Below, one piece after another: positions 1 to 64,000 of a stretch of 64,000 nt of DNA (the stretch's first letter is position 1; each line of letters opens with the position of its first letter). The stretch is taken from positions 1 through 64,000 of the IMG/VR virus record IMGVR_UViG_3300032291_002856; one strand, given 5' to 3'. This DNA comes from a virus. The notes below the pieces were generated by a model that had not been told where the DNA came from, made no database searches, and saw nothing but the letters and a program-made list of their open reading frames with translations. A program made the translations under genes and the position numbers.

Positions 1-43
1 CCGTATCTACTGCAATAGTAGATACGGGGGATTTTTTCTTTTT
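1..43 (+). terminator. Rho-independent terminator at the left edge
   Basis: An 11-bp perfect stem (1-11 paired with 17-27, loop gcaat) is followed by T6-C-T5 at 32-43. It would end a plus-strand transcript entering from outside the window. The T-tract is shared with the promoter module that follows immediately. Confidence 0.85.
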
Positions 44-59
44 GTTATGTATTTAGTGG
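32..59 (+). promoter_or_regulatory. Compact extended -10 promoter module, copy 1
   Basis: T6-C-T5 is followed by TG-T-TATGTA (extended -10, hexamer at 46-51) and, 10 bases after the hexamer start, GTGG at 56-59. Four other copies in the first 3.7 kb keep exactly this spacing. A start near GTGG would give a leader of about 30 nt that still contains the AGGAG of the gene at 88. No -35 hexamer is visible. Confidence 0.65.
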
Positions 60-87
60 ATTCGTTACTTACTTATAGGAGACTATC

Positions 88-288
88 ATGTATTTCCCAG
101 AAGACTACCACTTGTGCACGGACAGGGAGTGTGAAGAGCCACAGTGCGTGCAGTACTGTGCCGACATCGACAGCAACAGCGACTACCTAGAGTCCATCTA
201 CGTCAACACGACGGGATGGGTCGGCGTCGACACGTGGGACCCGACCGCCCCAACCGCGGACTTCGAAGGTAACATCCTACCTTTCTAG
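88..288 (+). CDS. Small cysteine-containing protein, unknown function
   Basis: This 66-residue acidic protein has four cysteines near the N terminus (C10, C15, C20, C24), spaced so that a small metal site is possible but not proven. It lacks a signal peptide or membrane segment. The ATG is preceded by AGGAG at good spacing, and the gene has its own promoter module upstream and a terminator downstream, so it is a one-gene transcription unit. I do not recognise the family. Its position among early-type genes suggests a small host-interaction or regulatory protein, which is inference only. Confidence 0.75.
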   Translation: MYFPEDYHLCTDRECEEPQCVQYCADIDSNSDYLESIYVNTTGWVGVDTWDPTAPTADFEGNILPF

Positions 289-291
289 TCC

Positions 292-339
292 TCCCCACAT
301 CCCTGCACCGCTTCGGCGGTGTGGGGATTTTTTCTTTTT
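292..339 (+). terminator. Rho-independent terminator after the first small gene
   Basis: CACCGC-ttcg-GCGGTG forms a tight hairpin, extended by CCCCACA/TGTGGGG pairing, and is followed by T6-C-T5 at 328-339. The T-tract doubles as the start of promoter module 2. Confidence 0.85.
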
Positions 340-355
340 GTTATGAATATTGCGG
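328..355 (+). promoter_or_regulatory. Compact extended -10 promoter module, copy 2
   Basis: T6-C-T5-G, then extended -10 TG-T-TATGAA (hexamer 342-347), then GCGG at 352-355, ten bases after the hexamer start as in the other copies. It lies just upstream of ssb and would give a leader of about 30 nt with a GAAGGAG ribosome site. Confidence 0.65.
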
Positions 356-385
356 GATTTGTATCTTTATTTGAAGGAGACTATC

Positions 386-826
386 ATGTCAAAGGACGTC
401 AACCGGATTACGATTACCGGAAACTTGGGAGCCGAGGTGGACGCTCGGTACACTGCAGCCGGTCGCATTGTCAGCAACTTCTCAGTTGCTGTCAATCAGT
501 CCTACAAGAACACCGACGGCGAAGTCATCAAGTCCGTGGAATGGTTTCGCGTGGTGGCCTGGGACAAGCTCGGCGAGATTTGCAACGAGTACCTTGTAAC
601 AGGTACTCGAGTGTACATCGAGGGTCGATTGCAGCAGCGTCGCTACACTGCCAAGGATGGCAGCGAGAAACTCGCTGTGGAAATCGTAGCCGCTGAGATG
701 ACAATTCTCAGCGCCCCGCCCGAACAACCACAACCTGCGCCTGCGCCTACCGAAAAACCAACCCTCAAAGGTACAATGGTACCTAAGAAACGGTCAACGG
801 TCTCGGACGAGCAAGCCAACGTCTAA
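386..826 (+). CDS. ssb: Single-stranded DNA-binding protein (OB fold)
   Basis: The 146-residue product binds ssDNA during replication and recombination. Residues 4-110 match the bacterial SSB OB fold: the opening 'RITITGNLG', then a 'VEWFRVVAWDKLGEICNEYL' core and the strand 'VYIEGRLQQRRY'. A proline-rich linker follows, and the tail ends in 'DEQANV', so the classic acidic tip with terminal phenylalanine (DDDIPF type) is missing. The host SSB partner network may therefore not dock on it. The ATG at 386 has GAAGGAG upstream. The gene has its own promoter module and terminator. A second, unrelated ssDNA-binding candidate is at 23,851. Confidence 0.93.
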   Translation: MSKDVNRITITGNLGAEVDARYTAAGRIVSNFSVAVNQSYKNTDGEVIKSVEWFRVVAWDKLGEICNEYLVTGTRVYIEGRLQQRRYTAKDGSEKLAVEIVAAEMTILSAPPEQPQPAPAPTEKPTLKGTMVPKKRSTVSDEQANV

Positions 827-830
827 ATCA

Positions 831-869
831 AACCCCTACACAGCATTTCGCTGTGTAGGGGTTTTTTTT
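831..869 (+). terminator. Rho-independent terminator after ssb
   Basis: A 12- to 14-bp stem (831-844 with about 849-863, loop atttc) is followed by eight Ts at 862-869. Confidence 0.9.
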
Positions 870-885
870 ATTGAGTTTCGCACAT

Positions 886-1246
886 CCCGCTCGCTTCGCT
901 CGCGGGTTAATTCGGTGTTTGGCGATCCACTTCGTTCCTCGCCAAAACCGTGTATTCCCCGATCCACTTCGTGTCTCGGGGTATCACACATTCCCCGAGC
1001 GACCGCGGTCGCTCGGGGAAGTCAGAGCGGTGCCGCTGGGTAACAAATGCGCTCCGACTTCGTCGGTGCAGGCGCATTTGTTTTGCCAGCGGACCTGTTT
1101 AGCTCGCGCCCTGGCCGCGCAGACTCGCTAGCGCTCGCTGCTGCCAGGGTACATACCTCGCTTCGCGAGGCGCTCGCGTTGGCCGGCGCTTCTCGCTACG
1201 CTCGCCGTGCTAACGCACGGTGTGTGCTCGCTACGCTCCGCGCACA
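886..1246. repeat. Nest of about ten palindromes and hairpins
   Basis: Stems seen: 886-890/902-906; 918-925/939-946; 957-962/976-981; a perfect 30-base palindrome at 991-1,020; a two-level stem 1,033-1,039/1,086-1,092 plus 1,042-1,052/1,072-1,082 with an inner 1,054-1,058/1,062-1,066; 1,109-1,115/1,143-1,149; 1,156-1,161/1,165-1,170; 1,184-1,188/1,203-1,207; 1,205-1,210/1,215-1,220; 1,221-1,227/1,240-1,246. The second and third share the loop pattern ATCCACTTCGT, and several loops contain CGCTACGCTCG or CTTCG. No T-run follows any of them, so they are not ordinary terminators. Confidence 0.85.
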
Positions 1247-1365
1247 GCGCCTACAGCGGCCACGATGGAATCAGAAGCAGCTCGAAACCCAGGCAGCCCC
1301 AGCCCCAAACCGAGGCGGCTCGCTGCGGCTCGCTGAGCCAGCCAGCCCAAGAACTGCGCTTGCCC

Positions 1366-1448
1366 CCGTTTCCAACCCTTTCTGGGCGCTCTTTAGAAAT
1401 TAGTCTCTCTGTATTACTCCGTTTCCAACCCTTTCTGGGCGCTCTTTA
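1366..1448 (+). repeat. Two copies of a 30-bp direct repeat (GGGCGC core)
   Basis: An identical 30-base unit occurs at 1,366-1,395 and 1,419-1,448, a 53-base period. Its core CTTTCTGGGCGCTCTTTA resembles the TTTCTTGGGCGCTTCTTT repeat found four times at 7,279-7,827. An AT-rich stretch follows each copy in both clusters. Confidence 0.9.
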
Positions 1449-1460
1449 AAAATTTATTGC

Positions 1461-1488
1461 TTTTTTCTTTTTGTTATATATAATGTGG
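1461..1488 (+). promoter_or_regulatory. Compact extended -10 promoter module, copy 3
   Basis: T6-C-T5-G, extended -10 TG-T-TATATA (hexamer 1,475-1,480), then GTGG at 1,485-1,488. No terminator hairpin precedes this copy; the second 30-bp repeat does. It should drive the gene at 1,516. Confidence 0.65.
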
Positions 1489-1515
1489 ATTATGTATTTT
1501 ATAAAGGAGTGTACT

Positions 1516-1830
1516 ATGGAAAGTGTCTTCACAATCGAATTGTTCCACACGGGTCTGTCTGCACTGCAAGCCAACGTCATCCGCGCACGGTACAGCGAGC
1601 GAGACCTGCAGGCCCAAAGTCGCACGACCACGCCCATAACCGTGACGCACCAAAACGTCGTTTTTGGAGTCCGTGCCGAAAACCCAGAAGACGCCAGAAT
1701 TCTGGGCTCCCGCATGTGGAACAAACTCGCTCTAGACGCCCGTCGCTGTGGCCGTGGAGATTGGCCATTCAAAGGAGTCTCTATCAAATCACATGCAGAG
1801 GTTTTACTCCAGGAAGAGTGGTTCGAGTAA
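1516..1830 (+). CDS. Unknown protein, 104 aa
   Basis: The ATG at 1,516 follows AAAGGAG and lies about 30 bases after promoter module 3. The product has a mixed alpha/beta pattern ('TTTPITVTHQNVVFGVRAENPEDARILGSR', quoted in part: TTTPITVTHQNVVFGVRAEN) with no transmembrane segment and no metal site. I do not recognise it. The next promoter module begins 15 bases after the stop, so it is probably transcribed alone or with read-through. Confidence 0.75.
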   Translation: MESVFTIELFHTGLSALQANVIRARYSERDLQAQSRTTTPITVTHQNVVFGVRAENPEDARILGSRMWNKLALDARRCGRGDWPFKGVSIKSHAEVLLQEEWFE

Positions 1831-1844
1831 ATACACGCCGGGGC

Positions 1845-1872
1845 TTTTTTCTTTTTGTTATAGTTGTTGTGG
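1845..1872 (+). promoter_or_regulatory. Compact extended -10 promoter module, copy 4
   Basis: T6-C-T5-G, extended -10 TG-T-TATAGT (hexamer 1,859-1,864), GTGG at 1,869-1,872. The preceding sequence shows no strong hairpin. It sits just upstream of the gene at 1,899. Confidence 0.65.
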
Positions 1873-1898
1873 TTTCAATTTTACATTCTGGAGGCGCT

Positions 1899-2135
1899 AT
1901 GAAAGCAACACTTCGCGACGTTTTGTCCAGGGTCAATGTCGGTACCATGTACGGTACACTGGAGGTCGAGCTCGGCTCTGACTCGACCCCAGAACACCAA
2001 ATCGGAACGGAGGCTGTTCAAGAGGCAATACGCTTTTTGAAGACATCCACTTCAGGGCACGAAGACGTAACTGAATTCGAGATTCAGTACGAAAACGGAA
2101 ACACGTATGTATTCTATCTTGACGCTGACTACTAA
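1899..2135 (+). CDS. Unknown small acidic protein, 78 aa
   Basis: The ATG follows TGGAGG at good spacing and promoter module 4. The product begins MKATLRDVLSRVNVGTMYG and ends with 'YENGNTYVFYLDADY', an acidic alpha/beta protein without a recognised motif. It heads a tightly packed run of genes to 3,646. Confidence 0.75.
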   Translation: MKATLRDVLSRVNVGTMYGTLEVELGSDSTPEHQIGTEAVQEAIRFLKTSTSGHEDVTEFEIQYENGNTYVFYLDADY

Positions 2136-2145
2136 GGAGCAAACA

Positions 2146-2481
2146 ATGCCTAAGCACACAATGGTAATCGACTACGTTTTGTCGTCACCCGACTTCGACA
2201 CAATCAAGAACTCCATCAGCGTATCCGTGTCCGACAATACGCGATGGAACGTCGCACAGGCAGCGGCCATCAAACTCATGCAAAATTCGCCAATAACTCT
2301 GCCAACCAACATGATGTCCTGGATTCTGAACAATACGCAAAATCCAGAATACGTGTGGCATCAAGGTGAACGCGTAACCTGCGTTTTTAAACTCCCGCTT
2401 CGCCGTATTCGATTCCTCAAAAGCACTGACGAGCAAATTGCATTAGGAAAGTATGCAATTACTGAAGGAGGCTACCTATGA
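2146..2481 (+). CDS. Unknown protein, 111 aa
   Basis: The start is the ATG at 2,146, which has AAGGAGC just upstream; an earlier in-frame ATG at 2,107 lies inside the preceding gene and has no ribosome site. The stop overlaps the next start as ATGA, which indicates translational coupling. The product is soluble, with an Arg-rich segment 'PLRRIRFLKS' near the C terminus. The family is not recognised. Confidence 0.75.
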   Translation: MPKHTMVIDYVLSSPDFDTIKNSISVSVSDNTRWNVAQAAAIKLMQNSPITLPTNMMSWILNNTQNPEYVWHQGERVTCVFKLPLRRIRFLKSTDEQIALGKYAITEGGYL

Positions 2482-2933
2482 GCAAGCACGACATCTATGT
2501 ATTCGCCGACAGTGTAAACTGCTCGGCGATTCAAAACACAAAACATGAATGGTATATCTACGAAGACTTAGGTATGGACCTACCAGTATTCACGGGAACT
2601 GCTTACGCAACACTCATCTATCTGCGTGGCCGATTGGCACAGAAGCAGTATCAGTACCCAGTGCCAAAAGAAAAACTGAAGACCATACTCAGAGCACTGC
2701 TAGATTCTATCCAAGATTACCAGATTGGAAGCTACGTCGCCACCGAAATTCTCGGACTTGTAGCCGACGTAGCTGTCGATGATTGGGACTCTTTTTCCGG
2801 ATCCGTGCATCTATTAGTAACAAAAGGAGAAGAACTCGGCCTAACGCAAGACCAACAGGTAGTTATCGACGAACTCGACAACTGGCACACATTGTTTATT
2901 CACGACAAGGAGAATGCACCAAATGCCAACTAA
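2478..2933 (+). CDS. Unknown protein, 151 aa
   Basis: It starts at the ATGA overlap with the previous gene and has GGAGG upstream. The product is soluble and mainly helical, with an acidic C-terminal half and the internal stretch 'IQDYQIGSYVATEILGLVAD'. No catalytic motif is visible. It belongs to the 1,899-3,646 operon. Confidence 0.75.
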   Translation: MSKHDIYVFADSVNCSAIQNTKHEWYIYEDLGMDLPVFTGTAYATLIYLRGRLAQKQYQYPVPKEKLKTILRALLDSIQDYQIGSYVATEILGLVADVAVDDWDSFSGSVHLLVTKGEELGLTQDQQVVIDELDNWHTLFIHDKENAPNAN

Positions 2934-3222
2934 CAAAGCAGCCGTAATCAAAAACATCGCACGCCGTTTGAAAATCAAAGCGGATTGGGACACGTCGGTT
3001 AAACTGTGGGACATCCGCTTCAATGACAATGACGGATGGGTGCAGGCCACCACAGGTGAAGCGTACATCGCAATGGTCACCCTCGAGTACGACTACGCTG
3101 CTCGAGGACACCGTTGTGAAGTATGCTATCAAGTATACGCCGAATCGCAACAATACATGACAGGCTCAGGTATGCGTACTCTCTGTATCGGATGCAAACA
3201 CAACTACGTAGAAAAGGTGTAA
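2923..3222 (+). CDS. Small zinc-ribbon-like protein, 99 aa
   Basis: The chosen ATG at 2,923 lies nine bases after AAGGAG; the ATG at 2,914 is too close to that site. It overlaps the preceding stop by 11 bases. The C-terminal half carries CEVC and, about 25 residues later, CIGC, a two-knuckle pattern typical of zinc ribbons. A nucleic-acid- or protein-binding role is plausible, but the family is not recognised. Confidence 0.7.
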   Translation: MPTNKAAVIKNIARRLKIKADWDTSVKLWDIRFNDNDGWVQATTGEAYIAMVTLEYDYAARGHRCEVCYQVYAESQQYMTGSGMRTLCIGCKHNYVEKV

Positions 3223-3223
3223 C

Positions 3224-3646
3224 ATGTTCTCAAAACCAATCATGTCCAAAGCGCTGGTCGCCTCTCTGTCAGTGACGGAGGAGGCGGCCAACTGGCTCTA
3301 CGACACAATCACGCCCGTACTCCCGTTCAACATCGGATTTCTTCAAAAATTCGAGTTTGACATGGTGCCCGCTATCCACCAGTGGGTGCTGGACTACTGC
3401 AAAACGTTCAAGCACTTCAGACTCGGCGAACTGCGTGAAGAAATCTTCCACATTCAAATGGGCAAGAATGTGGTGTCTTTGCAACACATTCTAGATTTCC
3501 CCGAAACTGAATACTTCGCGGCAAATCTCTCGTGGCCGTTTTTCAACCTAAATGAGTTGGGCCTCTTCACAACCATCATCCCATGGGAAGAACCCAACAT
3601 AGAAAGAGAAGAGTACGAAGATATCGGTCCGTTCGCACGTCTCTAA
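3224..3646 (+). CDS. Unknown protein, 140 aa
   Basis: The ATG follows the previous stop by one base, with AAAAGGT as a weak ribosome site, so coupling is likely. The product is helical, with hydrophobic and aromatic-rich stretches ('NLSWPFFNLNELGLF') but no clear transmembrane helix, and it ends acidic. It is the last gene before a strong terminator. The function is unknown. Confidence 0.72.
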   Translation: MFSKPIMSKALVASLSVTEEAANWLYDTITPVLPFNIGFLQKFEFDMVPAIHQWVLDYCKTFKHFRLGELREEIFHIQMGKNVVSLQHILDFPETEYFAANLSWPFFNLNELGLFTTIIPWEEPNIEREEYEDIGPFARL

Positions 3647-3653
3647 TTACCAA

Positions 3654-3692
3654 CCCGCAGGTATTCTCTACAAATACTTGCGGGCAGTTTTT
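3654..3692 (+). terminator. Rho-independent terminator of the 1.9-3.6 kb operon
   Basis: CCCGCA (3,654-3,659) pairs with TGCGGG (3,679-3,684), extended inward by GTATT/AATAC, followed by T5 at 3,688-3,692. The T-run is also the start of promoter module 5. Confidence 0.88.
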
Positions 3693-3714
3693 CTTCTTGT
3701 TATAGTTTAAGTGG
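3688..3714 (+). promoter_or_regulatory. Compact extended -10 promoter module, copy 5
   Basis: TTTTTCTTCTTG, extended -10 TG-T-TATAGT (hexamer 3,701-3,706), GTGG at 3,711-3,714. This is the most diverged T-tract of the five, but the spacing is unchanged. It should drive the ArdC-like gene and the genes behind it. Confidence 0.65.
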
Positions 3715-3738
3715 GTTTGTTACAATAAGGAGTTTGCA

Positions 3739-4599
3739 ATGACTGCAGTACAGACAGACAAAATGTGGGCACCGTTGGTCGAGGCCTTGGTAGAGGCATT
3801 GGAAAACCACGAAATCACCGGAGAATGGAAACAACCATGGACTTCCATGCAGCACACAAATGCTGCGACGCTGCGTCCGTACCAGTCCATGAACGCACTC
3901 GCATTGTCAGTAGCGTGCTGGAAAAAACCCCGCACGCACGCAATCTGGGCCACGTACAAACAGTGGCAAACCCTTGACCTCCAAGTCAAGAAAGGTGCAA
4001 CAGGAACCGCGCTTTGGACTCCTCCACGATTCATCAACAAAGACGCTGACGATGGCAGCAAAATCAAAATGCGTATACATGCAGGCATCTTCTACGTATT
4101 TAACGCGGATGATGTAGAAGGTTTTGTGCCACCACAAGAAGAAATTTCTGAAACACAGCGTCTTGTCGATGCAGAATTCTTTCTGCACAAGCAAAGTCCT
4201 AAAGTCGTATTCGGCGACCCGACGCGTGCATTTTACACGCCTAACCAAGATTTTATCAACATGCCCGAATTTGTAAATTTCAAATCGCCAGAGGCGTACT
4301 ACGCCACCCTGGCACACGAATTGGTACACTGGACCGGCCACAAGTCTCGACTTGACCGACTCAGTAAAGACCGCGGCGTTGAATACGCAATTGAGGAATT
4401 GGTTGCCGAATTCGGATCAGCCATGATTTGTAGCCACCTGGGTATAGCATCCGAAACTCGCGAAGACCACCAGCAATATCTCAGCCTTTGGTACAGCCGT
4501 ATCAAATCAGAGCCAGATATTGTACGCAAATGTGTGTTAAAAGCCTCACAGGCATTTAACTATATCAACAGCAGCAGTAATGCAGAGGAGACGGCATGA
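3739..4599 (+). CDS. ArdC-like antirestriction protein with zincin domain
   Basis: The 286-residue protein has the two-part ArdC layout. The N-terminal domain (about 1-125) has the family pattern 'YQSMNALALS', 'KKGATGTALW' and 'FYVFNADDVEGF' and is known in the family to bind ssDNA. The C-terminal metallopeptidase-like domain has HELVH (H193, E194, H197) followed by 'TGHKSRLDR' and the downstream 'EELVAEFGSA' helix. ArdC-type proteins protect incoming DNA from restriction; whether this one cuts a protein is unknown. The ATG has AAGGAG upstream and promoter module 5 in front. The early-type context fits protection right after DNA entry. Confidence 0.9.
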   Translation: MTAVQTDKMWAPLVEALVEALENHEITGEWKQPWTSMQHTNAATLRPYQSMNALALSVACWKKPRTHAIWATYKQWQTLDLQVKKGATGTALWTPPRFINKDADDGSKIKMRIHAGIFYVFNADDVEGFVPPQEEISETQRLVDAEFFLHKQSPKVVFGDPTRAFYTPNQDFINMPEFVNFKSPEAYYATLAHELVHWTGHKSRLDRLSKDRGVEYAIEELVAEFGSAMICSHLGIASETREDHQQYLSLWYSRIKSEPDIVRKCVLKASQAFNYINSSSNAEETA

Positions 4600-4805
4600 G
4601 CAACGCAAGCTACGTAGCATTTGAACACGCGGTGACTGACATGAAAGAAGCCATCAAGAAAATGGAAAAGTACATCGACGGAGAAGAAATCTCGCCATCA
4701 GAATTTCTGTACCTCCGTCAACTGTATCTCCAATGCCAAGAATTCACTGAAGCACTCGACAGTGCAGTCAACGGCGGAGACTTAAACGAAGACTTCACCT
4801 GGTAA
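4596..4805 (+). CDS. Unknown small helical protein, 69 aa
   Basis: It starts in an ATGA overlap with the ArdC-like gene, with GAGGAGA upstream, so the two are translationally coupled. The product is entirely helical and highly charged ('MKEAIKKMEKYIDG', 'YLRQLYLQCQEFTEALDSAV'), resembling a small two-helix coiled coil. A partner role for the ArdC-like protein is possible from coupling alone. The family is not recognised. Confidence 0.75.
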   Translation: MSNASYVAFEHAVTDMKEAIKKMEKYIDGEEISPSEFLYLRQLYLQCQEFTEALDSAVNGGDLNEDFTW

Positions 4806-4816
4806 ACGTAATAGCA

Positions 4817-4842
4817 GCGGGGGTAGAATTTCCTGCCCCCGC
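4817..4842 (+). other. Intergenic GC-rich hairpin upstream of a ribosome site
   Basis: GCGGGGG (4,817-4,823) pairs with CCCCCGC (4,836-4,842) around a 12-base loop. No T-run follows; the next element is the TTAGGAG ribosome site of the gene at 4,859. It resembles the hairpin at 6,472-6,496 and may be an RNA processing or stability element. Confidence 0.6.
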
Positions 4843-4858
4843 ACACTTAGGAGACACC

Positions 4859-5320
4859 ATGCACAACCACGATGCACCAACAATCGAAATCATCAAGGCC
4901 GCAAAAGACACAATAAACGAGGAACTCTACGAGCGACTCGAAGGTATCGGCACAGCAGTAATGGACAAACTCAAATCCAAGCACTCCTCCCTCGTAGAAA
5001 ACTTCGATGACCGCGTCATTGAGAAGTATCTCAACAACGTACTGAATGGATACTACGACCCATTTGAAGCTCTGTATGACGAAACCGAGCTAGAACTGGC
5101 CATCGAAGAAGCTGACCCGTATCTCAACGAGCGCACGTGCGACAACTGCACAGGCGCGTATGCAACCATTCGCTGGTCAGATGGAGAAGTCCAGAAGGTT
5201 TTCTTTTCTTTTATGCAGGTTAGAGAAGATGGTGATGATGAAGCCGTCTTCTATTATATGGAGGATAGAAATGACCTATACGTAGGCTACAGTAACGGGG
5301 AATGGACTATCGTAGAATAG
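4859..5320 (+). CDS. Unknown acidic protein, 153 aa
   Basis: The ATG follows TTAGGAG. The protein has an N-terminal helical half and a C-terminal beta-rich half ('YATIRWSDGEVQKVFF', 'VFYYMEDRNDLYVGY') with one CxxC (DNCTGAY preceded by RTC). It is strongly acidic and soluble. I do not recognise it. Confidence 0.75.
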   Translation: MHNHDAPTIEIIKAAKDTINEELYERLEGIGTAVMDKLKSKHSSLVENFDDRVIEKYLNNVLNGYYDPFEALYDETELELAIEEADPYLNERTCDNCTGAYATIRWSDGEVQKVFFSFMQVREDGDDEAVFYYMEDRNDLYVGYSNGEWTIVE

Positions 5321-5327
5321 GTATCCA

Positions 5328-5633
5328 ATGTCAAACGCTCTAGAGTTTTTCAGGTTCTTTCTTGCTAAACCTAACACACAATTGTCTATACAACAGCGGT
5401 TCGCATCGCTGTATGTCTGTAGACTCTATGTTCAGGAAGGAGGTGAGATATTTTCAAGACCGGACCTAAAAAACCACAGACAAATTCTAGAACGTTGGCG
5501 CAATAAACAGCGCGTGTGGGTACACCCAGAAGCAGACGCTATCGTGTACTTCCACGCGCTCGACTTAGCCAAGCATCTACGACTAAGCTACACGTTGGCC
5601 GAACGACTCGACCCTGACAATCGCATGCCTTAG
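5328..5633 (+). CDS. Unknown protein, 101 aa
   Basis: The ATG at 5,328 lies seven bases after the previous stop, with only weak purine-rich sequence upstream, so it probably relies on coupling. The N-terminal half is helical and the rest is basic. No recognised motif is present. Confidence 0.68.
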   Translation: MSNALEFFRFFLAKPNTQLSIQQRFASLYVCRLYVQEGGEIFSRPDLKNHRQILERWRNKQRVWVHPEADAIVYFHALDLAKHLRLSYTLAERLDPDNRMP

Positions 5634-5646
5634 GAGCACGTGCACA

Positions 5647-6459
5647 ATGCAAAAGCATCTATTGCCTATCAATCTCATCGAGAATACCCAAAACGGTAAA
5701 CTCAAAGGCGACTCCGTAAACTACAACTTCTTGACTACATATCAAGAAGTCGGCCCTAGCTGCCCAACCAGTTGCTGGTTTCATCCGGAATCCATCCATC
5801 TCACCGAACGTAAGCTCATCGGCCTCAATGCGTGCTATACTCTCAAGGGTCAGATGGCCAGACACGTATCCAAAGCCAAATTCGCAAATGCAGTGTGGGA
5901 CGGCAACGAGCTCAACATCCTGCGTCAAGACCTTGGCTTCAAGTTCCTTATGCACGCCTCAGGTCGCAAAGCAATCGACGGTATTCGCTGGAGTACCGGC
6001 GGCGATATTCTGCACCCCGACACTGGCGAGGTGTGGGATGACTTCGTAGACCTTATCATAGACGCAAACAACAAAGCACTCGAGCTCGGTATCCCCACCA
6101 TTGGCTTCACAGCCACATGGCGTATGCCAGGCGCCCAACGTCTTCGTGGCCACTTCCACGCATCGTGCCAATCAGAAGCCGATGTGCTCGAAGCTGTAGC
6201 AATGGGATGGACCGTAGCATACGCAGTGCCCAAAGGCAAAGTAGAAGAAGCGCTGGCATTCTTCAAACTTCACGGCATTGACGGCTGCTGGTGCCCCGAG
6301 CAAGCAGGTAAAACAGACTCGTGTGCCAATTGCGGCATCTGTGCACGCTACAACGCCTACGTCCACAAACAACATCCACTAGAGCCTCACTTCATGCGGT
6401 ATCGTCGCAAAGACCGCAGTATCAACGTACCACGCTCTATCGTGCTCGTCAGCCACTAA
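5647..6459 (+). CDS. GP88-like cysteine-rich phage protein, 270 aa
   Basis: The N terminus has the phage GP88-type layout: a 'NGKLKGDSVNYNFLTTYQ' lead, then CPTSCWF (C39, C43) and C63. Nine cysteines in all are seen, with C174 and a C-terminal cluster C214, C216, C226, C229, C232 ('CWCPEQ...CANCGICARY'). Such spacing suggests bound metal, either zinc or an iron-sulfur cluster. There is no CxxxCxxC as in classical radical SAM enzymes. The middle part contains 'RWSTGGDILHPDTGEVWDDF' and 'GIPTIGFTATWRMPG', a barrel-like alternation. The ATG follows TAGGAG. GP88 family function is not established, so none is assigned. Confidence 0.7.
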   Translation: MQKHLLPINLIENTQNGKLKGDSVNYNFLTTYQEVGPSCPTSCWFHPESIHLTERKLIGLNACYTLKGQMARHVSKAKFANAVWDGNELNILRQDLGFKFLMHASGRKAIDGIRWSTGGDILHPDTGEVWDDFVDLIIDANNKALELGIPTIGFTATWRMPGAQRLRGHFHASCQSEADVLEAVAMGWTVAYAVPKGKVEEALAFFKLHGIDGCWCPEQAGKTDSCANCGICARYNAYVHKQHPLEPHFMRYRRKDRSINVPRSIVLVSH

Positions 6460-6471
6460 TCATTAGTAATC

Positions 6472-6496
6472 GCGGGGTAGTTAATCGCTGCCCCGC
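6472..6496 (+). other. Intergenic GC-rich hairpin
   Basis: GCGGGG (6,472-6,477) pairs with CCCCGC (6,491-6,496). It is of the same type as the hairpin at 4,817-4,842: between two genes, just before a ribosome site, with no T-run. Confidence 0.55.
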
Positions 6497-6511
6497 AAGA
6501 AAGACACAGCA

Positions 6512-6760
6512 ATGCCAATCAGCCAAGACATTCGTGACATCCGTCTTAAGTACGACTGCGTAGTGTTCGACTGGACTATCACAGACGTGGCCAACCAACT
6601 TCGCCGCATGCACCCAGAGCTCAGTATCGAAGAAGCATTCGAGCGCGCATTGCCCTTCTGGAACGACAAACTCAAGACGGCAATCGTAGCATCCGTAATC
6701 GTCGCAGGTATCGAAGCTATCGAAACATACATCAATGAAAGAGACTACACCAATGGGTAA
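6512..6760 (+). CDS. Unknown small helical protein, 82 aa
   Basis: The ATG lies after a purine-rich AAGAAAG. The product is helical with an Ile/Val/Ala-rich stretch ('TAIVASVIVAGIEAIETYIN') that is amphipathic and probably too polar to be a membrane helix. Its end overlaps the next start by eight bases. No family is recognised. Confidence 0.7.
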   Translation: MPISQDIRDIRLKYDCVVFDWTITDVANQLRRMHPELSIEEAFERALPFWNDKLKTAIVASVIVAGIEAIETYINERDYTNG

Positions 6761-7148
6761 TCGCACAGCAATCGGATTCCGTCGCCTTCATTCAGACCTC
6801 AACACTGTGTATTTGTACATCCACTGGGATGACTACGCAGGTATCAAACCAGAATTCTCGCCCCTTGTATCCCATATTGTCAACCACACTCGGCCACGCT
6901 GGGATGACTATGTCTACGCCACCCGTATGGCCATCTCGCATGTCATCGGAGATGAATACAACAGCCAATTCGGTTATGGGGTTACGGCAAATCACTATCC
7001 AGACATCGACTACCCATCAATCGCAATCATCAGCTTCCACGACCAGTGCATTACCCGAGTAGAGGCCAACCCAACACAAGAAACTCCCGAGGTAGTACTG
7101 TGGAGAATCAACTTCATGCACGTACAATACAACTACATAACAGAGTGA
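6753..7148 (+). CDS. Unknown protein, 131 aa
   Basis: The ATG at 6,753 (product MGNRTAIGFRRLHSD) is preferred because AAAGAGA lies ten bases upstream; an in-frame ATG at 6,735 would extend it by six residues into the preceding gene. The product is rich in Tyr, His and Asp and appears to be a soluble alpha/beta protein. It is the last gene of the plus-strand block, with a terminator 22 bases after its stop. The function is unknown. Confidence 0.7.
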   Translation: MGNRTAIGFRRLHSDLNTVYLYIHWDDYAGIKPEFSPLVSHIVNHTRPRWDDYVYATRMAISHVIGDEYNSQFGYGVTANHYPDIDYPSIAIISFHDQCITRVEANPTQETPEVVLWRINFMHVQYNYITE

Positions 7149-7170
7149 AAAAAAAAGCTAGCAGCAATCC

Positions 7171-7209
7171 AGGCCGGGCATGCATTCGTGCGTGCCTGGC
7201 CTTTTTTTT
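7171..7209 (+). terminator. Rho-independent terminator closing the plus-strand block
   Basis: AGGCC (7,171-7,175) pairs with GGCCT (7,198-7,202), with inner GGCA/TGCC pairing, followed by eight Ts (7,202-7,209). Confidence 0.88.
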
Positions 7210-7278
7210 GTGTCGACGATGTCGGCCGCGCTGCGGCGCGGCGGAGTTTCCACGCAGCCAGGCAGGACCCGTGCCTCC

Positions 7279-7827
7279 TTTCTTGGGCGCTTCTTTCTTT
7301 TAAATCAGTTTTCCCAGCCTCTCCCCACATTTGCACCTTTTCTTGGGCGCTTCTTTTTTGGAAATCAGCTTTTTCCCCTCATCTCAGCCAGGCTCCGGAT
7401 CCACCGAGGGTGCATGAGGGAGTCGGTCGGACTATTTTCGGCCAGCACGCCAAGTTTCCCCGCGATTCGTGCCACTTTTGACGCGTTCTGCTGCCATTTG
7501 CTGACGTTTCGGCCACTTATGGGACGTTATGTCAAGTTAACATTGTGATTTTTCTCCCAAAACAAAAGTTTAATAGCACATTTTCGCTCGAGATCGCCGG
7601 CCACAGGCGTATTCTGCTGCAAAATAATGAAAATGTCGGAATTCTGTCACACACTAGCTCATTCAGCGTCCCACTTTATTCCTCTGCCATATAAAAGTGA
7701 CTGGGTAGTCATCATACTAGATAACCCCCAGCCACTATGAATCCCATCCCCACTGCCTGCCGTTTCTTGGGCGCTTCTTTAATTGAATTTAGCTTTTCAC
7801 ACGTCCTCTTTTCTTGGGCGCTTCTTT
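7279..7827 (+). repeat. Four copies of the repeat TTTCTTGGGCGCTTCTTT
   Basis: Exact 18-base copies lie at 7,279-7,296, 7,339-7,356, 7,763-7,780 and 7,810-7,827. Each is followed by an AT-rich tail resembling AATTCAGCTTT, giving a unit of about 35 bases. They come as two pairs (60 and 47 bases apart). All point the same way and match the core of the two repeats at 1,366-1,448. Confidence 0.92.
7691..7736 (-). terminator. Probable rho-independent terminator of the leftward transcript
   Basis: On the minus strand, AGTG-G-CTGGG pairs with CCCAG-T-CACT (7,733-7,736 and 7,727-7,731 with 7,701-7,705 and 7,696-7,699), followed by TTTTATAT. It lies about 95 bases past the last minus-strand stop. Confidence 0.55.
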
Positions 7828-7830
7828 TAT

Positions 7831-8178
7831 TTAATTCAGCTTTGAGCTCTTTACCCAAATATCCATAATCCGTACCTTTTCGTATGGACTGTCCTGTTCT
7901 ACTTCTATTCTCGCCTCTAAATCTTTTTTATGCAGAGAAAGTACATATCGTAACGTATACCAGTATGTTGGCTGTTCCTTTGAAATACTAATGTCACAGC
8001 GATCAGCCATTGCAAGTAATTGTTTTACTTGTGTTGCTTTTCCTAATTCTGACAGCCATAAAGATGCGGCATCTGTCTTCTTCTTCATACTTGATTCAGA
8101 TATCTCTTGTGCAGTGCTAATAACGCTCATAGCGTAATCTTCTTCTGTCCAGAGTTCTTTTTGTATGTATTCTTCCAT
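7831..8178 (-). CDS. Unknown protein, 115 aa, end of leftward block
   Basis: The ATG is preceded by AAGGAAA on the minus strand. The protein is helical and charged, with a central 'KATQVKQLLAMADRCDISIS' helix pair and a beta-rich end ('TLRYVLSLHKKDLEARIEVE'). No transmembrane helix is present, so it is not an evident holin despite lying beside the endolysin gene. The function is unknown. Confidence 0.75.
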   Translation of the reverse strand: MEEYIQKELWTEEDYAMSVISTAQEISESSMKKKTDAASLWLSELGKATQVKQLLAMADRCDISISKEQPTYWYTLRYVLSLHKKDLEARIEVEQDSPYEKVRIMDIWVKSSKLN

Positions 8179-8197
8179 CTTGTATTTCCTTATAATC

Positions 8198-8214
8198 AGT
8201 TCCCCGGGGGAACT
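8198..8214. other. Perfect 17-base palindrome between two genes
   Basis: Eight bases on each side of a central G at 8,206 are fully complementary (AGTTCCCC/GGGGAACT). It lies in the gap after the endolysin stop. No T-run follows, so it could be an operator-like site or a chance palindrome. Confidence 0.45.
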
Positions 8215-8831
8215 TATTCCTGAGTCTGCATACGAGTAGCATGGGCGACCAGTTTATCTGCATACCCCTTGCCTGGTACTGCCCACGTTCCTTCAAGACC
8301 TGCAAGAGTAGGTGCACATCCAACAACTTTCGGTGGCAGTGGTCGTCGAGCTGTGTGTTCCTTCAAGAACTCTTTTTGTTCGTGTGTTCTCTCTGGTTCT
8401 TTTGTAGCGTATCCAAGTAACCGCGAAATATGTCCGGGGACACTTCCTCGATCCCATGTATCAAAACGCAATCCCTTTTTCCATATGCGAGCCTCGTCGT
8501 CATAAGACCATTCCCAGTATGACGCATCCTTTGGTAGGCTCTTTGCTGTTTGCCCTGTTACTCCAATACCAGCGGGGTTTCTTCTTGGACGTTTACTCCA
8601 GAAGCTGCTCAAGAAACCAGTCTCGTGAATCATCTGTGCAATTGCTATGCATGGATCTACTCCAATTAACTCGCCTACAGTAAAGTAAGCGGGGATAATT
8701 ACGTTCTCCAAATCGTGGCGTGTGTAGTTTGACGACACAGGCATACGCTCGAACACATACTCGGTTGCCTGCTTTTGCGTGCACCGTGCAGGTGCCATAA
8801 CCTTTGAATCTCTCGTTACTGGCTCACTCAT
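8214..8831 (-). CDS. Endolysin with glucosaminidase-type domain, 205 aa
   Basis: Residues 45-95 match the glucosaminidase/lysozyme-like core: 'VGELIGVDPCIAIAQMIHE' with the likely catalytic Glu70, then 'TGFLSSFWSKRPRRNPAGIG'. This family cuts the glycan backbone of peptidoglycan. The C-terminal third has 'GTWAVPGKGYADKLVAHATR', which is usual for phage glucosaminidases. There is no signal peptide or transmembrane anchor, so release would need a separate holin, and none was recognised nearby. The ATG has GGGAGAG upstream and overlaps the preceding stop by eight bases. Confidence 0.8.
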   Translation of the reverse strand: MSEPVTRDSKVMAPARCTQKQATEYVFERMPVSSNYTRHDLENVIIPAYFTVGELIGVDPCIAIAQMIHETGFLSSFWSKRPRRNPAGIGVTGQTAKSLPKDASYWEWSYDDEARIWKKGLRFDTWDRGSVPGHISRLLGYATKEPERTHEQKEFLKEHTARRPLPPKVVGCAPTLAGLEGTWAVPGKGYADKLVAHATRMQTQE

Positions 8832-9027
8832 TACTCTCTCCCTCTGTGTAATAAAGATCAGGACCCATTAATACCCACCGGCCAGGCTTACCGTCGTCTT
8901 GATTCGCTTGGTTAACTATCTCAACGACGGCATCCACCATGTAGTCAAGCATCACGTCTGTGAAGTCGTCATCACTAATGCCAAGAACCATGCCACTTGA
9001 AATATGCGGGCTAAGTTCTTTGAGCAT
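8824..9027 (-). CDS. Unknown acidic protein, 67 aa
   Basis: I place the start at the ATG at 9,027 because GGCGGAGAG lies just upstream and it begins 14 bases after the previous stop. An in-frame ATG at 9,081 with AAGGTAG upstream would add 18 residues and overlap the previous gene by 41 bases, so the start is uncertain. The product is acidic and helical ('DDDFTDVMLDYMVDAVVEIV'). It is coupled to the endolysin gene by an eight-base overlap. Confidence 0.65.
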   Translation of the reverse strand: MLKELSPHISSGMVLGISDDDFTDVMLDYMVDAVVEIVNQANQDDGKPGRWVLMGPDLYYTEGESNE

Positions 9028-9040
9028 TGCTCTCCGCCAA

Positions 9041-9505
9041 TCACTTGCGTTTAGCTCGCTTCCTTGTACCTTTAGCTTCATCTACCTTATCTTCCTTCTC
9101 AACAACAGGAAGAACTGACTTCTTCTCGGCAGCTTCTTGATATTCTTTTTCAAAATCAACAGCGTTAAGCTCTAAATCAATCAATTCTTCCTCCGACATA
9201 ATCAAATCCTCAATGTTCTCTTCATTAACCTCAGCAGGCTGCAGCTTAATGTTGTTGTATCGCACAAGCTCTGCAAGCAATGTTTTCGGATCACTGTCTG
9301 TGTAGATCATGTGATACTGCACGTAATTATAAGTTAAGCGAAGTGTAGAGGTAATATCATACAAAACTGAATCAAGTTCCTCTAAATCTTTTCTATTATA
9401 ACTCAAATTTAGCAAGTTAGCTCGCAATCGTTCTGTGATAACGTCGACAGCTGCTTTTAAAATTTTAATCTGATCTAACTCGCTGCCCATTGACTCAGTC
9501 GTCAT
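9041..9505 (-). CDS. Unknown coiled-coil protein with basic tail, 154 aa
   Basis: The ATG at 9,505 follows AGGAGA and overlaps the previous stop as ATGA. The protein is helical ('ITERLRANLLNLSYNRKDLE'), has a very acidic middle (about 90-140) and ends with the basic cluster 'KGTRKRAKRK'. Such a polarised protein could bind DNA or act as a scaffold, but no family is recognised. Confidence 0.75.
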   Translation of the reverse strand: MTTESMGSELDQIKILKAAVDVITERLRANLLNLSYNRKDLEELDSVLYDITSTLRLTYNYVQYHMIYTDSDPKTLLAELVRYNNIKLQPAEVNEENIEDLIMSEEELIDLELNAVDFEKEYQEAAEKKSVLPVVEKEDKVDEAKGTRKRAKRK

Positions 9506-9945
9506 GACTTTTCTCCTAAATACGACCACGATTTGTTGTTAAGTCTGCTCGGCTTCTCTGGTGAAATGTACGCACACAACGGAAAGAACGCCTGATAAAA
9601 CTCTTCGTCAGTATGAGGTAACGGCGAAACCGCAGTCTCGTCATCCCCCTCTTCCTCATCTATCTCCTTACCGTCCTCGTCGTACAGCGGCGAGTCTCCA
9701 AGGAGATTACCAATAATGTTACCAACGTATTCGTAGTCATCTGGAACCTTTTCTCCCTCGGTAACAATAATAACTGTCCGAGGAACACTAGTTGCAAAAT
9801 CGTCGTTACCTTCAATCATTAACCAGACAAAGTTCTCGTACTGCTGCACTCTTACTTTACCAGCCGGCGGAATTGAAATCTCAACCTCGCGTGGCATAGT
9901 CTTCTGAGCAAGATTCATTAAAGGCTTAATTCTAAACTGTTTCAT
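9502..9945 (-). CDS. Unknown acidic protein, 147 aa
   Basis: The product has an N-terminal beta-rich domain ('EVEISIPPAGKVRVQQYENF', 'RTVIIVTEGEKVPDDYEYVG') and an acidic linker 'DEDGKEIDEEEGDDETA'. The ATG has TAGGGA upstream, and the stop is coupled to the next gene by ATGA. No motif is recognised. Lying between DNA-modification and lysis genes, it could be a late accessory protein, but this is inference. Confidence 0.72.
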   Translation of the reverse strand: MKQFRIKPLMNLAQKTMPREVEISIPPAGKVRVQQYENFVWLMIEGNDDFATSVPRTVIIVTEGEKVPDDYEYVGNIIGNLLGDSPLYDEDGKEIDEEEGDDETAVSPLPHTDEEFYQAFFPLCAYISPEKPSRLNNKSWSYLGEKS

Positions 9946-9960
9946 AGTTTCCCTACTTAC

Positions 9961-10593
9961 TTACTTAGTCTTGCGGATAAAAGAAGTTAGATCGTTAATC
10001 CAGTTCTGAATGTCAATCATCTTAGACGAACCTTCGTTCATGCCAGAACGGATTAAGTAGAAAATGTCCCAAATTTTTGTCCACACAATATCCTCAATTT
10101 GTGTCTTTGTAAGACCACCAGCTGCAGCAGGTTTTTTCTCCAGCTCTGCAATGCGTTTTTCCAAAGCCACCATTTTTGCCATTGCCTGACTCGATTGTGC
10201 GTAACCCCCTTCAGCCCTTTTAGTGGCCGTCTCAATCATTTTGTTCACCAACGCTAACTGAGCTTCGTTAATGTTGACTACCGTGTTCGATACAGTTCCA
10301 TCTTCAGGAATAAACCCGGGGATTTCCTCAAGCACAATTTTTTTCGACCCCGCCTGATTGTGCACAAAGAAAAGCTTACCCCAGAGGATAGCAAGACCGC
10401 CGTGATCTCCCGGGTAAAACAAGACTTCTTGCCTTGTTTTCATTCCTTTTGCAATACGCCATACTCTAATACCAAAAGGCGAACCCGGTGTGGTTGCACC
10501 CATAGACGTGATATACAAAGCACCCGACTTGTCTGTAATAGTGTCGGTTTTTGTCGCTGTGTATGTAATTAAACCTGTGTCAATTTTTGCCAT
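9961..10593 (-). CDS. Unknown protein with C-terminal coiled coil, 210 aa
   Basis: The N-terminal half is beta-rich ('YTATKTDTITDKSGALYITS', 'GGLAILWGKLFFVHNQAG') and the C-terminal half is helical ('QAMAKMVALEKRIAELEKK' and the region up to 210). The ATG follows TAAGGAG. The layout resembles a small phage structural or virion-associated protein with an oligomerising helix, but no family was identified. Confidence 0.72.
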   Translation of the reverse strand: MAKIDTGLITYTATKTDTITDKSGALYITSMGATTPGSPFGIRVWRIAKGMKTRQEVLFYPGDHGGLAILWGKLFFVHNQAGSKKIVLEEIPGFIPEDGTVSNTVVNINEAQLALVNKMIETATKRAEGGYAQSSQAMAKMVALEKRIAELEKKPAAAGGLTKTQIEDIVWTKIWDIFYLIRSGMNEGSSKMIDIQNWINDLTSFIRKTK

Positions 10594-10603
10594 GCTCGAC
10601 TCC

Positions 10604-11689
10604 TTACTTGTTTAATAAATTTTCAATACGTTTCCCAATCCACGTAATTACGGGAACTGGCCATGAGTTACCCAATGCCCTAAATCTTAAGTAGTCTGGG
10701 CATTTTTCAGCTGGCTTGCCGTTATAAGGTATCTTAGTGTAGTTGTCAGGAAAACCTTGTAAGCGTTCATACTCTGTCGCGCTTAAGTTTCGCACAAGAG
10801 AGTCGCTAACAGCAATAATTTGAGACTGATCAGTAGACAAAGTGAACGTCTTATTTTCACTCGTAAGGAATCCACTTCCGCCGCCAAACTTATCGCTAAG
10901 CCGCTCTCCTCCCTTTTCCCCCGTGTACCGTCCCTTTCCTCTAAACTTATAAGCTATCGCTACAGCATCTCGTCCGGATACATCTTCTTCATTGCCTCGT
11001 AAAGGTAAACCGGCACTCGTTTTTGAATCTTCGCTGCTCTCCGTACGTAACCCTGCGCTGCTTTTAAACTCAAATAATACTTGCCCAATGTCGATGTCTT
11101 CTCGAGCACTTGCGACAACAAACAAACGTCTGCGTCGTTGGGCAAGTCCGAAATGTTGAGCGTCCAGTACTCTCCAGACAACTGTTCTTTTCGGCCCAAC
11201 AACCAAACCCGCGTCTGCCCACCTTCTGTTTGATAACGTGATAGGTTCTTGCTCTCCGGCAAGCTCTCCAACAAAACAACCGAAGGCATTGTCTGGCGTG
11301 TTGAGAACTCCTGGCACGTTTTCCCAAAAAACAATTGCGGGTTGCTGTCCGTTTGATCCTCTAATTTCGTCAATTGCATCGGCTACCTCGCAAAATTTTA
11401 AAGTTAAGTTAGCTCTTGAATCTGTCAGAGATTCTCGATTACCTGCAGTACTGAATGCCTGGCAAGGAGTTCCGCCGCAAAGTATATCCGGGGATTCAGC
11501 TACTTTAGATTTTATCAAATCTTCTAGGCCGAGCATGTCCCCGTAGTTTACTACGTCAGGGTAGTGATGCTTAAGCACAGCACTAGGGAATTGATCTATT
11601 TCACAGTACCATTGTGGCGCCCATCCGAGCTTGCCCCATGCAACTGTTGCTGCTTCGATGCCTGAACAAACTGATCCGTAAGTTAGCAC
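10604..11689 (-). CDS. DNA (cytosine-5) methyltransferase, 361 aa
   Basis: The enzyme transfers a methyl group from S-adenosylmethionine to C5 of cytosine. Motif I is 'GSVCSGIEAATVAW' (5-18), the catalytic motif IV is GTPCQAFS (Cys76), motif VI is WENVPG (E123), motif VIII is the QRRRRLF stretch near 185, and motif X is the C-terminal 'LGNSWPVPV'. The region between about 200 and 310 is the variable target-recognition part, so the site cannot be read. The start is GTG with AAGGAG upstream. No restriction endonuclease neighbours it, so it is probably an orphan that protects phage DNA. Confidence 0.93.
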   Translation of the reverse strand: MLTYGSVCSGIEAATVAWGKLGWAPQWYCEIDQFPSAVLKHHYPDVVNYGDMLGLEDLIKSKVAESPDILCGGTPCQAFSTAGNRESLTDSRANLTLKFCEVADAIDEIRGSNGQQPAIVFWENVPGVLNTPDNAFGCFVGELAGEQEPITLSNRRWADAGLVVGPKRTVVWRVLDAQHFGLAQRRRRLFVVASAREDIDIGQVLFEFKSSAGLRTESSEDSKTSAGLPLRGNEEDVSGRDAVAIAYKFRGKGRYTGEKGGERLSDKFGGGSGFLTSENKTFTLSTDQSQIIAVSDSLVRNLSATEYERLQGFPDNYTKIPYNGKPAEKCPDYLRFRALGNSWPVPVITWIGKRIENLLNK

Positions 11690-11722
11690 GCGCTGCTCCT
11701 TAGTAAGATACCGTAAAACGGC

Positions 11723-11807
11723 TGGTGCCAGAGACGGGAGTCGAACCCGTACGAGTGTTCCTCAACGGTTTTTAAGACCGTAGCGTCTGCCATTCCGCCA
11801 CTCTGGC
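11723..11807 (-). tRNA. tRNA-Leu (anticodon UAA)
   Basis: A complete class II cloverleaf on the minus strand: acceptor GCCAGAG/CTCTGGC, anticodon stem ACGGT/ACCGT with loop CTTAAAA (anticodon UAA), a long variable arm and T loop TTCGACT. The CCA end is encoded (11,723-11,725). Confidence 0.93.
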
Positions 11808-11808
11808 T

Positions 11809-11872
11809 TGGTTGTCACCGGTTGGAATCGAACCAACGCCATTCAAGTCCCTACCACTGGGCGACGGTGACA
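11809..11872 (-). pseudogene. tRNA-like element lacking an anticodon arm
   Basis: On the minus strand, GTCACCG and CGGTGAC pair as an acceptor (eight pairs if the flanking T-A is counted). T8 and a D arm follow (GCCC, loop AGTGGTA, GGGA), and there is a perfect T arm (GTTGG, TTCGATT, CCAAC). Only about ten bases (CTTGAATGGC) remain between the D and T arms, where about 24 are needed, so no anticodon stem can form. The 3' side continues A-ACCA, so a CCA-like end is present. The remnant around ACTTGAAT recalls tRNA-Gln(UUG), but this is weak. It is either a decayed tRNA or a deliberate tRNA mimic. Confidence 0.7.
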
Positions 11873-11878
11873 CTTAAT

Positions 11879-11954
11879 TGGTGGGCCAAGCAGGATTCGA
11901 ACCTGCAACCAAATCGTTATGAGCGATCTGCTCTGACCTTTGAGCTATTGGCCC
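11879..11954 (-). tRNA. tRNA with CAU anticodon (Met or Ile2)
   Basis: A complete 76-base cloverleaf: acceptor GGGCCAA/TTGGCCC, D arm GCTC...GAGC, anticodon loop CTCATAA (CAU), T loop TTCGAAT, encoded CCA at 11,879-11,881. A CAU tRNA may be elongator Met or lysidine-modified Ile2; the sequence alone does not settle this. An initiator is unlikely because the first acceptor pair is G-C. Confidence 0.9.
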
Positions 11955-11964
11955 AGATAAATAC

Positions 11965-11989
11965 CAGCGGAGCTCTATTACCCCGCTGA
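11965..11989 (-). other. Hairpin upstream of the tRNA cluster
   Basis: CAGCGG pairs with CCGCTG around a 12-base loop, between the glycosyltransferase stop and the CAU tRNA. No T-run follows on the minus strand, so it is more likely a processing hairpin for the tRNAs than a terminator. Confidence 0.4.
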
Positions 11990-12007
11990 TATCTATTATA
12001 CAATAAT

Positions 12008-12565
12008 TTAATCCCAACGGTCCCAAGGCGTACGAAGATAGTTATAGTATCCCAGGTAATCGTCCAGTTTTAAAAGACCCCCGTATATGTAAGCCTGCTC
12101 AGCCATGATACCGTCTGCCACGTAGTCAAGCGTATAGCGCAAATATTTCATTACCTTACCGCGAACCATGTAACAAGAAGTATCGATGTTGCCGACACAC
12201 GGATACGCGGTGGGCTCAAGTCGTACACTGTTGTTTCTCCACACTTGCCCCCACGTAATCATATTCAAGTGGCCGTAATTTAAGTCCTTGACCGTATCAT
12301 ACCATCGAGGATGAATAATATTGTCGTCATCTAAGATGTAAATCCAGTCTTCATCGTTAAATTCAATTGAGTCAAGTGCGTAATTCCGATTAGGATTACC
12401 AGCAAAACCTGTGTACGGAGAGTGCAACACAACAGCGTTTTCAACTTCTGGCTTGTCCTGCACAGACTGGTCGTATACAACTACCCAACGGCACTCTTTT
12501 GGAATAGACGCGCCGATTTCTGCTAAGTTTTCCGGGCGAGTGCAGGGTGTAATAATGTAGATCAT
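12008..12565 (-). CDS. GT-A-type glycosyltransferase-like protein, 185 aa
   Basis: The N terminus 'MIYIITPCTRPENLAEIG' and the acidic motif 'YILDDDNIIHPRW' (D79-D81) match family 2-type glycosyltransferases, where the Asp triad holds the metal and nucleotide sugar. It is short for the family and probably a single GT-A domain. The ATG has AAGGAA upstream. It follows a second glycosyltransferase by 13 bases, so the two form a pair. The acceptor is unknown: modified phage DNA, a host surface glycan or a virion protein are all possible. Confidence 0.75.
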   Translation of the reverse strand: MIYIITPCTRPENLAEIGASIPKECRWVVVYDQSVQDKPEVENAVVLHSPYTGFAGNPNRNYALDSIEFNDEDWIYILDDDNIIHPRWYDTVKDLNYGHLNMITWGQVWRNNSVRLEPTAYPCVGNIDTSCYMVRGKVMKYLRYTLDYVADGIMAEQAYIYGGLLKLDDYLGYYNYLRTPWDRWD

Positions 12566-12578
12566 AAATTTTTCCTTC

Positions 12579-13382
12579 TTACTCAGCTAAATTTTTCATA
12601 AACTCTGAATTACATCTGTTAATTTGGTGCAAAATAACGTACAGCTCTCCAGAGTCATTTAGTATTTTATTATCTTGAACGTTTAGATCGTCAAAAGAAA
12701 CACTATCCAATGTCAGTATTTGAGAACTTTTGTATGGTAGGATTTTTGTAGAACCTGCGTGTGTGTGGTTATAAATGTAAATATTGTACAAGCCTTGGTC
12801 CGGAACGTTTCTAAAACCTGGCTTATTCTCCCGCGCGTCGGCGTAGAATTTTAAGTACTTCACGATACCGGCATACTTACCTAGAGTCGTACCTGCACAC
12901 ACTACTGGCTGATTTTCAAAATTCTCAATGTTGTAATCAGCCGCGGCAGACGCCTGTTCAATCCAATGCCTGTTTAAACCTGAACTACTATTGCTTCTGT
13001 CCGAGAGTATGTTTCGTTCCGCGGCACAGTACAGCTGCTCTTTAAACTCTATAGAAAACGGATCACCCTGGAAAACAACGTCGTCTAGATCACTAAACAT
13101 TATCTTATCGACGTCTTCAGCAGACCATTTAGACAGTATGTCGTAGTAAATTTCAAAACGATTTAACATCAACTCGTACTTAAAGACAAAGTCACTGTAA
13201 ATTTGAAAGTTGTATTCAGCGCACAGATCCTCCAGCTCCTTAAATATTTTACCCCTCTCGCACAATATAATTACTTTGCAATCCTGATTGTACTTTCTTA
13301 AGCTCTTTGCAAAATAGTATATCCCACCCTTGTCAGTTTTTAAACTGTTGTACCCACTATAAACACCAAAGATGACGTTCAT
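12579..13382 (-). CDS. GT-A-type glycosyltransferase-like protein, 267 aa
   Basis: The protein has an N-terminal Rossmann-like segment ('MNVIFGVYSGYNSLKTDKGG'), the metal/sugar-nucleotide motif 'MFSDLDDVVFQGDPF' (D98, D100, D101) and a downstream 'PDQGLYN' motif, all typical of GT8- and GT77-like retaining enzymes. There is no signal peptide, so it acts in the cytoplasm. The ATG has AAGGCGG upstream at somewhat long spacing. It is the upstream partner of the glycosyltransferase at 12,008. The substrate is not predictable. Confidence 0.72.
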   Translation of the reverse strand: MNVIFGVYSGYNSLKTDKGGIYYFAKSLRKYNQDCKVIILCERGKIFKELEDLCAEYNFQIYSDFVFKYELMLNRFEIYYDILSKWSAEDVDKIMFSDLDDVVFQGDPFSIEFKEQLYCAAERNILSDRSNSSSGLNRHWIEQASAAADYNIENFENQPVVCAGTTLGKYAGIVKYLKFYADARENKPGFRNVPDQGLYNIYIYNHTHAGSTKILPYKSSQILTLDSVSFDDLNVQDNKILNDSGELYVILHQINRCNSEFMKNLAE

Positions 13383-13444
13383 GCTGCTACCGCCTTTTAC
13401 ATTTTTAAATATGCCAAGATTTTATTTTTCCACCGAGTAGTGGT

Positions 13445-13520
13445 TGGTACCGGCGGAGGGAATCGAACCCCCGACAACCTGCTTAGAAGGCAGATGCTCT
13501 ATCCGCTGAGCTACGCCGGC
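13445..13520 (-). tRNA. tRNA-Arg (anticodon UCU)
   Basis: A complete 76-base cloverleaf: acceptor GCCGGCG/CGCCGGT (first pair G-U), anticodon loop CTTCTAA (UCU, reads AGA), T loop TTCGATT, encoded CCA at 13,445-13,447. Confidence 0.93.
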
Positions 13521-13528
13521 ATAGTAAC

Positions 13529-13556
13529 AGTACCAACGACTTTCATCGTTGGTACT
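13529..13556 (-). other. Perfect 11-bp hairpin upstream of tRNA-Arg
   Basis: AGTACCAACGA (13,529-13,539) pairs with TCGTTGGTACT (13,546-13,556) around a six-base loop. It lies between the zinc-ribbon gene and tRNA-Arg. No T-run follows in the minus direction, so an RNA processing role is more likely than termination. Confidence 0.6.
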
Positions 13557-13568
13557 ATTATACATTAC

Positions 13569-13835
13569 CTATTCGGGAGTCTCAGTTGTTTCTTCAGCCT
13601 TCTTGTCAGCTATCAATTCTTCTAGCGTTTCAATCGGACTCAGAGCGTACACCATATTAAAAACGCCTGCTTCGCAATCAGGGCAGAAAGATACAGGAAG
13701 GATACCAATCCATCCCATAACACCCCATTCTTCCTCGTCGTAGGAAGTACCGCAAATCGAACAGCCTTTACCCATAGGGTGCAATGGATCTTTTTCCGGA
13801 TTGTACTCCGGGTTGTTTGTAATATTCTCAGTCAT
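13569..13835 (-). CDS. Small zinc-ribbon-like acidic protein, 88 aa
   Basis: The sequence has CSICG in the N-terminal third and FCPDCEAG about 27 residues later, a two-knuckle zinc-binding pattern. The C-terminal tail is very acidic ('ELIADKKAEETTETPE'). Start ATG with GGTAAG upstream; one base separates its ATG from the preceding stop. It could bind nucleic acid or a protein partner. The family is not recognised. Confidence 0.72.
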   Translation of the reverse strand: MTENITNNPEYNPEKDPLHPMGKGCSICGTSYDEEEWGVMGWIGILPVSFCPDCEAGVFNMVYALSPIETLEELIADKKAEETTETPE

Positions 13836-13836
13836 G

Positions 13837-14280
13837 TTACTTACCCCACTTTCCTCGTCGTAAAATAATCATAATAATTGCGTAGCTAGCCAGGTCCATG
13901 AGAGTATCGTCTACTGACTCATTCTTTGGTTCCTTGGGCTGCGACCATTTACCAGTACCAATGTCCCACCCCATCAGATTCATAAGGCGAGCTGTCTTAT
14001 CCCACAGGCGAACAGCTACTCCTTGCTCGCCAGCTCCTTTAATGTTCCATGATGAGTAGTCGGCTGTCTTCTTCTTGTGCATCTCGAGTAAGCTATCTAA
14101 GATGGCTTGAAACTCCTTGGTCTGCTCCGGAATAAGGTGCTCGTTCTTGGGCATATAGCCGGTAGACTTAAGAAGCGGAACGAAGTCCTCGCTGCTAAAC
14201 TTGTCACTAAGGCCGTTCTGTGCTTTTTCAAGGGTTTTACGAGCCTCATAAACTTTACTCAACAAATCAGGATCATGCAT
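13837..14280 (-). CDS. DUF1599-like nucleotide-modification-associated protein, 147 aa
   Basis: Residues 60-147 fit the family called nucleotide modification associated domain 1: 'EMHKKKTADYSSWNIKG', 'GVAVRLWDKTARLMNLMGW' and the helix 'ESVDDTLMDLASYAIIMIIL'. The helical fold is MazG-like and in phages often sits beside thymidylate or base-modification genes. Here it overlaps the end of thyX (ATG inside the last codons), which strengthens that reading. The enzymatic activity is not established. Start ATG with GGAGA upstream. Confidence 0.72.
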   Translation of the reverse strand: MHDPDLLSKVYEARKTLEKAQNGLSDKFSSEDFVPLLKSTGYMPKNEHLIPEQTKEFQAILDSLLEMHKKKTADYSSWNIKGAGEQGVAVRLWDKTARLMNLMGWDIGTGKWSQPKEPKNESVDDTLMDLASYAIIMIILRRGKWGK

Positions 14281-14959
14281 CTTTATTCTCCAATAATGAA
14301 ATTTCTTGCAGCGCTACAAACTCCTGCTGAACCAGGCTCCACGCTTGCTGAGCAATCACGCGATGCTCTTCTTGCGTATCTAACTTACAGCGAACGGCAC
14401 AGTAATGAAGCCAAGAACGAAGTGTACCGTTAACGTACATGCGAGAATTAATCAAGCCCTCGGGGAGTATGCTGCGGGCCACTTCTTTGGCTACGCCGTT
14501 CTGTATCGCCCAGTTATAAGTACGTGCCACTTCAGCCTGAAGGGCCATTTGCTTTGCTTCCCAGGCGTCATGTAAATCCTGATCGTCGGTATGCAGACTG
14601 CTTTGACGATTTTTAGTGTCTTGCAAACGCAGATCTCGAGTGATCATGCCTAAATCATCTAAGGGATTTGCGTACCGTTGACTGAATTCTTGAAAAGAAA
14701 AACTACGATGACGCAAAATCTGCCGAGCGACGTCACGAGTTGTGTTAATCTCCATTACCACATTAACCATTTCAAACGGAGACCAGTGACTGTGCTTGAC
14801 GAGATAGCGCAAAAGCTTAGCTGCTGTTGCGTGGTTTTCTTGATTCGACGGGTTAGACACTCGAGCGGTGTAGGCTAAGAACTCAGCTACTGTAAGGTCG
14901 ATAAGCTTACCAGTTGGCTTTGTAATCGCAATCATCTCTACTGATCCGCGCACTGACAT
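14273..14959 (-). CDS. thyX: Flavin-dependent thymidylate synthase
   Basis: ThyX makes dTMP from dUMP using FAD, NADPH and methylene-tetrahydrofolate. The signature is 'ILRHRSFSFQEFSQRYANPL' (RHR at 83-85), matching the RHR-x7-S type motif, and length (228 aa) is usual. 'HWSPFEMVNVVMEI' at 58-71 is the FAD/dUMP pocket strand. The start ATG has AGGAGG upstream and overlaps the preceding stop (TAATG). Its companions are the DUF1599-like gene, NrdJ and the MazG-like gene, so the phage controls thymidine supply or makes a modified thymidine. Confidence 0.95.
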   Translation of the reverse strand: MSVRGSVEMIAITKPTGKLIDLTVAEFLAYTARVSNPSNQENHATAAKLLRYLVKHSHWSPFEMVNVVMEINTTRDVARQILRHRSFSFQEFSQRYANPLDDLGMITRDLRLQDTKNRQSSLHTDDQDLHDAWEAKQMALQAEVARTYNWAIQNGVAKEVARSILPEGLINSRMYVNGTLRSWLHYCAVRCKLDTQEEHRVIAQQAWSLVQQEFVALQEISLLENKDA

Positions 14960-15171
14960 TACTTGCCTCCTAAAAACAACATAGGGTCTACATCAAAGAA
15001 CTGCGAAAGCTTAATAGCCTCTACTACTGTAGGCTTGCGATTGCCGTCTAACACTGTCTTAAGTGTGTCGACAGTAACGTCCATAAAATCCGCTAGCTCC
15101 TCTACAGTAGCCTCCGACAACTTAAGCTCTTGCTTAATCAGCGTGTGTACGGTACTCATTGACTCTATCAC
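14959..15171 (-). CDS. Small Xre-like helix-turn-helix protein, 70 aa
   Basis: The protein consists of a Cro/CI-type HTH: 'EATVEELADFMDVTVDTLKT' followed by 'VLDGNRKPTVVEAIKLSQFF'. It probably binds DNA as a small regulator. The start is unsure: GTG at 15,171 overlaps the previous stop but is close to GAGAGGA, whereas an ATG at 15,156 is 15 bases after it. The gene lies inside an operon, so it may set expression of thyX or other replication genes. Confidence 0.78.
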   Translation of the reverse strand: MIESMSTVHTLIKQELKLSEATVEELADFMDVTVDTLKTVLDGNRKPTVVEAIKLSQFFDVDPMLFLGGK

Positions 15172-16202
15172 CGTCCTCTCAAATAAGTTAAATACTCGCA
15201 GGCCAGCTTCAAGTCTGAATTATACCACAATCTGCCGTCCGGTAGGAAAATAATCGCTCCGCAACCGGTACTAGCAGTCTCCGCGTAGCCAATTTCTTTT
15301 GAGAACGCGTCAATTTTTTTATAGGCGCCCGTTAAAACCGCTAACCGTTCCTTGCCGTGCTTAATAAAAGGACGTAACAGCGTTCCAATGTGAGTGTGTC
15401 CGCCAACGCCGATATCAAAAGGAGCGGTCAATCGATCAAACCCTACCTCAATGCCGTGAGTCGGATTAAAAATACTACTATGCTTCCATTTGTGGCGAAC
15501 AAGAGTTTCCCAATGCGCGCTGCCGCAAGTAATAGTTACCTGTGCCTCAAAGGGATCATAGATCACATGAGTCTGACCAAGCAAGGATGGTATGATGTCG
15601 ATGCCAGAAAGCTTTGTGGTCCAGTTGTCGTGGTTACCACTAACCACAAGCAAAAGCTTTTCGTGAATAAGCTCAAGCCATCTACGAAACATAGCAATCT
15701 CAGCATGAAAGCTGACTGCTTGGTTGCGCTGAAGCCCTTGTAGTTTTGAAACAATCCAATTGTCGATACCATCTCCATGAAATGCTGCGTACATTCCAGG
15801 CGTATCGCGAATAAGCAACGTGTCTTTCAAAATAGCTGAGTAGTCAGTGCCTATATTGCCTATGTGCAAGTCCGATAAAAAAGCAATACCGGTTGGCTTC
15901 GACTCTAGATGTATGTACTGTTTTTTTCGATGGTCCGCTGTCTGCCTGTAGTCGCTGTGAGCCGCAGCGGCAGCTTCCCACATCTTATCTGCTTGAGCAG
16001 GGTCATACTTGTTTGGGTCGACAGCCCTGATTATCGGAAACTCTACGTCTGCTTCGTCAGACGCAAAGCCCGCAAGATGTTCCTGAAGAGCCGTAATTGC
16101 TTCCTGTTCCGTTGCAAATCGGCCACCGTGAATCATCTTCTTTTGAACGCTATCCCACCATCGTATACCGTATCGGCCGTTGCTAAAGTAAATTCCCTTC
16201 AT
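15168..16202 (-). CDS. Calcineurin-like metallophosphoesterase, 344 aa
   Basis: Metal-binding motifs are in order: SDLHIG (D111, H113), GDGID (GD at 143-144), GNHD (189-192) and GHTH (268-271). The first 45 residues form a separate beta-beta-alpha unit ('GIYFSNGRYGIRWWDSVQKK') resembling AP2-type DNA-binding modules in phage integrases and endonucleases, so DNA is a likely substrate. It may play an SbcD/Mre11-like nuclease role with the nearby RecB-like enzyme. No SbcC-like ATPase is seen. The ATG follows AGGAGG. Confidence 0.85.
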   Translation of the reverse strand: MKGIYFSNGRYGIRWWDSVQKKMIHGGRFATEQEAITALQEHLAGFASDEADVEFPIIRAVDPNKYDPAQADKMWEAAAAAHSDYRQTADHRKKQYIHLESKPTGIAFLSDLHIGNIGTDYSAILKDTLLIRDTPGMYAAFHGDGIDNWIVSKLQGLQRNQAVSFHAEIAMFRRWLELIHEKLLLVVSGNHDNWTTKLSGIDIIPSLLGQTHVIYDPFEAQVTITCGSAHWETLVRHKWKHSSIFNPTHGIEVGFDRLTAPFDIGVGGHTHIGTLLRPFIKHGKERLAVLTGAYKKIDAFSKEIGYAETASTGCGAIIFLPDGRLWYNSDLKLACEYLTYLRGR

Positions 16203-16210
16203 GATTCCTC

Positions 16211-16597
16211 CTAGTTGAGCTCTAGGTCCTTTTCAGGTAGTTCTGTAAAGGTGTCATAGTATGCTCCAAATACATTCTGAGCTGCTTGCTGTAGCTGCGG
16301 AGGTATACTCTTTAGCACGCTTTTGTCATGCACCTCAAGCTTTCTTCCAAGAAGCTCGAAAGAAAACTTGAGGATATCCTTAGTAACTCCAATATGCAAA
16401 TCTCTGCGAGTCGCTATTTCAAATATTGAATAACCCTCGCACCAGTCTTGAAGTATCTTTAACGATTGAGGATGGTTGTCTAAAAGAAAATGGCTATTTG
16501 CTTTGACAACCACCTCAATGTTAATTCGATCCTCGTCTGCTAATTTATTAGAAAACCAGTCTCTAAACATCTCCCGTAAAAGTAAACGACTCTTCAT
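16211..16597 (-). CDS. Unknown helical protein, 128 aa
   Basis: The ATG at 16,597 is favoured because GAGGAAG precedes it; it overlaps the previous gene by 35 bases. The product is helical ('SLKILQDWCEGYSIFEIATR' resembles a DNA-binding two-helix segment) and acidic at the end. It lies between the metallophosphoesterase and the RecB-like nuclease genes, so it may serve recombination, but no family is recognised. Confidence 0.7.
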   Translation of the reverse strand: MKSRLLLREMFRDWFSNKLADEDRINIEVVVKANSHFLLDNHPQSLKILQDWCEGYSIFEIATRRDLHIGVTKDILKFSFELLGRKLEVHDKSVLKSIPPQLQQAAQNVFGAYYDTFTELPEKDLELN

Positions 16598-17324
16598 TGG
16601 CTTCCTCAGGCCAGCAAATATCTCGATGCGCGCAGACACGGTCGCAAAAATAGCTTCGTTCTATTTTAGAGTACGCAGTGTCGTTGAGTATCGACGTCAG
16701 CATGGCTTCTAGATTTTTTATTTTCTCATCGTAATTCTCCATGACTCTTGCTTCTAAAAGTTCAGAAGTACGCAAGTGGTGCCAGTAAACAGCTTTAGGT
16801 TTTTTACCAAACAGCTGCTCGTAAGCCCACACGTAGATCAGTAGCTGCGGATTGACTGCTAGCTCCGCATGCGTAGGCTTTTTCGACGTGCTCTTGTGGT
16901 CAACAATTTTCTCGTCAACTGTGATCATGTCGATAAAGCCACGCATAAGAACTAACGGATTTTCTGAAGGAAAGGGCAGCTTAAATCCATACTCGATATG
17001 AGATGGAGAGAATTTTTCCCAGTCCATGTCGCGCACAATTTCACGGCCAAGTTGCGAAGCCTTCCCAATAAGATGAGTTGCAACTAGTCCATTCTCGCTG
17101 TTGACTGCTGAGGCAATAGCCTCATTGTAGTAACGCGAGAATACCTGCACAGGTGCATCCTTGCCGTCGCCATAGTAATGTTCGATTGCATGGTGCAGTG
17201 CAGAACCCATAACCGTATAGACATGACGATTACTAGTCAGTCCGTCTATGTACTGTAGCTTGTACAGCTGAGCACATGTCTTGTAAAGATTGAAACGAGA
17301 AGCACTAAACTCAGGTAGGGTCAT
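16563..17324 (-). CDS. RecB/Cas4-like PD-(D/E)xK nuclease with Fe-S cysteines
   Basis: The 253-residue protein has the Cas4/AddB-like layout. Cys17 near the N terminus and a C-terminal trio C227, C231, C237 could hold a 4Fe-4S cluster. Between them are 'ALHHAIEHYY' (about H44), 'GFIDMIT' (D132) and 'IVDHKST' (D142, K144), the PD-(D/E)xK site. It should be a DNA exonuclease in recombination. The ATG at 17,324 is preferred over a TTG at 17,348; it overlaps the previous gene by 14 bases. Neighbours are the RecA-like and Mre11-like genes. Confidence 0.85.
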   Translation of the reverse strand: MTLPEFSASRFNLYKTCAQLYKLQYIDGLTSNRHVYTVMGSALHHAIEHYYGDGKDAPVQVFSRYYNEAIASAVNSENGLVATHLIGKASQLGREIVRDMDWEKFSPSHIEYGFKLPFPSENPLVLMRGFIDMITVDEKIVDHKSTSKKPTHAELAVNPQLLIYVWAYEQLFGKKPKAVYWHHLRTSELLEARVMENYDEKIKNLEAMLTSILNDTAYSKIERSYFCDRVCAHRDICWPEEANEESFTFTGDV

Positions 17325-17667
17325 TAGCTTGTCCAATCGGCGAATCAAATCGCATTTTTATTGTGTACGCCGAACTTGCAAACATTGACTTAGCATACTC
17401 AAGAGACTTAACGTACGCCTCGTGCTCAGCAAACTGAGCTTTTAGCTCAGCAAGCTCGTCAAGCAGCGCGGATGTTTCTGAAATCTTACGAGATCTTGCT
17501 ACATTGCTGCGAGGCTTGTCCTCTTCAACAGCGATTTGCTGCTCGATACGCTCGATGTCCCGCTCTTTGAGAATAATCAACTGCTTGAGTCTCCCAAAAC
17601 CTTTGTAAGCTTGCGTGACTTCGTAGTAATCTGGGCAATTTTGTACCCAAGTCTCAAGATCTCCCAT
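17311..17667 (-). CDS. Unknown coiled-coil protein, 118 aa
   Basis: Residues 25-95 are a predicted coiled coil ('QLIILKERDIERIEQQIAVE', 'SALLDELAELKAQFAEHEAY'). It overlaps the RecA-like gene at its start (14 bases) and the nuclease gene at its end, so the three are translated together. A loader or accessory role in recombination is a guess from position. Confidence 0.75.
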   Translation of the reverse strand: MGDLETWVQNCPDYYEVTQAYKGFGRLKQLIILKERDIERIEQQIAVEEDKPRSNVARSRKISETSALLDELAELKAQFAEHEAYVKSLEYAKSMFASSAYTIKMRFDSPIGQANDPT

Positions 17668-18619
17668 CTAAGTCCTCCCTAATACGCTCGTCGACTTCCA
17701 ATGCTATCTGCTTCATGTCGTAGATAAGGACGCAGTTATCCATTCCCTGCGCTTTTTGCCCCTTGTACTCATACCAAGCACCAGCTTTCTGAATTATATC
17801 ATACTCTAATGCCAGCGACAATACATCGTACTCAGGTCCAAGACCCTTACCGTTGAGCATCACGTATTCGCATTTTTGATTACCGCCGCCCTGTTTATTC
17901 TTAGCTACCGTCACTTGTATGTACAGCTTGTCTTCGTCAGTTCGTATCTTAGCAAGCTCGAGAGTAATCCGGCTGAAATATCGCAAAGCGTACGGCCCGT
18001 AAGGTTTCTTTTCGCTTCTGGCCATAGTCGATATGTTTGCGCGGTACTGATTAATAAATATAAACAGAGCGTTAGCGTTATCAACTAAGCCAAGCAGCCG
18101 CAATATCCATCGAGACAGTAGATTAGCAGAGCCTGCCATGCGTGCCGGGTCATCGATTTCTTTATCAAATTCGTCTTTGGTTATGAGAGCAGGAACGCTA
18201 TCAAAGACTACTACTTGAATACCTTTTTCCAGCAGATGCTCGATTACAGGCAAGCCTTGCTCCGCATAGTCAGGACGATATACAAGCACCTTGTCGAGGT
18301 TGACACCAATCTTACCGGCGTAGACAGAATCAAATGTCCGTTCAAGATCGACAAACAACGAGTTTACTGTTCGTTCAACTTTACCGAGTTGGATAGATAC
18401 TTCTTTTATTCCTTGGCGCTGGGCTTGAGCTATGTAGTCAAGAGCCAGTGTTGTCTTGCCGTGCCCCGGCTGAGCCAAGAGCTGCATGATTGTGCCACCG
18501 CGTACGCCCTCAGAATGTCCAAGGGCTCGGTTAAGTGACTTAATAGACGAGGGATAGAATTGATAAACCTGCGCGTCACTGCCTACAAGCATGCCGTCCA
18601 GGTTAAGCTTCTTACTCAT
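17654..18619 (-). CDS. RecA/RadA-like recombination ATPase, 321 aa
   Basis: Walker A is AQPGHGKTT (50-58) and Walker B is VVVFDS (D140 last acidic). The length and 'NALFIFINQYRANISTMARS' (L1-like region) place it with phage RecA-like recombinases, but motifs flanking the core differ from bacterial RecA. It should form filaments on ssDNA and drive strand exchange or annealing. The ATG at 18,619 overlaps the previous stop, with AAAAGG upstream. It sits with the RecB-like and Mre11-like nucleases and family A polymerase. Confidence 0.87.
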   Translation of the reverse strand: MSKKLNLDGMLVGSDAQVYQFYPSSIKSLNRALGHSEGVRGGTIMQLLAQPGHGKTTLALDYIAQAQRQGIKEVSIQLGKVERTVNSLFVDLERTFDSVYAGKIGVNLDKVLVYRPDYAEQGLPVIEHLLEKGIQVVVFDSVPALITKDEFDKEIDDPARMAGSANLLSRWILRLLGLVDNANALFIFINQYRANISTMARSEKKPYGPYALRYFSRITLELAKIRTDEDKLYIQVTVAKNKQGGGNQKCEYVMLNGKGLGPEYDVLSLALEYDIIQKAGAWYEYKGQKAQGMDNCVLIYDMKQIALEVDERIREDLDGRS

Positions 18620-18860
18620 TTGCTGCTGCCTTTTCGATAAGGGGAACAAAAAACTCAGGAGACTTCATTAGCGTAGCCAAAGCAAGTGATGCTTTTTGAT
18701 ACGCTGCCAGCGGACTCATACCGTAGAACAATTCGTTCTGATCCGGGATGTCCTCGCAATCAGATGTTTGTACTATGTGAGCTACCCATTTGTGGTGCTC
18801 TTCCGGATCCGGTTCCAAGTTCTTAAAAACAAAAATCTCCATCTCAATTGTAAACGGCAT
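18612..18860 (-). CDS. Unknown small protein, 82 aa
   Basis: The ATG follows TAAGGAG. The product starts with a beta strand ('TIEMEIFVFKNLEPDPEE') and ends helical ('AYQKASLALATLMKSPEFF'). It overlaps the recombinase start by eight bases and follows the polymerase gene by nine bases, so it belongs to the replication operon. The family is not recognised. Confidence 0.75.
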   Translation of the reverse strand: MPFTIEMEIFVFKNLEPDPEEHHKWVAHIVQTSDCEDIPDQNELFYGMSPLAAYQKASLALATLMKSPEFFVPLIEKAAANE

Positions 18861-18869
18861 ACATTCTCC

Positions 18870-20816
18870 TTACTTGTCGTACTTCATTGATATAGCGGGG
18901 TCAACTTTAACGGTCAGCCCCAGGTTGGGAAGAACCTCGCGAGCGGATTCCTCCATTGCTTCCTTTAGTATCATACGCGCAGTTTCGGAATAGTCAAGTG
19001 TGCTTTCGACAATGATTTCGTCGTGCACTGTCGAAACAATAACGGCTTTCTTCATGTCAAGCCTATCAAAGGTCTTAACTAGCGCGAGCTTAACCATCGT
19101 AGCCGACAGCGCTTGAATAGGGAAGTTGGCCGCTTCTCGTTCCGCAGCTTCTTTCTTCCACTTAATCGTGAAGTCTTCGGACTTCCAATAACGCTTTCTA
19201 CCGTAGCTGTCGGCTACCCAACCATTAACAACTGCTGACCTTGAGCTTTTCTTCAACCATGCAGTTGCCTGAGGAAACATCTTTTTCCACTGGTCAATAA
19301 TAGCCTCGCCCTGTGCCGAATTGTACTTAGCGCCGACAGGAGCGAGCTTAATAGTCATCTGTTTAGCTAGATTGTCACCGCCTACGGAATAAGCAATCGA
19401 GTAGTTAACCATTTTAGCTGCCTCTCTCCATACTTTGTAAGGGTGTTCTTTTTTATTCTCGTTTGTAATGTCCTTTACATCGAGTACGTGCTTGGCTACG
19501 TATGTATGAAGGTCGTCCAGGTTAGCTATAAGCTGCTCGTCTCCACTAGCATCAGCAATGATCACCAACTCAATAGTCGAGTAGTCGGCGATAATAAGGC
19601 GGCGGCGGTCATTCGCAACCGCAAATGCATGGCGGATACTATCCTTTATTCCAAGGTCCTTCATCTTTTGATCAGACGGAAGATTCTGTAGATTAGGACG
19701 GGAGCTACTAAACCGACCGGTAGCCGCTCCTATTTGATTAAACGTGCAGTGAATGCGATGAGTAACTGGGTTCTCCATTTCCTGCAATCCTTGAACGTAC
19801 GTAGAGTACAGTTTGCGAGCGCCCACTAAGTAAGCATAAGAATTTAAACGATAGTTATCGTAGCGCCCATATGCTTTGATAGAGTCGATCAAAGACTCAT
19901 CAAAGTTACTAGTGTCGACTGCATGCTTGTGTGCCTGTTTTCTGTTCTTAAAATCCCATTCAGTAACTACGCGCGCATTCAGACTCTCTAAGTCAACGTC
20001 TACTGAATTGAAGTACTTAAGCATCTGCTGATTCGAAGAAGTGTTGGCCGCCGAGTAGCCGTCACGAGAAAACACAATCTCCTCGGCTGACCCAGATTCA
20101 ATAATCAACCGCTGCAGCATTTTTTCCGAATTGTCGATAAGAGTCTCAAAAGTGGGCTCGAGTTTCTTCAAATGCTCTGCATTAAAGGGCATTCCAAAGT
20201 ACTCCATCATTGCCACAACCTTCACCAAACGTGCCTCTAGTTTGTAAGGGTTCTGCATGTTCTCGCGCTTTACTTCGGCAATTTGCTGAGTAAATATACC
20301 TCGCAAGACAACGACATCTGCAACGGCATACTCAAGCTGCTCGCTGGTAATTTCTGAAAACGTGCCGTCAGTGAATTGGTCCCTGACTGTCTTATCAAGG
20401 TCAATGTCCAAACGCCGCTTGGCAATGCTCGCCAAGTCGTTACGAGTTCCAATCAGTCCGGCAGTTAACATAGCCTCTACTACACGAGTATCGTGAATAG
20501 GGTCAACTATGAACTTACCGAAGTGATAAAACACCTTGATGTCAAAACTCGCATTCTGAAAAACTTTAACGATGCTTGCGTCAGTTAACAAAGTTGATAA
20601 ACTTTTTACACTGTCGACAGGCAGCGCAGTGTAGTCGTAAACAAATACCTGCTCAAACGTAGCAATCTGAATCAACAGAAGCTTAGACTGCCGCGGGTCC
20701 AGACCGGTTGTCTCGGTGTCGACAAAAAGTCTACGAGGTAGACGATCAAGTTGTTCCGCAATCGTCTCTAGAGACCGCTCAAGCTCTTCCATAGTTCGCA
20801 CATGCTTAATCGACAC
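18870..20816 (-). CDS. Family A DNA polymerase with 3'-5' exonuclease, 648 aa
   Basis: The replicative polymerase candidate. The DEDDy exonuclease has VDTET (D33, E35), 'QNASFDIKVF' and 'YAVADVVVL'. The polymerase has motif A ADYSTIEL (D411, E416), motif B REAAKMVNYSIAY (K468, Tyr472 at the O-helix position that is Phe762 in E. coli Pol I) and motif C VHDE (H598-E600). The Arg after motif A (ELR in most) is Val here. No 5'-nuclease domain is attached. The start is GTG with GGAGG six bases upstream, overlapping the previous stop by 11 bases; an earlier ATG lacks such a site. Confidence 0.95.
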   Translation of the reverse strand: MSIKHVRTMEELERSLETIAEQLDRLPRRLFVDTETTGLDPRQSKLLLIQIATFEQVFVYDYTALPVDSVKSLSTLLTDASIVKVFQNASFDIKVFYHFGKFIVDPIHDTRVVEAMLTAGLIGTRNDLASIAKRRLDIDLDKTVRDQFTDGTFSEITSEQLEYAVADVVVLRGIFTQQIAEVKRENMQNPYKLEARLVKVVAMMEYFGMPFNAEHLKKLEPTFETLIDNSEKMLQRLIIESGSAEEIVFSRDGYSAANTSSNQQMLKYFNSVDVDLESLNARVVTEWDFKNRKQAHKHAVDTSNFDESLIDSIKAYGRYDNYRLNSYAYLVGARKLYSTYVQGLQEMENPVTHRIHCTFNQIGAATGRFSSSRPNLQNLPSDQKMKDLGIKDSIRHAFAVANDRRRLIIADYSTIELVIIADASGDEQLIANLDDLHTYVAKHVLDVKDITNENKKEHPYKVWREAAKMVNYSIAYSVGGDNLAKQMTIKLAPVGAKYNSAQGEAIIDQWKKMFPQATAWLKKSSRSAVVNGWVADSYGRKRYWKSEDFTIKWKKEAAEREAANFPIQALSATMVKLALVKTFDRLDMKKAVIVSTVHDEIIVESTLDYSETARMILKEAMEESAREVLPNLGLTVKVDPAISMKYDK

Positions 20817-21120
20817 AGCGCACCTCCAAAGTGTAGGCATCGAACATAAACGCAATCCCTTTGTGCACGGCTACTAAGCGACAGTCCTCAAGTACGACAA
20901 CAAGAGCACCGGCATCGCAGACAAGTCGTATACACTTCGGAGTATAGGACTTACCTTCAGCACTCTTTCTCTTAGTTGGCGGATTTACTAACGCGGTTAA
21001 CTTCTGCAGCTCTACCGACAAAAGTTTTGTGCTGAACTCTAGCCCGTCGAACCGAATCAGCACCTCTCGTCCGCAAAGCGGATCAAGAAGTGCCTGTTCT
21101 GGAAATTCTTTGCGCTTCAT
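20806..21120 (-). CDS. Unknown protein, 104 aa
   Basis: It starts in an ATGA overlap with the resolvase-like gene and ends overlapping the polymerase GTG. The protein is beta-rich ('CGREVLIRFDGLEFSTKLLS', 'CIRLVCDAGALVVVLEDCRL') with three cysteines but no metal pattern. It is probably a small replication accessory, judged from context only. Confidence 0.72.
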   Translation of the reverse strand: MKRKEFPEQALLDPLCGREVLIRFDGLEFSTKLLSVELQKLTALVNPPTKRKSAEGKSYTPKCIRLVCDAGALVVVLEDCRLVAVHKGIAFMFDAYTLEVRCVD

Positions 21121-21722
21121 ACGTCCTCTATCATCTCCTTAAACCGTTCCAAGGTCATAAGATAATATACCACGTAGTCAACTAAGACACAAACAACGCC
21201 GGGTGGTTCTTTGCATAGTAGAGAACGTTCTAAAGGCATTGCAAAAGTCTTTGCTTTGCTCTTACTGAAGTCCAATACATGCGGAGTTTCTACGACGTTC
21301 TTTACTACTTTCTGCAAGTCTATCGACCTGATCAAAACATAATCGTCTTGTCGCGCATGATATCTGTAAACAAGCATTCCAAAGACAGCGCTCATTTGCT
21401 GTGCTTCTAAATGAATCTTAGAAAGCCAGGCCTTGCTTATAGATATCGACGGCCCGTGACGATCAAAAAGTTCAGTAAGCTTGCACTCAATCACGTACCT
21501 ACCTGGACGGTTGCTAAACAAGACCGTCACGTCTCCTTTAGTACTGCCCGCTCCGGACTGAGGAGTCCTATCTCCTCCCAAATACTTAGCAACTCTACGC
21601 TCCATAGCCTTTGCTCTTTGACGATTAAGGCGGTTGCGTTCTTTACGCTCCGCCTTCAATTCGTCTAGAGCAGCTTTACTAGTTATGGGCTTGCTGACTA
21701 CTGAACTTTTGCGTACTCCCAT
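21117..21722 (-). CDS. Hjc/PDDEXK-type resolvase-like nuclease, 201 aa
   Basis: After a basic helical N terminus, 'KAMERRVAKYLGGDRTPQSG' (E41), 'GSTKGDVTVLF' (D64) and 'YVIECKLTE' (E79, K81) match the archaeal Holliday junction resolvase-like PD-(D/E)xK fold with its Ser/Gly loop. Such enzymes cut branched DNA before packaging. The C-terminal half is not assignable. It overlaps the helicase gene by 44 bases, which is long, and has a weak GGTGAT ribosome site. Confidence 0.75.
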   Translation of the reverse strand: MGVRKSSVVSKPITSKAALDELKAERKERNRLNRQRAKAMERRVAKYLGGDRTPQSGAGSTKGDVTVLFSNRPGRYVIECKLTELFDRHGPSISISKAWLSKIHLEAQQMSAVFGMLVYRYHARQDDYVLIRSIDLQKVVKNVVETPHVLDFSKSKAKTFAMPLERSLLCKEPPGVVCVLVDYVVYYLMTLERFKEMIEDV

Positions 21723-22884
21723 TAAATATCACCGTGCTCATTCCAAGTTTACCGTTACGGTTCTTGTGAAATTTTAAACTTATAGCCCTGTTACCATTGT
21801 CGTCCGAGATGTCATCAATTGGTGCCATTTCAATGACGGCGTCAGCTACCTGCGCTACCTCTCCGGAATCGCGTACGGCATCTAATCCTTCGCGTCCTTT
21901 TGTCATTTGACTAAGGACAACGACAGAAATGTTAGCTTCTTTAGCGGCTTCTTTCAACGTCTGTGCCACCTCGCCAAGATCGTTATTGCGGTTACCCATC
22001 GAAGAGTGCCTGACAATCTGTAAGTAGTCGAGAAAAACTACCTTACAGCCTAAGCGTGACGCATCTCTGATTTCTTTTCGTATAGTTGACAAGCCTACCG
22101 TGGGGTCGTCTATTACAGACATCGGCAGGGACTGCAGATACATAACCGCTTGCTCAATTTTATCAGCTTGTTCCTTTGTTACTCTGCCAAACTGCAGAGA
22201 ACTGGCGTCTAGCTTGAGTAAGTAAGCAACCCAGCGAGAGATCAACTGTTCTTTACTCATCTCAAGAGAAAAGAAAAGAGAACGGGTGTTGTATTGGCGG
22301 GCCATTTCTAGCATTGACTGCCCAATTAAAGCCGTCTTGCCTGTGCCTGGCTTTGCCATAATGATGTTAAGCGTCTTAGGAAGCCACTCGCCACCAAGCA
22401 TCGAGTCTAAAAACTTAATGCCGGTGTGAGTAAATTTGTAGCTTCCGTCAACTTTTTGATTCAGATCTCCAAGCATTCTTTGAGCACCCGGCACCAAGGT
22501 TGTGTCGTGGGCTTGGATAATCGGCGGGAAGTTTAAGACCTGCTCAACCTTCTCCTCATTCGGATAATACTGCCTAGACTCAAAATCAAGCGACTTCGCT
22601 GCCTCAAATAACTGCCGACGACGAGCTATGATACCTAACTCGTCAATCACTGCTTGCTGATTCACCGTAACTTGCACAAGCATTTGAGCAGGCACGTCCC
22701 CAGCAAGAGCCATGCGCATAACTTCGTAAGAACACTCACCATAACGAACATATGCTTCTTTCATTGCCAGGATAATATCCTTGCGCTCGTCTGTAAAAAG
22801 CGCAGGAGTTATCATGTGAAGCATTTCTGGGTTACCCATAAGCGATGAAAGCAATCGCCACTCAGCGTCCGTGTCGTAGTACAT
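21679..22884 (-). CDS. DnaB-like replicative helicase, 401 aa
   Basis: This hexameric 5'-3' helicase candidate has an N-terminal helical domain (1-110, with 'YYDTDAEWRLLSSLMGNPEM') and a RecA-fold motor: 'AKPGTGKTALIGQSM' Walker A (about 178-184), the SLEMS motif ('LFFSLEMSKEQLISRW'), 'KVVFLDYLQIV' Walker B and 'VVVLSQMTKG' with arginine-finger-type residues after it. Length is slightly short for DnaB. The ATG has GGAGACC upstream and overlaps the primase gene by 23 bases, so the two are made together. Confidence 0.93.
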   Translation of the reverse strand: MYYDTDAEWRLLSSLMGNPEMLHMITPALFTDERKDIILAMKEAYVRYGECSYEVMRMALAGDVPAQMLVQVTVNQQAVIDELGIIARRRQLFEAAKSLDFESRQYYPNEEKVEQVLNFPPIIQAHDTTLVPGAQRMLGDLNQKVDGSYKFTHTGIKFLDSMLGGEWLPKTLNIIMAKPGTGKTALIGQSMLEMARQYNTRSLFFSLEMSKEQLISRWVAYLLKLDASSLQFGRVTKEQADKIEQAVMYLQSLPMSVIDDPTVGLSTIRKEIRDASRLGCKVVFLDYLQIVRHSSMGNRNNDLGEVAQTLKEAAKEANISVVVLSQMTKGREGLDAVRDSGEVAQVADAVIEMAPIDDISDDNGNRAISLKFHKNRNGKLGMSTVIFNGSTQKFSSQQAHN

Positions 22885-23794
22885 ACGGTCTCCTTAATAA
22901 GCGTGCCCACTCGTTGTACGGTAGAGCCTTGTCTACTACCAGTCTAAGCTCTTCTGGACCCTTTGTCAATAAGTAAGTATCCAGATCCATCTTTTTTTCC
23001 TTACCCAGAGGCAGTGTTGCTACCTTTAGCTCGGGAATCTTAGAAGCCAGCTTATCAATCGCCTGGTTTACCGACTCCCTTACCGAAGGATCGTTTTGAG
23101 AGTCGAACAAGACCGTTTGAGAACCTTTAGACATCGTACGAATACGCCATCTCCATGTAGATATTCCAGGTACTCCAACAGTGGAAAACCCAAACTGAGC
23201 AGCCACAATTGTCTTTATTTCGCCCTCAGTTATCAAGTGGTCAGTCGCCAAGGAATTAGCGTTGTAAGGCCATTCCGATGCTCCTCTAGCAGCAGTACCT
23301 CCAAAAGGTCCTTTATACTTAGGATCTGAATTGTCGACTGATCTTGCTCGTATGTCTACAACTTCACCACTAATTGGATTGAAGTAAGGAAATGTCAATC
23401 TCCCTGCAAGGACTGGGCTGTGGGCTGAGTTGTATAACCCACTGCGTATACCTAAATCAGCAAAAAATCTACCGTGCCTGTCTGACTCGGGACAGTACCC
23501 GATACAATACTTCTCAATACTTTCTTCACTGATTCCACGCGACAAAGCGTAGCGAAGAGCCGCACCGTCTAAGCACGAGTGATAATACTTAGACACAACA
23601 GTGTAGAATTCGCGTATCTCAAGCAATTCGGCGGAGTCTTTTGCAAAAGACACGGTAGAGTCTTGATCGTTGTCTGACTTTGTCGGAGTTGACCGATAAC
23701 CGCAATTAAAGCAATAGCTTACATCGTTGTCTGGAGTGACATACAAATTGTCTCCACCGCATTGAGGGCAGTCTGTTTTGTATCCTCGTGCCAT
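22862..23794 (-). CDS. Zinc-ribbon Toprim primase, 310 aa
   Basis: The N-terminal zinc ribbon has C9, C12, C28, C31. The Toprim core shows 'DHLITEGEIKTIVAAQFG' (E190, E192) and 'TVLFDSQNDPSV' (D231, D235). The arrangement resembles the primase half of T7 gp4, with the helicase in a separate gene. It would make RNA primers for lagging-strand synthesis. The ATG at 23,794 has GAGGTGG upstream; a GTG six bases earlier is part of that site. A terminator lies just upstream, so expression is reduced relative to the gene at 23,851. Confidence 0.88.
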   Translation of the reverse strand: MARGYKTDCPQCGGDNLYVTPDNDVSYCFNCGYRSTPTKSDNDQDSTVSFAKDSAELLEIREFYTVVSKYYHSCLDGAALRYALSRGISEESIEKYCIGYCPESDRHGRFFADLGIRSGLYNSAHSPVLAGRLTFPYFNPISGEVVDIRARSVDNSDPKYKGPFGGTAARGASEWPYNANSLATDHLITEGEIKTIVAAQFGFSTVGVPGISTWRWRIRTMSKGSQTVLFDSQNDPSVRESVNQAIDKLASKIPELKVATLPLGKEKKMDLDTYLLTKGPEELRLVVDKALPYNEWARLLRRPYVLRHGR

Positions 23795-23804
23795 ATCCAC
23801 CTCA

Positions 23805-23841
23805 AATAAAAAAGCTGGGCGGTGTTTTCACACCGCCCAGC
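23805..23841 (-). terminator. Intra-operon terminator between the ssDNA-binding and primase genes
   Basis: An 11-bp perfect stem (23,831-23,841 with 23,814-23,824, six-base loop) is followed on the minus strand by TTTTTTATTT. It would attenuate transcription into primase, helicase and polymerase. Confidence 0.88.
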
Positions 23842-23850
23842 AGTTTAAAC

Positions 23851-24726
23851 CTACTCGTCAAACAACGTATCCGCGCTAGGGACTGATGCGGTCTTTGACT
23901 TTGGACTATCGATTGCGGACTTTACAACGTCTGCAACATTCTTAGAAGTCTCGAGCAACCGAGGCATTGCAGTGATGTTGTAAGCGCGCAGTACTTCCGT
24001 GTAATCCATGCCCTTAAGGAGGTCCTTAATAGCATCAGGTGGGAAAGGTTTAGCGTAGCCCTCAATGTCGTACATTGGCAGACTCAGCACATCAGAAGGA
24101 ATAGGATCACGATTAGCACCGACGTAAACTGCGCGATTGGTGTTAAGGCCCTTCCCACGAGTAACAATTTCGATGTCTACCATCGTGATTGGAATCAACT
24201 CGTTCGTGTCGTCATCAAATACTGACTTACTAAGTTCCTCAATTTCATTAAGGAGGCCATTCCGACCTTGTCCTGAAGAAACAGAGCCTTCCAGCACTTG
24301 CACCTGCATGTTACGCTCAGGCTTCTTGCCAATAACCGGAACTACTTCGCCACTCTGTGACGTCAGATATTGATTCTGATTGTTTCCGTAAATCAACGAG
24401 CCGTCGTCAAGCTTCACTACCATGCTTTTGTCAAGCACGTTCATAAAGAACCGGCGTCGAACGCCGTCGTTATACTGCTTAGGAAGCAGAGAACGAGCCG
24501 AGTAATCAAGAAAGATTCGACGCATAACATCAACCTCTCCCTTTTTAGCCGTAATCCACACAGACAGTACTGTCTGACCCAAGAGCGGTTCACTTGTGTT
24601 TTGTGGATCAGGAAGAAACCGAATCACACGCTTACCTTCGCGCACGTCAATGAATGGATTTTTGCCGTTTGATGAGCCTGCCGTCTGCTGTTGCGATGCC
24701 CCGCCAATCATCTTACCGAATGCCAT
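23851..24726 (-). CDS. Probable ssDNA-binding protein, gp32-like, 291 aa
   Basis: The ATG at 24,726 (MAFGKMIGGASQQQ) has AGGAGAAA upstream. Its core resembles phage replicative ssDNA-binding proteins of the gp32 type: 'GKNPFIDVREGKRVIRFLPD', 'RRIFLDYSARSLLPKQYNDG' and 'RRRFFMNVLDKSMVVKLDDG'. The C terminus is Ser-rich and ends DTLFDE, acidic with an aromatic, as expected for a protein-recruiting tail. No zinc cysteines are present, unlike T4 gp32. It is separated from primase by a terminator, so it should be made in excess. It is distinct from the OB-fold SSB at 386. Confidence 0.72.
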   Translation of the reverse strand: MAFGKMIGGASQQQTAGSSNGKNPFIDVREGKRVIRFLPDPQNTSEPLLGQTVLSVWITAKKGEVDVMRRIFLDYSARSLLPKQYNDGVRRRFFMNVLDKSMVVKLDDGSLIYGNNQNQYLTSQSGEVVPVIGKKPERNMQVQVLEGSVSSGQGRNGLLNEIEELSKSVFDDDTNELIPITMVDIEIVTRGKGLNTNRAVYVGANRDPIPSDVLSLPMYDIEGYAKPFPPDAIKDLLKGMDYTEVLRAYNITAMPRLLETSKNVADVVKSAIDSPKSKTASVPSADTLFDE

Positions 24727-24889
24727 TGTCTTTCTCCTGCATTGCGACGAGTTCTCTCGCCATAGAATTAAGTTCGTCAAGCACTGCTTTCCGTACTTCG
24801 CTATTGATATTACCACTAGCCTCGAGCCGTGTCAATAGTCTCTTGGCATATTTCTTTGCCAACTGCTCAATCTTATTTAAATTCTCCAT
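24713..24889 (-). CDS. Small charged helical protein, 58 aa
   Basis: This short gene reads MENLNKIEQLAKKYAKRLLT and continues to NGIR, wholly helical and charged. GGAGAT precedes the ATG at 24,889, which overlaps the glycosyltransferase stop by 17 bases. Its own end overlaps the next start by 14 bases. The double overlap and ribosome site make it credible. The function is unknown. Confidence 0.75.
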   Translation of the reverse strand: MENLNKIEQLAKKYAKRLLTRLEASGNINSEVRKAVLDELNSMARELVAMQEKDNGIR

Positions 24890-26090
24890 TTATAATCTCC
24901 ACGAATTGCTGAGCAATCACAGGCCACTTAAACTTTTCCTGATTGATATGCTTCATTCCCTTCGCTCCAAGAGTTTTTCTGTATTCTTCGTCAATAAACA
25001 GTTTATGCAGAGAAGCGACTGCACTTTCCATTTCAGTTACATGGTGAATCGTGTTAAGGCCCCGATCGGTTAGCGAAGGGAACGGATAAACATCCATGTA
25101 ATGAGCGTTACCTTCAGGCCACTCGGCCAAGGCAGAGTGATTTGGTAAGATAACTGGAACACCTGCCGCCATTGCTTCGGATGCTGGTAAGCACCAACCT
25201 TCTGCAGCTGTTGTGGTAAAGAAGACGTCCGCGGTATTGTAAACCAAGTTCAACTGCTGAGGACTAAGCCCCGCATCAGGACGGAGATTTGGTGACGAAA
25301 TGGCAAGACGATCTTCAATTCCGAGGTACTCGCACCATTGAATGATGTCAATTCCAAAATCTTGCAAAGCGCCGTGGTAATAGATCTTTACCTGCTTTGG
25401 AAGATTGTAACGCTTGACCCACTCAGCAAAATAAAAGAAAGTGAGATCCAAACGTTTACGAGGCTGATTGCGCTGCAAACACAAAACAATATAGTCGTCT
25501 TCGCTCAGATTCATCTGATCTCTGACTTGTTTGCGACTCAGATTCAGCTTGTGAAAAATCTCAGTGTCTACTCCGTGCGGCACAACCGCGACATTGCTCA
25601 AGCCGAGGTGCTTGCCGGCATTGTCAAATCTGTACTCAAGTTGATTTTTTCCGAAGTTAGTGTAAGTGACCACACGGTCGTAAAGGCGGAGACCGTCAAC
25701 AAAGTCCTGTTTAATGTTTTCAGCATCAACAGGAGTGTACACAAAAAACTTTGTATTGAGGTCAGGATTTTGTTCTTTTAGGTTAGTAAATATCTTTGCG
25801 TAGTCCATCGCAATCCAAGGATCGTTGAGAACAAACAGGATGTCTGGACGAACTTTCATCAAGATTTCGCCAAGCCTGGTTTTTCCCCAAATATCGCCAC
25901 CGCTCCCGCTAGCCGGATACACACGAAGACCGTCCAATAAAGGACTGTAGTCACCGTAGAAATTAACAGCTAGCACATGCATCTCATAATGCTTTCTGAA
26001 GGTGTTAATCAGATTATTAGCAACAACACCAAAACCAGTCTGAACCGGAAAATCACCCACAAAAAGCATTTTTGGAATTACCTTACCCAT
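24873..26090 (-). CDS. GT4-family glycosyltransferase, 405 aa
   Basis: Residues 1-30 have the GT-B N-terminal loop 'MLFVGDFPVQTGFGVVANNL'. The C-terminal Rossmann half has 'YIVLCLQRNQPRKRLDLTFF' and the donor-binding stretch 'AAEGWCLPASEAMAAGVPVI' with the EX7E-type glutamates. It would move a sugar from a nucleotide donor. The ATG has AGGAGG upstream. It is followed by the small 58-aa gene and the ssDNA-binding gene. With two GT-A enzymes at 12-13.4 kb, this makes three sugar transferases in one phage; the acceptor is unknown. Confidence 0.88.
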   Translation of the reverse strand: MGKVIPKMLFVGDFPVQTGFGVVANNLINTFRKHYEMHVLAVNFYGDYSPLLDGLRVYPASGSGGDIWGKTRLGEILMKVRPDILFVLNDPWIAMDYAKIFTNLKEQNPDLNTKFFVYTPVDAENIKQDFVDGLRLYDRVVTYTNFGKNQLEYRFDNAGKHLGLSNVAVVPHGVDTEIFHKLNLSRKQVRDQMNLSEDDYIVLCLQRNQPRKRLDLTFFYFAEWVKRYNLPKQVKIYYHGALQDFGIDIIQWCEYLGIEDRLAISSPNLRPDAGLSPQQLNLVYNTADVFFTTTAAEGWCLPASEAMAAGVPVILPNHSALAEWPEGNAHYMDVYPFPSLTDRGLNTIHHVTEMESAVASLHKLFIDEEYRKTLGAKGMKHINQEKFKWPVIAQQFVEIINGEFK

Positions 26091-26098
26091 AGAGCCTC

Positions 26099-26683
26099 CT
26101 AATAAATTTTAGTTCCAATAATAGTATTCAAAGGCTGTCTTGTTGCTTTTGGCTGTGCTATTCTTGTCTTGAATAACGTCTCAAGCTCAGACAGTAAATG
26201 ATCAAGGACATGGTTCATTGACTTAGAACTTTCCGTATTGGTGTATCTAATGTCTTCAGTAGACCAGGAAACAAACGTTTGTGAGCTAGACGTCAACTTT
26301 GCTAAGTGAATTAAGTAAACGGCTGTAATTGTTATTGCTTCTTCGTCAGCTTGCTCAATAATAGGCGGACTGGGTTGCTCAAAATCTAAAAAAGGATTGC
26401 GAAAAACATCGTTTTCTTTTAGACTTGTTGGCATAAACGCATACCCATTAACTGTACTAGCCCAGAAATATCCTTGCTGAGCCGCGTTTGCAGGCTGCTC
26501 CGGAGCAATTAATCCGGAACTCCATATCTGATACTTAGCTCTCCAACGTTTTTGCAAAAATTTAACAGCGTTGACTATCGAAGTTCTTACAAGTGCGTCT
26601 GAATTAGCAGTTCCATCAAAATCTCCTAGTCTCAACTTTATCCCATCGATGAGATAGTCCATATTTGTTACAGTAATTATCAT
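26099..26683 (-). CDS. Unknown protein, 194 aa, first gene after a strong promoter
   Basis: The product begins 'MIITVTNMDYLIDGIKLRLG' and contains 'ALVRTSIVNAVKFLQKRWRA'. The fold is mainly helical in the C-terminal half, which resembles head-tail connector proteins in style, but I cannot assign a family. A perfect promoter lies 14 bases upstream of its ATG, so its leader would be only about seven to eight bases and its GGAG would be largely lost from that transcript. It may be translated mainly from read-through RNA. Confidence 0.75.
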   Translation of the reverse strand: MIITVTNMDYLIDGIKLRLGDFDGTANSDALVRTSIVNAVKFLQKRWRAKYQIWSSGLIAPEQPANAAQQGYFWASTVNGYAFMPTSLKENDVFRNPFLDFEQPSPPIIEQADEEAITITAVYLIHLAKLTSSSQTFVSWSTEDIRYTNTESSKSMNHVLDHLLSELETLFKTRIAQPKATRQPLNTIIGTKIY

Positions 26684-26696
26684 CTATATCTCCATA

Positions 26697-26725
26697 ATTA
26701 TAAGTTTTTTAATTCTATCTGTCAA
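26697..26725 (-). promoter_or_regulatory. Perfect sigma70-type promoter
   Basis: On the minus strand TTGACA (26,725-26,720) and TATAAT (26,702-26,697) are separated by exactly 17 bases, full consensus. The -35 overlaps the last codons of the tail-fibre assembly gene. It faces the glycosyltransferase, ssDNA-binding, primase, helicase and polymerase genes. Confidence 0.85.
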
Positions 26726-27041
26726 GCGGTGGTTGTGGCCACGTAACGTTTCCCCATCCTGCGGTGGCAACAAGAGCTGGCAGATCTCTAAGAGCCTGTC
26801 GATACTCTCGCCACTCAAGTAGTTTGTCAGTGGTTAACCCGGTATCCGGCAGCTGAGTCCAGTCACTCTCGTACAGAAACGTGTTGCGTCTCGTCCGGAG
26901 TTCTCGCAGGGCTTGCACAAACGTAAAAGGTTTCTCTTGGACAACACTCCCCTCGGGCAGAGGGGCAGAGTATGGCGTACCATACTCATCCCAATAACCA
27001 AACGTAATTGTCTCTGGGTCATAAATTTTAAAAATAATCAT
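26715..27041 (-). CDS. Tail-fibre assembly chaperone-like protein, 108 aa
   Basis: The C-terminal part 'RRNTFLYESDWTQLPDTGLT' followed by 'EWREYRQALRDLPAL' matches the conserved signature of the phage tail assembly chaperone family often found behind tail fibre genes. It starts in a TAATG overlap with the fibre gene, which supports a folding or trimerisation role for that fibre. It is the last structural gene. Confidence 0.85.
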   Translation of the reverse strand: MIIFKIYDPETITFGYWDEYGTPYSAPLPEGSVVQEKPFTFVQALRELRTRRNTFLYESDWTQLPDTGLTTDKLLEWREYRQALRDLPALVATAGWGNVTWPQPPLDR

Positions 27042-29560
27042 TATACACCTATAGCCTGGAATATATTCATAATTGGGGATGGTGCTGCGAAGGCTTCATT
27101 ACTGACATTTAAAGTTGTGTTTGATGATGGTGTAAGAGTGACTTTGTAGGTTGAACCGGCTGAAGCCCAAAATCCAATGTTGAAGTTAAAAATGTAGCCC
27201 CCACCAGTACTTAAACCAGCCCCGTGTAAAGTACTTACGTAGTTAACAGTCCCTCGTGTCAAACTCATACGAAGACTTGTCAAGTTAGCAACTGTTGCAA
27301 AAGTTGCTGAAAACATATAATAACCAGCATTGTCTATAGTAATGGTGTCGGTAGAGACTGATATATTTTTAGAACGAACTATACCATTCGATGTATCCCA
27401 CACAATAGTTGTACCAGCAGTCGTAATTGCTAGCGTAGCGGTTCTTCTGACTGTAATATAGCCCATGGCATCGGAGGTTAATTTACCGGTGCTTGAGACT
27501 TTAAATCTGTAATCACCTGCACCATCATTAGCCACGTTTAAGGTATCCTCACCATATAGGTCTGTGGTTGCAGTAACAGTTCTGCCGTAGACATTATTCA
27601 GCGACGTAATATTCCCGTTTGTCGATATGTCTCCAGTTGTATTTACTATTTGCGCTACAGCTGGCGCTGCTCCTATTAAAAGGTTCCCCTCCACTCTAGT
27701 ATTTCCAACAACATCTAACGTGCCTGCAATATGAGTATCCCCACTTGCTCCATTAACTCTAAAGACGTGAGGAGGGGGACCCACGTGTAGAGTTCCAGTT
27801 GTACCGTTTACGGTAAATACGTGATCGCCGGGCCCTACATGTAGATTTCCAGAAGCGTGTATGCGACCGAGTGTATTTATATTTCCGTTAGATGCGTCTA
27901 CTGTGAATGTGTCGGCGGTGTTGTTGTTTAGTAGCAGTCGATCTGGACCTAGTTTGTATCTTACTGTGTCGTCACTATCAAACCCAATAAGAGCCCCCGG
28001 GGTTATATTCGGTTCGGGAGGATTTGGAGTTCTCCTTAACTGTAAATTTGCATTGTAAATATTAACGGCAGCTGAGTTCTCGACTCCGCTTGCTGGAAAG
28101 TTGAAATTAGTTATGCCGTTTAAGGCATTGTTCTCAATTTCCAAAGCGGTTGTCCCGTCTAGTTGTAAAACTGCTTGGGGGTTTGTTGCGTGAAAAGCGC
28201 CATTATACAAGGCCATACCGACAATATTACCACCACCTCCACTACCAGCAATTCGAAGTGTGTCTGTAATAGATGGTAAATTACTATCAGCGACATCCCC
28301 AATTTTTATGCCGGTACTATCTAATCTTGCTTTACCTGCCGAAATGTACCCACTTGGTACTGTGATGTACCCGTTTGTTCCTACCGTAACACCGCTGTTC
28401 ACTACTAAAGTACCCATTTTAGCAGCGACTGCATCAAGCTGTGCGACATTAAGCCTATCTGCTGTAATTCCACTTACAGCTATATTGGTTGAAGTAATGG
28501 TGCCAGCTGTTATCAGTTCGCCGCTAATGGTATTAGCTTGTATTCGATCACCAGTAATCGTATTAGCTGCTACGTGATACGCAGTAATCTGACCGCCTAC
28601 AATGTTACTGGCATAGACAGAATCATCGGCGAGCTTTCCGGAAACAACAGCGCCTGAGGCGAGTGCTGCGGCTGTTACTGCCTCTGCTCCGAGTAGCTCT
28701 GCGGTAATCCCGCTAAGCACAATCTTTTCGGCTGTGATTACTCGAGCGGCTAGGTTGTCTGCAGTGATGCCGCTTACTGCTATTTGAGTTGCAGTGATTG
28801 TCCCGGCGGCTATCTTGTTTGCAAATATAGTGCCATCGCGAATAAGTACTCCGGAGATTGTACCGTCAACAATCTTAGATCCGTCGATGCTCTTAGCACC
28901 TATAAGTTCAGGCCCAACAACAATACTGTCGGAGACCTGCAACGCAATGGTATCGATCAGTGACGCACTAACATGGTACGCTTTTATTGACCCGACTTCT
29001 AAATCAAAAGCTTGCACAGTCTTTCTTGGCAGCATTTGACTTAACGCGTAAGCACTTGAGCCTGAGTGCGTAACAGTAATTGCATTAGCGACTACTGGAA
29101 ATGGAAACGATATTTTGTACGTTCCTGGCTCAGGAAGAGAGATCCAGTAAGCTTCGGGATTTTCGGGAGTGTCTGCAGAGTAACTAGCTAGAAGTAGATC
29201 ATTATTCTGATTTTCTCCCGATACCGTATACGGAGCTGAAATAAAAGCCGGATTTGTATCTGCAAGGTATTCACTAAGTTGCACGTAAACGTTAGTTGAG
29301 CCACTATAAACAGTAACAGTCAGCCCTCCAAATCGCTCGCTAACGTCAGAATAGATAGCGGTTTTGTGTAAACCCGCTTCGTAAAATAACCAGTTGTCCG
29401 TTCGATCATCGTACAGATTATCCGAGCTGAGAGATCCTGTAGTAACGGGCCACGTTATTCCTAAAGGTAATTGAATTTGATACCTATTGAAGCTTTCGGC
29501 ATATTTATATGGAGCTCCTGATTCGCTGTTATGAATTTTATCAAAATAATCTTCTATCAT
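27041..29560 (-). CDS. Tail fibre with C1q-like tip, 839 aa
   Basis: After an N-terminal beta domain (about 1-190), residues 200-390 are a run of short repeats of the type 'ITADNL', 'ITAEKI', 'GTITATQIAVSG', typical of central-fibre triple beta structures. Residues 560-700 have a second repeat set ('HVFTVNGTTGTLHVG'). The C-terminal 130 residues ('DNAGYYMFSATFATVANLTS' to 'MNIFQAIGV') look like a C1q/TNF-type jelly-roll that could bind the receptor. The next gene is an assembly chaperone in overlap. The ATG has GAGG upstream. Confidence 0.83.
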   Translation of the reverse strand: MIEDYFDKIHNSESGAPYKYAESFNRYQIQLPLGITWPVTTGSLSSDNLYDDRTDNWLFYEAGLHKTAIYSDVSERFGGLTVTVYSGSTNVYVQLSEYLADTNPAFISAPYTVSGENQNNDLLLASYSADTPENPEAYWISLPEPGTYKISFPFPVVANAITVTHSGSSAYALSQMLPRKTVQAFDLEVGSIKAYHVSASLIDTIALQVSDSIVVGPELIGAKSIDGSKIVDGTISGVLIRDGTIFANKIAAGTITATQIAVSGITADNLAARVITAEKIVLSGITAELLGAEAVTAAALASGAVVSGKLADDSVYASNIVGGQITAYHVAANTITGDRIQANTISGELITAGTITSTNIAVSGITADRLNVAQLDAVAAKMGTLVVNSGVTVGTNGYITVPSGYISAGKARLDSTGIKIGDVADSNLPSITDTLRIAGSGGGGNIVGMALYNGAFHATNPQAVLQLDGTTALEIENNALNGITNFNFPASGVENSAAVNIYNANLQLRRTPNPPEPNITPGALIGFDSDDTVRYKLGPDRLLLNNNTADTFTVDASNGNINTLGRIHASGNLHVGPGDHVFTVNGTTGTLHVGPPPHVFRVNGASGDTHIAGTLDVVGNTRVEGNLLIGAAPAVAQIVNTTGDISTNGNITSLNNVYGRTVTATTDLYGEDTLNVANDGAGDYRFKVSSTGKLTSDAMGYITVRRTATLAITTAGTTIVWDTSNGIVRSKNISVSTDTITIDNAGYYMFSATFATVANLTSLRMSLTRGTVNYVSTLHGAGLSTGGGYIFNFNIGFWASAGSTYKVTLTPSSNTTLNVSNEAFAAPSPIMNIFQAIGV

Positions 29561-29576
29561 CTATTAACCTCACTAC

Positions 29577-31901
29577 TCACGATATTGTAAAAGTGTGAAC
29601 AAACACTAACCCTGTGTAAAATTTCTGACTTGTACTTGCAAACGACACGTATTGCATGGTATACAGATTAAAATTGGTTGTCTGTGCAATTGGAATTAAT
29701 CCGGTGACTACGTAGACACTGTAAAAACCTTTCGGTATTGCTGCTTTTGCAGGAAGAGCTAAAATCGATTTAACAGCATTCTGTAACTTAGTGCGCGATA
29801 AGGTAAGTTTAAACAGATCTGTGCTTGGTTCGTATACGTAACTCTCGTAGTAGTCTTTTAAATTTCTAATTTTGCTGTTATTAAGGCTATAACGCCAGTC
29901 TTGTCCAGCAGGAGCATGTCTAAGAATTATGTATCCCTTTTCCATAAAAAACGGATTTGAAGATTTAGCATCTTTATCATAACCTGCCAAATAATTTAAA
30001 ACACGATAGGAAAACAATCGAGTTCCGTTTTCGTTAAACTCAATTGTTTGACTTTTCAAGTCAGGTACGTCAGGAGCGTTAGCAAAAAGAACGCCGCCGG
30101 CAGCAGTTTGCAAATACTCGCGCTCATGAGCAGCCGCTGTCTGTATGTTATTAAATCCAAACAGTTGAAATTTTGGATAATGCGGTACGTTTGGAAGTAA
30201 CAAAGGGTTTTGAGTATCGTCGTAGTAAGTATCATAACTAGCTTTTTTAATTCTTCCCGTCAAAAAAATGCTTTGAAAGTAATTCGAAATTGACAAAGTT
30301 ATGTACGAGCATTTTGCAATCATATACAAAGCTCTTTCATCCATGTTCTGCGGCCAAGTAAACTCGAGCCTGTAGCGCATGCCGCTATCAGTATCGCCTA
30401 CTTCTTTCAGCACTACTGAACATTTTACTAAATCTGCATTTTTTAAATAAGTATTATTTTTGGTAGAATTTCTTTGCGAATAAACCAGAAATCCTGTATT
30501 CGCGTCTTGAACTGCACTTGCTTTGTAAATTTTAGTAGTTCCGTTCGCTCCTGCAAGTTCTGTAGTTCTTCTTGTTTTCTTCAAGTCACTTAAAAAATCT
30601 CCAAATATTGACGCGGCTTCCACCGCGGAGCTGTAATTTATAGGATTTCTGTCGTCTCTACCATCGTCTTCCGATCTGAGAAACAATTGAAATTTGTACT
30701 TGTACTGAAGAGAAGCTAGATTTCTAACGCTTGAGGTAAACTCAACTGAAAACTTAAACGGATTATTTTCTAAAGATTTTTCTTTTTTTATAACGTGCCC
30801 AAACGAGTAGCTGTGCACAATCAGACCGTCTACTCTACCCAGCCTAGGCGTTGCCGTAAAGCTGTCAAACAAAAAGTCGTCAATAATGGGGGAGGTGTCA
30901 TCATTTATAAAATAATCGTATGTAAAAGTCAATGAAGGGAAGGAAACGTCGTACCCACTGTGCTGAGAACCCGCATAATCTTTTGCAAGCAAGCTTGTTT
31001 TGTATTCTGTAGATGTTAAAGAACCTACCTCTATCATAGGAGTTTCTTGAAATTTTTTAGGAGACCCTGTAAAGTAACCCTTGATTCTCATTTTTCCCCT
31101 AGCTCCAGCTTTATACTCAAAATTAAAAGCGTCCAGAGCCGCGGTCATGCTAAAGTTATAATCGACTGTTGTATTTTCTAAGTCGATTTGAGATCTGTAT
31201 TGCGGCAACATCCCGTCAAGTGTAATAATCGTATCTAATATCGCACCGGGCTCTTCAGCGTTAATATAGTAAATTCTAAGCTTTGCTGGAATATCTAAAG
31301 TGTAGAGCTCCCTTCTTACAAAAAGCCATAGTAACCTAGAATAATACTCCGGATTACTAAGCAATTCTTCATCTGCCAGAGGATCATTTAAAAAGTAATT
31401 ATACGCTTCTTTCCAAGAAGTTTTAAAGATGTAATCGAAGATTGAAACTAATCCAGGTATAGGAAAGTAAATTGAAAAGTTGACAATGGTTGGAAGCTTT
31501 AATCCTTTTATCTCTGAGTTTTGAGTAATGTCTATGTTGAAAGTTCCGCCAACTTTAGGAACATTGTAGATTTTTGATTTAGCTTCATTGCCCCCGTTAA
31601 GAAAGTCAAATTCAATCTCCATTCTATCCACAGCTTCTAATGTAGCTAAGTATCCATAAAGCTTAAACTGCGCCAAAAAAGGCTTTAAGGACAGATTAGT
31701 CCCAATTGATAAAGTCGTGCCTACTGTTGTAATCGTGTTAGGTATTGCTCTAAAGAACGTAAGAGTGTTTGCCGGGTTGTCCGGAAACTGGGTTAAGTTC
31801 GAGGCATACATGCTATCTTTTAAGTACTCGTTAACATCCGGGTACTTAAGATCTTTATTGTAGTCTAGGTCGATTCTCCTAGCTGATCTGTTTTTAGTCA
31901 T
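29577..31901 (-). CDS. Large minor tail/tail-tip protein, 774 aa
   Basis: The protein is beta-rich and soluble, without a recognised enzymatic motif. It begins with a basic stretch 'MTKNRSARRIDLDYNKDLKY'. It starts in a TAATG overlap with the 848-aa protein, between hub and fibre genes, which is where tail-tip or baseplate components lie in siphoviruses. The role is assigned from order alone. Confidence 0.7.
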   Translation of the reverse strand: MTKNRSARRIDLDYNKDLKYPDVNEYLKDSMYASNLTQFPDNPANTLTFFRAIPNTITTVGTTLSIGTNLSLKPFLAQFKLYGYLATLEAVDRMEIEFDFLNGGNEAKSKIYNVPKVGGTFNIDITQNSEIKGLKLPTIVNFSIYFPIPGLVSIFDYIFKTSWKEAYNYFLNDPLADEELLSNPEYYSRLLWLFVRRELYTLDIPAKLRIYYINAEEPGAILDTIITLDGMLPQYRSQIDLENTTVDYNFSMTAALDAFNFEYKAGARGKMRIKGYFTGSPKKFQETPMIEVGSLTSTEYKTSLLAKDYAGSQHSGYDVSFPSLTFTYDYFINDDTSPIIDDFLFDSFTATPRLGRVDGLIVHSYSFGHVIKKEKSLENNPFKFSVEFTSSVRNLASLQYKYKFQLFLRSEDDGRDDRNPINYSSAVEAASIFGDFLSDLKKTRRTTELAGANGTTKIYKASAVQDANTGFLVYSQRNSTKNNTYLKNADLVKCSVVLKEVGDTDSGMRYRLEFTWPQNMDERALYMIAKCSYITLSISNYFQSIFLTGRIKKASYDTYYDDTQNPLLLPNVPHYPKFQLFGFNNIQTAAAHEREYLQTAAGGVLFANAPDVPDLKSQTIEFNENGTRLFSYRVLNYLAGYDKDAKSSNPFFMEKGYIILRHAPAGQDWRYSLNNSKIRNLKDYYESYVYEPSTDLFKLTLSRTKLQNAVKSILALPAKAAIPKGFYSVYVVTGLIPIAQTTNFNLYTMQYVSFASTSQKFYTGLVFVHTFTIS

Positions 31902-34447
31902 TAGGGCACTCCCATAGTCTCAGCAGCGTAATAAATGTCACCCTGCAAGTAATAACGCTCACCGTAGTTTAACCCAGGCAAAGATTGAAATCCAATTACT
32001 ACGGTTTCTATATCCTCTCCAATTAAGCCTTGGCTGCTGACGTACGTAATTTCTAACGGTCCTGGAAATAATTGATTTTTCGGATTGTCGCGAAAAATTT
32101 TAGTAAAGCCGCCCCAACCAATTGAGATATTCTTTCCGCGCACTACTAAGTAGTCGGCTTGGCGATTACTGGAGAAGTAAACAACTGCCTGCTCCATGTT
32201 GTAAAACAAAGTATCTGCACTTTTTTCTCCAACTGTGAGCATTTCCGTTCGGCGTAGCATGCTTTTCGGTTTAGTCCAAAAAAGAGGAATGTACTTGTAC
32301 GTGTGATCCTGCTTGATGTAGTTATAAACTTCGATTAGTTTAGTGTTCACCGCTTTTAAAAAGTTAATTATCTGCAATGCAGTAACTTCTTGAAAACTTT
32401 CAAATCTTTCTATAGGAGTACGCACAAACCCAGAATCTTTTCGACTTACTTCGGCCAACCTAAAAGTAGAAATATAACTTGCTTTGTTGAAAGCCCCAGC
32501 TGCTTGTTCATTTTGATACCTCAGACCACTAGGAGTACTGAAGTAAGCTCCTTTTTGTCTCCAGTTTGGAGAAGCTTCTTTTAGATTTACAGTAAAATCA
32601 GTGTAGCCATCGCTTTTCGTATACTTGTAATCTGAGTGAGTTTTTATACCTGTGTATTCTTCGTACATTGCTGGGTAAAAATAATCTTCGTTAGAAGTTT
32701 GAGCTTTCAGAGCGAAATCAAAACTGTCTACGTAGTAGGCGGCAGTAGAGTCCGCCTTCGTATTTCCTTTAGGACCGAAAAACATTGTCTGCTCTTTGCC
32801 TGCAATAGTGCCGCCCAAAGCCGTGTAGTAGGCAACGCCACCGTCTCCTAAAAAACCAGGGCGAATGAAATAAAAACCCCACCAGCTATCTTGAGATTTA
32901 GGCTGCTCTCCCGCCATGTACAAGAATTCTCGTGGGTTTGGATAACCAGTTGGTGTGCTCAATCCCTCAGGAAGAATGCTAGTTTCTACAGTCGTCGTAT
33001 CACCTGTTTTATAGTTCTTATATTCGTAAGAACCAATAAAATTAACAATACCCAGTCGAGCTAGCAAACTATTTGTTTTGCGCTGTTCCGGATCAAAGTT
33101 AGGGTCTTCGTAGTTTAGCCATGCTGCAGGAACAACATGAGGATATCCTGCTTTTGGTTGCCTGTTTGAAGTAGGCCAGCCTGAAAAACTGTAAATAAAC
33201 ACAGGGGCGGTCGAATTACTGTACTCAAATCGAGGTTTGTGTATGGTCGACACAGGTGTTACTGCTCTGCTAAGCTGGCATTGCATAGAGAAGGCAGTAA
33301 AAGTATTAACCGCGACATTGTAAGAGATGTTGACGGTATTCTTTAAGTCAAATCTACGAGGTAAGTAGTAACGAGCTTCTGCCGAGTTCCAATCGTGTAC
33401 TAAATAATCTTCCCAAGTGTTCAATCCCCATTTGTTTAACCCATCGTAGACAGTAAAATCATATCTGGAAAAAATCGGAAAGTAAGAAGTTCCTACCATA
33501 ACTTGATCCCAGAGAGAAGCACGTAAAGGATTGTCGTACTTATTAAAATAGTCTACCAGAGCCTTCTGATTACTCGCTATGTCAGCCACTTTGCTGATGC
33601 TAGTAATTGAATCATTTGTTATATTTTTCCAATCAACGTCGATAAGCTCGTGCCCAATGTTCGCGTAAACCATACTGAAGTAAAAACGTCTACCAATGTT
33701 TGTAACTGGCTTGTAGTTACCTGTAGCCAGTTTTATTTTTACAGAAACAACCTCACCTTGAACAAATCCAAAATCCGTAATGTCGAGCGTGTATTGATGA
33801 TAATTTTGAACAGTCTTAACTGGATACGGAGTCCAAGTCTCATTTGGATAAGTAACGTCATCCTCTATGTTGTAGGCGTTTCTCGAGGGATGCGAAACTT
33901 GCTTTACCGTACCCGAACGTATTTTTGAATAAACCCACTTACGCACGTACTTAGGGTGTTTTTGAATTATTTGATTTAGAGGAAGATCAGTGTACCGTAA
34001 CATTAAAAACAACCCAACTGTGTCATTTGTTACGTCTGCAGTTGTTTTATCTTTAAGGTTTGGTAAGTACTGCTCTCTTATCTTGTCAAACTCTTGATAT
34101 CCTCTAAGTTTACCAAAACCTGCTTCAGCCAGCGGAAATGTTTGAAACCCCAGTCGAAGCGTATGCATTCCCTCTCTGTAAATAAAAGATCCTTCCCAAA
34201 CGTCGACATCGGATATAAGCTGAGACGGCAGCGAACCAACAAACGTAGCAGGATCCCCCGATTGCTTTCCCTGATTGATAAGAGAGAATGCCGGGGATGC
34301 TAGTTTCCAGTGAGAAAGAAAAAGCTTGTCAGGTCCTTTAACAATCTGTTCTAAAATCTCTGTATTCTGCGCAAGGTTATTGAGATCTTGAGCAGATATT
34401 TCCTGACCTAAGTATATTTTAGGTACACTTGCTAATGAAAATATCAT
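31901..34447 (-). CDS. Large minor tail/tail-tip protein, 848 aa
   Basis: The product is Tyr- and Asn-rich, beta-rich and soluble. The N terminus 'SLASVPKIYLGQEISAQDLN' followed by 'LAQNTEILEQIVKGPDKLFL' resembles phage proteins that begin with a short virion-binding helix. No hydrolase motif is visible. The ATG follows AAGGAGA. It is probably part of the tail tip with the 774-aa and 586-aa proteins. Confidence 0.7.
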   Translation of the reverse strand: MIFSLASVPKIYLGQEISAQDLNNLAQNTEILEQIVKGPDKLFLSHWKLASPAFSLINQGKQSGDPATFVGSLPSQLISDVDVWEGSFIYREGMHTLRLGFQTFPLAEAGFGKLRGYQEFDKIREQYLPNLKDKTTADVTNDTVGLFLMLRYTDLPLNQIIQKHPKYVRKWVYSKIRSGTVKQVSHPSRNAYNIEDDVTYPNETWTPYPVKTVQNYHQYTLDITDFGFVQGEVVSVKIKLATGNYKPVTNIGRRFYFSMVYANIGHELIDVDWKNITNDSITSISKVADIASNQKALVDYFNKYDNPLRASLWDQVMVGTSYFPIFSRYDFTVYDGLNKWGLNTWEDYLVHDWNSAEARYYLPRRFDLKNTVNISYNVAVNTFTAFSMQCQLSRAVTPVSTIHKPRFEYSNSTAPVFIYSFSGWPTSNRQPKAGYPHVVPAAWLNYEDPNFDPEQRKTNSLLARLGIVNFIGSYEYKNYKTGDTTTVETSILPEGLSTPTGYPNPREFLYMAGEQPKSQDSWWGFYFIRPGFLGDGGVAYYTALGGTIAGKEQTMFFGPKGNTKADSTAAYYVDSFDFALKAQTSNEDYFYPAMYEEYTGIKTHSDYKYTKSDGYTDFTVNLKEASPNWRQKGAYFSTPSGLRYQNEQAAGAFNKASYISTFRLAEVSRKDSGFVRTPIERFESFQEVTALQIINFLKAVNTKLIEVYNYIKQDHTYKYIPLFWTKPKSMLRRTEMLTVGEKSADTLFYNMEQAVVYFSSNRQADYLVVRGKNISIGWGGFTKIFRDNPKNQLFPGPLEITYVSSQGLIGEDIETVVIGFQSLPGLNYGERYYLQGDIYYAAETMGVP

Positions 34448-34456
34448 TTTTTCTCC

Positions 34457-36217
34457 TTACCACGAAAGATACCTTGTTGCATTCTGCGCATATGTCTCAC
34501 CAACTACAAAGAATTCTTCTCTTGTTTTTATATCTGAGACATCAACACATGTAATGTTCATATACGCACCCGTCTTGTTTACTTGTACTTCAGTAACTTT
34601 GTGCTTTTTGTTAATAATGTCATATGTAAGACTGTTTACTGTAATTATATCGCCTACCCCGACTGTCGGATTGAACACGAGGTTACTAATTGTGATAACT
34701 GGCCTATGTCTCTTGTGTAGGTATTTTACTACGTCGAGTAGCCTTTGCGCTTGATCCCTACTCTGCACGTATTCGTTGTCTTGAATACGCGCCTCCCTTA
34801 ATCCACTTGGTATGATGCCCGTGTTTATTAAATCAGGAAATTCTAAAGGCACGTCTTGCTTCAATGTTTGCGCATCACCGGCAATAACTGGAACACCGAA
34901 TAAGGTAATCTTAGAAAGATACAAAGCTCTGCCAGCGTCTCTATTCTTGATAATCATTTTTATAAACTGCCCGGGTGTCTTTGTTACATCTCTTTCATAA
35001 GTCCAATTGCTAGTCGCAGGATCACCTGTCCAAGTATACTTTCTCTTTGCAAAGTACAGCGGACTCAATTGCGGAATTTTTAAAGAAACAGTCGCCGTGT
35101 CCCCATTATAGTCCACAGCTTTGATAAAGTCCCTACTTTCAATAAATTCGTCAATTCCGAAATAACCACCCGACTGAGCAAAAGTAATACCGGACCCGTA
35201 GTAAGTGTTGTTTGTCAGACGATCTACTGGCTGCTGCAATTCGACTTCGTGTGTATATTCCTCATTGTACGGTAAGTACTTACCAATAGGTGTATCCAGT
35301 ACTGACTTATTTGCTCCGAGATACCTCGGTGAGAAAGTAACAACTACCTTACTAAACCCTACAGCCGCGTCTTCGTCGTATGTCAAAGTAGAAAACATCG
35401 AGTCGTTTACTGTATAAGTAGGATTTGTGGCCGGCACAAAAGAATGCGGATTTATGCATTTAAGAATACCAGTACGCGTTTGCAAAAGCTGACCACCGGC
35501 TGCCGAAACTAATGAAACCAGATCGCTAGATATATTTTCCTGATTTAGCCAAGTAAACTTTGGAACAATAGGAGCATGATCGCAATCATACCAAAACCTA
35601 GCAACAGGATCGTTGTTAACGTAGTGATCTTTGTACTTATACGGCCTGCCGCCGAGTAGCCAAAATACAGTATTAACTGTACCAGCAAAAGATCCTTCTA
35701 AAGTAGTTGGATCTTGAGCAGCCGCGTACTGGCCCCACAATCCGCTAGTAGCAATACTCCAGGTAGAAGAAGCATCCGGAATATCTGGGATAAACGTAGA
35801 AACTGGCTTGTCTCTCCACAATGGGGTAGAGTACTTGTAATATTTTAAAAGCTCCCCATAACCCTTACAGGAAAACTTAACTGAGTTCATGCTCTCAGTA
35901 CGAGATTCTAAGAATCCAGCAAACGCCGTGTAGTAATTTACACCGTCTGTGGAAAAGTAGACTACAATGTTTGCTAATCTCCAGTTAAAAGTTCTGCTGG
36001 TAAATACGGGCGCAGACTTTTTAACTAGTTCTGCAGCAGCTTCTGGAGGATTAGTGACACCTAAACTTGCCCCTCCTAAGAAATCAATTGCAGTTGTTTG
36101 TCCAGTAGAAACGTCAATTACCGCGGAATCGGGAACGCGGTATTGAGAATTGGTTATCTGGTGAATTGGTACAGTTATAGGAGCAATAAATAATTTGTAC
36201 TTTAAAACGTACGTCAT
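34457..36217 (-). CDS. Baseplate-hub/Tal-like tail protein, 586 aa
   Basis: Its layout fits hub proteins: an N-terminal beta barrel-like region with 'YYTAFAGFLESRTESMNSVK', a middle with 'LVSAAGGQLLQTRTGILKCI', and a C-terminal barrel with 'LVFNPTVGVGDIITVNSLTY' and 'AYMNITCVDVSDIKTREEFF'. This type of 'GDIITV' beta hairpin recurs in phage hub proteins. It starts in an ATGA overlap with the Dit-like gene, two genes after the tape measure, the normal place for a hub. Confidence 0.75.
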   Translation of the reverse strand: MTYVLKYKLFIAPITVPIHQITNSQYRVPDSAVIDVSTGQTTAIDFLGGASLGVTNPPEAAAELVKKSAPVFTSRTFNWRLANIVVYFSTDGVNYYTAFAGFLESRTESMNSVKFSCKGYGELLKYYKYSTPLWRDKPVSTFIPDIPDASSTWSIATSGLWGQYAAAQDPTTLEGSFAGTVNTVFWLLGGRPYKYKDHYVNNDPVARFWYDCDHAPIVPKFTWLNQENISSDLVSLVSAAGGQLLQTRTGILKCINPHSFVPATNPTYTVNDSMFSTLTYDEDAAVGFSKVVVTFSPRYLGANKSVLDTPIGKYLPYNEEYTHEVELQQPVDRLTNNTYYGSGITFAQSGGYFGIDEFIESRDFIKAVDYNGDTATVSLKIPQLSPLYFAKRKYTWTGDPATSNWTYERDVTKTPGQFIKMIIKNRDAGRALYLSKITLFGVPVIAGDAQTLKQDVPLEFPDLINTGIIPSGLREARIQDNEYVQSRDQAQRLLDVVKYLHKRHRPVITISNLVFNPTVGVGDIITVNSLTYDIINKKHKVTEVQVNKTGAYMNITCVDVSDIKTREEFFVVGETYAQNATRYLSW

Positions 36218-36657
36218 ATCTCGATTAACCTAAAAGAAACGTTGTAAAAAGCCCGATTTGTTAAAGTTACCTGGTTAGCGGCCAATTCCTCGCTGTACGT
36301 ATTAGGCTCGGGTATAACATTAAACTTTGTTATTGCGCCGGTCTCTCTGGACTCAAAGCACAACCATAAGACAGTACCTGTGTATTGAGTTGCGTAATAA
36401 AAAGTCTTAAGCTGCTCTACTGTGTTTATCGCTATTGGTGAAGTAGTAGATTTTGGAATTAATTGCCAAGATAAATTCCAGCTATTTTTAAAATTTCTAT
36501 GCAAGTAATTAACTGAACCATCGACAGCTTCAATTAATTCTGCAATATTTTTAACAGAGCTGCTTACGCTGCTCGGTCTTAACTCAGTAATATACAAAGT
36601 CGTGTCAACAGTACCACTTATGTATATTTTAGGAGTCATTAAACTTACTTGTATCAT
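36214..36657 (-). CDS. Distal-tail (Dit)-like protein, 147 aa
   Basis: The ATG at 36,657 has GGAGGGA upstream, and a 30-base-range hairpin (36,671-36,703) stands before it. The protein is beta-rich ('KNSWNLSWQLIPKS', 'VLWLCFESRETGAITKFNVI', 'FYNVSFRLIEI') and lies directly after the tape measure gene, the usual Dit position. It is short for Dit, so it may be only the tail-tube-like N-terminal domain. Confidence 0.65.
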   Translation of the reverse strand: MIQVSLMTPKIYISGTVDTTLYITELRPSSVSSSVKNIAELIEAVDGSVNYLHRNFKNSWNLSWQLIPKSTTSPIAINTVEQLKTFYYATQYTGTVLWLCFESRETGAITKFNVIPEPNTYSEELAANQVTLTNRAFYNVSFRLIEI

Positions 36658-36670
36658 TGTCCCTCCGTAT

Positions 36671-36703
36671 GGCAGGTGCTGCAATTAACTTACAGCACCT
36701 GCC
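36671..36703 (-). other. Perfect 11-bp hairpin between tape measure and Dit-like genes
   Basis: GGCAGGTGCTG (36,671-36,681) and CAGCACCTGCC (36,693-36,703) pair fully around an 11-base loop. On the minus strand it is followed by ATACGGAGG, the ribosome site of the next gene, not by Ts. It may stabilise the end of the 16-kb message or regulate the next start. Confidence 0.7.
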
Positions 36704-36737
36704 ATTAATTTTACCATACTTTGCAAAAATTTAAAAC

Positions 36738-39700
36738 TTAAGGTACAACTACTCCAGACGCGGATGTCTCTGGTGTACTAGACACTACAATCTTTCCGTC
36801 ATTAAGCACAATAACTCGTAAACCGTCTTTTCCATCATAAGTTCCTTTATACAAATCAAGTCCTGAAGGCAAGCCTCCATTTGGATTATTTGGATCCTTA
36901 GGGTTTGAAGTAAAGTTACTTCTTGCTGATGCTGCAACTGCTTCCATAAATTTTGTATACCTGTCGCCTTTTTCGTCAGGATACAACATTTTTGCAGCTC
37001 TCATAGCACCATCCATTGCAATCGTCATAGCAGCTTCAGGTCCTGCAATTTTTTTACCACTTGCATCTTCAACTTCAACACCGCTGTTATATGCAATAGT
37101 GGCCGCCGCGTTTGAAGTGCTTAATTCCATAATTGCGTTTAATCCGGGCGCTATTGACAAGGGTACTTGAGCTGCTATTTCGGTAGCTGCTCGAGCAAAA
37201 GAAGTAACCATGTCTGTCCTAGATTGCTCAAATTTTATATAAGCTTCTTCGTACTGAGTCTTCATGCTTATTGCAAGATCTTCAATAGATCGTTTTGCAC
37301 CTGCAGAAGCGCTTTCGACACCAATCAGTAACTGTTTCCATTGCTGGTCGGATCCTTCAAACCAATCGTCTTGTAAATCTCTAAGAGCGTTGATGGTGCG
37401 AGTAGCTGCATCCATTGCATCTTTGTTGTCTCGCAATGCTTTTTCGTTTTCTGCTATCGATTGTCCTATAGCTTGCTGTGCTACTGGATCACCGCTAGCT
37501 TTTTTCATATCTTCCTGAAGTTTCTGTCCACTCAGAACTAAGCCTGACCGTTGAAGCCTGAGACCTTCAAGATTTTTTTCTTGTTGTTTAATACCGGAAG
37601 CTCTTCTTATTCTTTCTCTAGTTCGATCATCCACCCACTGGTAGCCTTTAAGTGCTCTGTCTGGGTTATCATTTAACTCTATAAATTCATTCTCGGCTGC
37701 TGTTCTTTCCTCTGGAGAAAGGCTCTTGTCTTTTGATCTTGCCAATGCTGCTTCTTTTCGTATGTTCCTTGCTGGAATTATTTTTGTTTTCCAAAACTCC
37801 TCGTATTCGTCAGAATTTGCAGGACCTTTAGTTTCAAGTTCTTTAAACAGATCTTGCATTTCTGTATCGGCTTTGCCAGTTTTAGTCTCTAAGTAGCCTT
37901 TTATGTTGAACTGAGCAAGATGCTCGACTTGAGCTCTTTCCTCTTTGTCTTTTGCGTTTATAGCCTGTCTTTGGTCTTCTGGAAGTTCTGCAACATTAAT
38001 TGCTTCTTGCGTGGTTGCTTCGCTCATCCTCTTGTTAACTTCAGCCTGAGACGCCAAAACCATCATTTGATTTACGTATCCTCGGTGAATCCCGATTAAG
38101 CTGTTCATCCCACTTCGATTTATGTCTTCAATAGATCTCGCGTTTTGTCTAGCCATGTCTTGCATTTGCCAATTTTGCTGCATTCCTCTTTGAGCCAACT
38201 GCGTCGAAGCCCCCGTAGCCATGTTGTATACTTGCAGCAGTTCGCTCTCTTTGAACTGAGACATAAAATCAGGGTTTCTCATGAAATCTTCAACAAAACT
38301 AAGAGTACCTCTGGGTCCTTGTGTGTAACCGTATGTAGTCGTCTGCCCGTTGGTTGAAGGCCTTGTCTGCATACCTGGCAAAATTTGGTATTGCATAGCA
38401 AGTTGCTTAAAGTCGATTCCAGTCAGCTGCATTAAATTGTCTATTGCAAATCTTGGATTACCTTGACCCATGTTCATCATAATTGTTCTTGCGTTATCTC
38501 CGGCTGCTGCTATAGCATCGGTGAAGTTTCGGAATGTGGATTTGAATTGAACATCAAATGAGTAAGCAGAGGAAGCCAGTTGCTCAAAAGCTTGAGCTGA
38601 GTTTTTCAACTTATCTATATTTTGCTGCGTTGTTGTTCTTAGCTGCTCTATTGCTGCTTCATTGCCGCTATCCGAAGCATCAATCTCAAAACCGGATACA
38701 AAAGCCAAAGCTTTGTCTACATCTGAATACTCTGGAATAGTCGTTTCGGCTTCCCCTGCTGTACCTGTGTTGACAGAAGACGGCATTTTAGGAGGAATGT
38801 ACATTTCAGCCATTGTTTTTCCTAAGCCGGTAAACGAAAGAAGTGCTGCATTCGATGTTAAACCTACGTACAAAGACTCACGTAACTTTGTACTTTCATC
38901 CATAAGCGCATCAGAATACTTTTTGGATTCCTCAAAATACGTACTTCTGTTTTGATTCTCAGGCAGACTTGCTTGTGCAATAGCTGCATTTATATAAGCT
39001 GTGTCGTTTTCTTTAAGAGCTCTTACCACTTCTTGATGAGTTGTGGGCCTTAATTCAGTTTGAGGAACAGCCTCAACCTTTACTTTTGGTCTCAGTGTGA
39101 GTGGATCGAGCTCTTGAACGCCTGTTTCGGGATTTATTACTGGAACGCTCTTTAGTAAAGTTTCTCCAGTTGGGACTTCAATTAACTCACCCTTTTTAGC
39201 TAGAAAATCAATTGCTTCGATAGTGCGCTTATCCGCAATCACGTTGTAAGTCAATATGGATTCATTGGCAGTCTTTGCAGTCTCTGGACCGTAAAATACT
39301 TCACCTGCCGCAATAGCCTGGTCACCTTTTAGTTTGCCCATTGACTGACGCGCTAATGCTTGAGCAGTACGCTCTGTCAAACTGACTGTTTTAGAAGGGT
39401 CATCTAAACTCGGAACTCTCATAGCAAGAGCTGTTTGTTGCGTTTCTGTAAGAGTTGAAGCATTTGTTGACAATTGATCCATGTACATCTGCTGAGCGCC
39501 GTAGTACGTCTTACTAAACTCTGTAGTCGCTGCAGCAATTTCTTCTTCTAATTGAGCACCGAATTGGCCAGTAAATTTAATGATTTCTTTTCTGTCAAAC
39601 GTACCCGCAATTATATCTTCGATGTCTTGGTTATTTACTAAATTTTCAGGATTCTTTGCGCGAGCTGGAGCGTTCTTTAGCATCTCGTTATTGTATTTTT

Positions 39701-42700
39701 CTGCTGCCTGCTCAACCATTGTTCTGCGAATTTGCGGTGCGTACAGAGTTTCTAAGTCTTCCCGCTTCATCTGCACTTCTGTCTCTTTTAATATTTCTTG
39801 CCTTTGCTCAACGCTTGTATCCGAGTCAAATGCCGCACGGTTTAAGCTCATTCCTTTATATGCACCGTATGCGCCGCCAATTAAAGCGCCACCTGCTATA
39901 CCATACGGACCGGCAATAGTCCCTATTGCCGCTCCTGCTCCCGCACCTAGTATAATTGAGGGCAACAACCCAGCAATATTGCTTCCGTTCATTCCGTACT
40001 TTTTAGTAAAGACGGCATCTATGGCTTGCTGTGTTGGCTGCAACGTAGCACCGTAGCCCATTGAGGCAGCAAATTGATTGACGGCTCCAATACCTTGGTC
40101 AGCCGCGCTTTGACCAAGAGCTCGATACCGATCCAAAGCTGCTTTTCCTTCAGCAGTTAAGTTGTCATAACCTCCGAAGTCGTTATACTCGACTTTGCCT
40201 TCAGCAAGAAGTTTAGCAGCTAAATCGTACTCTTCTCCAGTTTCCTTGTCACGGACAAGGGCCCTAACTAGAGGTCTTCCGTATTTCGCGTCTTCTCCGT
40301 ATCCACCAAAGATTCTAATTTCTTTGTTCGGGTCTGCTTTTATGGCTTCTATTTCTTTCTTTACAGCAAGACCTTCAGCGGAACCTTTTTCCGGAGCGTC
40401 GATTCCTAAAAACCTACCTCTTACCTCAAGTCCATCTTCAAGATTCATGTTAAAGGTATCGCCGTCCAAAACTTCTAAATTCTTTACTAGAATTTCTTGG
40501 TCGTCTTTATTTATTAACGCTTTATTTGCGTCGTCTAATTGATCTTTTAACATTTCTGGAGTAGTGTTTAACGACCCTAACTGCACTCTTGAAGTGACAA
40601 ACTGCTGATAACCTGCGTAGTCAGTCTGCTCTGATATTGTCTGCCTAATTGCGCTTTCTTGAGTTATACCTGTAAGCATTTTTGCCCTAACATCGGCTTT
40701 AAATGAGTCTTGTTCTTCCGGCGTCATCTGATTTAATCTTTTGTACAAGGTTGCATTAACATTTTGACCGGTGCTTTCCTCAATTAATTTGTTTTCCTTG
40801 ACCATCGCTTCATTTGCATTTGCAAGCATTGCGTCAAGATCTTGCATAAAAGTTGCAGAGTTGAGGTCAAGATCCTTTATAACTTTTCTACCGTGTGCAG
40901 CTTGAGTAAGTACAGAGTCTCCTCGCTTAGCAACTCTTTCTTTTAGAACTGTGTCGGTTGTATCACGCCTTGAAGTTTCAGCCATAGTCGAGTCTTCACC
41001 GACAAAGTAATTAAGAATTGGTTCTAGGGCGCCTACTGCAATTTTACTAAAGCTTAATTGAGCTGCTTCGAGCCTGCCCAACATTTTGTCATATTTAGTT
41101 GCCATAGAAGCCGCTTGATCTTCAATCAAACGGTCAGTCAAGCCCATTCCGCTAAGAAGAGCGTCAAGGCTGTCAAGCATTTCTGTAGCGTCGCCTTGTT
41201 TAATGTTTGAAAGCGCCGATCTGCTAATTTCAAATCTTCTCGACAAAGAAGACATGTTACCCGAAAGAAATTCTCTAATTGCTATTTGCGCGCCTTCGGT
41301 GCCCTGAGCAGGGTCGAACGCAGCTAATTTACGGGCGACGTTAAACGTTTTGTTAATGTCGACGCCGTAAGAATTTGCTAAAGGAATGAATCCGGTAACT
41401 TGTCCAATATTCTTAGTCAACGTACCGCCAAACAGCTTTTGCTGAGTAAGCGCGGCCTGCATGGCGTTTCCGTAAGTTTCGGGACTAAGCGCTAAAGTTC
41501 TGGCACTGATCATTGTCTTTTCAGCATTTAATGCGGGTCTCACTGCTTGATCGATTGCGTCCATTATCGCGGTCGGTGCGTTAAACGCGGCTGTTGCCCA
41601 GTAATTAATCTGTTGTGCTTTTTGCGTAAAATGCGAAAATCTACTAGCCAAGGTTGATTGATTTCTTGCAGATTTTTCCTCATTAAGTGTTTTCTGCATT
41701 GCAGTCAACTCTGCAGTAGTGAGGTCTACTCCAGGTCCCCTATCTGCTTCTCTAGTAACGCGATTAAGGATTCTTTGTCTTCTATTGACATCAGTTATTC
41801 CTTTCTTATCTAAAGCAGCGTTAGTAGCGTCTATTCTTCTTTGATATTCAGAATCGCCTCCTGACAACTTCTTTTGTGTGTATGCTAGGTCTGCAGCAGA
41901 AGCAGTTCGTAAGTCTCTTCGTACTTCTTTTCCAAGAAAATTGACACCGTATGCTTGTAGGTTTCCAGCAAGAGAGTTATAAAGAAGTCCTCCTTTTCCT
42001 CCGGTAATTTCGTTTGCATAGCCTTTCAACAATCCTCTTCTTGTTATGTCTTGTCCGAATGTATAACCAAACAAGGACTGTTGAGTAGTGTTTGCTTGTA
42101 ATCCTTCACGGAGTGCCGAAAGCCGACGATTAGTTTCCTTCTCTACATCTTTTGCGGCTCGGTCTTGTTCTTCGCCTGCAAAACCTGCAAGAACACCGAC
42201 TTTTGCAGCTGCTGCTCTGACTTTTGCTGCGCGTTCGATTTCTTCTGAAGTTTTAGTTGTGTCATTTTGAGTAGCTTCGGCTGCCTTGTCCAATGCTACC
42301 AAAGCGTTTTGCAATCGACTTAAATCTGTAGCTAAGTCAGCAATATTTTTTCCCGGCGCGTCAAGGCTACTGAAAATAGCTTGAATGTCGTCGGCTTCTT
42401 GCCCGTATCCTCCCTTGTTTGCAGTTTGCAGCAACTCTTTAAAACTATCGTTGTTGTCAATAATTGATTTAGTCGTTGTTTGAGCAATACCGGTAAGTTC
42501 TCTTTTACTTACTCCGACACCCGCACCACCAAGAGAACCCATATTTTGTTCGTATGCATTTCTTGCTGCTCTTAATTGCTGCACTGCCAGCAAACGGTCG
42601 GCGCCGAAATTACGGGCACCACCTTCACCGAACTCGCCGCCAACTCCAAATGGAAGGCCGCCGCCTCCACCACCACCGAAACCACCACCTGCACCAGGAA

Positions 42701-45700
42701 TAGCCAAGCCTGGGAACATGCCAAAGAAGCCTGCTCCGGCGCCAGCAGCTGGCGTAGTCGCTGCAGTTCCTGTTGTTGCAGAACCTGTTTTATATATTGG
42801 GCCGAATGGTCCTATTCCTACTAATGTTCGTCCAGCGACTATCGAAGCCGGAGTAGTTGAAGGAGCAGACGCAGCAGCAACCACTGCCGCATGAAGTGCC
42901 GTTCCTGAAACACCTGAGGCACCTGAAGCAGGAGCTGCGTGAGCTCCTGTAGCAGAACCGCTTCCAGAAACTGCCAAACCAGCTGCAACAATATTTACTG
43001 GGGATCCTGTTGCTGTTACTGTATTTGCGGTAATGTTTACTGGAGAACCTGTGGCTGTTACAGTAGTTCCTGAACCTTCTCTTCTTCTGCCTGTCTTTCT
43101 TCCACCTCTTCGTCGTCCGCCTTCTTCGCCACCGTCTTCATCATCAGAAGGTGGAGAACCTCCACCGCCACCGCCTCCGCCTGAACCGCCAGAGCCTGAT
43201 CCAGACCCCTTTGATCCCTTTCCGGAATCAACGGCGTAAATGTCTTCTCCTTTTTCAAACCGAGCAAGCAATTTTGATTTTTCAGCTCTTTGCGCGTCGG
43301 ACAAAATTTCTTCTGGGTAGGTAAGGAGTTCTTCAATTTCGTCACGTCGTTGTGCTTTTTGCCATTCTGGATTATACGGTCGTTTATTTTTTAACAAACG
43401 GTCTCGTATTTTTTGAGCCCTTGCTTGCCGAGATGCTGTTTCTTCAGCTGTCATAGGACCCATATCAGAAAAAAGTTTTTTCTGTATGGCTGTTTCTACA
43501 ATATCAGTCGCCATTCGCATTCCTGCACCTGGATCTGACTCAGGTGAGTAGTTGCGAAGTTCTGCTAAATTAATGTAGTCTTTCGGTTGTCTGTCTAATC
43601 TGTAACCTTTTGGAGTTTGTACAGTTCGAGGAATGTCTCGTTGCCGTGGTACGTTGACTCTTGCAAGCAACATAGCACGTTCTTCTGGATCTGTAATACT
43701 CTTGCTGTCCATCCAGTCTGTAACTGACTTAACGGCTTTAGCATACTCTGGATTTTCTTCTTTTGAAAGCAGACTGTAAGCCCTTTTTCGCATTGCATCG
43801 CTTACAGGTCTGCCAGTTCGAGCAGCTCTTTCGTCAAGACGACGGTCAATCTCTTTTCTTCTAGCTACAAGTGCTGGATTCTCCATCACTGCGCGAGAAG
43901 TATCAGCAAACATTGCTTCAGGGTGAACCTTATAATATTGTCTTCTTTCTCTTTCGGCTACTCTTGCTTCTGTTTCAGGCTGCCTTATTTTACTTTCTAC
44001 TGACTTTGTTTTTCTTCTGCTTTCTCTGCTTGCCGCGAGTTGAGCGTCGTAGTCGTCTATTCTTTTCTGCTCAGCAGCGCTTATTGGTTTTTCACGTCTC
44101 GCCATTATCTTAGCGGGTATGGTAATCTTACTTATAAGCTTTTGCAGATACGCTTCTTTCTTGTCTTCGTCAGTCAATCCCTTAATTCGATTTAGCCTTT
44201 CTTTCGCCTCCTGCACTGCCGCAAGATATGCAGGATTGTCTACTTCTACTGTTGCAAGAGCTTCGCCTTTTTCTTTTGCTTTTCTTTCTCTCTCTGCCAC
44301 AGCTAAATCAGTCTCAGGTCTTCGTTTTTTACTTTCAACCGACTGGCGTTGTTTTCTAGGAACACGAGCGGCAGCGTATTTTTCAACATGCTTATCAATT
44401 ATCTGGCGTTCTCTTTCGCTAATTGCTTCGGTGGCTGGAACAGTAAGCTTAGCAGGAACAGCAATCCGGTCAAGAAGATTTTGTAAATAAGCTTCTTTTC
44501 GTTCTGGACTAATTCGACCAGCAATTTTTTCTACTCTTTCTTTTGCTTCTGCGACTGCCGCCAAATATTCAGGATTGTCGGTCTCAACCATCTTTACAGG
44601 TTTAGCTGCTTTTGCTGCTTTTTGTTTAGCTTCTCTTGCTGCAATTTTAGCATCAGTTATAAAAGACCTGTCTGCGAGTCTTTCAGCGGATTCATTTCTT
44701 TTTCTTGCAATTCTTGGAGTGTCACGGACTAAAACATTTTTACCAGTTCCCACATCTGGGAACATTCTCCATGTACTTGTTCCGGATCCCTCATCAACGC
44801 CTCCAGTAAGCAAATCTTTAAAGAATTTAGAAGTACTTTCTTTGAATTTTGAAAATCCTGAAATAGGAGGGGCACTTTGCTTAGGAACAGTAATTTTGCC
44901 TATAAGCTTCTGTAAAAACGCATCTTTCTGACTCTCAGTTAATCCAGTAGCTTTGTTTACTTTTTCTCTAGCAGCCTCGACTGCTGCAAGATATGCGGGA
45001 TTGTCAATTTCCGGTGTCTGTCTTTCATACGTTGGGACTTGATAACTTGCGCCTTGTTTGCTTGCTGTACGAGCGTCAAAGGTCAATCCTCTTATGTACT
45101 TAAGACGACCTTCAAACTCTTCCTCTCGAATTGCTGCATCTTCACGTCGTCTAGTTACTTCGCGTATTGATCGAATTTGAGATTCCGCCTCTTGTTCTCT
45201 TTTATCACGTCTTTCTTCTGCTATCTTAGCTCGACGAGCAACGGCAGGATTACTCATGTATTGTTTTTCTTCTCTTGCAGCAACTCTTGCATTTGTTTGT
45301 GGCTGTCTTCTTTTGCTTTCTATTGATTTTGCTTTTCTTCGTCTAAGCCGCTCGTTTGCTATTCGCTGATCGTTTTGACGTTTTGCGTTTTCGTCCTGTA
45401 CCGGCCTAAGGGCAGAGTCGAGGTTGTCTTCTCGTATTGATCTTCTTATAGCAGCAATTTTAGCGTCGGCCTCCGCTTCTCTGTCTTCTCCTATTTTTTC
45501 AGCAATTCTTATTCTAGTTCTTTGCTCGTTTTCTGCAATCTGTTGTCTACGTAATTCTCTTTCTTCTGCAATAGTTGCGGGCTGTTCTCTCTCTGTTGTT
45601 TGAAATAAAGGCATTTGTCCAACGTCAACGCCTTCATTTGTAAATCTTCTGTACCCTGCTGAAACGCGTTGTCGAAATAACTGAAATTCTGATAATGGAT

Positions 45701-48700
45701 TATCCTGCCCTACATAGCTAAGTGGCCGTCGTAAAGGGTCAGTGTCAGGAACCGGGCCGGGTAAGTTAAACTGTCGTCTTGGGCGGTCTCCTTTTCCTGC
45801 TTCATAGTCAGCGTGTATACGGTGAAAACGAGCAGCTGCACTTCTTCTACGTTCTCTTAATCGTCGGTTGTTGGCATCCTCAGCCCTATTTGCGGCATCG
45901 GTTGCGTTCCTTATCGGACCAAGTTGATCTTGATATTCCTGTTCTCTTTTTAAACCTACTATGTTAGCAATTCCAATATCTGCCTCTTCTTCTCTCCTTG
46001 CGCCTCTTTCTTCGGCTACTCTAGCTCGACGTGCGACAGCCGCGTCACTCATGTATGCTTTTTGTTCTCTTTCGGCAATCTTTGCGTCTGTTTCTGCTCG
46101 TCTTCTTTTACTTTCTATTGACGCTGCTTTTCTTCTGTTAATTCGATCTTCATCTATTTTTTTCTGTCTTTGGTCTTCTAATTGAATACCTTCAGGAGTT
46201 GAAGGTGGTACGACGGCCCCTGCATCGTAATTAGTGTATACAGCTTGAATTTGCTTTCTTCTAATATTTCTACGTCTAGTAACTAACCCTCTTTGTGCTG
46301 CCTCGCTTCTTCGTTTAGCTTCCGCTTCTCTTCTTCGAACTGTTTCCGCTGATTGTCGAGCTGGTTCTTCAGCTGCAAGTTGTTCTGCTGTTTTAGTGTA
46401 CTCTTCTTCAGGCTTGTTTGGATCGGGAGCAGGAAGTAAAAATCTTCCGCTTGCTTCCATAAAAAGCCTATTTTGGACTTTTTCAACAATTGGGAGAGTG
46501 GCGGCATTAGCTTCATTTTCCCTTGCAGCTGCTCTTTCTTGCGTTTCTTTTATTCTTTGCCTACCTCTGGCTATTATTTGACTCAAGGTAGCAAATTCTG
46601 ATCTTTTGACACGTTCGTCAGCTATTGCTAATTTTTGAGCTGGATCGGTAATTCCTTCTGCTTCTACTTCTCTTATAGTTATTTGCTTATCAATTGCGTA
46701 TCTTCTTCGCTGACGAGCTTCCCAAAGTCGTTTCGCGGTTTCTCTTCTCTCTTCAGTGTTTCTTTCAGCTTTTGGATCTGACTTAGGAATCGAAGCTACT
46801 CCTGGATCAATACCCGCTCCTCCAAAAAGTGAACCGTACTTATTTATATATTCAGGTCTTGTAGGATCACCGTATTGCGCTCTCATTGCTGTGTCAATTC
46901 CGCGCGGAGGATTCTCTCTTTCCAACCAGGCATCGATTAACCTTGCCGGTATTGGGTACTTTGCATCCACATTCCGTTCCGCGTAGTATTTACGGAGTCT
47001 ATCCATTAGTTTTTGATTATTGGCTTCGTCTCCAGGTAGTGGCGCATAAACATTTCTTTCTTGCTCTGTAAAAAACAAAGGATTGCCTTTTTCGTCTCTT
47101 CCAAAATCCTCTTGCTCATAAGTTCTGATGTTTCTAGTCAGTCTGTCAAGTATTTTTTTTCTTTGTCTTTTGCTTCTTTTTTTAGGTTTTGAGTCTAAAG
47201 CGGCGTTTATTTCTTTTCTTCTCTGTCTGCGATTTTTGTCTACAGCCTTTTGTCCATTTTCTTGATCCGCTAATCGCTCGGCCTCTCTTTTTTTATCGAT
47301 TTCAAGCAGCTGTCTTTCTCTTTCTTGCTCTCTCATTATTTCTAAATCTTTAACTTCTGATTGCACTTTAGGCTCGTCAAATTCTTGAAATTCTTTTATA
47401 AAGTCAGGAATTCCTCTTGCTACGCTTGGATTGATGCCGTAGCTAACTTCTGGAACAGGCATATTTTCTGCTTCTCTTGCTTCTTGTTTTGCGTCTTTTT
47501 CTCTTTGCTTAGCTTCCAGATATTCAGGAGAATTTCTGTATAACGCGTTAATTTGTCTTTTTGTTCTTTTTACTGGTTTTGCCGCTTCCCACCAAGCTAA
47601 AGGCCTGACTCTTCTAGTTAACCTTTTAAAAATCTTATCTCGTCTTCTTTGGTTTGCTTCGCTATTAGATCCAAAATAACGACGGCGTTTTCCTTCGGTA
47701 GCTTCTTTAAACTCTTTTCTATCTAAAGCCGCGTTGACTTCAGCAATCCTGTCTGCATTTTCTTTGTCTCTTGCAGCAATGGCCGCGTTTCTATCTTCTT
47801 CTCCCAGCCTTTCTAGAAAAAGTTCTTTTGGATCTTCCTGGCTTTTATCTTTTGCTTCCGCTACAGCTGTATCTCTTTTCAATAATTGTGCGTTTTCAGT
47901 GGCACTTCCAACAAAAAACTCAACGTTTTTATATGGCGTATTTTCAGTCAGCTTTGTAATTTCTTCTCTCGGTTCTACGTCGGCAGCCCTTGGATGGCGC
48001 ATGTGCCTAAGGTACAGTCCTTGCGCTACTGCCCGCATTTGCCGAACTAGATCTCTACCTGCGTTTGTTGTTGTCAAGCTTTGAACATGTTCAGGATTTT
48101 TTGTATCCATTTTTCTAAATTGCTCTGTTTGCTCTGGCGCTAAAACCGAAAATATAGCTTGCATGTCTGATAAAAATTTAGCGTCTCCTAGAGAAGGATC
48201 TCTGCTTGACTGTCTTCCAAAGTCTTTTAGCTTTTGAAGGATTCGCAATTTTCCAATTATTGGTCCAAGGCGACGAGCTAGTGGCACATCTTCCTCTTTT
48301 GCTTGCTGCCTTGCTTCAACAACAGCCTCATTAGGCCTGTCTCTCGTAGCCACGTTAAACATTTCGGCAATTGCAGGGTTTTCTAAGTATTTATGACCTT
48401 TTGTATCAGCCATGAAAGTAGAAATTTGCTCAGCCATCGCTCTGTTTTTTGGATCTTTAGCGGCTGCTTTTAAATAACTTTCTACTGATGCCGTGTCACC
48501 AAAGTCTGTGTACCTTAGCATGTTTGCCATGCCTGGAGTCACGCCGCCAATAAGTTTTAAAGCTTTTTCCCTAGCTTTAGGATCTCCTATAGCAGTTGCT
48601 AGTAATTGCTTTAATCCTTTGTTGTCTCCTTGAAATTTTTGAAACTTAGCAATTAATTTGTCTAGCGGACTTCTATCGGACCGGTCGCGGGGTTTGTCTG

Positions 48701-51700
48701 ACGCAGTAACCATTGCCGCGGCCGGATCGTAGTTTACTGCGTTGTCCTGCCTGTTTCCGGATTGTAGATGCCTCAAAGGATCTAGTCCAGCAGCTATTTC
48801 TGCTTGATATTGAGACCTGCGAATAAGTTCCGCGGTTGTAAGACTTTTTTCAGGCGCTCGCAAAATACGGTCTATTTCTTCTCTTTGTTCCTCAAGGTTA
48901 ACATGCTCACCTGCTGAATAAGTTCCCGAACGGTACGTAAATTCTCCTGGTCGTTCTTCTAAAGTAAAATCTCTGTCTGCTTGCTGTTGTTCAGCTAGCT
49001 TGTCACTGATCGATAAATCTTCACGAACGCCTGTATCGACAATCCCTTCTCTTTTGTGTCTTTGTACAACAGAGTCGTTATACGCTGGAGACGGCATACG
49101 GCCTAGTATAGCTTTTGCTAAACTACTTATACGGAATCTCAGTGTCTTGGCCATTGATATAGGGCTGACTGTAGAAGCTTGGTTGCGTGAGTTTTCTAAG
49201 TGATCAGTTGTCCCCATTACCCGCGCAATTCTATCGGCCATTCCTCCAGAAGTGTGCAGTATTGGTAAATTCTGTCTCAATGCATCAGGAGCACTGACAA
49301 GAGTGTCTACTGACGGAACGTCTTCTCCTCCTTCTGCTAAGGCAGGTACTAGAACCGGTCTTAAAAGTTTCGAAAGCATTGAAAACTGTCCAAACGAATC
49401 CGTGCTTTTAAATTCTTTAGATCTTGATAATGTTCTAACTCTCGCTAACATCCGCTTGCTTAATTTAGAAAGCATTGGCGACGCAGCTTCCATTTCTAGA
49501 GCCAAGGCTCTATTTGGATTTTTAGGGTCGTAGGCATTAGCGTAATCCAAAATAGGGAAACCAGAATACTCGGCTTGCTCAAGTAGCTGTATACTGGAAA
49601 AGAAATTTTTTAATTGACTTAACGGGCTTGGCAGTTCTCGTGCTTTTCTTGGATCTACTTTTCCATCTTTATCTGTAATATTGCGTGCTGTTTGCAAGCC
49701 TTGAGTAAAATTTTGATACTTGGAACTGCCGCCAATTAAACCAAATCCTGCCAATATACTGTCAGTAAATTTGTATTTATTTTGTTTAATTTCCTCGTCT
49801 ACTTTTAGTTGACTTTCCAGACCGTCATCTAAAGGTAATCCTTCTCGATTATTTTGAGCGATTACTTGCAAAGGTGTAGGAGAATCAAAAAGCACAGGCA
49901 TATCAGCTCTTCCAAGACGTCTTAGATAGTTTAATGCCCTGTTCGCCACAGGTCGAACATTTGTCACCATATCGCGAAACGAATCACGTCCAAATCCGTA
50001 ACCAGCAACGCGCGTAATCATTTCTTCAGGATCGTTTTCTATCCCAGTGATACTTGCTTTCGGATTTGCAATCATATCTGCAGGTACGGGTCTTGTAGGT
50101 TGGATAACTACTGAAGAAGGCCCTGCTGGCACATCTTCTTCTTTATAAGGCTCAAAAGAGATTTGCCTTGCTCTTGGATTAGTTACTTGTCTTTTTATTC
50201 TATCGGGTAAGTCTTTAAAGCTCCATCCTTCTTTAGCTTCCCACGCCGCAATTCCCTCAGGTGTGCTAAAATCAGGCTTGCTTACCGAGGTTACTCGATA
50301 CCGTGATCCGGGCAACTCTGGAATTTCTATTATTTGACCAGGTTTATAACCCCCACCAGCTCGAGTCGTAGCTGTTCTAATTCCTTGTTCAACAAGCTGA
50401 GATGTAGTTGTTCCAGTTAGGTATCTAGCTTTTAAATCTTCTCTCAATTGACTCTGAGCCATGCTATACTTCATCGGCATTGTTGCGTCTGTTGGTCTAG
50501 ATCTACCTAAATTAGGATTTAACGCCAGAGCTTGCTTCTGTATATAATTTTCTATATCTTGCGGCGTGTTGCGAACATCCTTATCATTTTCATCTCTTTG
50601 GAGATACCCATCCGGCATGTGCACATCCGCGTTTAATCCTAAAGCAGCCGCAGCAACAGATCCGGCAATGTCTGTTCCAGTTTGCCCACCTGACACAATT
50701 GTACTTAACTGTGGATACTGAGCTTTGACTATTTTTAAAATATCATAAACGTTTCGATTAACTTGATCTTGAGAAACTCCCGCTTTTTTCCAAGCCGGCA
50801 TAGCATTTCCTGAAACATTAAGAGAAGTGGCGCTTGTCGCTTTTAGAGATTCTACTAACCTAGCTGCTATTTGTTCGTTACTTTGTCCCTCGTCACTTAC
50901 TAAAACTCCGCCAGCCGCTTTTACAGCCGACGCTGTTTTTCTTTCTCCAGGGGTTGCATGGTCAGCTGCGTAAGACAGTGTTACTGGAGCGGCCGCAGCG
51001 TTTCTCTCTGTCCTGCGCGGATACGATCCCCCAGTGCTTACACTTACCAATCCTCTAGTTGTTGATGGACCTACTTGAACTACAGTAGGCTTTTCGTCAA
51101 GTTTTGCATATGCTCTTTGTTCAGCTCGAGCAGCAGCTAAAGCTTTGCCAGCTTCTTTTCTGGATTCTGGAGTTCCTGCTACAGCGTACTCTTCTTCAGC
51201 TCTTTTTACTCTTTTTTCTAGATCGTCTTTAACTCTTTGATGAAGAATGCCTGCTAACGATGTCTCACTTTCTTTTCGAGTAACTCCATCAGGAGTAAAC
51301 AAATTTTGAAATATTTCTTTTACATTCAATCCCCGCAGCATTCTAATTTGATCTTGTGTAGATGCACCGCTACTTGCTTGTAGCTTTTCGGCTAAAAACG
51401 CAGCAAAAATACCTGCAAATGCATTTTGAGCTGTTGGTCCACCAAACACGCCCAATGATTTACCTTCTCTACCGATGGCTCCTCTTGCCGTTGTATCTGT
51501 AGAAGCTCCTTGTACTAGGGGACCAAACCTTGACAAAGCGGCCATTATAGATCTTGGAATCTTTGATGAAAGATTTGTTCCGGCTGCTGCAGGGTTTGTG
51601 GTCGGACTTACAACTCTACCTGACCTCAAATCTTGAATTGCGTTCTGTAAAATTGAGTCCATTGTCCGAGTAATGTCGTAATCAACCCCTTCTTGGAAAA

Positions 51701-52790
51701 GTTGATCAGTTGCTGCCGACTCCATGTAACCTCGTGATATGTCTTGCCCTACACGTAAGTCTTCGTTAGTTCCTTTCCCTACTCGAATTCCAAGTCTGGT
51801 TTTAACAGAGTCTTTAAATTTTCCCCACGTATTGTGCAAAGACCTTCTTCTCGCTCTGCCAGAAGCCCGTTGTTCAGCACCTGCTGTAAGAGAGTCTCCG
51901 AATCCTTCACCGTCGTCTCCAGAACCAGGCCTTTCAACATAGTTTACTTTGCCTCCATAACCCATTTCATTTTCAAAACCAACGTCAGATAACTGACTTC
52001 TCTGAACAACCGGACGAGCAACTGCTTTTCTAACCATCTGTTTGACAGTTCCTAGAACCTGCCTAAACGACTGTATATTGCCCATTCTCTTAGTTGCTTG
52101 TTGGCCCGCTGCCATGAAACCGTCACCAATATCCGCTACAACAGTAGTCAAAGCTTCTTCAAACGCATCGACTATCGCACTCACCGGGCTTCCTGGTTTT
52201 ATACTCTGAAGTAAACCGGCGCCTCGGTTACTTCCGGCAGCAGTTTGTTTTTGCGCAATTGAGCGGATTAACGCTCTCATCTGAGATATTTCTGGCTTAG
52301 AAAGTGCGTTAACATCTGAAGTTTCTGTAAGAACGTTCGATCTTTTTGGAGAAGGCCCTTCTCCTTTGTAAAGCCCAAAAGTATTAGGAGTTGTTATACC
52401 ATATTGTCCCGGCAAATCAGGTTCTTTTGCGGTTGACGATCTTGATCCTCTAGGAGCAGCTCCAGAAGGTCTTGCGGCAGTCGTGACAGCGTTTGCTTGC
52501 TTCGCTGCATTTGCTTCTTGCTGCATTAAAGCAATACGCTCTTTAATTAACTGATTAAGTCTTTCGTTTGAAGCTATCGCTTCTTCGACGTCCTCAACAC
52601 GAATTTGGGCCTGTCGTTCTGATTTTCGACCTATAACTTCTCCGGTTTTGGAGTCTTTTACTGTAGGCTCTAAATCTTTAGTGTTAATTCCAACACTGTC
52701 TAAAAGTTTTTTAGCTTCTGGGACTGTCTGAATAATATCATTCAGCATAGTCAACAAGCTTTCTAACTTAGAAATATAGCTGTCTGACAT
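36738..52790 (-). CDS. Giant tail tape measure protein with embedded enzyme-like domains, 5,350 aa
   Basis: The ATG follows TAGGTG. Approximate plan: 1-600 low-complexity and helical; 603-751 YpsA-like SLOG domain (SGGQTGTD at 700) followed by an ASCH-like segment (775-870); 870-1,640 helical; 1,640-3,184 highly charged with internal repeats; 3,184-3,400 Gly/Pro/Ala-rich linker; 3,700-3,930 tape-measure core ('INYWATAAFNAPTAIMDAID', 'NSYGVDINKTFNVARKLAAF'); 4,100-4,215 staphylococcal-nuclease-type domain with D4111, R4126, D4131, E4134 and R4172 in the catalytic places; 4,270-4,312 glycine-zipper hydrophobic segment; helical to the end. Its size, position after the chaperone pair and core motif identify the tape measure. 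No peptidoglycan hydrolase was recognised. About 1.5 angstrom per residue predicts a tail near 0.8 micrometre. Confidence 0.9.
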   Translation of the reverse strand: MSDSYISKLESLLTMLNDIIQTVPEAKKLLDSVGINTKDLEPTVKDSKTGEVIGRKSERQAQIRVEDVEEAIASNERLNQLIKERIALMQQEANAAKQANAVTTAARPSGAAPRGSRSSTAKEPDLPGQYGITTPNTFGLYKGEGPSPKRSNVLTETSDVNALSKPEISQMRALIRSIAQKQTAAGSNRGAGLLQSIKPGSPVSAIVDAFEEALTTVVADIGDGFMAAGQQATKRMGNIQSFRQVLGTVKQMVRKAVARPVVQRSQLSDVGFENEMGYGGKVNYVERPGSGDDGEGFGDSLTAGAEQRASGRARRRSLHNTWGKFKDSVKTRLGIRVGKGTNEDLRVGQDISRGYMESAATDQLFQEGVDYDITRTMDSILQNAIQDLRSGRVVSPTTNPAAAGTNLSSKIPRSIMAALSRFGPLVQGASTDTTARGAIGREGKSLGVFGGPTAQNAFAGIFAAFLAEKLQASSGASTQDQIRMLRGLNVKEIFQNLFTPDGVTRKESETSLAGILHQRVKDDLEKRVKRAEEEYAVAGTPESRKEAGKALAAARAEQRAYAKLDEKPTVVQVGPSTTRGLVSVSTGGSYPRRTERNAAAAPVTLSYAADHATPGERKTASAVKAAGGVLVSDEGQSNEQIAARLVESLKATSATSLNVSGNAMPAWKKAGVSQDQVNRNVYDILKIVKAQYPQLSTIVSGGQTGTDIAGSVAAAALGLNADVHMPDGYLQRDENDKDVRNTPQDIENYIQKQALALNPNLGRSRPTDATMPMKYSMAQSQLREDLKARYLTGTTTSQLVEQGIRTATTRAGGGYKPGQIIEIPELPGSRYRVTSVSKPDFSTPEGIAAWEAKEGWSFKDLPDRIKRQVTNPRARQISFEPYKEEDVPAGPSSVVIQPTRPVPADMIANPKASITGIENDPEEMITRVAGYGFGRDSFRDMVTNVRPVANRALNYLRRLGRADMPVLFDSPTPLQVIAQNNREGLPLDDGLESQLKVDEEIKQNKYKFTDSILAGFGLIGGSSKYQNFTQGLQTARNITDKDGKVDPRKARELPSPLSQLKNFFSSIQLLEQAEYSGFPILDYANAYDPKNPNRALALEMEAASPMLSKLSKRMLARVRTLSRSKEFKSTDSFGQFSMLSKLLRPVLVPALAEGGEDVPSVDTLVSAPDALRQNLPILHTSGGMADRIARVMGTTDHLENSRNQASTVSPISMAKTLRFRISSLAKAILGRMPSPAYNDSVVQRHKREGIVDTGVREDLSISDKLAEQQQADRDFTLEERPGEFTYRSGTYSAGEHVNLEEQREEIDRILRAPEKSLTTAELIRRSQYQAEIAAGLDPLRHLQSGNRQDNAVNYDPAAAMVTASDKPRDRSDRSPLDKLIAKFQKFQGDNKGLKQLLATAIGDPKAREKALKLIGGVTPGMANMLRYTDFGDTASVESYLKAAAKDPKNRAMAEQISTFMADTKGHKYLENPAIAEMFNVATRDRPNEAVVEARQQAKEEDVPLARRLGPIIGKLRILQKLKDFGRQSSRDPSLGDAKFLSDMQAIFSVLAPEQTEQFRKMDTKNPEHVQSLTTTNAGRDLVRQMRAVAQGLYLRHMRHPRAADVEPREEITKLTENTPYKNVEFFVGSATENAQLLKRDTAVAEAKDKSQEDPKELFLERLGEEDRNAAIAARDKENADRIAEVNAALDRKEFKEATEGKRRRYFGSNSEANQRRRDKIFKRLTRRVRPLAWWEAAKPVKRTKRQINALYRNSPEYLEAKQREKDAKQEAREAENMPVPEVSYGINPSVARGIPDFIKEFQEFDEPKVQSEVKDLEIMREQERERQLLEIDKKREAERLADQENGQKAVDKNRRQRRKEINAALDSKPKKRSKRQRKKILDRLTRNIRTYEQEDFGRDEKGNPLFFTEQERNVYAPLPGDEANNQKLMDRLRKYYAERNVDAKYPIPARLIDAWLERENPPRGIDTAMRAQYGDPTRPEYINKYGSLFGGAGIDPGVASIPKSDPKAERNTEERRETAKRLWEARQRRRYAIDKQITIREVEAEGITDPAQKLAIADERVKRSEFATLSQIIARGRQRIKETQERAAARENEANAATLPIVEKVQNRLFMEASGRFLLPAPDPNKPEEEYTKTAEQLAAEEPARQSAETVRRREAEAKRRSEAAQRGLVTRRRNIRRKQIQAVYTNYDAGAVVPPSTPEGIQLEDQRQKKIDEDRINRRKAASIESKRRRAETDAKIAEREQKAYMSDAAVARRARVAEERGARREEEADIGIANIVGLKREQEYQDQLGPIRNATDAANRAEDANNRRLRERRRSAAARFHRIHADYEAGKGDRPRRQFNLPGPVPDTDPLRRPLSYVGQDNPLSEFQLFRQRVSAGYRRFTNEGVDVGQMPLFQTTEREQPATIAEERELRRQQIAENEQRTRIRIAEKIGEDREAEADAKIAAIRRSIREDNLDSALRPVQDENAKRQNDQRIANERLRRRKAKSIESKRRQPQTNARVAAREEKQYMSNPAVARRAKIAEERRDKREQEAESQIRSIREVTRRREDAAIREEEFEGRLKYIRGLTFDARTASKQGASYQVPTYERQTPEIDNPAYLAAVEAAREKVNKATGLTESQKDAFLQKLIGKITVPKQSAPPISGFSKFKESTSKFFKDLLTGGVDEGSGTSTWRMFPDVGTGKNVLVRDTPRIARKRNESAERLADRSFITDAKIAAREAKQKAAKAAKPVKMVETDNPEYLAAVAEAKERVEKIAGRISPERKEAYLQNLLDRIAVPAKLTVPATEAISERERQIIDKHVEKYAAARVPRKQRQSVESKKRRPETDLAVAERERKAKEKGEALATVEVDNPAYLAAVQEAKERLNRIKGLTDEDKKEAYLQKLISKITIPAKIMARREKPISAAEQKRIDDYDAQLAASRESRRKTKSVESKIRQPETEARVAERERRQYYKVHPEAMFADTSRAVMENPALVARRKEIDRRLDERAARTGRPVSDAMRKRAYSLLSKEENPEYAKAVKSVTDWMDSKSITDPEERAMLLARVNVPRQRDIPRTVQTPKGYRLDRQPKDYINLAELRNYSPESDPGAGMRMATDIVETAIQKKLFSDMGPMTAEETASRQARAQKIRDRLLKNKRPYNPEWQKAQRRDEIEELLTYPEEILSDAQRAEKSKLLARFEKGEDIYAVDSGKGSKGSGSGSGGSGGGGGGGGSPPSDDEDGGEEGGRRRGGRKTGRRREGSGTTVTATGSPVNITANTVTATGSPVNIVAAGLAVSGSGSATGAHAAPASGASGVSGTALHAAVVAAASAPSTTPASIVAGRTLVGIGPFGPIYKTGSATTGTAATTPAAGAGAGFFGMFPGLAIPGAGGGFGGGGGGGLPFGVGGEFGEGGARNFGADRLLAVQQLRAARNAYEQNMGSLGGAGVGVSKRELTGIAQTTTKSIIDNNDSFKELLQTANKGGYGQEADDIQAIFSSLDAPGKNIADLATDLSRLQNALVALDKAAEATQNDTTKTSEEIERAAKVRAAAAKVGVLAGFAGEEQDRAAKDVEKETNRRLSALREGLQANTTQQSLFGYTFGQDITRRGLLKGYANEITGGKGGLLYNSLAGNLQAYGVNFLGKEVRRDLRTASAADLAYTQKKLSGGDSEYQRRIDATNAALDKKGITDVNRRQRILNRVTREADRGPGVDLTTAELTAMQKTLNEEKSARNQSTLASRFSHFTQKAQQINYWATAAFNAPTAIMDAIDQAVRPALNAEKTMISARTLALSPETYGNAMQAALTQQKLFGGTLTKNIGQVTGFIPLANSYGVDINKTFNVARKLAAFDPAQGTEGAQIAIREFLSGNMSSLSRRFEISRSALSNIKQGDATEMLDSLDALLSGMGLTDRLIEDQAASMATKYDKMLGRLEAAQLSFSKIAVGALEPILNYFVGEDSTMAETSRRDTTDTVLKERVAKRGDSVLTQAAHGRKVIKDLDLNSATFMQDLDAMLANANEAMVKENKLIEESTGQNVNATLYKRLNQMTPEEQDSFKADVRAKMLTGITQESAIRQTISEQTDYAGYQQFVTSRVQLGSLNTTPEMLKDQLDDANKALINKDDQEILVKNLEVLDGDTFNMNLEDGLEVRGRFLGIDAPEKGSAEGLAVKKEIEAIKADPNKEIRIFGGYGEDAKYGRPLVRALVRDKETGEEYDLAAKLLAEGKVEYNDFGGYDNLTAEGKAALDRYRALGQSAADQGIGAVNQFAASMGYGATLQPTQQAIDAVFTKKYGMNGSNIAGLLPSIILGAGAGAAIGTIAGPYGIAGGALIGGAYGAYKGMSLNRAAFDSDTSVEQRQEILKETEVQMKREDLETLYAPQIRRTMVEQAAEKYNNEMLKNAPARAKNPENLVNNQDIEDIIAGTFDRKEIIKFTGQFGAQLEEEIAAATTEFSKTYYGAQQMYMDQLSTNASTLTETQQTALAMRVPSLDDPSKTVSLTERTAQALARQSMGKLKGDQAIAAGEVFYGPETAKTANESILTYNVIADKRTIEAIDFLAKKGELIEVPTGETLLKSVPVINPETGVQELDPLTLRPKVKVEAVPQTELRPTTHQEVVRALKENDTAYINAAIAQASLPENQNRSTYFEESKKYSDALMDESTKLRESLYVGLTSNAALLSFTGLGKTMAEMYIPPKMPSSVNTGTAGEAETTIPEYSDVDKALAFVSGFEIDASDSGNEAAIEQLRTTTQQNIDKLKNSAQAFEQLASSAYSFDVQFKSTFRNFTDAIAAAGDNARTIMMNMGQGNPRFAIDNLMQLTGIDFKQLAMQYQILPGMQTRPSTNGQTTTYGYTQGPRGTLSFVEDFMRNPDFMSQFKESELLQVYNMATGASTQLAQRGMQQNWQMQDMARQNARSIEDINRSGMNSLIGIHRGYVNQMMVLASQAEVNKRMSEATTQEAINVAELPEDQRQAINAKDKEERAQVEHLAQFNIKGYLETKTGKADTEMQDLFKELETKGPANSDEYEEFWKTKIIPARNIRKEAALARSKDKSLSPEERTAAENEFIELNDNPDRALKGYQWVDDRTRERIRRASGIKQQEKNLEGLRLQRSGLVLSGQKLQEDMKKASGDPVAQQAIGQSIAENEKALRDNKDAMDAATRTINALRDLQDDWFEGSDQQWKQLLIGVESASAGAKRSIEDLAISMKTQYEEAYIKFEQSRTDMVTSFARAATEIAAQVPLSIAPGLNAIMELSTSNAAATIAYNSGVEVEDASGKKIAGPEAAMTIAMDGAMRAAKMLYPDEKGDRYTKFMEAVAASARSNFTSNPKDPNNPNGGLPSGLDLYKGTYDGKDGLRVIVLNDGKIVVSSTPETSASGVVVP
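43935..46136 (-). repeat. Internal repeat family R2 of the tape measure gene (four copies)
   Basis: A diverged unit of the form RRK-x-(K/A)S(I/V)ESK-x-R-x-x-(E/Q)T-x-A-x-(V/I)AxRE is encoded at about 45,979-46,136, 45,182-45,341, 44,277-44,360 and 43,935-44,019. The first two copies are longer and share 'YMS', then 'AVARRA' and 'AEER'. The DNA is similar as well as the protein. Confidence 0.78.
44112..45005 (-). repeat. Internal repeat family R1 of the tape measure gene (three copies)
   Basis: A unit of about 43 residues, DNP(A/E)YLAAV...(A/E)(A/Q)LQ-type ending K-I-T-x-P, is encoded at 44,879-45,005, 44,448-44,579 and 44,112-44,240. A weaker fourth copy (NPEYAKAV...) lies near 43,640-43,770. 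The copies alternate with R2 units, as in tandem duplication of a larger block. Confidence 0.8.
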
Positions 52791-52799
52791 GTATTACAC

Positions 52800-53463
52800 C
52801 TACATAAACATTTCAAAGATTGCAGCTTCTTTTTTAAGATCTGCATCTTCTTGTTCTTTTATTTTCTTTAATTTTCTACGAATACTAGCATCAACAGCGT
52901 GTTGTTTCGCGCTGACTAAAGCGTTCATTTCTAAATGCGTTAAACGCCCTATCTTTTGGGCGTTTAACGCGGTCATCTGATGGTCAACTAGAAAATGATC
53001 AATCCACATTCCTAGTTCTTGATGACTGTTATTGCAAGTCTTAATCAGATGATGAATCCCCTCCAGACGGCTCAGGCTCACGTAAGGCGTTGTCCTTGTT
53101 GAGTGCCTCGATGTATTTATCGAAAGCATCCTTCGATACTTTTCCAAGCGTCCAAATGTTTTCTGCAAGCTCACGGACAACCTCCCCATTCGCGTCAAGT
53201 AATTTTTTCGCCTGAGCCGAGTTCAATTTTGGGCGAATTAATCCTTCAACAATTGTGTTTATTGTAAACTCAATTGTATCAGTTTCCCCTGATTTTTGCG
53301 AAAGCGTGTTGATCTTCTCCATCTGAGCATAGCTCAGAGCACGAATTCTCAACCGTTTCTTCAAACCCTTGATTGTGAGGTCTACTTCAAGAAGCGAATC
53401 ATCAGTGAGTAAGTCATCGACATTCTCGTAATATTCCCCAGAACCAAATGCGTAATCTAGCAT
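52800..53463 (-). CDS. Tail assembly chaperone, G-T frameshift product (220 aa)
   Basis: The long form begins at 53,463, reads in frame to the GGG at 53,061-53,059 (residue 135), shifts +1 so that GGG re-pairs one base on (the run of four Gs at 53,061-53,058), and continues ATT CAT CAT to the stop at 52,800. This adds 85 residues ('IHHLIKTCNNSHQELGMWID' onward), giving about 220. The T part has no ribosome site of its own. This is the gpG/gpGT layout that precedes tape measure genes. The +1 shift is inferred from the frames; a -2 shift gives the same frame. Confidence 0.68.
52937..52970 (-). other. 13-bp perfect hairpin in the T part of the chaperone gene
   Basis: GCGTTAAACGCCC (52,937-52,949) pairs with GGGCGTTTAACGC (52,958-52,970) around an eight-base loop. 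It lies about 90 bases after the proposed slip site, inside coding sequence, where a perfect stem of this length is unexpected. Confidence 0.85.
53041..53463 (-). CDS. Tail assembly chaperone gpG-like, short form, 140 aa
   Basis: The in-frame product ends 'REPEPSGGDSSSD'. The body is helical ('LKKRLRIRALSYAQMEKINT', 'PKLNSAQAKKLLDANGEVVR') and resembles small tail chaperones that bind the tape measure. The ATG follows AAAGGAG and a terminator, which lowers its level relative to the tail tube genes. Its last codons contain the frameshift site. Confidence 0.82.
   Translation of the reverse strand: MLDYAFGSGEYYENVDDLLTDDSLLEVDLTIKGLKKRLRIRALSYAQMEKINTLSQKSGETDTIEFTINTIVEGLIRPKLNSAQAKKLLDANGEVVRELAENIWTLGKVSKDAFDKYIEALNKDNALREPEPSGGDSSSD
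53056..53064 (-). promoter_or_regulatory. Proposed +1 ribosomal frameshift site GGA-GGG-GAT
   Basis: On the minus strand GGAGGGGAT in frame zero reads GGA GGG GAT. A peptidyl tRNA-Gly on GGG can re-pair with the overlapping +1 GGG, giving GGG ATT and opening the T frame. The purine run GGAGGGG may also act as an internal Shine-Dalgarno-like stimulator. Confidence 0.6.
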
Positions 53464-53477
53464 AACAGTCTCCTTTA

Positions 53478-53523
53478 AATAAAAAAATAAACCCTCTCCG
53501 ATAACATTTTATCAGAGAGGGTT
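53478..53523 (-). terminator. Terminator between tail tube genes and chaperone genes
   Basis: AACCCTCTC pairs with GAGAGGGTT (53,490-53,498 and 53,515-53,523), with inner GATAA/TTATC pairing, followed on the minus strand by TATTTTTTTATTT. It should make tail tube protein more abundant than chaperone and tape measure. Confidence 0.85.
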
Positions 53524-53560
53524 GCATTTGACAAGCACTTACAATTAATTATTAAGCGTC

Positions 53561-53998
53561 TTAGTCGGTGTAGTCGCTGCCAGTTGAGGTGTCGACTGTG
53601 AAGCCACCATTGTCCATGAAGTCGAACGATACAGTCACCTGATCGTTTGCGGCGTTCGTGAGCTGGTAACCAGTCAAGATAGCTGAAGGAATGACCATGG
53701 TGTAGCCGCCCTTCGAAACAAGCTTAACGCCGATGTATTCACCGGAGTTTGAGATGTTGATCAAACGAGTGTGAGTCGTCTGCTGGTCGATCGGAAGCGT
53801 TACTTGAAACGAACCGTTAACACGCTTCGTGGTGGTGAACGTGTACATCTTACCGTTGTCGTTTAAGAAAGGACCGGCGTCGACCTGTTGGGTCTGCAAA
53901 GAAGCCTGCCACTGTGAAACAAACTTAACGTTGTCGTAGGCAGTGCCTGCGGCATTCTTAATCTTTAAATAACCCTCAATACCTTTAACAATTGCCAT
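53561..53998 (-). CDS. Major tail tube protein, paralog B, 145 aa
   Basis: The sequence has the tail-tube plan: N-terminal 'MAIVKGIEGYLKIKN', strong beta stretches and 'TNAANDQVTVSFDFMDNGGF' at the end. 'QWQASLQTQQVDAGPF' is shared exactly with paralog A just upstream, and most core positions match. It lies before the chaperone and tape measure genes and is followed by a terminator, as expected for a highly made subunit. The ATG follows TAGGAGA. Confidence 0.83.
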   Translation of the reverse strand: MAIVKGIEGYLKIKNAAGTAYDNVKFVSQWQASLQTQQVDAGPFLNDNGKMYTFTTTKRVNGSFQVTLPIDQQTTHTRLINISNSGEYIGVKLVSKGGYTMVIPSAILTGYQLTNAANDQVTVSFDFMDNGGFTVDTSTGSDYTD

Positions 53999-54011
53999 TG
54001 AAGTAGTTCTC

Positions 54012-54428
54012 CTAATTTAGATTTGGTATTACTATAAATCCGGCGTAGTCGTAGAAGTCAAACGAGATTGTGACTCGGTCGTTTGCCGCGTTTGTCAACT
54101 GATAACCGGACAGAAGAGCAGAGGGGATGATCATCTGATATCCACCTTTGCTTTTTAACTTGAGCTCGAAATATATCCCGCTGTTCGACAAGTTTATTAA
54201 CTTGGTATGAACATTGGAACTTGAAGATTCTTGCGTAATCTGAAATGATCCCTGAACTCGTCGGCTAGTAGTAAAAGAATACATTTTGCCGTTGTCGTTT
54301 AAAAAGGGACCAGCGTCCACTTGTTGCGTTTGCAGTGACGCTTGCCACTGCTCAGCAAAAGGAACTTCTTCTTCGCCTAAATCGTGTTTTATAATAATCT
54401 GGCCTTCTACGCCTTTAACAATACTCAT
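54012..54428 (-). CDS. Major tail tube protein, paralog A, 138 aa
   Basis: It is a diverged tandem copy of the gene at 53,561, with the same start 'VKG', the shared 'QWQASLQTQQVDAGPF' and a 'TNAANDRVTISFDFYDY' end, but a different surface loop around residue 65 and a shorter C terminus. Either both build the tube or one forms a special ring, such as a terminator or a decoration. The ATG follows GAGGTGAG. Confidence 0.83.
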   Translation of the reverse strand: MSIVKGVEGQIIIKHDLGEEEVPFAEQWQASLQTQQVDAGPFLNDNGKMYSFTTSRRVQGSFQITQESSSSNVHTKLINLSNSGIYFELKLKSKGGYQMIIPSALLSGYQLTNAANDRVTISFDFYDYAGFIVIPNLN

Positions 54429-54431
54429 TGC

Positions 54432-54860
54432 TCACCTCGGAGTGATGAACGTTTCAAATCCTACTGCCGCTGTGTAGACAGCGGTTGTGTTTATTCTTTC
54501 AACTGGGAACGAGTAAGTTTTGTAAGGATAGAATTGCACATCGTACGGTATAGCAATATTAGCTATACCCGTTACAAGAATTGGATCAGAAAAGTTATTA
54601 ACAAGTTCTCCTAACGAGTCTGCCGCACCGGCCAAACTATTAGAGATAGACCGCATAGTAACTATTCCTTTCCAAGCAGTCATGTTGAGCATGTTATAGC
54701 TGACGCCTAAACTACTGTCGCTCTGGTAAACCAGGTACGGGTACAGTGCTTCTGACGGAGCCACGTTAAAAAATACTCTTCCTGCGTATTGCCCAGAAAT
54801 CTGAACAATTGCTCGTGCGATGATTCTCCATATATTCGGATAAAGCGCGTTAACTATCAT
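54432..54860 (-). CDS. Tail completion/minor tail protein-like, 142 aa
   Basis: This protein is beta-rich with 'FNVAPSEALYPYLVYQSDSS' and 'VQFYPYKTYSFPVERINTTA', which recalls gpU or gp10-type tail terminators. It stands between the connector genes and the tail tube genes, the normal place for a tail terminator. The ATG follows AAGGAA. Assigned by order more than by motif. Confidence 0.65.
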   Translation of the reverse strand: MIVNALYPNIWRIIARAIVQISGQYAGRVFFNVAPSEALYPYLVYQSDSSLGVSYNMLNMTAWKGIVTMRSISNSLAGAADSLGELVNNFSDPILVTGIANIAIPYDVQFYPYKTYSFPVERINTTAVYTAAVGFETFITPR

Positions 54861-54874
54861 TTTGTTCCTTGTTA

Positions 54875-55459
54875 CTATTTCAAAATGCTACCAATTTGCT
54901 GATTGACGACTTTTTTAACACTCGCCTCAAGCTCTGCATCGGTAAGCTGTTGAAATTTTTTTTGAACCTGCTGAACAAGTTCTTTCATCATTCCCTTTAC
55001 TTCAGAAAGCGTTGCTTTTTTTGTTGAATTATCGACCGCTTGTTCAATAATAACTTTTAAACTAGGTCCGTCAATTTTGCCAGACTTTATGATTAAACTG
55101 ATTTCATTCGACATTTTATATAACTGCAGAATTGAATCGTCAATAAGCGCCGCTTTTAGCGGGTTCTGCACTGTGTCCTGATCAACCAGTTCTTCTCCAG
55201 TATCTTGCTTGACTTGCTGATTTATATTTTTAAACGTGTTCAATCGGTCATTAAATTTTTTGTTTTCTGATCTTTCTGATTGTTTATTGCGGCGATCAGT
55301 CATTCTGATTTCTTCTTCAGGACTAACGTCGTTAAGGGAGAACAAATACTCTTCCACATTTTTTAAAACTGTGTGTTCTACAATTTTGCCTAAATGCTTA
55401 GGAATGGAATTGTACTCTTCTTTGTATCTTTGAATCTTCTTTATAAGCTCTTGAATCAT
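54875..55459 (-). CDS. Head-tail/neck protein-like, helical, 194 aa
   Basis: The protein is charged and helical throughout ('YKEEYNSIPKHLGKIVEHTV', 'GMMKELVQQVQKKFQQLTDA'). It starts in an ATGA overlap with the previous gene. In position it matches HK97 gp10-like neck proteins, but no signature was seen, so a scaffold-like or virion-internal role is also possible. Confidence 0.6.
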   Translation of the reverse strand: MIQELIKKIQRYKEEYNSIPKHLGKIVEHTVLKNVEEYLFSLNDVSPEEEIRMTDRRNKQSERSENKKFNDRLNTFKNINQQVKQDTGEELVDQDTVQNPLKAALIDDSILQLYKMSNEISLIIKSGKIDGPSLKVIIEQAVDNSTKKATLSEVKGMMKELVQQVQKKFQQLTDAELEASVKKVVNQQIGSILK

Positions 55460-55830
55460 TTCTGTCGCTCGACTGAGATGATAAACGCCCCCATAAGCGA
55501 ATGCTTGATGGGGACGTCTACTATATCGTATACAACGCTGTCAAATACTAACTTGTCTTTAGTCGCCACTTCAACGCTAAACGGAAGTTGGATTTTCGTG
55601 GTTTGCTGATTTTTTAAAATCTGCACATCCTCATCTTGATTCGTAAAGGACGATAGTGTTTTTCCTGACTTGTTAATTATGCGGCATTTTATATTTGTCT
55701 GCTCGGTGAACTGCTCTGTGTACTCACCGTCAATTGTTGAATATCCGGTAAATACTCTGAGTGTGCAACTGTCGAGCATAAACGATTCAGCTTGCTGACG
55801 TATGTAAAGAGCTGAACTAATCAGTGTCAT
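55456..55830 (-). CDS. Head closure-like protein, 124 aa
   Basis: The ATG at 55,830 is preferred; it overlaps the previous stop by 14 bases, with AAGGCGG upstream. The beta-rich product ('CTLRVFTGYSTIDGEYTEQF', 'KIQLPFSVEVATKDKLVFDS', 'DVPIKHSLMGAFIISVERQK') fits the small-barrel head-closure or stopper type. Assignment is by order and style. Confidence 0.65.
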   Translation of the reverse strand: MTLISSALYIRQQAESFMLDSCTLRVFTGYSTIDGEYTEQFTEQTNIKCRIINKSGKTLSSFTNQDEDVQILKNQQTTKIQLPFSVEVATKDKLVFDSVVYDIVDVPIKHSLMGAFIISVERQK

Positions 55831-56326
55831 CCTGTGCCGCCTTAATTCGAGCGTCAATCGCTTGAATCTTTTTAATCGGTTTGTTTTGGTTAACAGCTGC
55901 TTCGCGTACGCGCTGCAAAGTTGATAGAGCGGTAAGGGAGTAAAGGCGCTTGTTAAATTCAGTCATTGACTTCAATTCAACAATTTCATTAATTTCTTCG
56001 TCAGTTAAGAAGTTTGTAAGATCAGGTTGTAGATCAGCTTCGTTATACTCCTTAAGTAGTCCATTGACAAACAAACTTTTGTTCATTCGTTTGAACAGCT
56101 TGTCTTCTAACTCTGAATAAAGTTCAATAACTTCGTCTTCGTAAACAAACGCGGAGCGTCTTTTTGTGTCAAAGTCAAAACTTTCTTCTTGTGTTGAAAG
56201 AGTCCACCCGACATTTTTTGAACTATCGTGAGGGTCTACACGGTCTCCAGCAACAATGTGAACTGGGACTTTTGCGTACCGCTTGTAAATTGTCTCAAAC
56301 GCTGGGTAAATATTGTTCTTAGCCAT
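55817..56326 (-). CDS. Head-tail connector-like protein, 169 aa
   Basis: The protein is helical with 'EVIELYSELEDKLFKRMNKS' and 'LQPDLTNFLTDEEINEIVEL', after an N-terminal basic region. It directly follows the major capsid gene, where connectors (HK97 gp6-type) lie. The ATG follows AAAGGA. Confidence 0.62.
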   Translation of the reverse strand: MAKNNIYPAFETIYKRYAKVPVHIVAGDRVDPHDSSKNVGWTLSTQEESFDFDTKRRSAFVYEDEVIELYSELEDKLFKRMNKSLFVNGLLKEYNEADLQPDLTNFLTDEEINEIVELKSMTEFNKRLYSLTALSTLQRVREAAVNQNKPIKKIQAIDARIKAAQDDTD

Positions 56327-56346
56327 ATCTTTTTCCTTTATTAGTA

Positions 56347-57291
56347 TTAAACTACCTTAATAACGCCAATGTTTTCTGGCATGTCGACCACAAGGCCGTA
56401 CTTCTGCCATGCGTGCAGTACATAGTCCGCAGGCTGAATCGTGGTATCAGTGTGCTCTTGATATTCGACGCCACCGTAAAGAAGAATTTCGCCAGCGTTC
56501 TGACCGATAACCAGAATCTGATTTTCGGGAAGAAGCGGTTCACGAGGCGTTGGCAGTTGATTACGAAATACTTGAGGCGTTTCGATAATAGGAATGCCTT
56601 TGTAAGTCGTAACTCTATTAGTATTCAAAAATTCAATAAGCTTTTCAGGAACTGGATACGCAATGTTGCTGCCGCCGCCAATATAGGAGTATTCGCGGAA
56701 ACCGGAAAACTCATAAATAGGGCGAATTGCACGACGAACGCCGACAATGGCTTTAACGTCACCAGCAGTGTACATCACATTCTCAATAAGCTGATCAAGC
56801 TCAGTGTACTTAATTTTGTTAGTCTCGACATAGTGCGAAGGGGTGGCCGCGGTTGTCCAAGTCGAGGTAAGCAAGTTGAACACGCGTGCAACCAGCGTCT
56901 CGATGATGTCGTTCTGCAGTTGCTTTCTCATCATGTCTACCGTGATGTGAGAGCCCTCCTGAACATTCATCAAGGATTCGCGAACACCGCCAATCAATTG
57001 ATCGAAGACAAAGCTGTGGAAGTCGCTAACAGTTGTTGGCTGACTGACCAAGTGCTGCGTGCCTGCGACCATTGACTGGACTGAGTACTTACCGCGACGC
57101 AGTCTTCGAATGGTCGGATCACCGACATTAACCTGCCGAGTAGGCATAAAAGCGTTAAAAATATCAAGACTGAGGAATTCTGGCTCAATCAACTGTACCA
57201 ACATTTCAGCAAACGCTGATTTACCACCTGGAGTAGTTCCTGCCGTTTTGGCAAGTTCAGCTACACTTTTCAAAAGTTCTTTCTTATCCAT
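56347..57291 (-). CDS. Major capsid protein, 314 aa
   Basis: Size, position after the protease/scaffold gene and the fold-like pattern point to an HK97-type capsid subunit. The N terminus is helical and acidic, 'TRQVNVGDPTIRRLRRGKYS' leads into the P and E domains, and 'VGVRRAIRPIYEFSGFREYS' and 'NQILVIGQNAGEILLYGGVE' form the core beta parts. The ATG follows AGGAG. No cross-link residues can be assigned. Confidence 0.8.
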   Translation of the reverse strand: MDKKELLKSVAELAKTAGTTPGGKSAFAEMLVQLIEPEFLSLDIFNAFMPTRQVNVGDPTIRRLRRGKYSVQSMVAGTQHLVSQPTTVSDFHSFVFDQLIGGVRESLMNVQEGSHITVDMMRKQLQNDIIETLVARVFNLLTSTWTTAATPSHYVETNKIKYTELDQLIENVMYTAGDVKAIVGVRRAIRPIYEFSGFREYSYIGGGSNIAYPVPEKLIEFLNTNRVTTYKGIPIIETPQVFRNQLPTPREPLLPENQILVIGQNAGEILLYGGVEYQEHTDTTIQPADYVLHAWQKYGLVVDMPENIGVIKVV

Positions 57292-57300
57292 TATTTACTC

Positions 57301-57831
57301 CTAGTGCATTATGATGTACAGCATGTCGGTATCTGGCTGATAACGATCAACTGTAGCAATCTTATAAGAATCGTTAGTGGTGTAGGTGAGCAAGCCGGAA
57401 GCACCGACAGCGACACCTGCGCCGGGTACCTTAATATCAGCCGAGCTGACAAAACAATCTGCAGTAATGCCGACCTTGCCGTGATGGAGAGCAACAAGCT
57501 CACCGCTGTACATGATAGGCTGGCGCCACATGGAACGAGGGACTAAGTACATCTTCTTTTCCAGAATCGGGTCGCCGTAAAGATTACCGTTATTCAGATT
57601 GTAACTCTGAGTACGAGGAGCCGTGTACCAATCGGCATACGTTGGACGAGGGAAAGAATCAGGCGGGAAGAAAGCAATGAAAACGCCATAACGTGTGTTT
57701 GCTGATGCATACGTCACATTTGGCAAATCGTTGCGAACTCCCGAAGCGCCGACCACAACGGCACGCCCTTCCATAATTTCGGAAGCGGCGACACCTTGGC
57801 GGCTGTACTGTGTAGTTACGATAACTGCCAT
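57301..57831 (-). CDS. Capsid decoration-like protein, 176 aa
   Basis: It is beta-rich, with 'VTTQYSRQGVAASEIMEGRA' and 'KVPGAGVAVGASGLLTYTTN', and lies immediately upstream of the capsid gene. It resembles small capsid-stabilising proteins of the DUF2190 style, but this is not certain. The ATG follows GAGGAT. Confidence 0.65.
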   Translation of the reverse strand: MAVIVTTQYSRQGVAASEIMEGRAVVVGASGVRNDLPNVTYASANTRYGVFIAFFPPDSFPRPTYADWYTAPRTQSYNLNNGNLYGDPILEKKMYLVPRSMWRQPIMYSGELVALHHGKVGITADCFVSSADIKVPGAGVAVGASGLLTYTTNDSYKIATVDRYQPDTDMLYIIMH

Positions 57832-57863
57832 TTAATTATCCTCTTTTAAATTTAGACTGTAGT

Positions 57864-58076
57864 CTAGGATTTGTTTTTTAGCAAACGCTTTAGGCCTTCT
57901 GCTAAAATTCTTGATTGTTGTTTTTCTGCCTGTAGTTTTTCCGAAATAGTTAGACCCATCCAGTAAGCTTGAGCTTCTTCAGCTGTTTCAAAACACTGCA
58001 TAGGTTTTTCGTCACCTTCTCGGTATACGCAGTAATCGAAGACTCGATTTTCATTTTCTCGGTATTCGTACGGCAT
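57864..58076 (-). CDS. Unknown small protein, 70 aa
   Basis: The ATG lies after AAGTAGGTAG. The sequence is 'YEYRENENRVFDYCVYREGD' followed by a helical, basic end 'KQQSRILAEGLKRLLKNKS'. Located between scaffold/protease and capsid genes, it may assist assembly. No family is recognised. Confidence 0.68.
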   Translation of the reverse strand: MPYEYRENENRVFDYCVYREGDEKPMQCFETAEEAQAYWMGLTISEKLQAEKQQSRILAEGLKRLLKNKS

Positions 58077-58083
58077 TAACTAC

Positions 58084-59670
58084 CTACTTATCTTCTTTTT
58101 TAAGTTTTTTAAGTTGCTCTGCTAACTCCCGCGGAGTTAACGGTTTGTTGTAATCTCCACGAGGTTCGGGAATCACAGAGTTGTTTGCGGAAGCGCTTGC
58201 TTCTTGCTTAGGCTTAGCAGGCACACTCTTTTGAAAATCTTCAACAATTTTTGAAAGAATGCTGTCTTCCAGAGACAGGTAAAAATCAAGTTTTTCGGAA
58301 ATTTCACTTTCGCTGAAAATAGCAGAAAGCTTCCGAGTTACTTCATTTTTCCGGGCTTCGGCTTTGGCGCGTTGCTCGGCTTCTTCATAGGTTTTGATTT
58401 GGATCCGTAACTCATTGAGTTCCTCCTCTTTTTTTGAGAGTGACATAGTCAATTCATCAAGCTGTTGTTTATATTCTTCCATTTTTTCCTTCTCTTCTGC
58501 TACTGAAAGCAAAGGTGTTCTGTCTCCGTAGGCAGGATTGTCGACAATACATGTACCAGCAAACGTAATATCGTTTAACCAGCGTATACCGTCGATTTCT
58601 TCCGCAGACGTGTAGTAAACCTCCCAAGAAGTTCCTATAAATTCACTTTCTTCGGCGCGTGATTTAAGCAAGTCATAAACTGCAGGATATTCATCTTTCC
58701 AGATAAATGCTCTTCCTTTAATAACGTCACGGCCTTGGTAAGTATCAGCAAATGCTTCGACAATAGCCCCAACAGGCTTAGCTCCGGCGTGACCGCCAAA
58801 ACCAGCCGAAGAAGATGCTATTTTTATAGGAGTAAATCGAGAGGTTCGAATGACGTTGTTTATTTCTGATTTTTTAATTCCTTCGCTATTAGCGTTAGGC
58901 TCGAAATCAGTCAAGACAACTTCGATTTCTTTAATGAAAGGATGATCAATGTTTGAAACTTCTGCAAGTCTTAAACCACCTTTCAATGATGCCGAACTTT
59001 TTTTGTCAGCTGCGTCCATTTGTCTTACTAAACGAGCAAACCAAGATCGACCGGAAGCCCCTCCCCAAAGTAACCAAGATACCCAAGCAGGAGAATCTTT
59101 TGGAGCATTCGCAAATCTAGCGTTTCTTCCAAAAAATCTATTGCCCATTCTTGCTCTTTCAGGACTTACCGAATCTCCAGACACATACTTTCTTGCCCAA
59201 CCGACTGTAGCAGGTTCTAGTCCACCTCCGCTTAGTCCTTCCTCATGAAGAGCAAGTCCACGCTTTGCAGCAGATTTTACTCCTGCTGGGGGAGAAAAAC
59301 TAATATTGGCGTATTTGGCAGCAGAGTATGTTTGGTTGTTTGTCTCGTCCTCCTCAGTTTCATTAGATTCTTCTATATCTGGAAGATCCGGAATTTGCAA
59401 TTCTTCGTTTTCAATTACCCAGAATTTACAAATAGCCTCGTCTTCTAAAACACCTCGAACGACTGAACAGCTTTTACTATCTTTTGCGTAGAAAGCGCAG
59501 TTTCCACATACAATTCCCTTAGCCTTAAAAGGATTAAGACTGGCTGGAGTGTAGTGAGATCCCTCACTGTCAATACCTTGACCAAACTTTCCGAACTCGT
59601 CAACTATCTCTAATAGCTCCTGTACTAGCTCTTGTTGACGCGGGCTAAGATACTCATTTTCATCTTCCAT
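58084..59670 (-). CDS. Prohead protease-like protein with HiPIP-type motif and scaffold tail, 528 aa
   Basis: Residues 55-81 hold C55-x2-C58-x9-C68-x12-C81, the pattern of HiPIP-type iron-sulfur proteins. Residues 120-215 ('ARKYVSGDSVSPERARMGNR', 'WVSWLLWGGASGRSWFARLV') match a region common in phage head proteins. Residues 260-395 look like a phage maturation protease ('GFGGHAGAKPVGAIVEAFAD', 'EFIGTSWEVYYTS', 'TFAGTCIVDNPAYGDRTPLL') with possible His and Ser active residues. Residues 395-528 are a coiled-coil scaffold. It starts in a TAATG overlap. Confidence 0.75.
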   Translation of the reverse strand: MEDENEYLSPRQQELVQELLEIVDEFGKFGQGIDSEGSHYTPASLNPFKAKGIVCGNCAFYAKDSKSCSVVRGVLEDEAICKFWVIENEELQIPDLPDIEESNETEEDETNNQTYSAAKYANISFSPPAGVKSAAKRGLALHEEGLSGGGLEPATVGWARKYVSGDSVSPERARMGNRFFGRNARFANAPKDSPAWVSWLLWGGASGRSWFARLVRQMDAADKKSSASLKGGLRLAEVSNIDHPFIKEIEVVLTDFEPNANSEGIKKSEINNVIRTSRFTPIKIASSSAGFGGHAGAKPVGAIVEAFADTYQGRDVIKGRAFIWKDEYPAVYDLLKSRAEESEFIGTSWEVYYTSAEEIDGIRWLNDITFAGTCIVDNPAYGDRTPLLSVAEEKEKMEEYKQQLDELTMSLSKKEEELNELRIQIKTYEEAEQRAKAEARKNEVTRKLSAIFSESEISEKLDFYLSLEDSILSKIVEDFQKSVPAKPKQEASASANNSVIPEPRGDYNKPLTPRELAEQLKKLKKEDK

Positions 59671-60434
59671 TAAGCACCTCTGACCAAGTGCATTGAAAAC
59701 GAGCCTACTGCTGTTTCGTCTAACGTAAACGCAATAATAAACCCGTTAACAGGACTTGCTAAAATTGGAACACTGTAAATACCGCCAGAAACAGCAACAG
59801 GATCGGGAAAAAATCCGTATCGGGTTTCTGCGTAAAGTTCGTATGAGTTAATAAGCAAATCATCATCGAGAAATCCCAGATCTGCGTAAATTTTTAATGT
59901 TCCAGCTGCGGCAGATTTTATGGAAAATGAAAGCTTTCTCCATCCAGATCTAATCATCGGCACATACACAAAACGAGTGCCTAAACGAGCAGTATCAAAG
60001 AAATCGCCACTTGAAACGATAGGAGCCATTGTGTACTGATCAAAGCTGTCTTCGCTAACGTAGATATCGTCATAACCGTCAGAAAACGAAGGAACAAGTT
60101 CGTTTACTCTTCCGTCTCCGGCAGTCTTTAAACCGCCTTTTACAGTAGTTCTTAGAACAGACAGCTCCGTATCTAAAAGCTCAATTCCACTGTTTTCGAT
60201 GGCTTCAGAGTAGTAAGCTCCTCCCATAGGAAAAACAGTTTGACCGTTATTGAAAGTCTTTATGTAAGACCCGTCCATAATTACAGAAACAGGAACCGGT
60301 GCGTCAGAGGTACCTATTGGATTTCCGCTAGCAGTAGTCATTACAAACTGCTGATAATGAGTTGTTGTTAATCCTCCAGTAATTTCTATAGTACCGATAG
60401 TCGTTGTTGTATTCGACGGTATATTAATTGCCAT
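59670..60434 (-). CDS. Structural protein, beta-rich, 254 aa
   Basis: The product is Gly/Ser/Thr-rich and soluble, with 'TTTIGTIEITGGLTTTHYQQ' and 'FIIAFTLDETAVGSFSMHLV'. The ATG follows TGGAGGAA. It is the first gene of the structural operon after a probable promoter. It may be a head fibre or decoration protein; I cannot name the family. Confidence 0.65.
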   Translation of the reverse strand: MAINIPSNTTTTIGTIEITGGLTTTHYQQFVMTTASGNPIGTSDAPVPVSVIMDGSYIKTFNNGQTVFPMGGAYYSEAIENSGIELLDTELSVLRTTVKGGLKTAGDGRVNELVPSFSDGYDDIYVSEDSFDQYTMAPIVSSGDFFDTARLGTRFVYVPMIRSGWRKLSFSIKSAAAGTLKIYADLGFLDDDLLINSYELYAETRYGFFPDPVAVSGGIYSVPILASPVNGFIIAFTLDETAVGSFSMHLVRGA

Positions 60435-60445
60435 AGTCTTCCTCC

Positions 60446-60482
60446 ATTATACTCTCTATACTTGTCAATAATTTTTTGTCAA
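60446..60482 (-). promoter_or_regulatory. Probable promoter of the structural operon
   Basis: On the minus strand TTGACA (60,482-60,477), 16 bases, then TATAGA (60,460-60,455). A second TTGACA (60,468-60,463) and a TATAAT (60,451-60,446) lie nearby but are spaced too closely to each other. The -35 is made by the last codons of the regulator gene. Confidence 0.6.
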
Positions 60483-60860
60483 TTTTATTCGGTTAATGAT
60501 TGCGCGAACACTTTCTCGAGAAACAGACAAACCAGCCGAATTACAAGCTTTAGTTATTTTTCTAACTGACTGATCTTCGGTATAAATAGACTGAATAAAT
60601 GATTCAATTAACGGAGTTGTTTTCGGTCTTCCTCTAGGTCTTGAAGCTCCAAAATAAGATTTATAGTCTTTGCTTATAAAATCTACATCATAGTTTGCAG
60701 ACTCCGCTTTTGTTATTCTTTTTTGAACTTGTTCTAGTCTAACGAATTCAGAAAACCATTCTTCAGAGACGTAAGGATTATACATGTTGCGGCAAAAAGC
60801 GCAAAGAAAATCGTTAGGTGCCTTTCTATTATCACAAAACAAACATTTTACATATCTCAT
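60465..60860 (-). CDS. Zinc, AT-hook and HTH DNA-binding regulator candidate, 131 aa
   Basis: An N-terminal zinc knuckle (C6, C9, C20, C23) is followed by an AT-hook-like RPRGRPK (74-80) and a helix-turn-helix like that of resolvases ('DQSVRKITKACNSAGLSVSR' then 'ESVRAIINRIK'). It should bind DNA, perhaps AT-rich sites next to it. It lies at the head of the structural block beside the divergent control region. Start ATG with only a weak GCGGTG upstream. A small terminase-like role is a second possibility. Confidence 0.7.
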   Translation of the reverse strand: MRYVKCLFCDNRKAPNDFLCAFCRNMYNPYVSEEWFSEFVRLEQVQKRITKAESANYDVDFISKDYKSYFGASRPRGRPKTTPLIESFIQSIYTEDQSVRKITKACNSAGLSVSRESVRAIINRIKLTKNY

Positions 60861-61134
60861 AAATCACCGCTTGACAAATTAAAATAGGCATATTTACCCA
60901 CAATCATAATAACATACAAGCTAGTTGTTTTAACGCAATCAAGCTTATTCTAATCAAACTCTAATATAAAGGAGAAAATCTGCTTGTATAATTAACAAAG
61001 AGAAAAAAAAAAAGAAAGCATATGTTTACATATTAAGTTTATGTACTTATGTTTTTCTTTTTTTTTATTATTGATTATATCTATAAGCTATGTTACAATG
61101 TTCTTGGTTTAATATTATCTAGGTGGAGGAAAAA
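60861..61134. other. AT-rich divergent control region with long inverted repeat
   Basis: The 270-base gap separates the minus-strand regulator from the plus-strand nucleotide operon. An imperfect inverted repeat joins the A-run at 61,001-61,022 with the T-run at 61,048-61,066, with a nested ACATA/TATGT. A stray TATAAT (60,987) has no -35 at proper distance. No gene or terminator with a strong stem was found. Confidence 0.6.
61071..61099 (+). promoter_or_regulatory. Promoter of the nucleotide operon
   Basis: TTGATT (61,071-61,076), 17 bases, TACAAT (61,094-61,099), with a T-rich tract upstream that may act as an UP element. It lies 35 bases before the ATG of the MazG-like gene. Confidence 0.75.
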
Positions 61135-61476
61135 ATGGAAGAAAACTTAATGGACTGGGATCAGTATCAGGCTTTTATTCGAACTACTAAAAAGTATGAT
61201 GAGCGTTTTAAGCTTATTTATCCTGTTTTAGGCCTTGCTTCTGAGGCAGGGGAAGTAGCGGGTAAGCTTAAGAAGATTTTTCGAGACCACGGAGGACACG
61301 TTGACGAGCTTCAACGTAATAGACTGATTGACGAGCTTTCTGATGTTCTTTGGTACGTTACCGCTTGTGTTGACGACCTTGACTTCACTCTAGAAGAACT
61401 TGCTAAGTACAATGCGGCTAAACTTTCTGAAAGAATGCAGAAAGGAACAATCCAAGGGGACGGCGATAATCGATGA
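61135..61476 (+). CDS. MazG-like nucleotide pyrophosphohydrolase, 113 aa
   Basis: The helical protein has 'GLASEAGEVAGKLKKIF' (ExxE) and 'DELSDVLWYVTACV' (ExxD), the metal-binding helices of MazG/dUTPase-like enzymes that cut NTPs to NMPs. It probably trims the nucleotide pool for phage DNA synthesis or lowers the alarmone signal. The ATG at 61,135 follows AGGTGGAGG; a GTG at 61,123 is part of that site. The next gene overlaps in ATGA. Confidence 0.85.
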   Translation: MEENLMDWDQYQAFIRTTKKYDERFKLIYPVLGLASEAGEVAGKLKKIFRDHGGHVDELQRNRLIDELSDVLWYVTACVDDLDFTLEELAKYNAAKLSERMQKGTIQGDGDNR

Positions 61477-61754
61477 AGTTTACTGTGTACGAATGGGTGG
61501 AGAGCAACGGAAACTTTCGCATAAAGTTTACCGTTGCTTCTAACAAACAAGACAGATTAGAGCCATACGATATAACAATTCCGTTTACTGGGGAGGACCC
61601 TCAGCTGTTTATGAGCAAACTGCGGAATTACATGGTTTCGCATGTTTCGTATATTGATAATTTAAAAGCCGCTAAAAATGTACTCAGCGGCTTTACGTTT
61701 ACAGACCCGACTGTTCATTACTACGAGAATATAGGAGATAACGATGTTACTTAG
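61473..61754 (+). CDS. Unknown protein, 93 aa
   Basis: It starts in the ATGA overlap and ends overlapping nrdJ by 11 bases, so it is coupled on both sides. The product is beta-rich at first ('FTVYEWVESNGNFRIKFTVA') and helical later. Coupling to MazG and NrdJ suggests a nucleotide-metabolism accessory, but no family is recognised. Confidence 0.75.
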   Translation: MKFTVYEWVESNGNFRIKFTVASNKQDRLEPYDITIPFTGEDPQLFMSKLRNYMVSHVSYIDNLKAAKNVLSGFTFTDPTVHYYENIGDNDVT

Positions 61755-63894
61755 TAAGTCATTTTTAAACAAATTTGAAGACAACCCACAATGGCCGAGC
61801 TTGCTCGGTCAGTTTGTCTATCTGCGTACTTATAGTCGGTATTTGCCAAGCAAACGACGACGAGAAACCTGGAAAGAGACTGTTACTCGTGTTGTTGAGT
61901 ACAGTATGAGTCTCGATACGATGACAGACCGACAGCGTCAAGAAATTGAAGCACGTGATCTTTTTGAGGCTATGTATAATCTTTCAGTTTTTCCAGCGGG
62001 CCGCACGTTGTGGACCGGTGGTACTGAAGCTGCTAAAAAATACCCGCTTTCAAACTTTAACTGCTCATTCATGATTGTTGATGACGTTCAGGCATTTCTG
62101 GACGCGTTTTATCTAATGATGCTCGGAACTGGCGTGGGTTTTCGCGTACTGCCGCAAGACGTCGTTAAATTTCCGCCATTGATCACCGGCGTAACCATTG
62201 AGCACAAAGAATACAATGCTAAGCGCAAAGCAAACCGCGAAGAATTGTCGCGATATGCTATTGATGGCGATGTAATGCATCTTTCAATAGGTGACAGTAA
62301 AGAAGGCTGGGTCTGGGGCTTAGAAGCTATTTTTGAAGCCTTCTTTCAAGGTTACAAGAAGATTGTTGTTGACTACGACAGCGTTCGTCCTGCGGGTGAA
62401 CAGCTAAAAACATTTGGCGGTCGTGCTAGCGGTCATGAAGCATTGCGCGATATGTATGAAAAGATTGTCAAAGTGCTGAACGAAGGCACTGACCGTCTTT
62501 CGACGCTGCAGGCTATGGATGTAATGAATTTAATTGGCGAGGCAGTCGTTGTCGGCGGTGTTCGACGGTCTTCTGAAATTACTCTGTTTGACATTAATGA
62601 TACTGCTGTTCTCGACGCAAAAGTCGACCTCTGGTCCGATCCCGCCAAAGAAGACAAGCGGTTTCGCTCAATGAGTAACAATTCTGTTTACTTTACTGAG
62701 AAACCTACCAAAGAGCAGCTTACGCAGCTGTTCAGCCGTATCCTGAATAACGGTGAGCCGGGTTTCATTAACGCCGAGGCCGCAGCAAAACGCCGTCCTT
62801 GGTACGCTGGTACAAATCCTTGTGCTGAAATTCTTTTGGCCGACAACGGTGTGTGTAATCTTAGCGAAATTAACGTTCGTAACTTTGTCAAGAGCGATGA
62901 GTACGGCGGTTACCTCAATATGATCGAGCTTGAGCGGGCAGTGGTGCAGGCCACGCGTCTCGGAGTTCGTATGGCCACACTCGAGCTTGAGCTTCCTCAT
63001 TGGAATAAAGTACAGCAGCGAGATCGATTGACCGGAGTCAGTCTGACTGGTTATGTTGAAGCATTTGACGCGCTTGGTGTCTCGACTACCTCAGAAGACT
63101 CGAACGCTATTCGCACCATCGACCGAGATGGTGCAGGCCGCTCACGTTTGAAATTTTACACGTTGCGTGAAATTTTAGCAATTATGAATACGGTTGCTCA
63201 AGAAGCAGCTTCGGGGTACGCTGAAAAACTACGTATTCCGGCACCGCTTCTGGTTACGACTGTTAAGCCGTCAGGCACAATTGCTCAACTTCCAACAGTG
63301 TCGAGCGGTGCTCACGCGTCATACGCCCCGTACTATGTTCGTCGTGTACGAATCTCTTCGAAAGATCCACTGGCTCAAGCTATGCGCGAATCGGGATACC
63401 CAATCTTCCCTGAAGCCACATCATGCATGCCTGAGGTTTTTGCTGCCATGAGCGATGCAGATAAAGAAGCAACGCTTAAAAGCGCGCTGACTTGGGTTGT
63501 TGAATTTCCGATTAAAACGTCGGCTAAGAAGGCGTCGGCAACTGAGAGTGCGGTTGAGCAGCTTAATCGTTACTTTATTTTGCAGAAGTACTGGACCGAT
63601 CACAACACATCGATTACGGTGACTTTCAGTCCAGAAGAAGTTAACGACATTATTGATTTACTGCTTAGTAAGTGGGAGAACTACATTGGTGTGTCATTCC
63701 TTCCAAAGTTTACGACTGCTTATCCGTTGATGCCGTACGAGGCAATCGACGAACTCGAGTACGAGCGCCGGTTGGCCGGGGTCGCGGGTGTAACAGGCTC
63801 GTCTATCATTGAACTTCTTGAGAAACACGAGAATGTTGAAGTTGACGATGACCTGGGAACTGACTGTGAAGGCGGCGCCTGTCCAATCCGGTGA
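61744..63894 (+). CDS. nrdJ: Adenosylcobalamin-dependent (class II) ribonucleotide reductase, 716 aa
   Basis: The enzyme turns ribonucleoside triphosphates into deoxy forms using B12. Catalytic cysteines align with Lactobacillus RTPR: C107 (NCSF), the radical-site C360 with E362 (NPCAEILL), C371 eleven residues later, and the C-terminal shuttle pair C708/C713 ('CEGGACPIR'). Length fits monomeric RTPR. The start ATG overlaps the previous gene. It allows oxygen-independent dNTP supply but requires cobalamin from the host. Confidence 0.95.
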   Translation: MLLSKSFLNKFEDNPQWPSLLGQFVYLRTYSRYLPSKRRRETWKETVTRVVEYSMSLDTMTDRQRQEIEARDLFEAMYNLSVFPAGRTLWTGGTEAAKKYPLSNFNCSFMIVDDVQAFLDAFYLMMLGTGVGFRVLPQDVVKFPPLITGVTIEHKEYNAKRKANREELSRYAIDGDVMHLSIGDSKEGWVWGLEAIFEAFFQGYKKIVVDYDSVRPAGEQLKTFGGRASGHEALRDMYEKIVKVLNEGTDRLSTLQAMDVMNLIGEAVVVGGVRRSSEITLFDINDTAVLDAKVDLWSDPAKEDKRFRSMSNNSVYFTEKPTKEQLTQLFSRILNNGEPGFINAEAAAKRRPWYAGTNPCAEILLADNGVCNLSEINVRNFVKSDEYGGYLNMIELERAVVQATRLGVRMATLELELPHWNKVQQRDRLTGVSLTGYVEAFDALGVSTTSEDSNAIRTIDRDGAGRSRLKFYTLREILAIMNTVAQEAASGYAEKLRIPAPLLVTTVKPSGTIAQLPTVSSGAHASYAPYYVRRVRISSKDPLAQAMRESGYPIFPEATSCMPEVFAAMSDADKEATLKSALTWVVEFPIKTSAKKASATESAVEQLNRYFILQKYWTDHNTSITVTFSPEEVNDIIDLLLSKWENYIGVSFLPKFTTAYPLMPYEAIDELEYERRLAGVAGVTGSSIIELLEKHENVEVDDDLGTDCEGGACPIR

Positions 63895-63912
63895 CAATTA
63901 ATTAAGGACATT

Positions 63913-63952
63913 AGTAGCAGATACTGTATAGTTTTATGCAGTATTTGCTACT
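63913..63952 (+). other. Hairpin after nrdJ
   Basis: A 14-bp stem with one G-T pair (63,913-63,926 with 63,939-63,952, 12-base loop) lies between nrdJ and the next gene. It is followed by GTTTGGAGG, a ribosome site, rather than a T-run. It may be a weak terminator or an RNA stability element. Confidence 0.6.
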
Positions 63953-63965
63953 GTTTGGAGGATAA

Positions 63966-64000
63966 ATGGCTAAGAATCGAAGGTTTGACGAGATTTTAAA
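63966..64000 (+). CDS. Start of a gene cut by the window edge
   Basis: ATG at 63,966 follows GGAGGA and reads MAKNRRFDEIL before the edge. It is probably the next gene in the nucleotide operon. Nothing more can be said. Confidence 0.65.
   Translation, partial: MAKNRRFDEIL

Follow-up and report, generated by a model that had tools for sequence, protein, structure and literature searches.

The window, that is, the whole stretch of DNA analysed here, is 64,000 nucleotides long and forms part of a viral record of 68,078 bases. At 5647-6459 it contains a gene for a protein of 270 amino acids, which lies in a run of short genes on one strand together with an antirestriction gene. This region holds the following features:

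3697-3726, plus strand: promoter-like site before the ArdC gene, a match to the consensus only, with a regional count of such sites near the shuffled mean
3739-4599, plus strand: ArdC-type antirestriction protein (domain matches to ArdcN and MPTase-PolyVal), kept upstream in the related loci L001, L021, L006 and L022
4596-4805, plus strand: 69-aa ORF of the same run (ORF call)
4859-5320, plus strand: 153-aa ORF of the same run (ORF call), no confident family in the family searches
5328-5633, plus strand: 101-aa ORF directly upstream of the gene under study, with homologues directly upstream in L021 and L006
5632-5636, plus strand: Shine-Dalgarno-like AGGAG, read directly in the sequence 10 nt before the ATG, where it may promote initiation
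5647-6459, plus strand: ORF of 270 aa with ATG start, related to DUF7227/GP88 and predicted to form a radical-SAM-like barrel
6512-6760, plus strand: 82-aa ORF downstream (ORF call)
6735-7148, plus strand: 137-aa ORF downstream, PHROGs match to phrog_31860 (unknown function)
7171-7202, plus strand: terminator-like hairpin of 14 pairs with a T tract that closes the run; another one lies at 3654-3684 before the run

Positions 1-8300 contain 14 terminator-like sites compared to a mean of 8.1 in shuffled sequences, and strong hairpins of this type are found between short ORFs at 299-328, 830-864 and 7171-7202. The same-strand genes from ArdC to the 137-aa ORF may be transcribed as a single unit, or early. 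The antirestriction neighbour named in the original prediction is a genuine ArdC gene carrying both domains at 3739-4599, though it was seen only in the subfamily of the 270-aa protein.

A comparison with the 96% identical copy in the viral contig L001 revealed 41 synonymous and 15 non-synonymous changes (dN 0.024, dS 0.275, dN/dS about 0.09), and for two relatives in L021 and L022 dN/dS is about 0.06. The pattern is absent from the two other forward frames in the comparison with L001. The gene is under purifying selection, and the low dN/dS values indicate that it is maintained as a protein.

The protein had been described as GP88-like, which holds at the level of the superfamily: DUF7227 (PF23872) was matched by 57/57 aligned members and GP88 (PF17338) by 20/57 (E up to 0.01), and the pattern of the DUF7227/GP88 superfamily, seven invariant cysteines and, likewise at constant positions, Y, R, GD and S, is present in the 270-aa protein. 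Direct membership did not stand, as the protein itself gave no GP88 match up to E 10 and reached only 20.5 bits with DUF7227, below the cut-off of 27. For this reason we do not call it a plain member; on sequence grounds it represents a deep-branching subfamily next to the DUF7227/GP88 proteins of phages. Using tblastn, relatives with 22-26% identity were found in the Thermus phage phiFa and in two Tunturiibacter phages, and the proteins of phiFa and Tunturi_1 reach E values of about 1e-30 with DUF7227 and of 1e-6 to 1e-7 with GP88. The Tunturi_1 protein gp84 (L004, 6004-6696) is labelled as a DNA methyltransferase; only DUF7227 and GP88 exceed the Pfam cut-off, and we therefore set this label aside as a probable misannotation.

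The family is frequent in phages. When viral contigs were scanned once with a family alignment, 240 relatives came up (80 of them were returned), the Tunturiibacter protein matches 171 phage records, and DUF7227/GP88 occurs in phages of cyanobacteria, Pseudomonas, Thermus and Acidobacteria. Two plasmid copies of the phiFa protein and none of the 270-aa protein were found. One of the two, encoded on a Variovorax plasmid of 293 kb (L120, 3926-4606), is located near a YqaJ viral recombinase, and this plasmid may be a phage-plasmid. Chromosomal copies were not found in two scans of genome contigs with short patterns, which cannot prove absence. DUF5131 (Gp37/Gp68) is not present in this phage, and the matching PHROGs families are of unknown function. 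Among the papers listed in searches of the open-access literature, none describes the DUF7227/GP88 family; the gp88 mentioned in the excerpt of PMC8066314 is an unrelated gene number.

For the analysis of conserved positions 92 fetched loci were thinned by shared 4-mers to 61, and these were aligned with the 270-aa protein and two phage proteins. In a tree of these 64 sequences (midpoint rooting, used for drawing only) the protein forms one group with L001, L021 and L006, with a support of 100/100 and a branch of 2.38 changes per column. As the original prediction stated, the protein contains exactly nine cysteines, at positions 39, 43, 63, 174, 214, 216, 226, 229 and 232. Seven of them (C39, C43, C63, C216, C226, C229 and C232) are conserved in 64/64 sequences, and the same is true for Y64, R114, G119, D120 and S173. 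The division into two cysteine sets can be kept for the invariant N-terminal C39, C43 and C63, and the C-terminal set has to be redrawn as C216, C226, C229 and C232: C214, which had been assigned to it, has a cysteine counterpart in a fraction of only 0.03 of the 64 sequences. Likewise C174, named in addition to the two sets, is outside the C-terminal set and a cysteine in only 0.28 of them. Some of the patterns used to fetch the relatives held C39/C43 or C63, and none held C216-C232, so that the conservation of the C-terminal set is free of this bias. The positions in the gene that are of interest for the following comparison are:

5761-5835, plus strand: codons of the N-terminal triad C39, C43 and C63 (CX3CX19C), 64/64 conserved and located after strand 28-32; predicted catalytic [4Fe-4S] site
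5998-6006, plus strand: codons of G118-G119-D120, where strand 2 (112-118) ends and radical-SAM enzymes have their GGE motif, G119 and D120 being conserved in 64/64; candidate SAM-binding turn
6163-6165, plus strand: codon of S173, which is invariant, lies where strand 4 ends and is paired by hhalign with a serine of MoaA (NVSVDS); putative SAM contact
6292-6342, plus strand: codons of the C-terminal set C216, C226, C229 and C232 (CX9CX2CX2C), 64/64 conserved and located after strand 213-215; predicted auxiliary Fe-S (or zinc) site

The distance between the second and the third cysteine is six residues in 58/64 sequences (CX3CX6C), compared to 19 in the 270-aa protein and 18 or 19 across its subfamily. 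The histidine of a YTH motif, present in 60/64, is replaced by alanine in this subfamily (FTA in the 270-aa protein).

Structures were predicted with AlphaFold2 for the 270-aa protein and for the compact relative L025, using input alignments built only from the window and viral-contig sequences. The alignments comprised 57 sequences (A5, the set above without L009, L071, L075, L084 and L103 of the 61 loci and without the two phage-collection proteins) or 56 sequences (A6, which is A5 without L001). The mean pLDDT was 89.7 for the 270-aa protein and 95.4 for L025, and both models form a (beta/alpha) barrel, with strands at 28-32, 112-118, 151-155, 170-174 and 213-215 in the 270-aa protein. The original prediction had suggested to compare such a model with radical SAM barrels. 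When L025 was used with VIA-align, rows 1-27 of the best 50 were all radical-SAM enzymes, with Z falling from 7.4 to 4.7, and 29/50 rows overall belonged to this class. The best match was QueE (Z 7.4, 162 aligned residues, rmsd 4.4), followed among others by viperin (Z 6.8) and PFL activase (Z 6.4); further radical-SAM rows were EpeE, SuiB, lysine aminomutase, queuine lyase, NifB, spore photoproduct lyase, lipoyl synthase, SkfB and ChlB, and the first protein of another kind appeared at Z 4.6. We take the named matches to be radical-SAM enzymes, in part from the titles of their entries. For the 270-aa protein radical-SAM enzymes occupied 11 of the top 13 and 19 of the best 50 rows, with viperin as the best match (Z 5.8, 167 aligned residues, rmsd 4.0), and small chains of the SpoIIAA (STAS) type ranked 5 and 12 (Z 5.6 and 5.2). 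All these Z values are below 8, where the tool cautions that a match may reflect a common arrangement, and therefore the argument rests on the uniformity of the leading rows.

The order of the motifs along the barrel agrees with the structural comparison. In radical-SAM enzymes the cluster loop follows strand 1, a GGE motif follows strand 2 and a polar ribose-binding residue follows strand 4. The model of the 270-aa protein has C39, C43 and C63 after strand 1, GGD 118-120 at the end of strand 2, FTA in strand 3, S173 in strand 4 and C216 after strand 213-215. Counted on the sequence, E. coli PflA has C30, C34 and C37 and GGE at 78-80, and L025 has C29, C33 and C40 and GD at 80-81; the structural alignment of L025 with PFL activase runs from 1 to 218 in the model and from 3 to 223 in the chain. 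The turn after strand 2 is GGD in the 270-aa protein and also in NrdG.

When the family profile was compared with 158 E. coli ORFs by hhalign, the nine radical-SAM proteins ranked 2, 5, 17, 18, 21, 23, 36, 42 and 52 and tended to be placed higher than the remaining 149 (one-sided Mann-Whitney p 8.5e-5, and 0.021 with the cysteines masked). Part of this signal comes from the cysteines, because p rises when they are masked. No single match was significant given 158 comparisons, and rank 1 went to an ORF located where iaaA (isoaspartyl dipeptidase) lies, which is not a radical-SAM protein. The alignment with NrdG pairs the GGD of the family with the GGD of NrdG, and in the alignment with MoaA, NVSVDS stands opposite the S173 motif (NASCET in L025). 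Against a three-protein alignment of QueE, PflA and NrdG the match was short and limited to the cysteine motif (P 0.24), and against a seven-sequence NrdG alignment P was 0.0066; neither is significant as homology. Single weak NCBIfam matches among the 57 members, including one to NrdG (0.0086) and, in one member too, one to a SPASM maturase (0.047), are at chance level and were not counted as evidence. Searches by sequence revealed no solved relatives of the 270-aa protein or of the family profile. The canonical CX3CX2C motif is replaced by CX3CX19C in the 270-aa protein and by CX3CX6C in most relatives, the Pfam profile Radical_SAM (PF04055) gave no match to the 270-aa protein up to E 10, and Radical_SAM is not among the two families matched by the 57 members (E up to 0.01). 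Since both the motif and the profile match are absent, we do not file the protein as a canonical member of the radical-SAM enzymes. A radical-SAM-type barrel with a cluster site, as anticipated by the original prediction, is nevertheless well supported by structure comparison and motif order, the cluster itself being predicted.

The best reading of the models is that the protein shares the predicted fold of radical-SAM enzymes and would work like one of them. We consider it probable that this small phage protein is an enzyme of the radical-SAM type, equipped with an auxiliary cluster and acting on a small, possibly nucleotide-like substrate. In such an enzyme C39, C43 and C63, placed in the loop that follows strand 1, would hold a site-differentiated [4Fe-4S] cluster. 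SAM would bind to the open iron of this cluster, and the GGD turn (118-120) after strand 2 and S173 after strand 4 would keep the SAM in place. Reductive cleavage of SAM would then generate a 5'-deoxyadenosyl radical inside the barrel, which would act on the substrate located there. C216, C226, C229 and C232 after strand 6 would form a second metal site that closes the mouth of the barrel and perhaps serves in substrate binding or electron transfer. To judge from the sequence, an auxiliary [4Fe-4S] cluster is more likely here than zinc, because a CX2CX2C motif with a CP in front of it has a closer resemblance to an Fe-S site. The auxiliary clusters of other radical-SAM enzymes are located directly behind the final strand of the barrel.

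Since phages of very different hosts carry this bare barrel of 217-270 aa, a small and universal substrate is probable. The bare barrel, its spread over distant hosts and the neighbours of the family gene in phiFa (dCTP deaminase, dNMP kinase, ThyX and ribonucleotide reductase) lead us to a nucleotide or modified base as first choice, a guess which we regard as doubtful. To survey the neighbours across the family, 334 ORFs were called in the 61 loci and 235 of them were scanned (116 + 119), those left out being mostly short. The functions found among these 235 ORFs were scattered and came as single matches (thymidylate synthase, dCTP deaminase, MazG, dUTPase, dCMP deaminase and NUDIX), and no partner common to the family appeared among the matches listed (25 of 27 and 25 of 36 families). 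Taken over the whole family, the neighbours do not discriminate between substrates.

The strongest competing explanation, in our view an unlikely one, is a barrel derived from radical-SAM enzymes that has lost the radical chemistry, with cysteines binding zinc or a structural cluster and a role in host takeover by binding a host component. The non-canonical cysteine spacing, the missing Radical_SAM match and the loss of the near-universal YTH histidine in the subfamily would be in line with such a protein, and CX2C pairs also suit zinc. However, GD, S173, R114 and Y64 are invariant in 64/64 sequences, as expected of an active site, and R114 and GGD are located on the strand where radical-SAM enzymes hold SAM.

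Still less probable is a (beta/alpha) barrel unrelated to radical-SAM enzymes, in which the likeness in strand order would be due to chance and the metal site would be of another kind. This idea draws on the Z values below 8 and on Foldseek, which gave no PDB match below E 0.001 for the 270-aa protein or L025: E was above 0.05 throughout, the first PDB match of the 270-aa protein was E. coli QueE (E 0.098), the list for L025 was a mixture of barrels led by other TIM barrels, and many glycosidases occurred across the matches. A generic TIM barrel would hardly explain that 27/27 leading structural matches of L025 are radical-SAM enzymes and that the motif order agrees with theirs.

Counter-defence beside ArdC, in which a radical-SAM-type enzyme would alter a nucleotide or the phage DNA or use up the SAM of restriction and methylation systems, is a special case counted inside our preferred explanation and seems improbable: the gene shares a run with ArdC between two terminator-like hairpins, and ArdC is kept upstream in four related loci (L001, L021, L006 and L022), but it was not seen outside the subfamily, the only two ArdC matches among the 235 neighbour ORFs fell in the batch that holds the ArdC ORFs of L001 and L021, and the defence-system models of PADLOC matched none of 7/7 family members. 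As ArdC and the ORF of roughly 100 aa are kept upstream within the subfamily, counter-defence is possible there and not a general function.

Returning to a radical-SAM-type enzyme with an auxiliary cluster, the proposal can be extended in a more speculative way. DUF7227/GP88 might represent an unrecognised phage class of radical-SAM enzymes characterised by CX3CX(6-19)C and a closing CX9CX2CX2C auxiliary cluster, and the subfamily described here, with its longer cluster loop and without the active-site histidine, might catalyse a different reaction that counters host defence in concert with ArdC and the 101-aa ORF. We put this forward tentatively, as conceivable and not as expected.

Other parts of the window show further features of this phage. 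A class II (B12-dependent) ribonucleotide reductase at 61744-63894 (plus strand) would be a second radical enzyme. The minus strand carries a C5-cytosine DNA methylase at 10604-11689, overlapped in another frame by a 139-aa ORF at 10960-11379, and tRNA-Leu(taa), tRNA-Met(cat) and tRNA-Arg(tct) within 11723-13520. A single ORF of 5350 aa at 36738-52790 (minus strand) takes up about a quarter of the viral record, and Pfam searches with its two halves yielded a marginal cpYpsA match only.

If the proposal is true, a directly assayable chemistry could be assigned to a frequent phage family of 'unknown function', and the radical-SAM enzymes would gain a further non-canonical cysteine spacing. It would also suggest that many phages carry oxygen-sensitive radical chemistry and that the substrate is likely common to very different hosts. 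Named phages like phiFa on Thermus thermophilus HB27 make the radical-SAM reading testable.

With regard to known systems, the 270-aa protein shares the seven cysteines, Y64, R114, GD, S173 and the predicted barrel with DUF7227 proteins such as Thermus phage phiFa_10 and Tunturiibacter phage Tunturi_1 gp84, and differs from them by 19 instead of 6 residues between cysteines 2 and 3, by an alanine in place of the YTH histidine and by its long branch (2.38). The likeness to GP88 is visible in BFVD models named Gene product 88, which are found among its structural matches at ranks 6 and 9 (E 2e-3 and 8e-3) behind unnamed entries at ranks 1-5 (E <= 0.001). With QueE, viperin, PFL activase, NrdG and MoaA the family has in common the predicted barrel, a cysteine triad after strand 1, GGD or GGE after strand 2 and a serine after strand 4, whereas CX3CX2C and a profile match are lacking and CX9CX2CX2C is added near the C-terminus. 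As to an auxiliary cluster of the SPASM/twitch type, which would be bound by cysteines after strand 6, the protein has four invariant cysteines after strand 213-215, and their spacing, CX9CX2CX2C, differs from the SPASM pattern. PhnJ and ThiC are radical-SAM enzymes with a non-canonical cysteine spacing, and they show that even cysteines with a long gap between them can hold the cluster.
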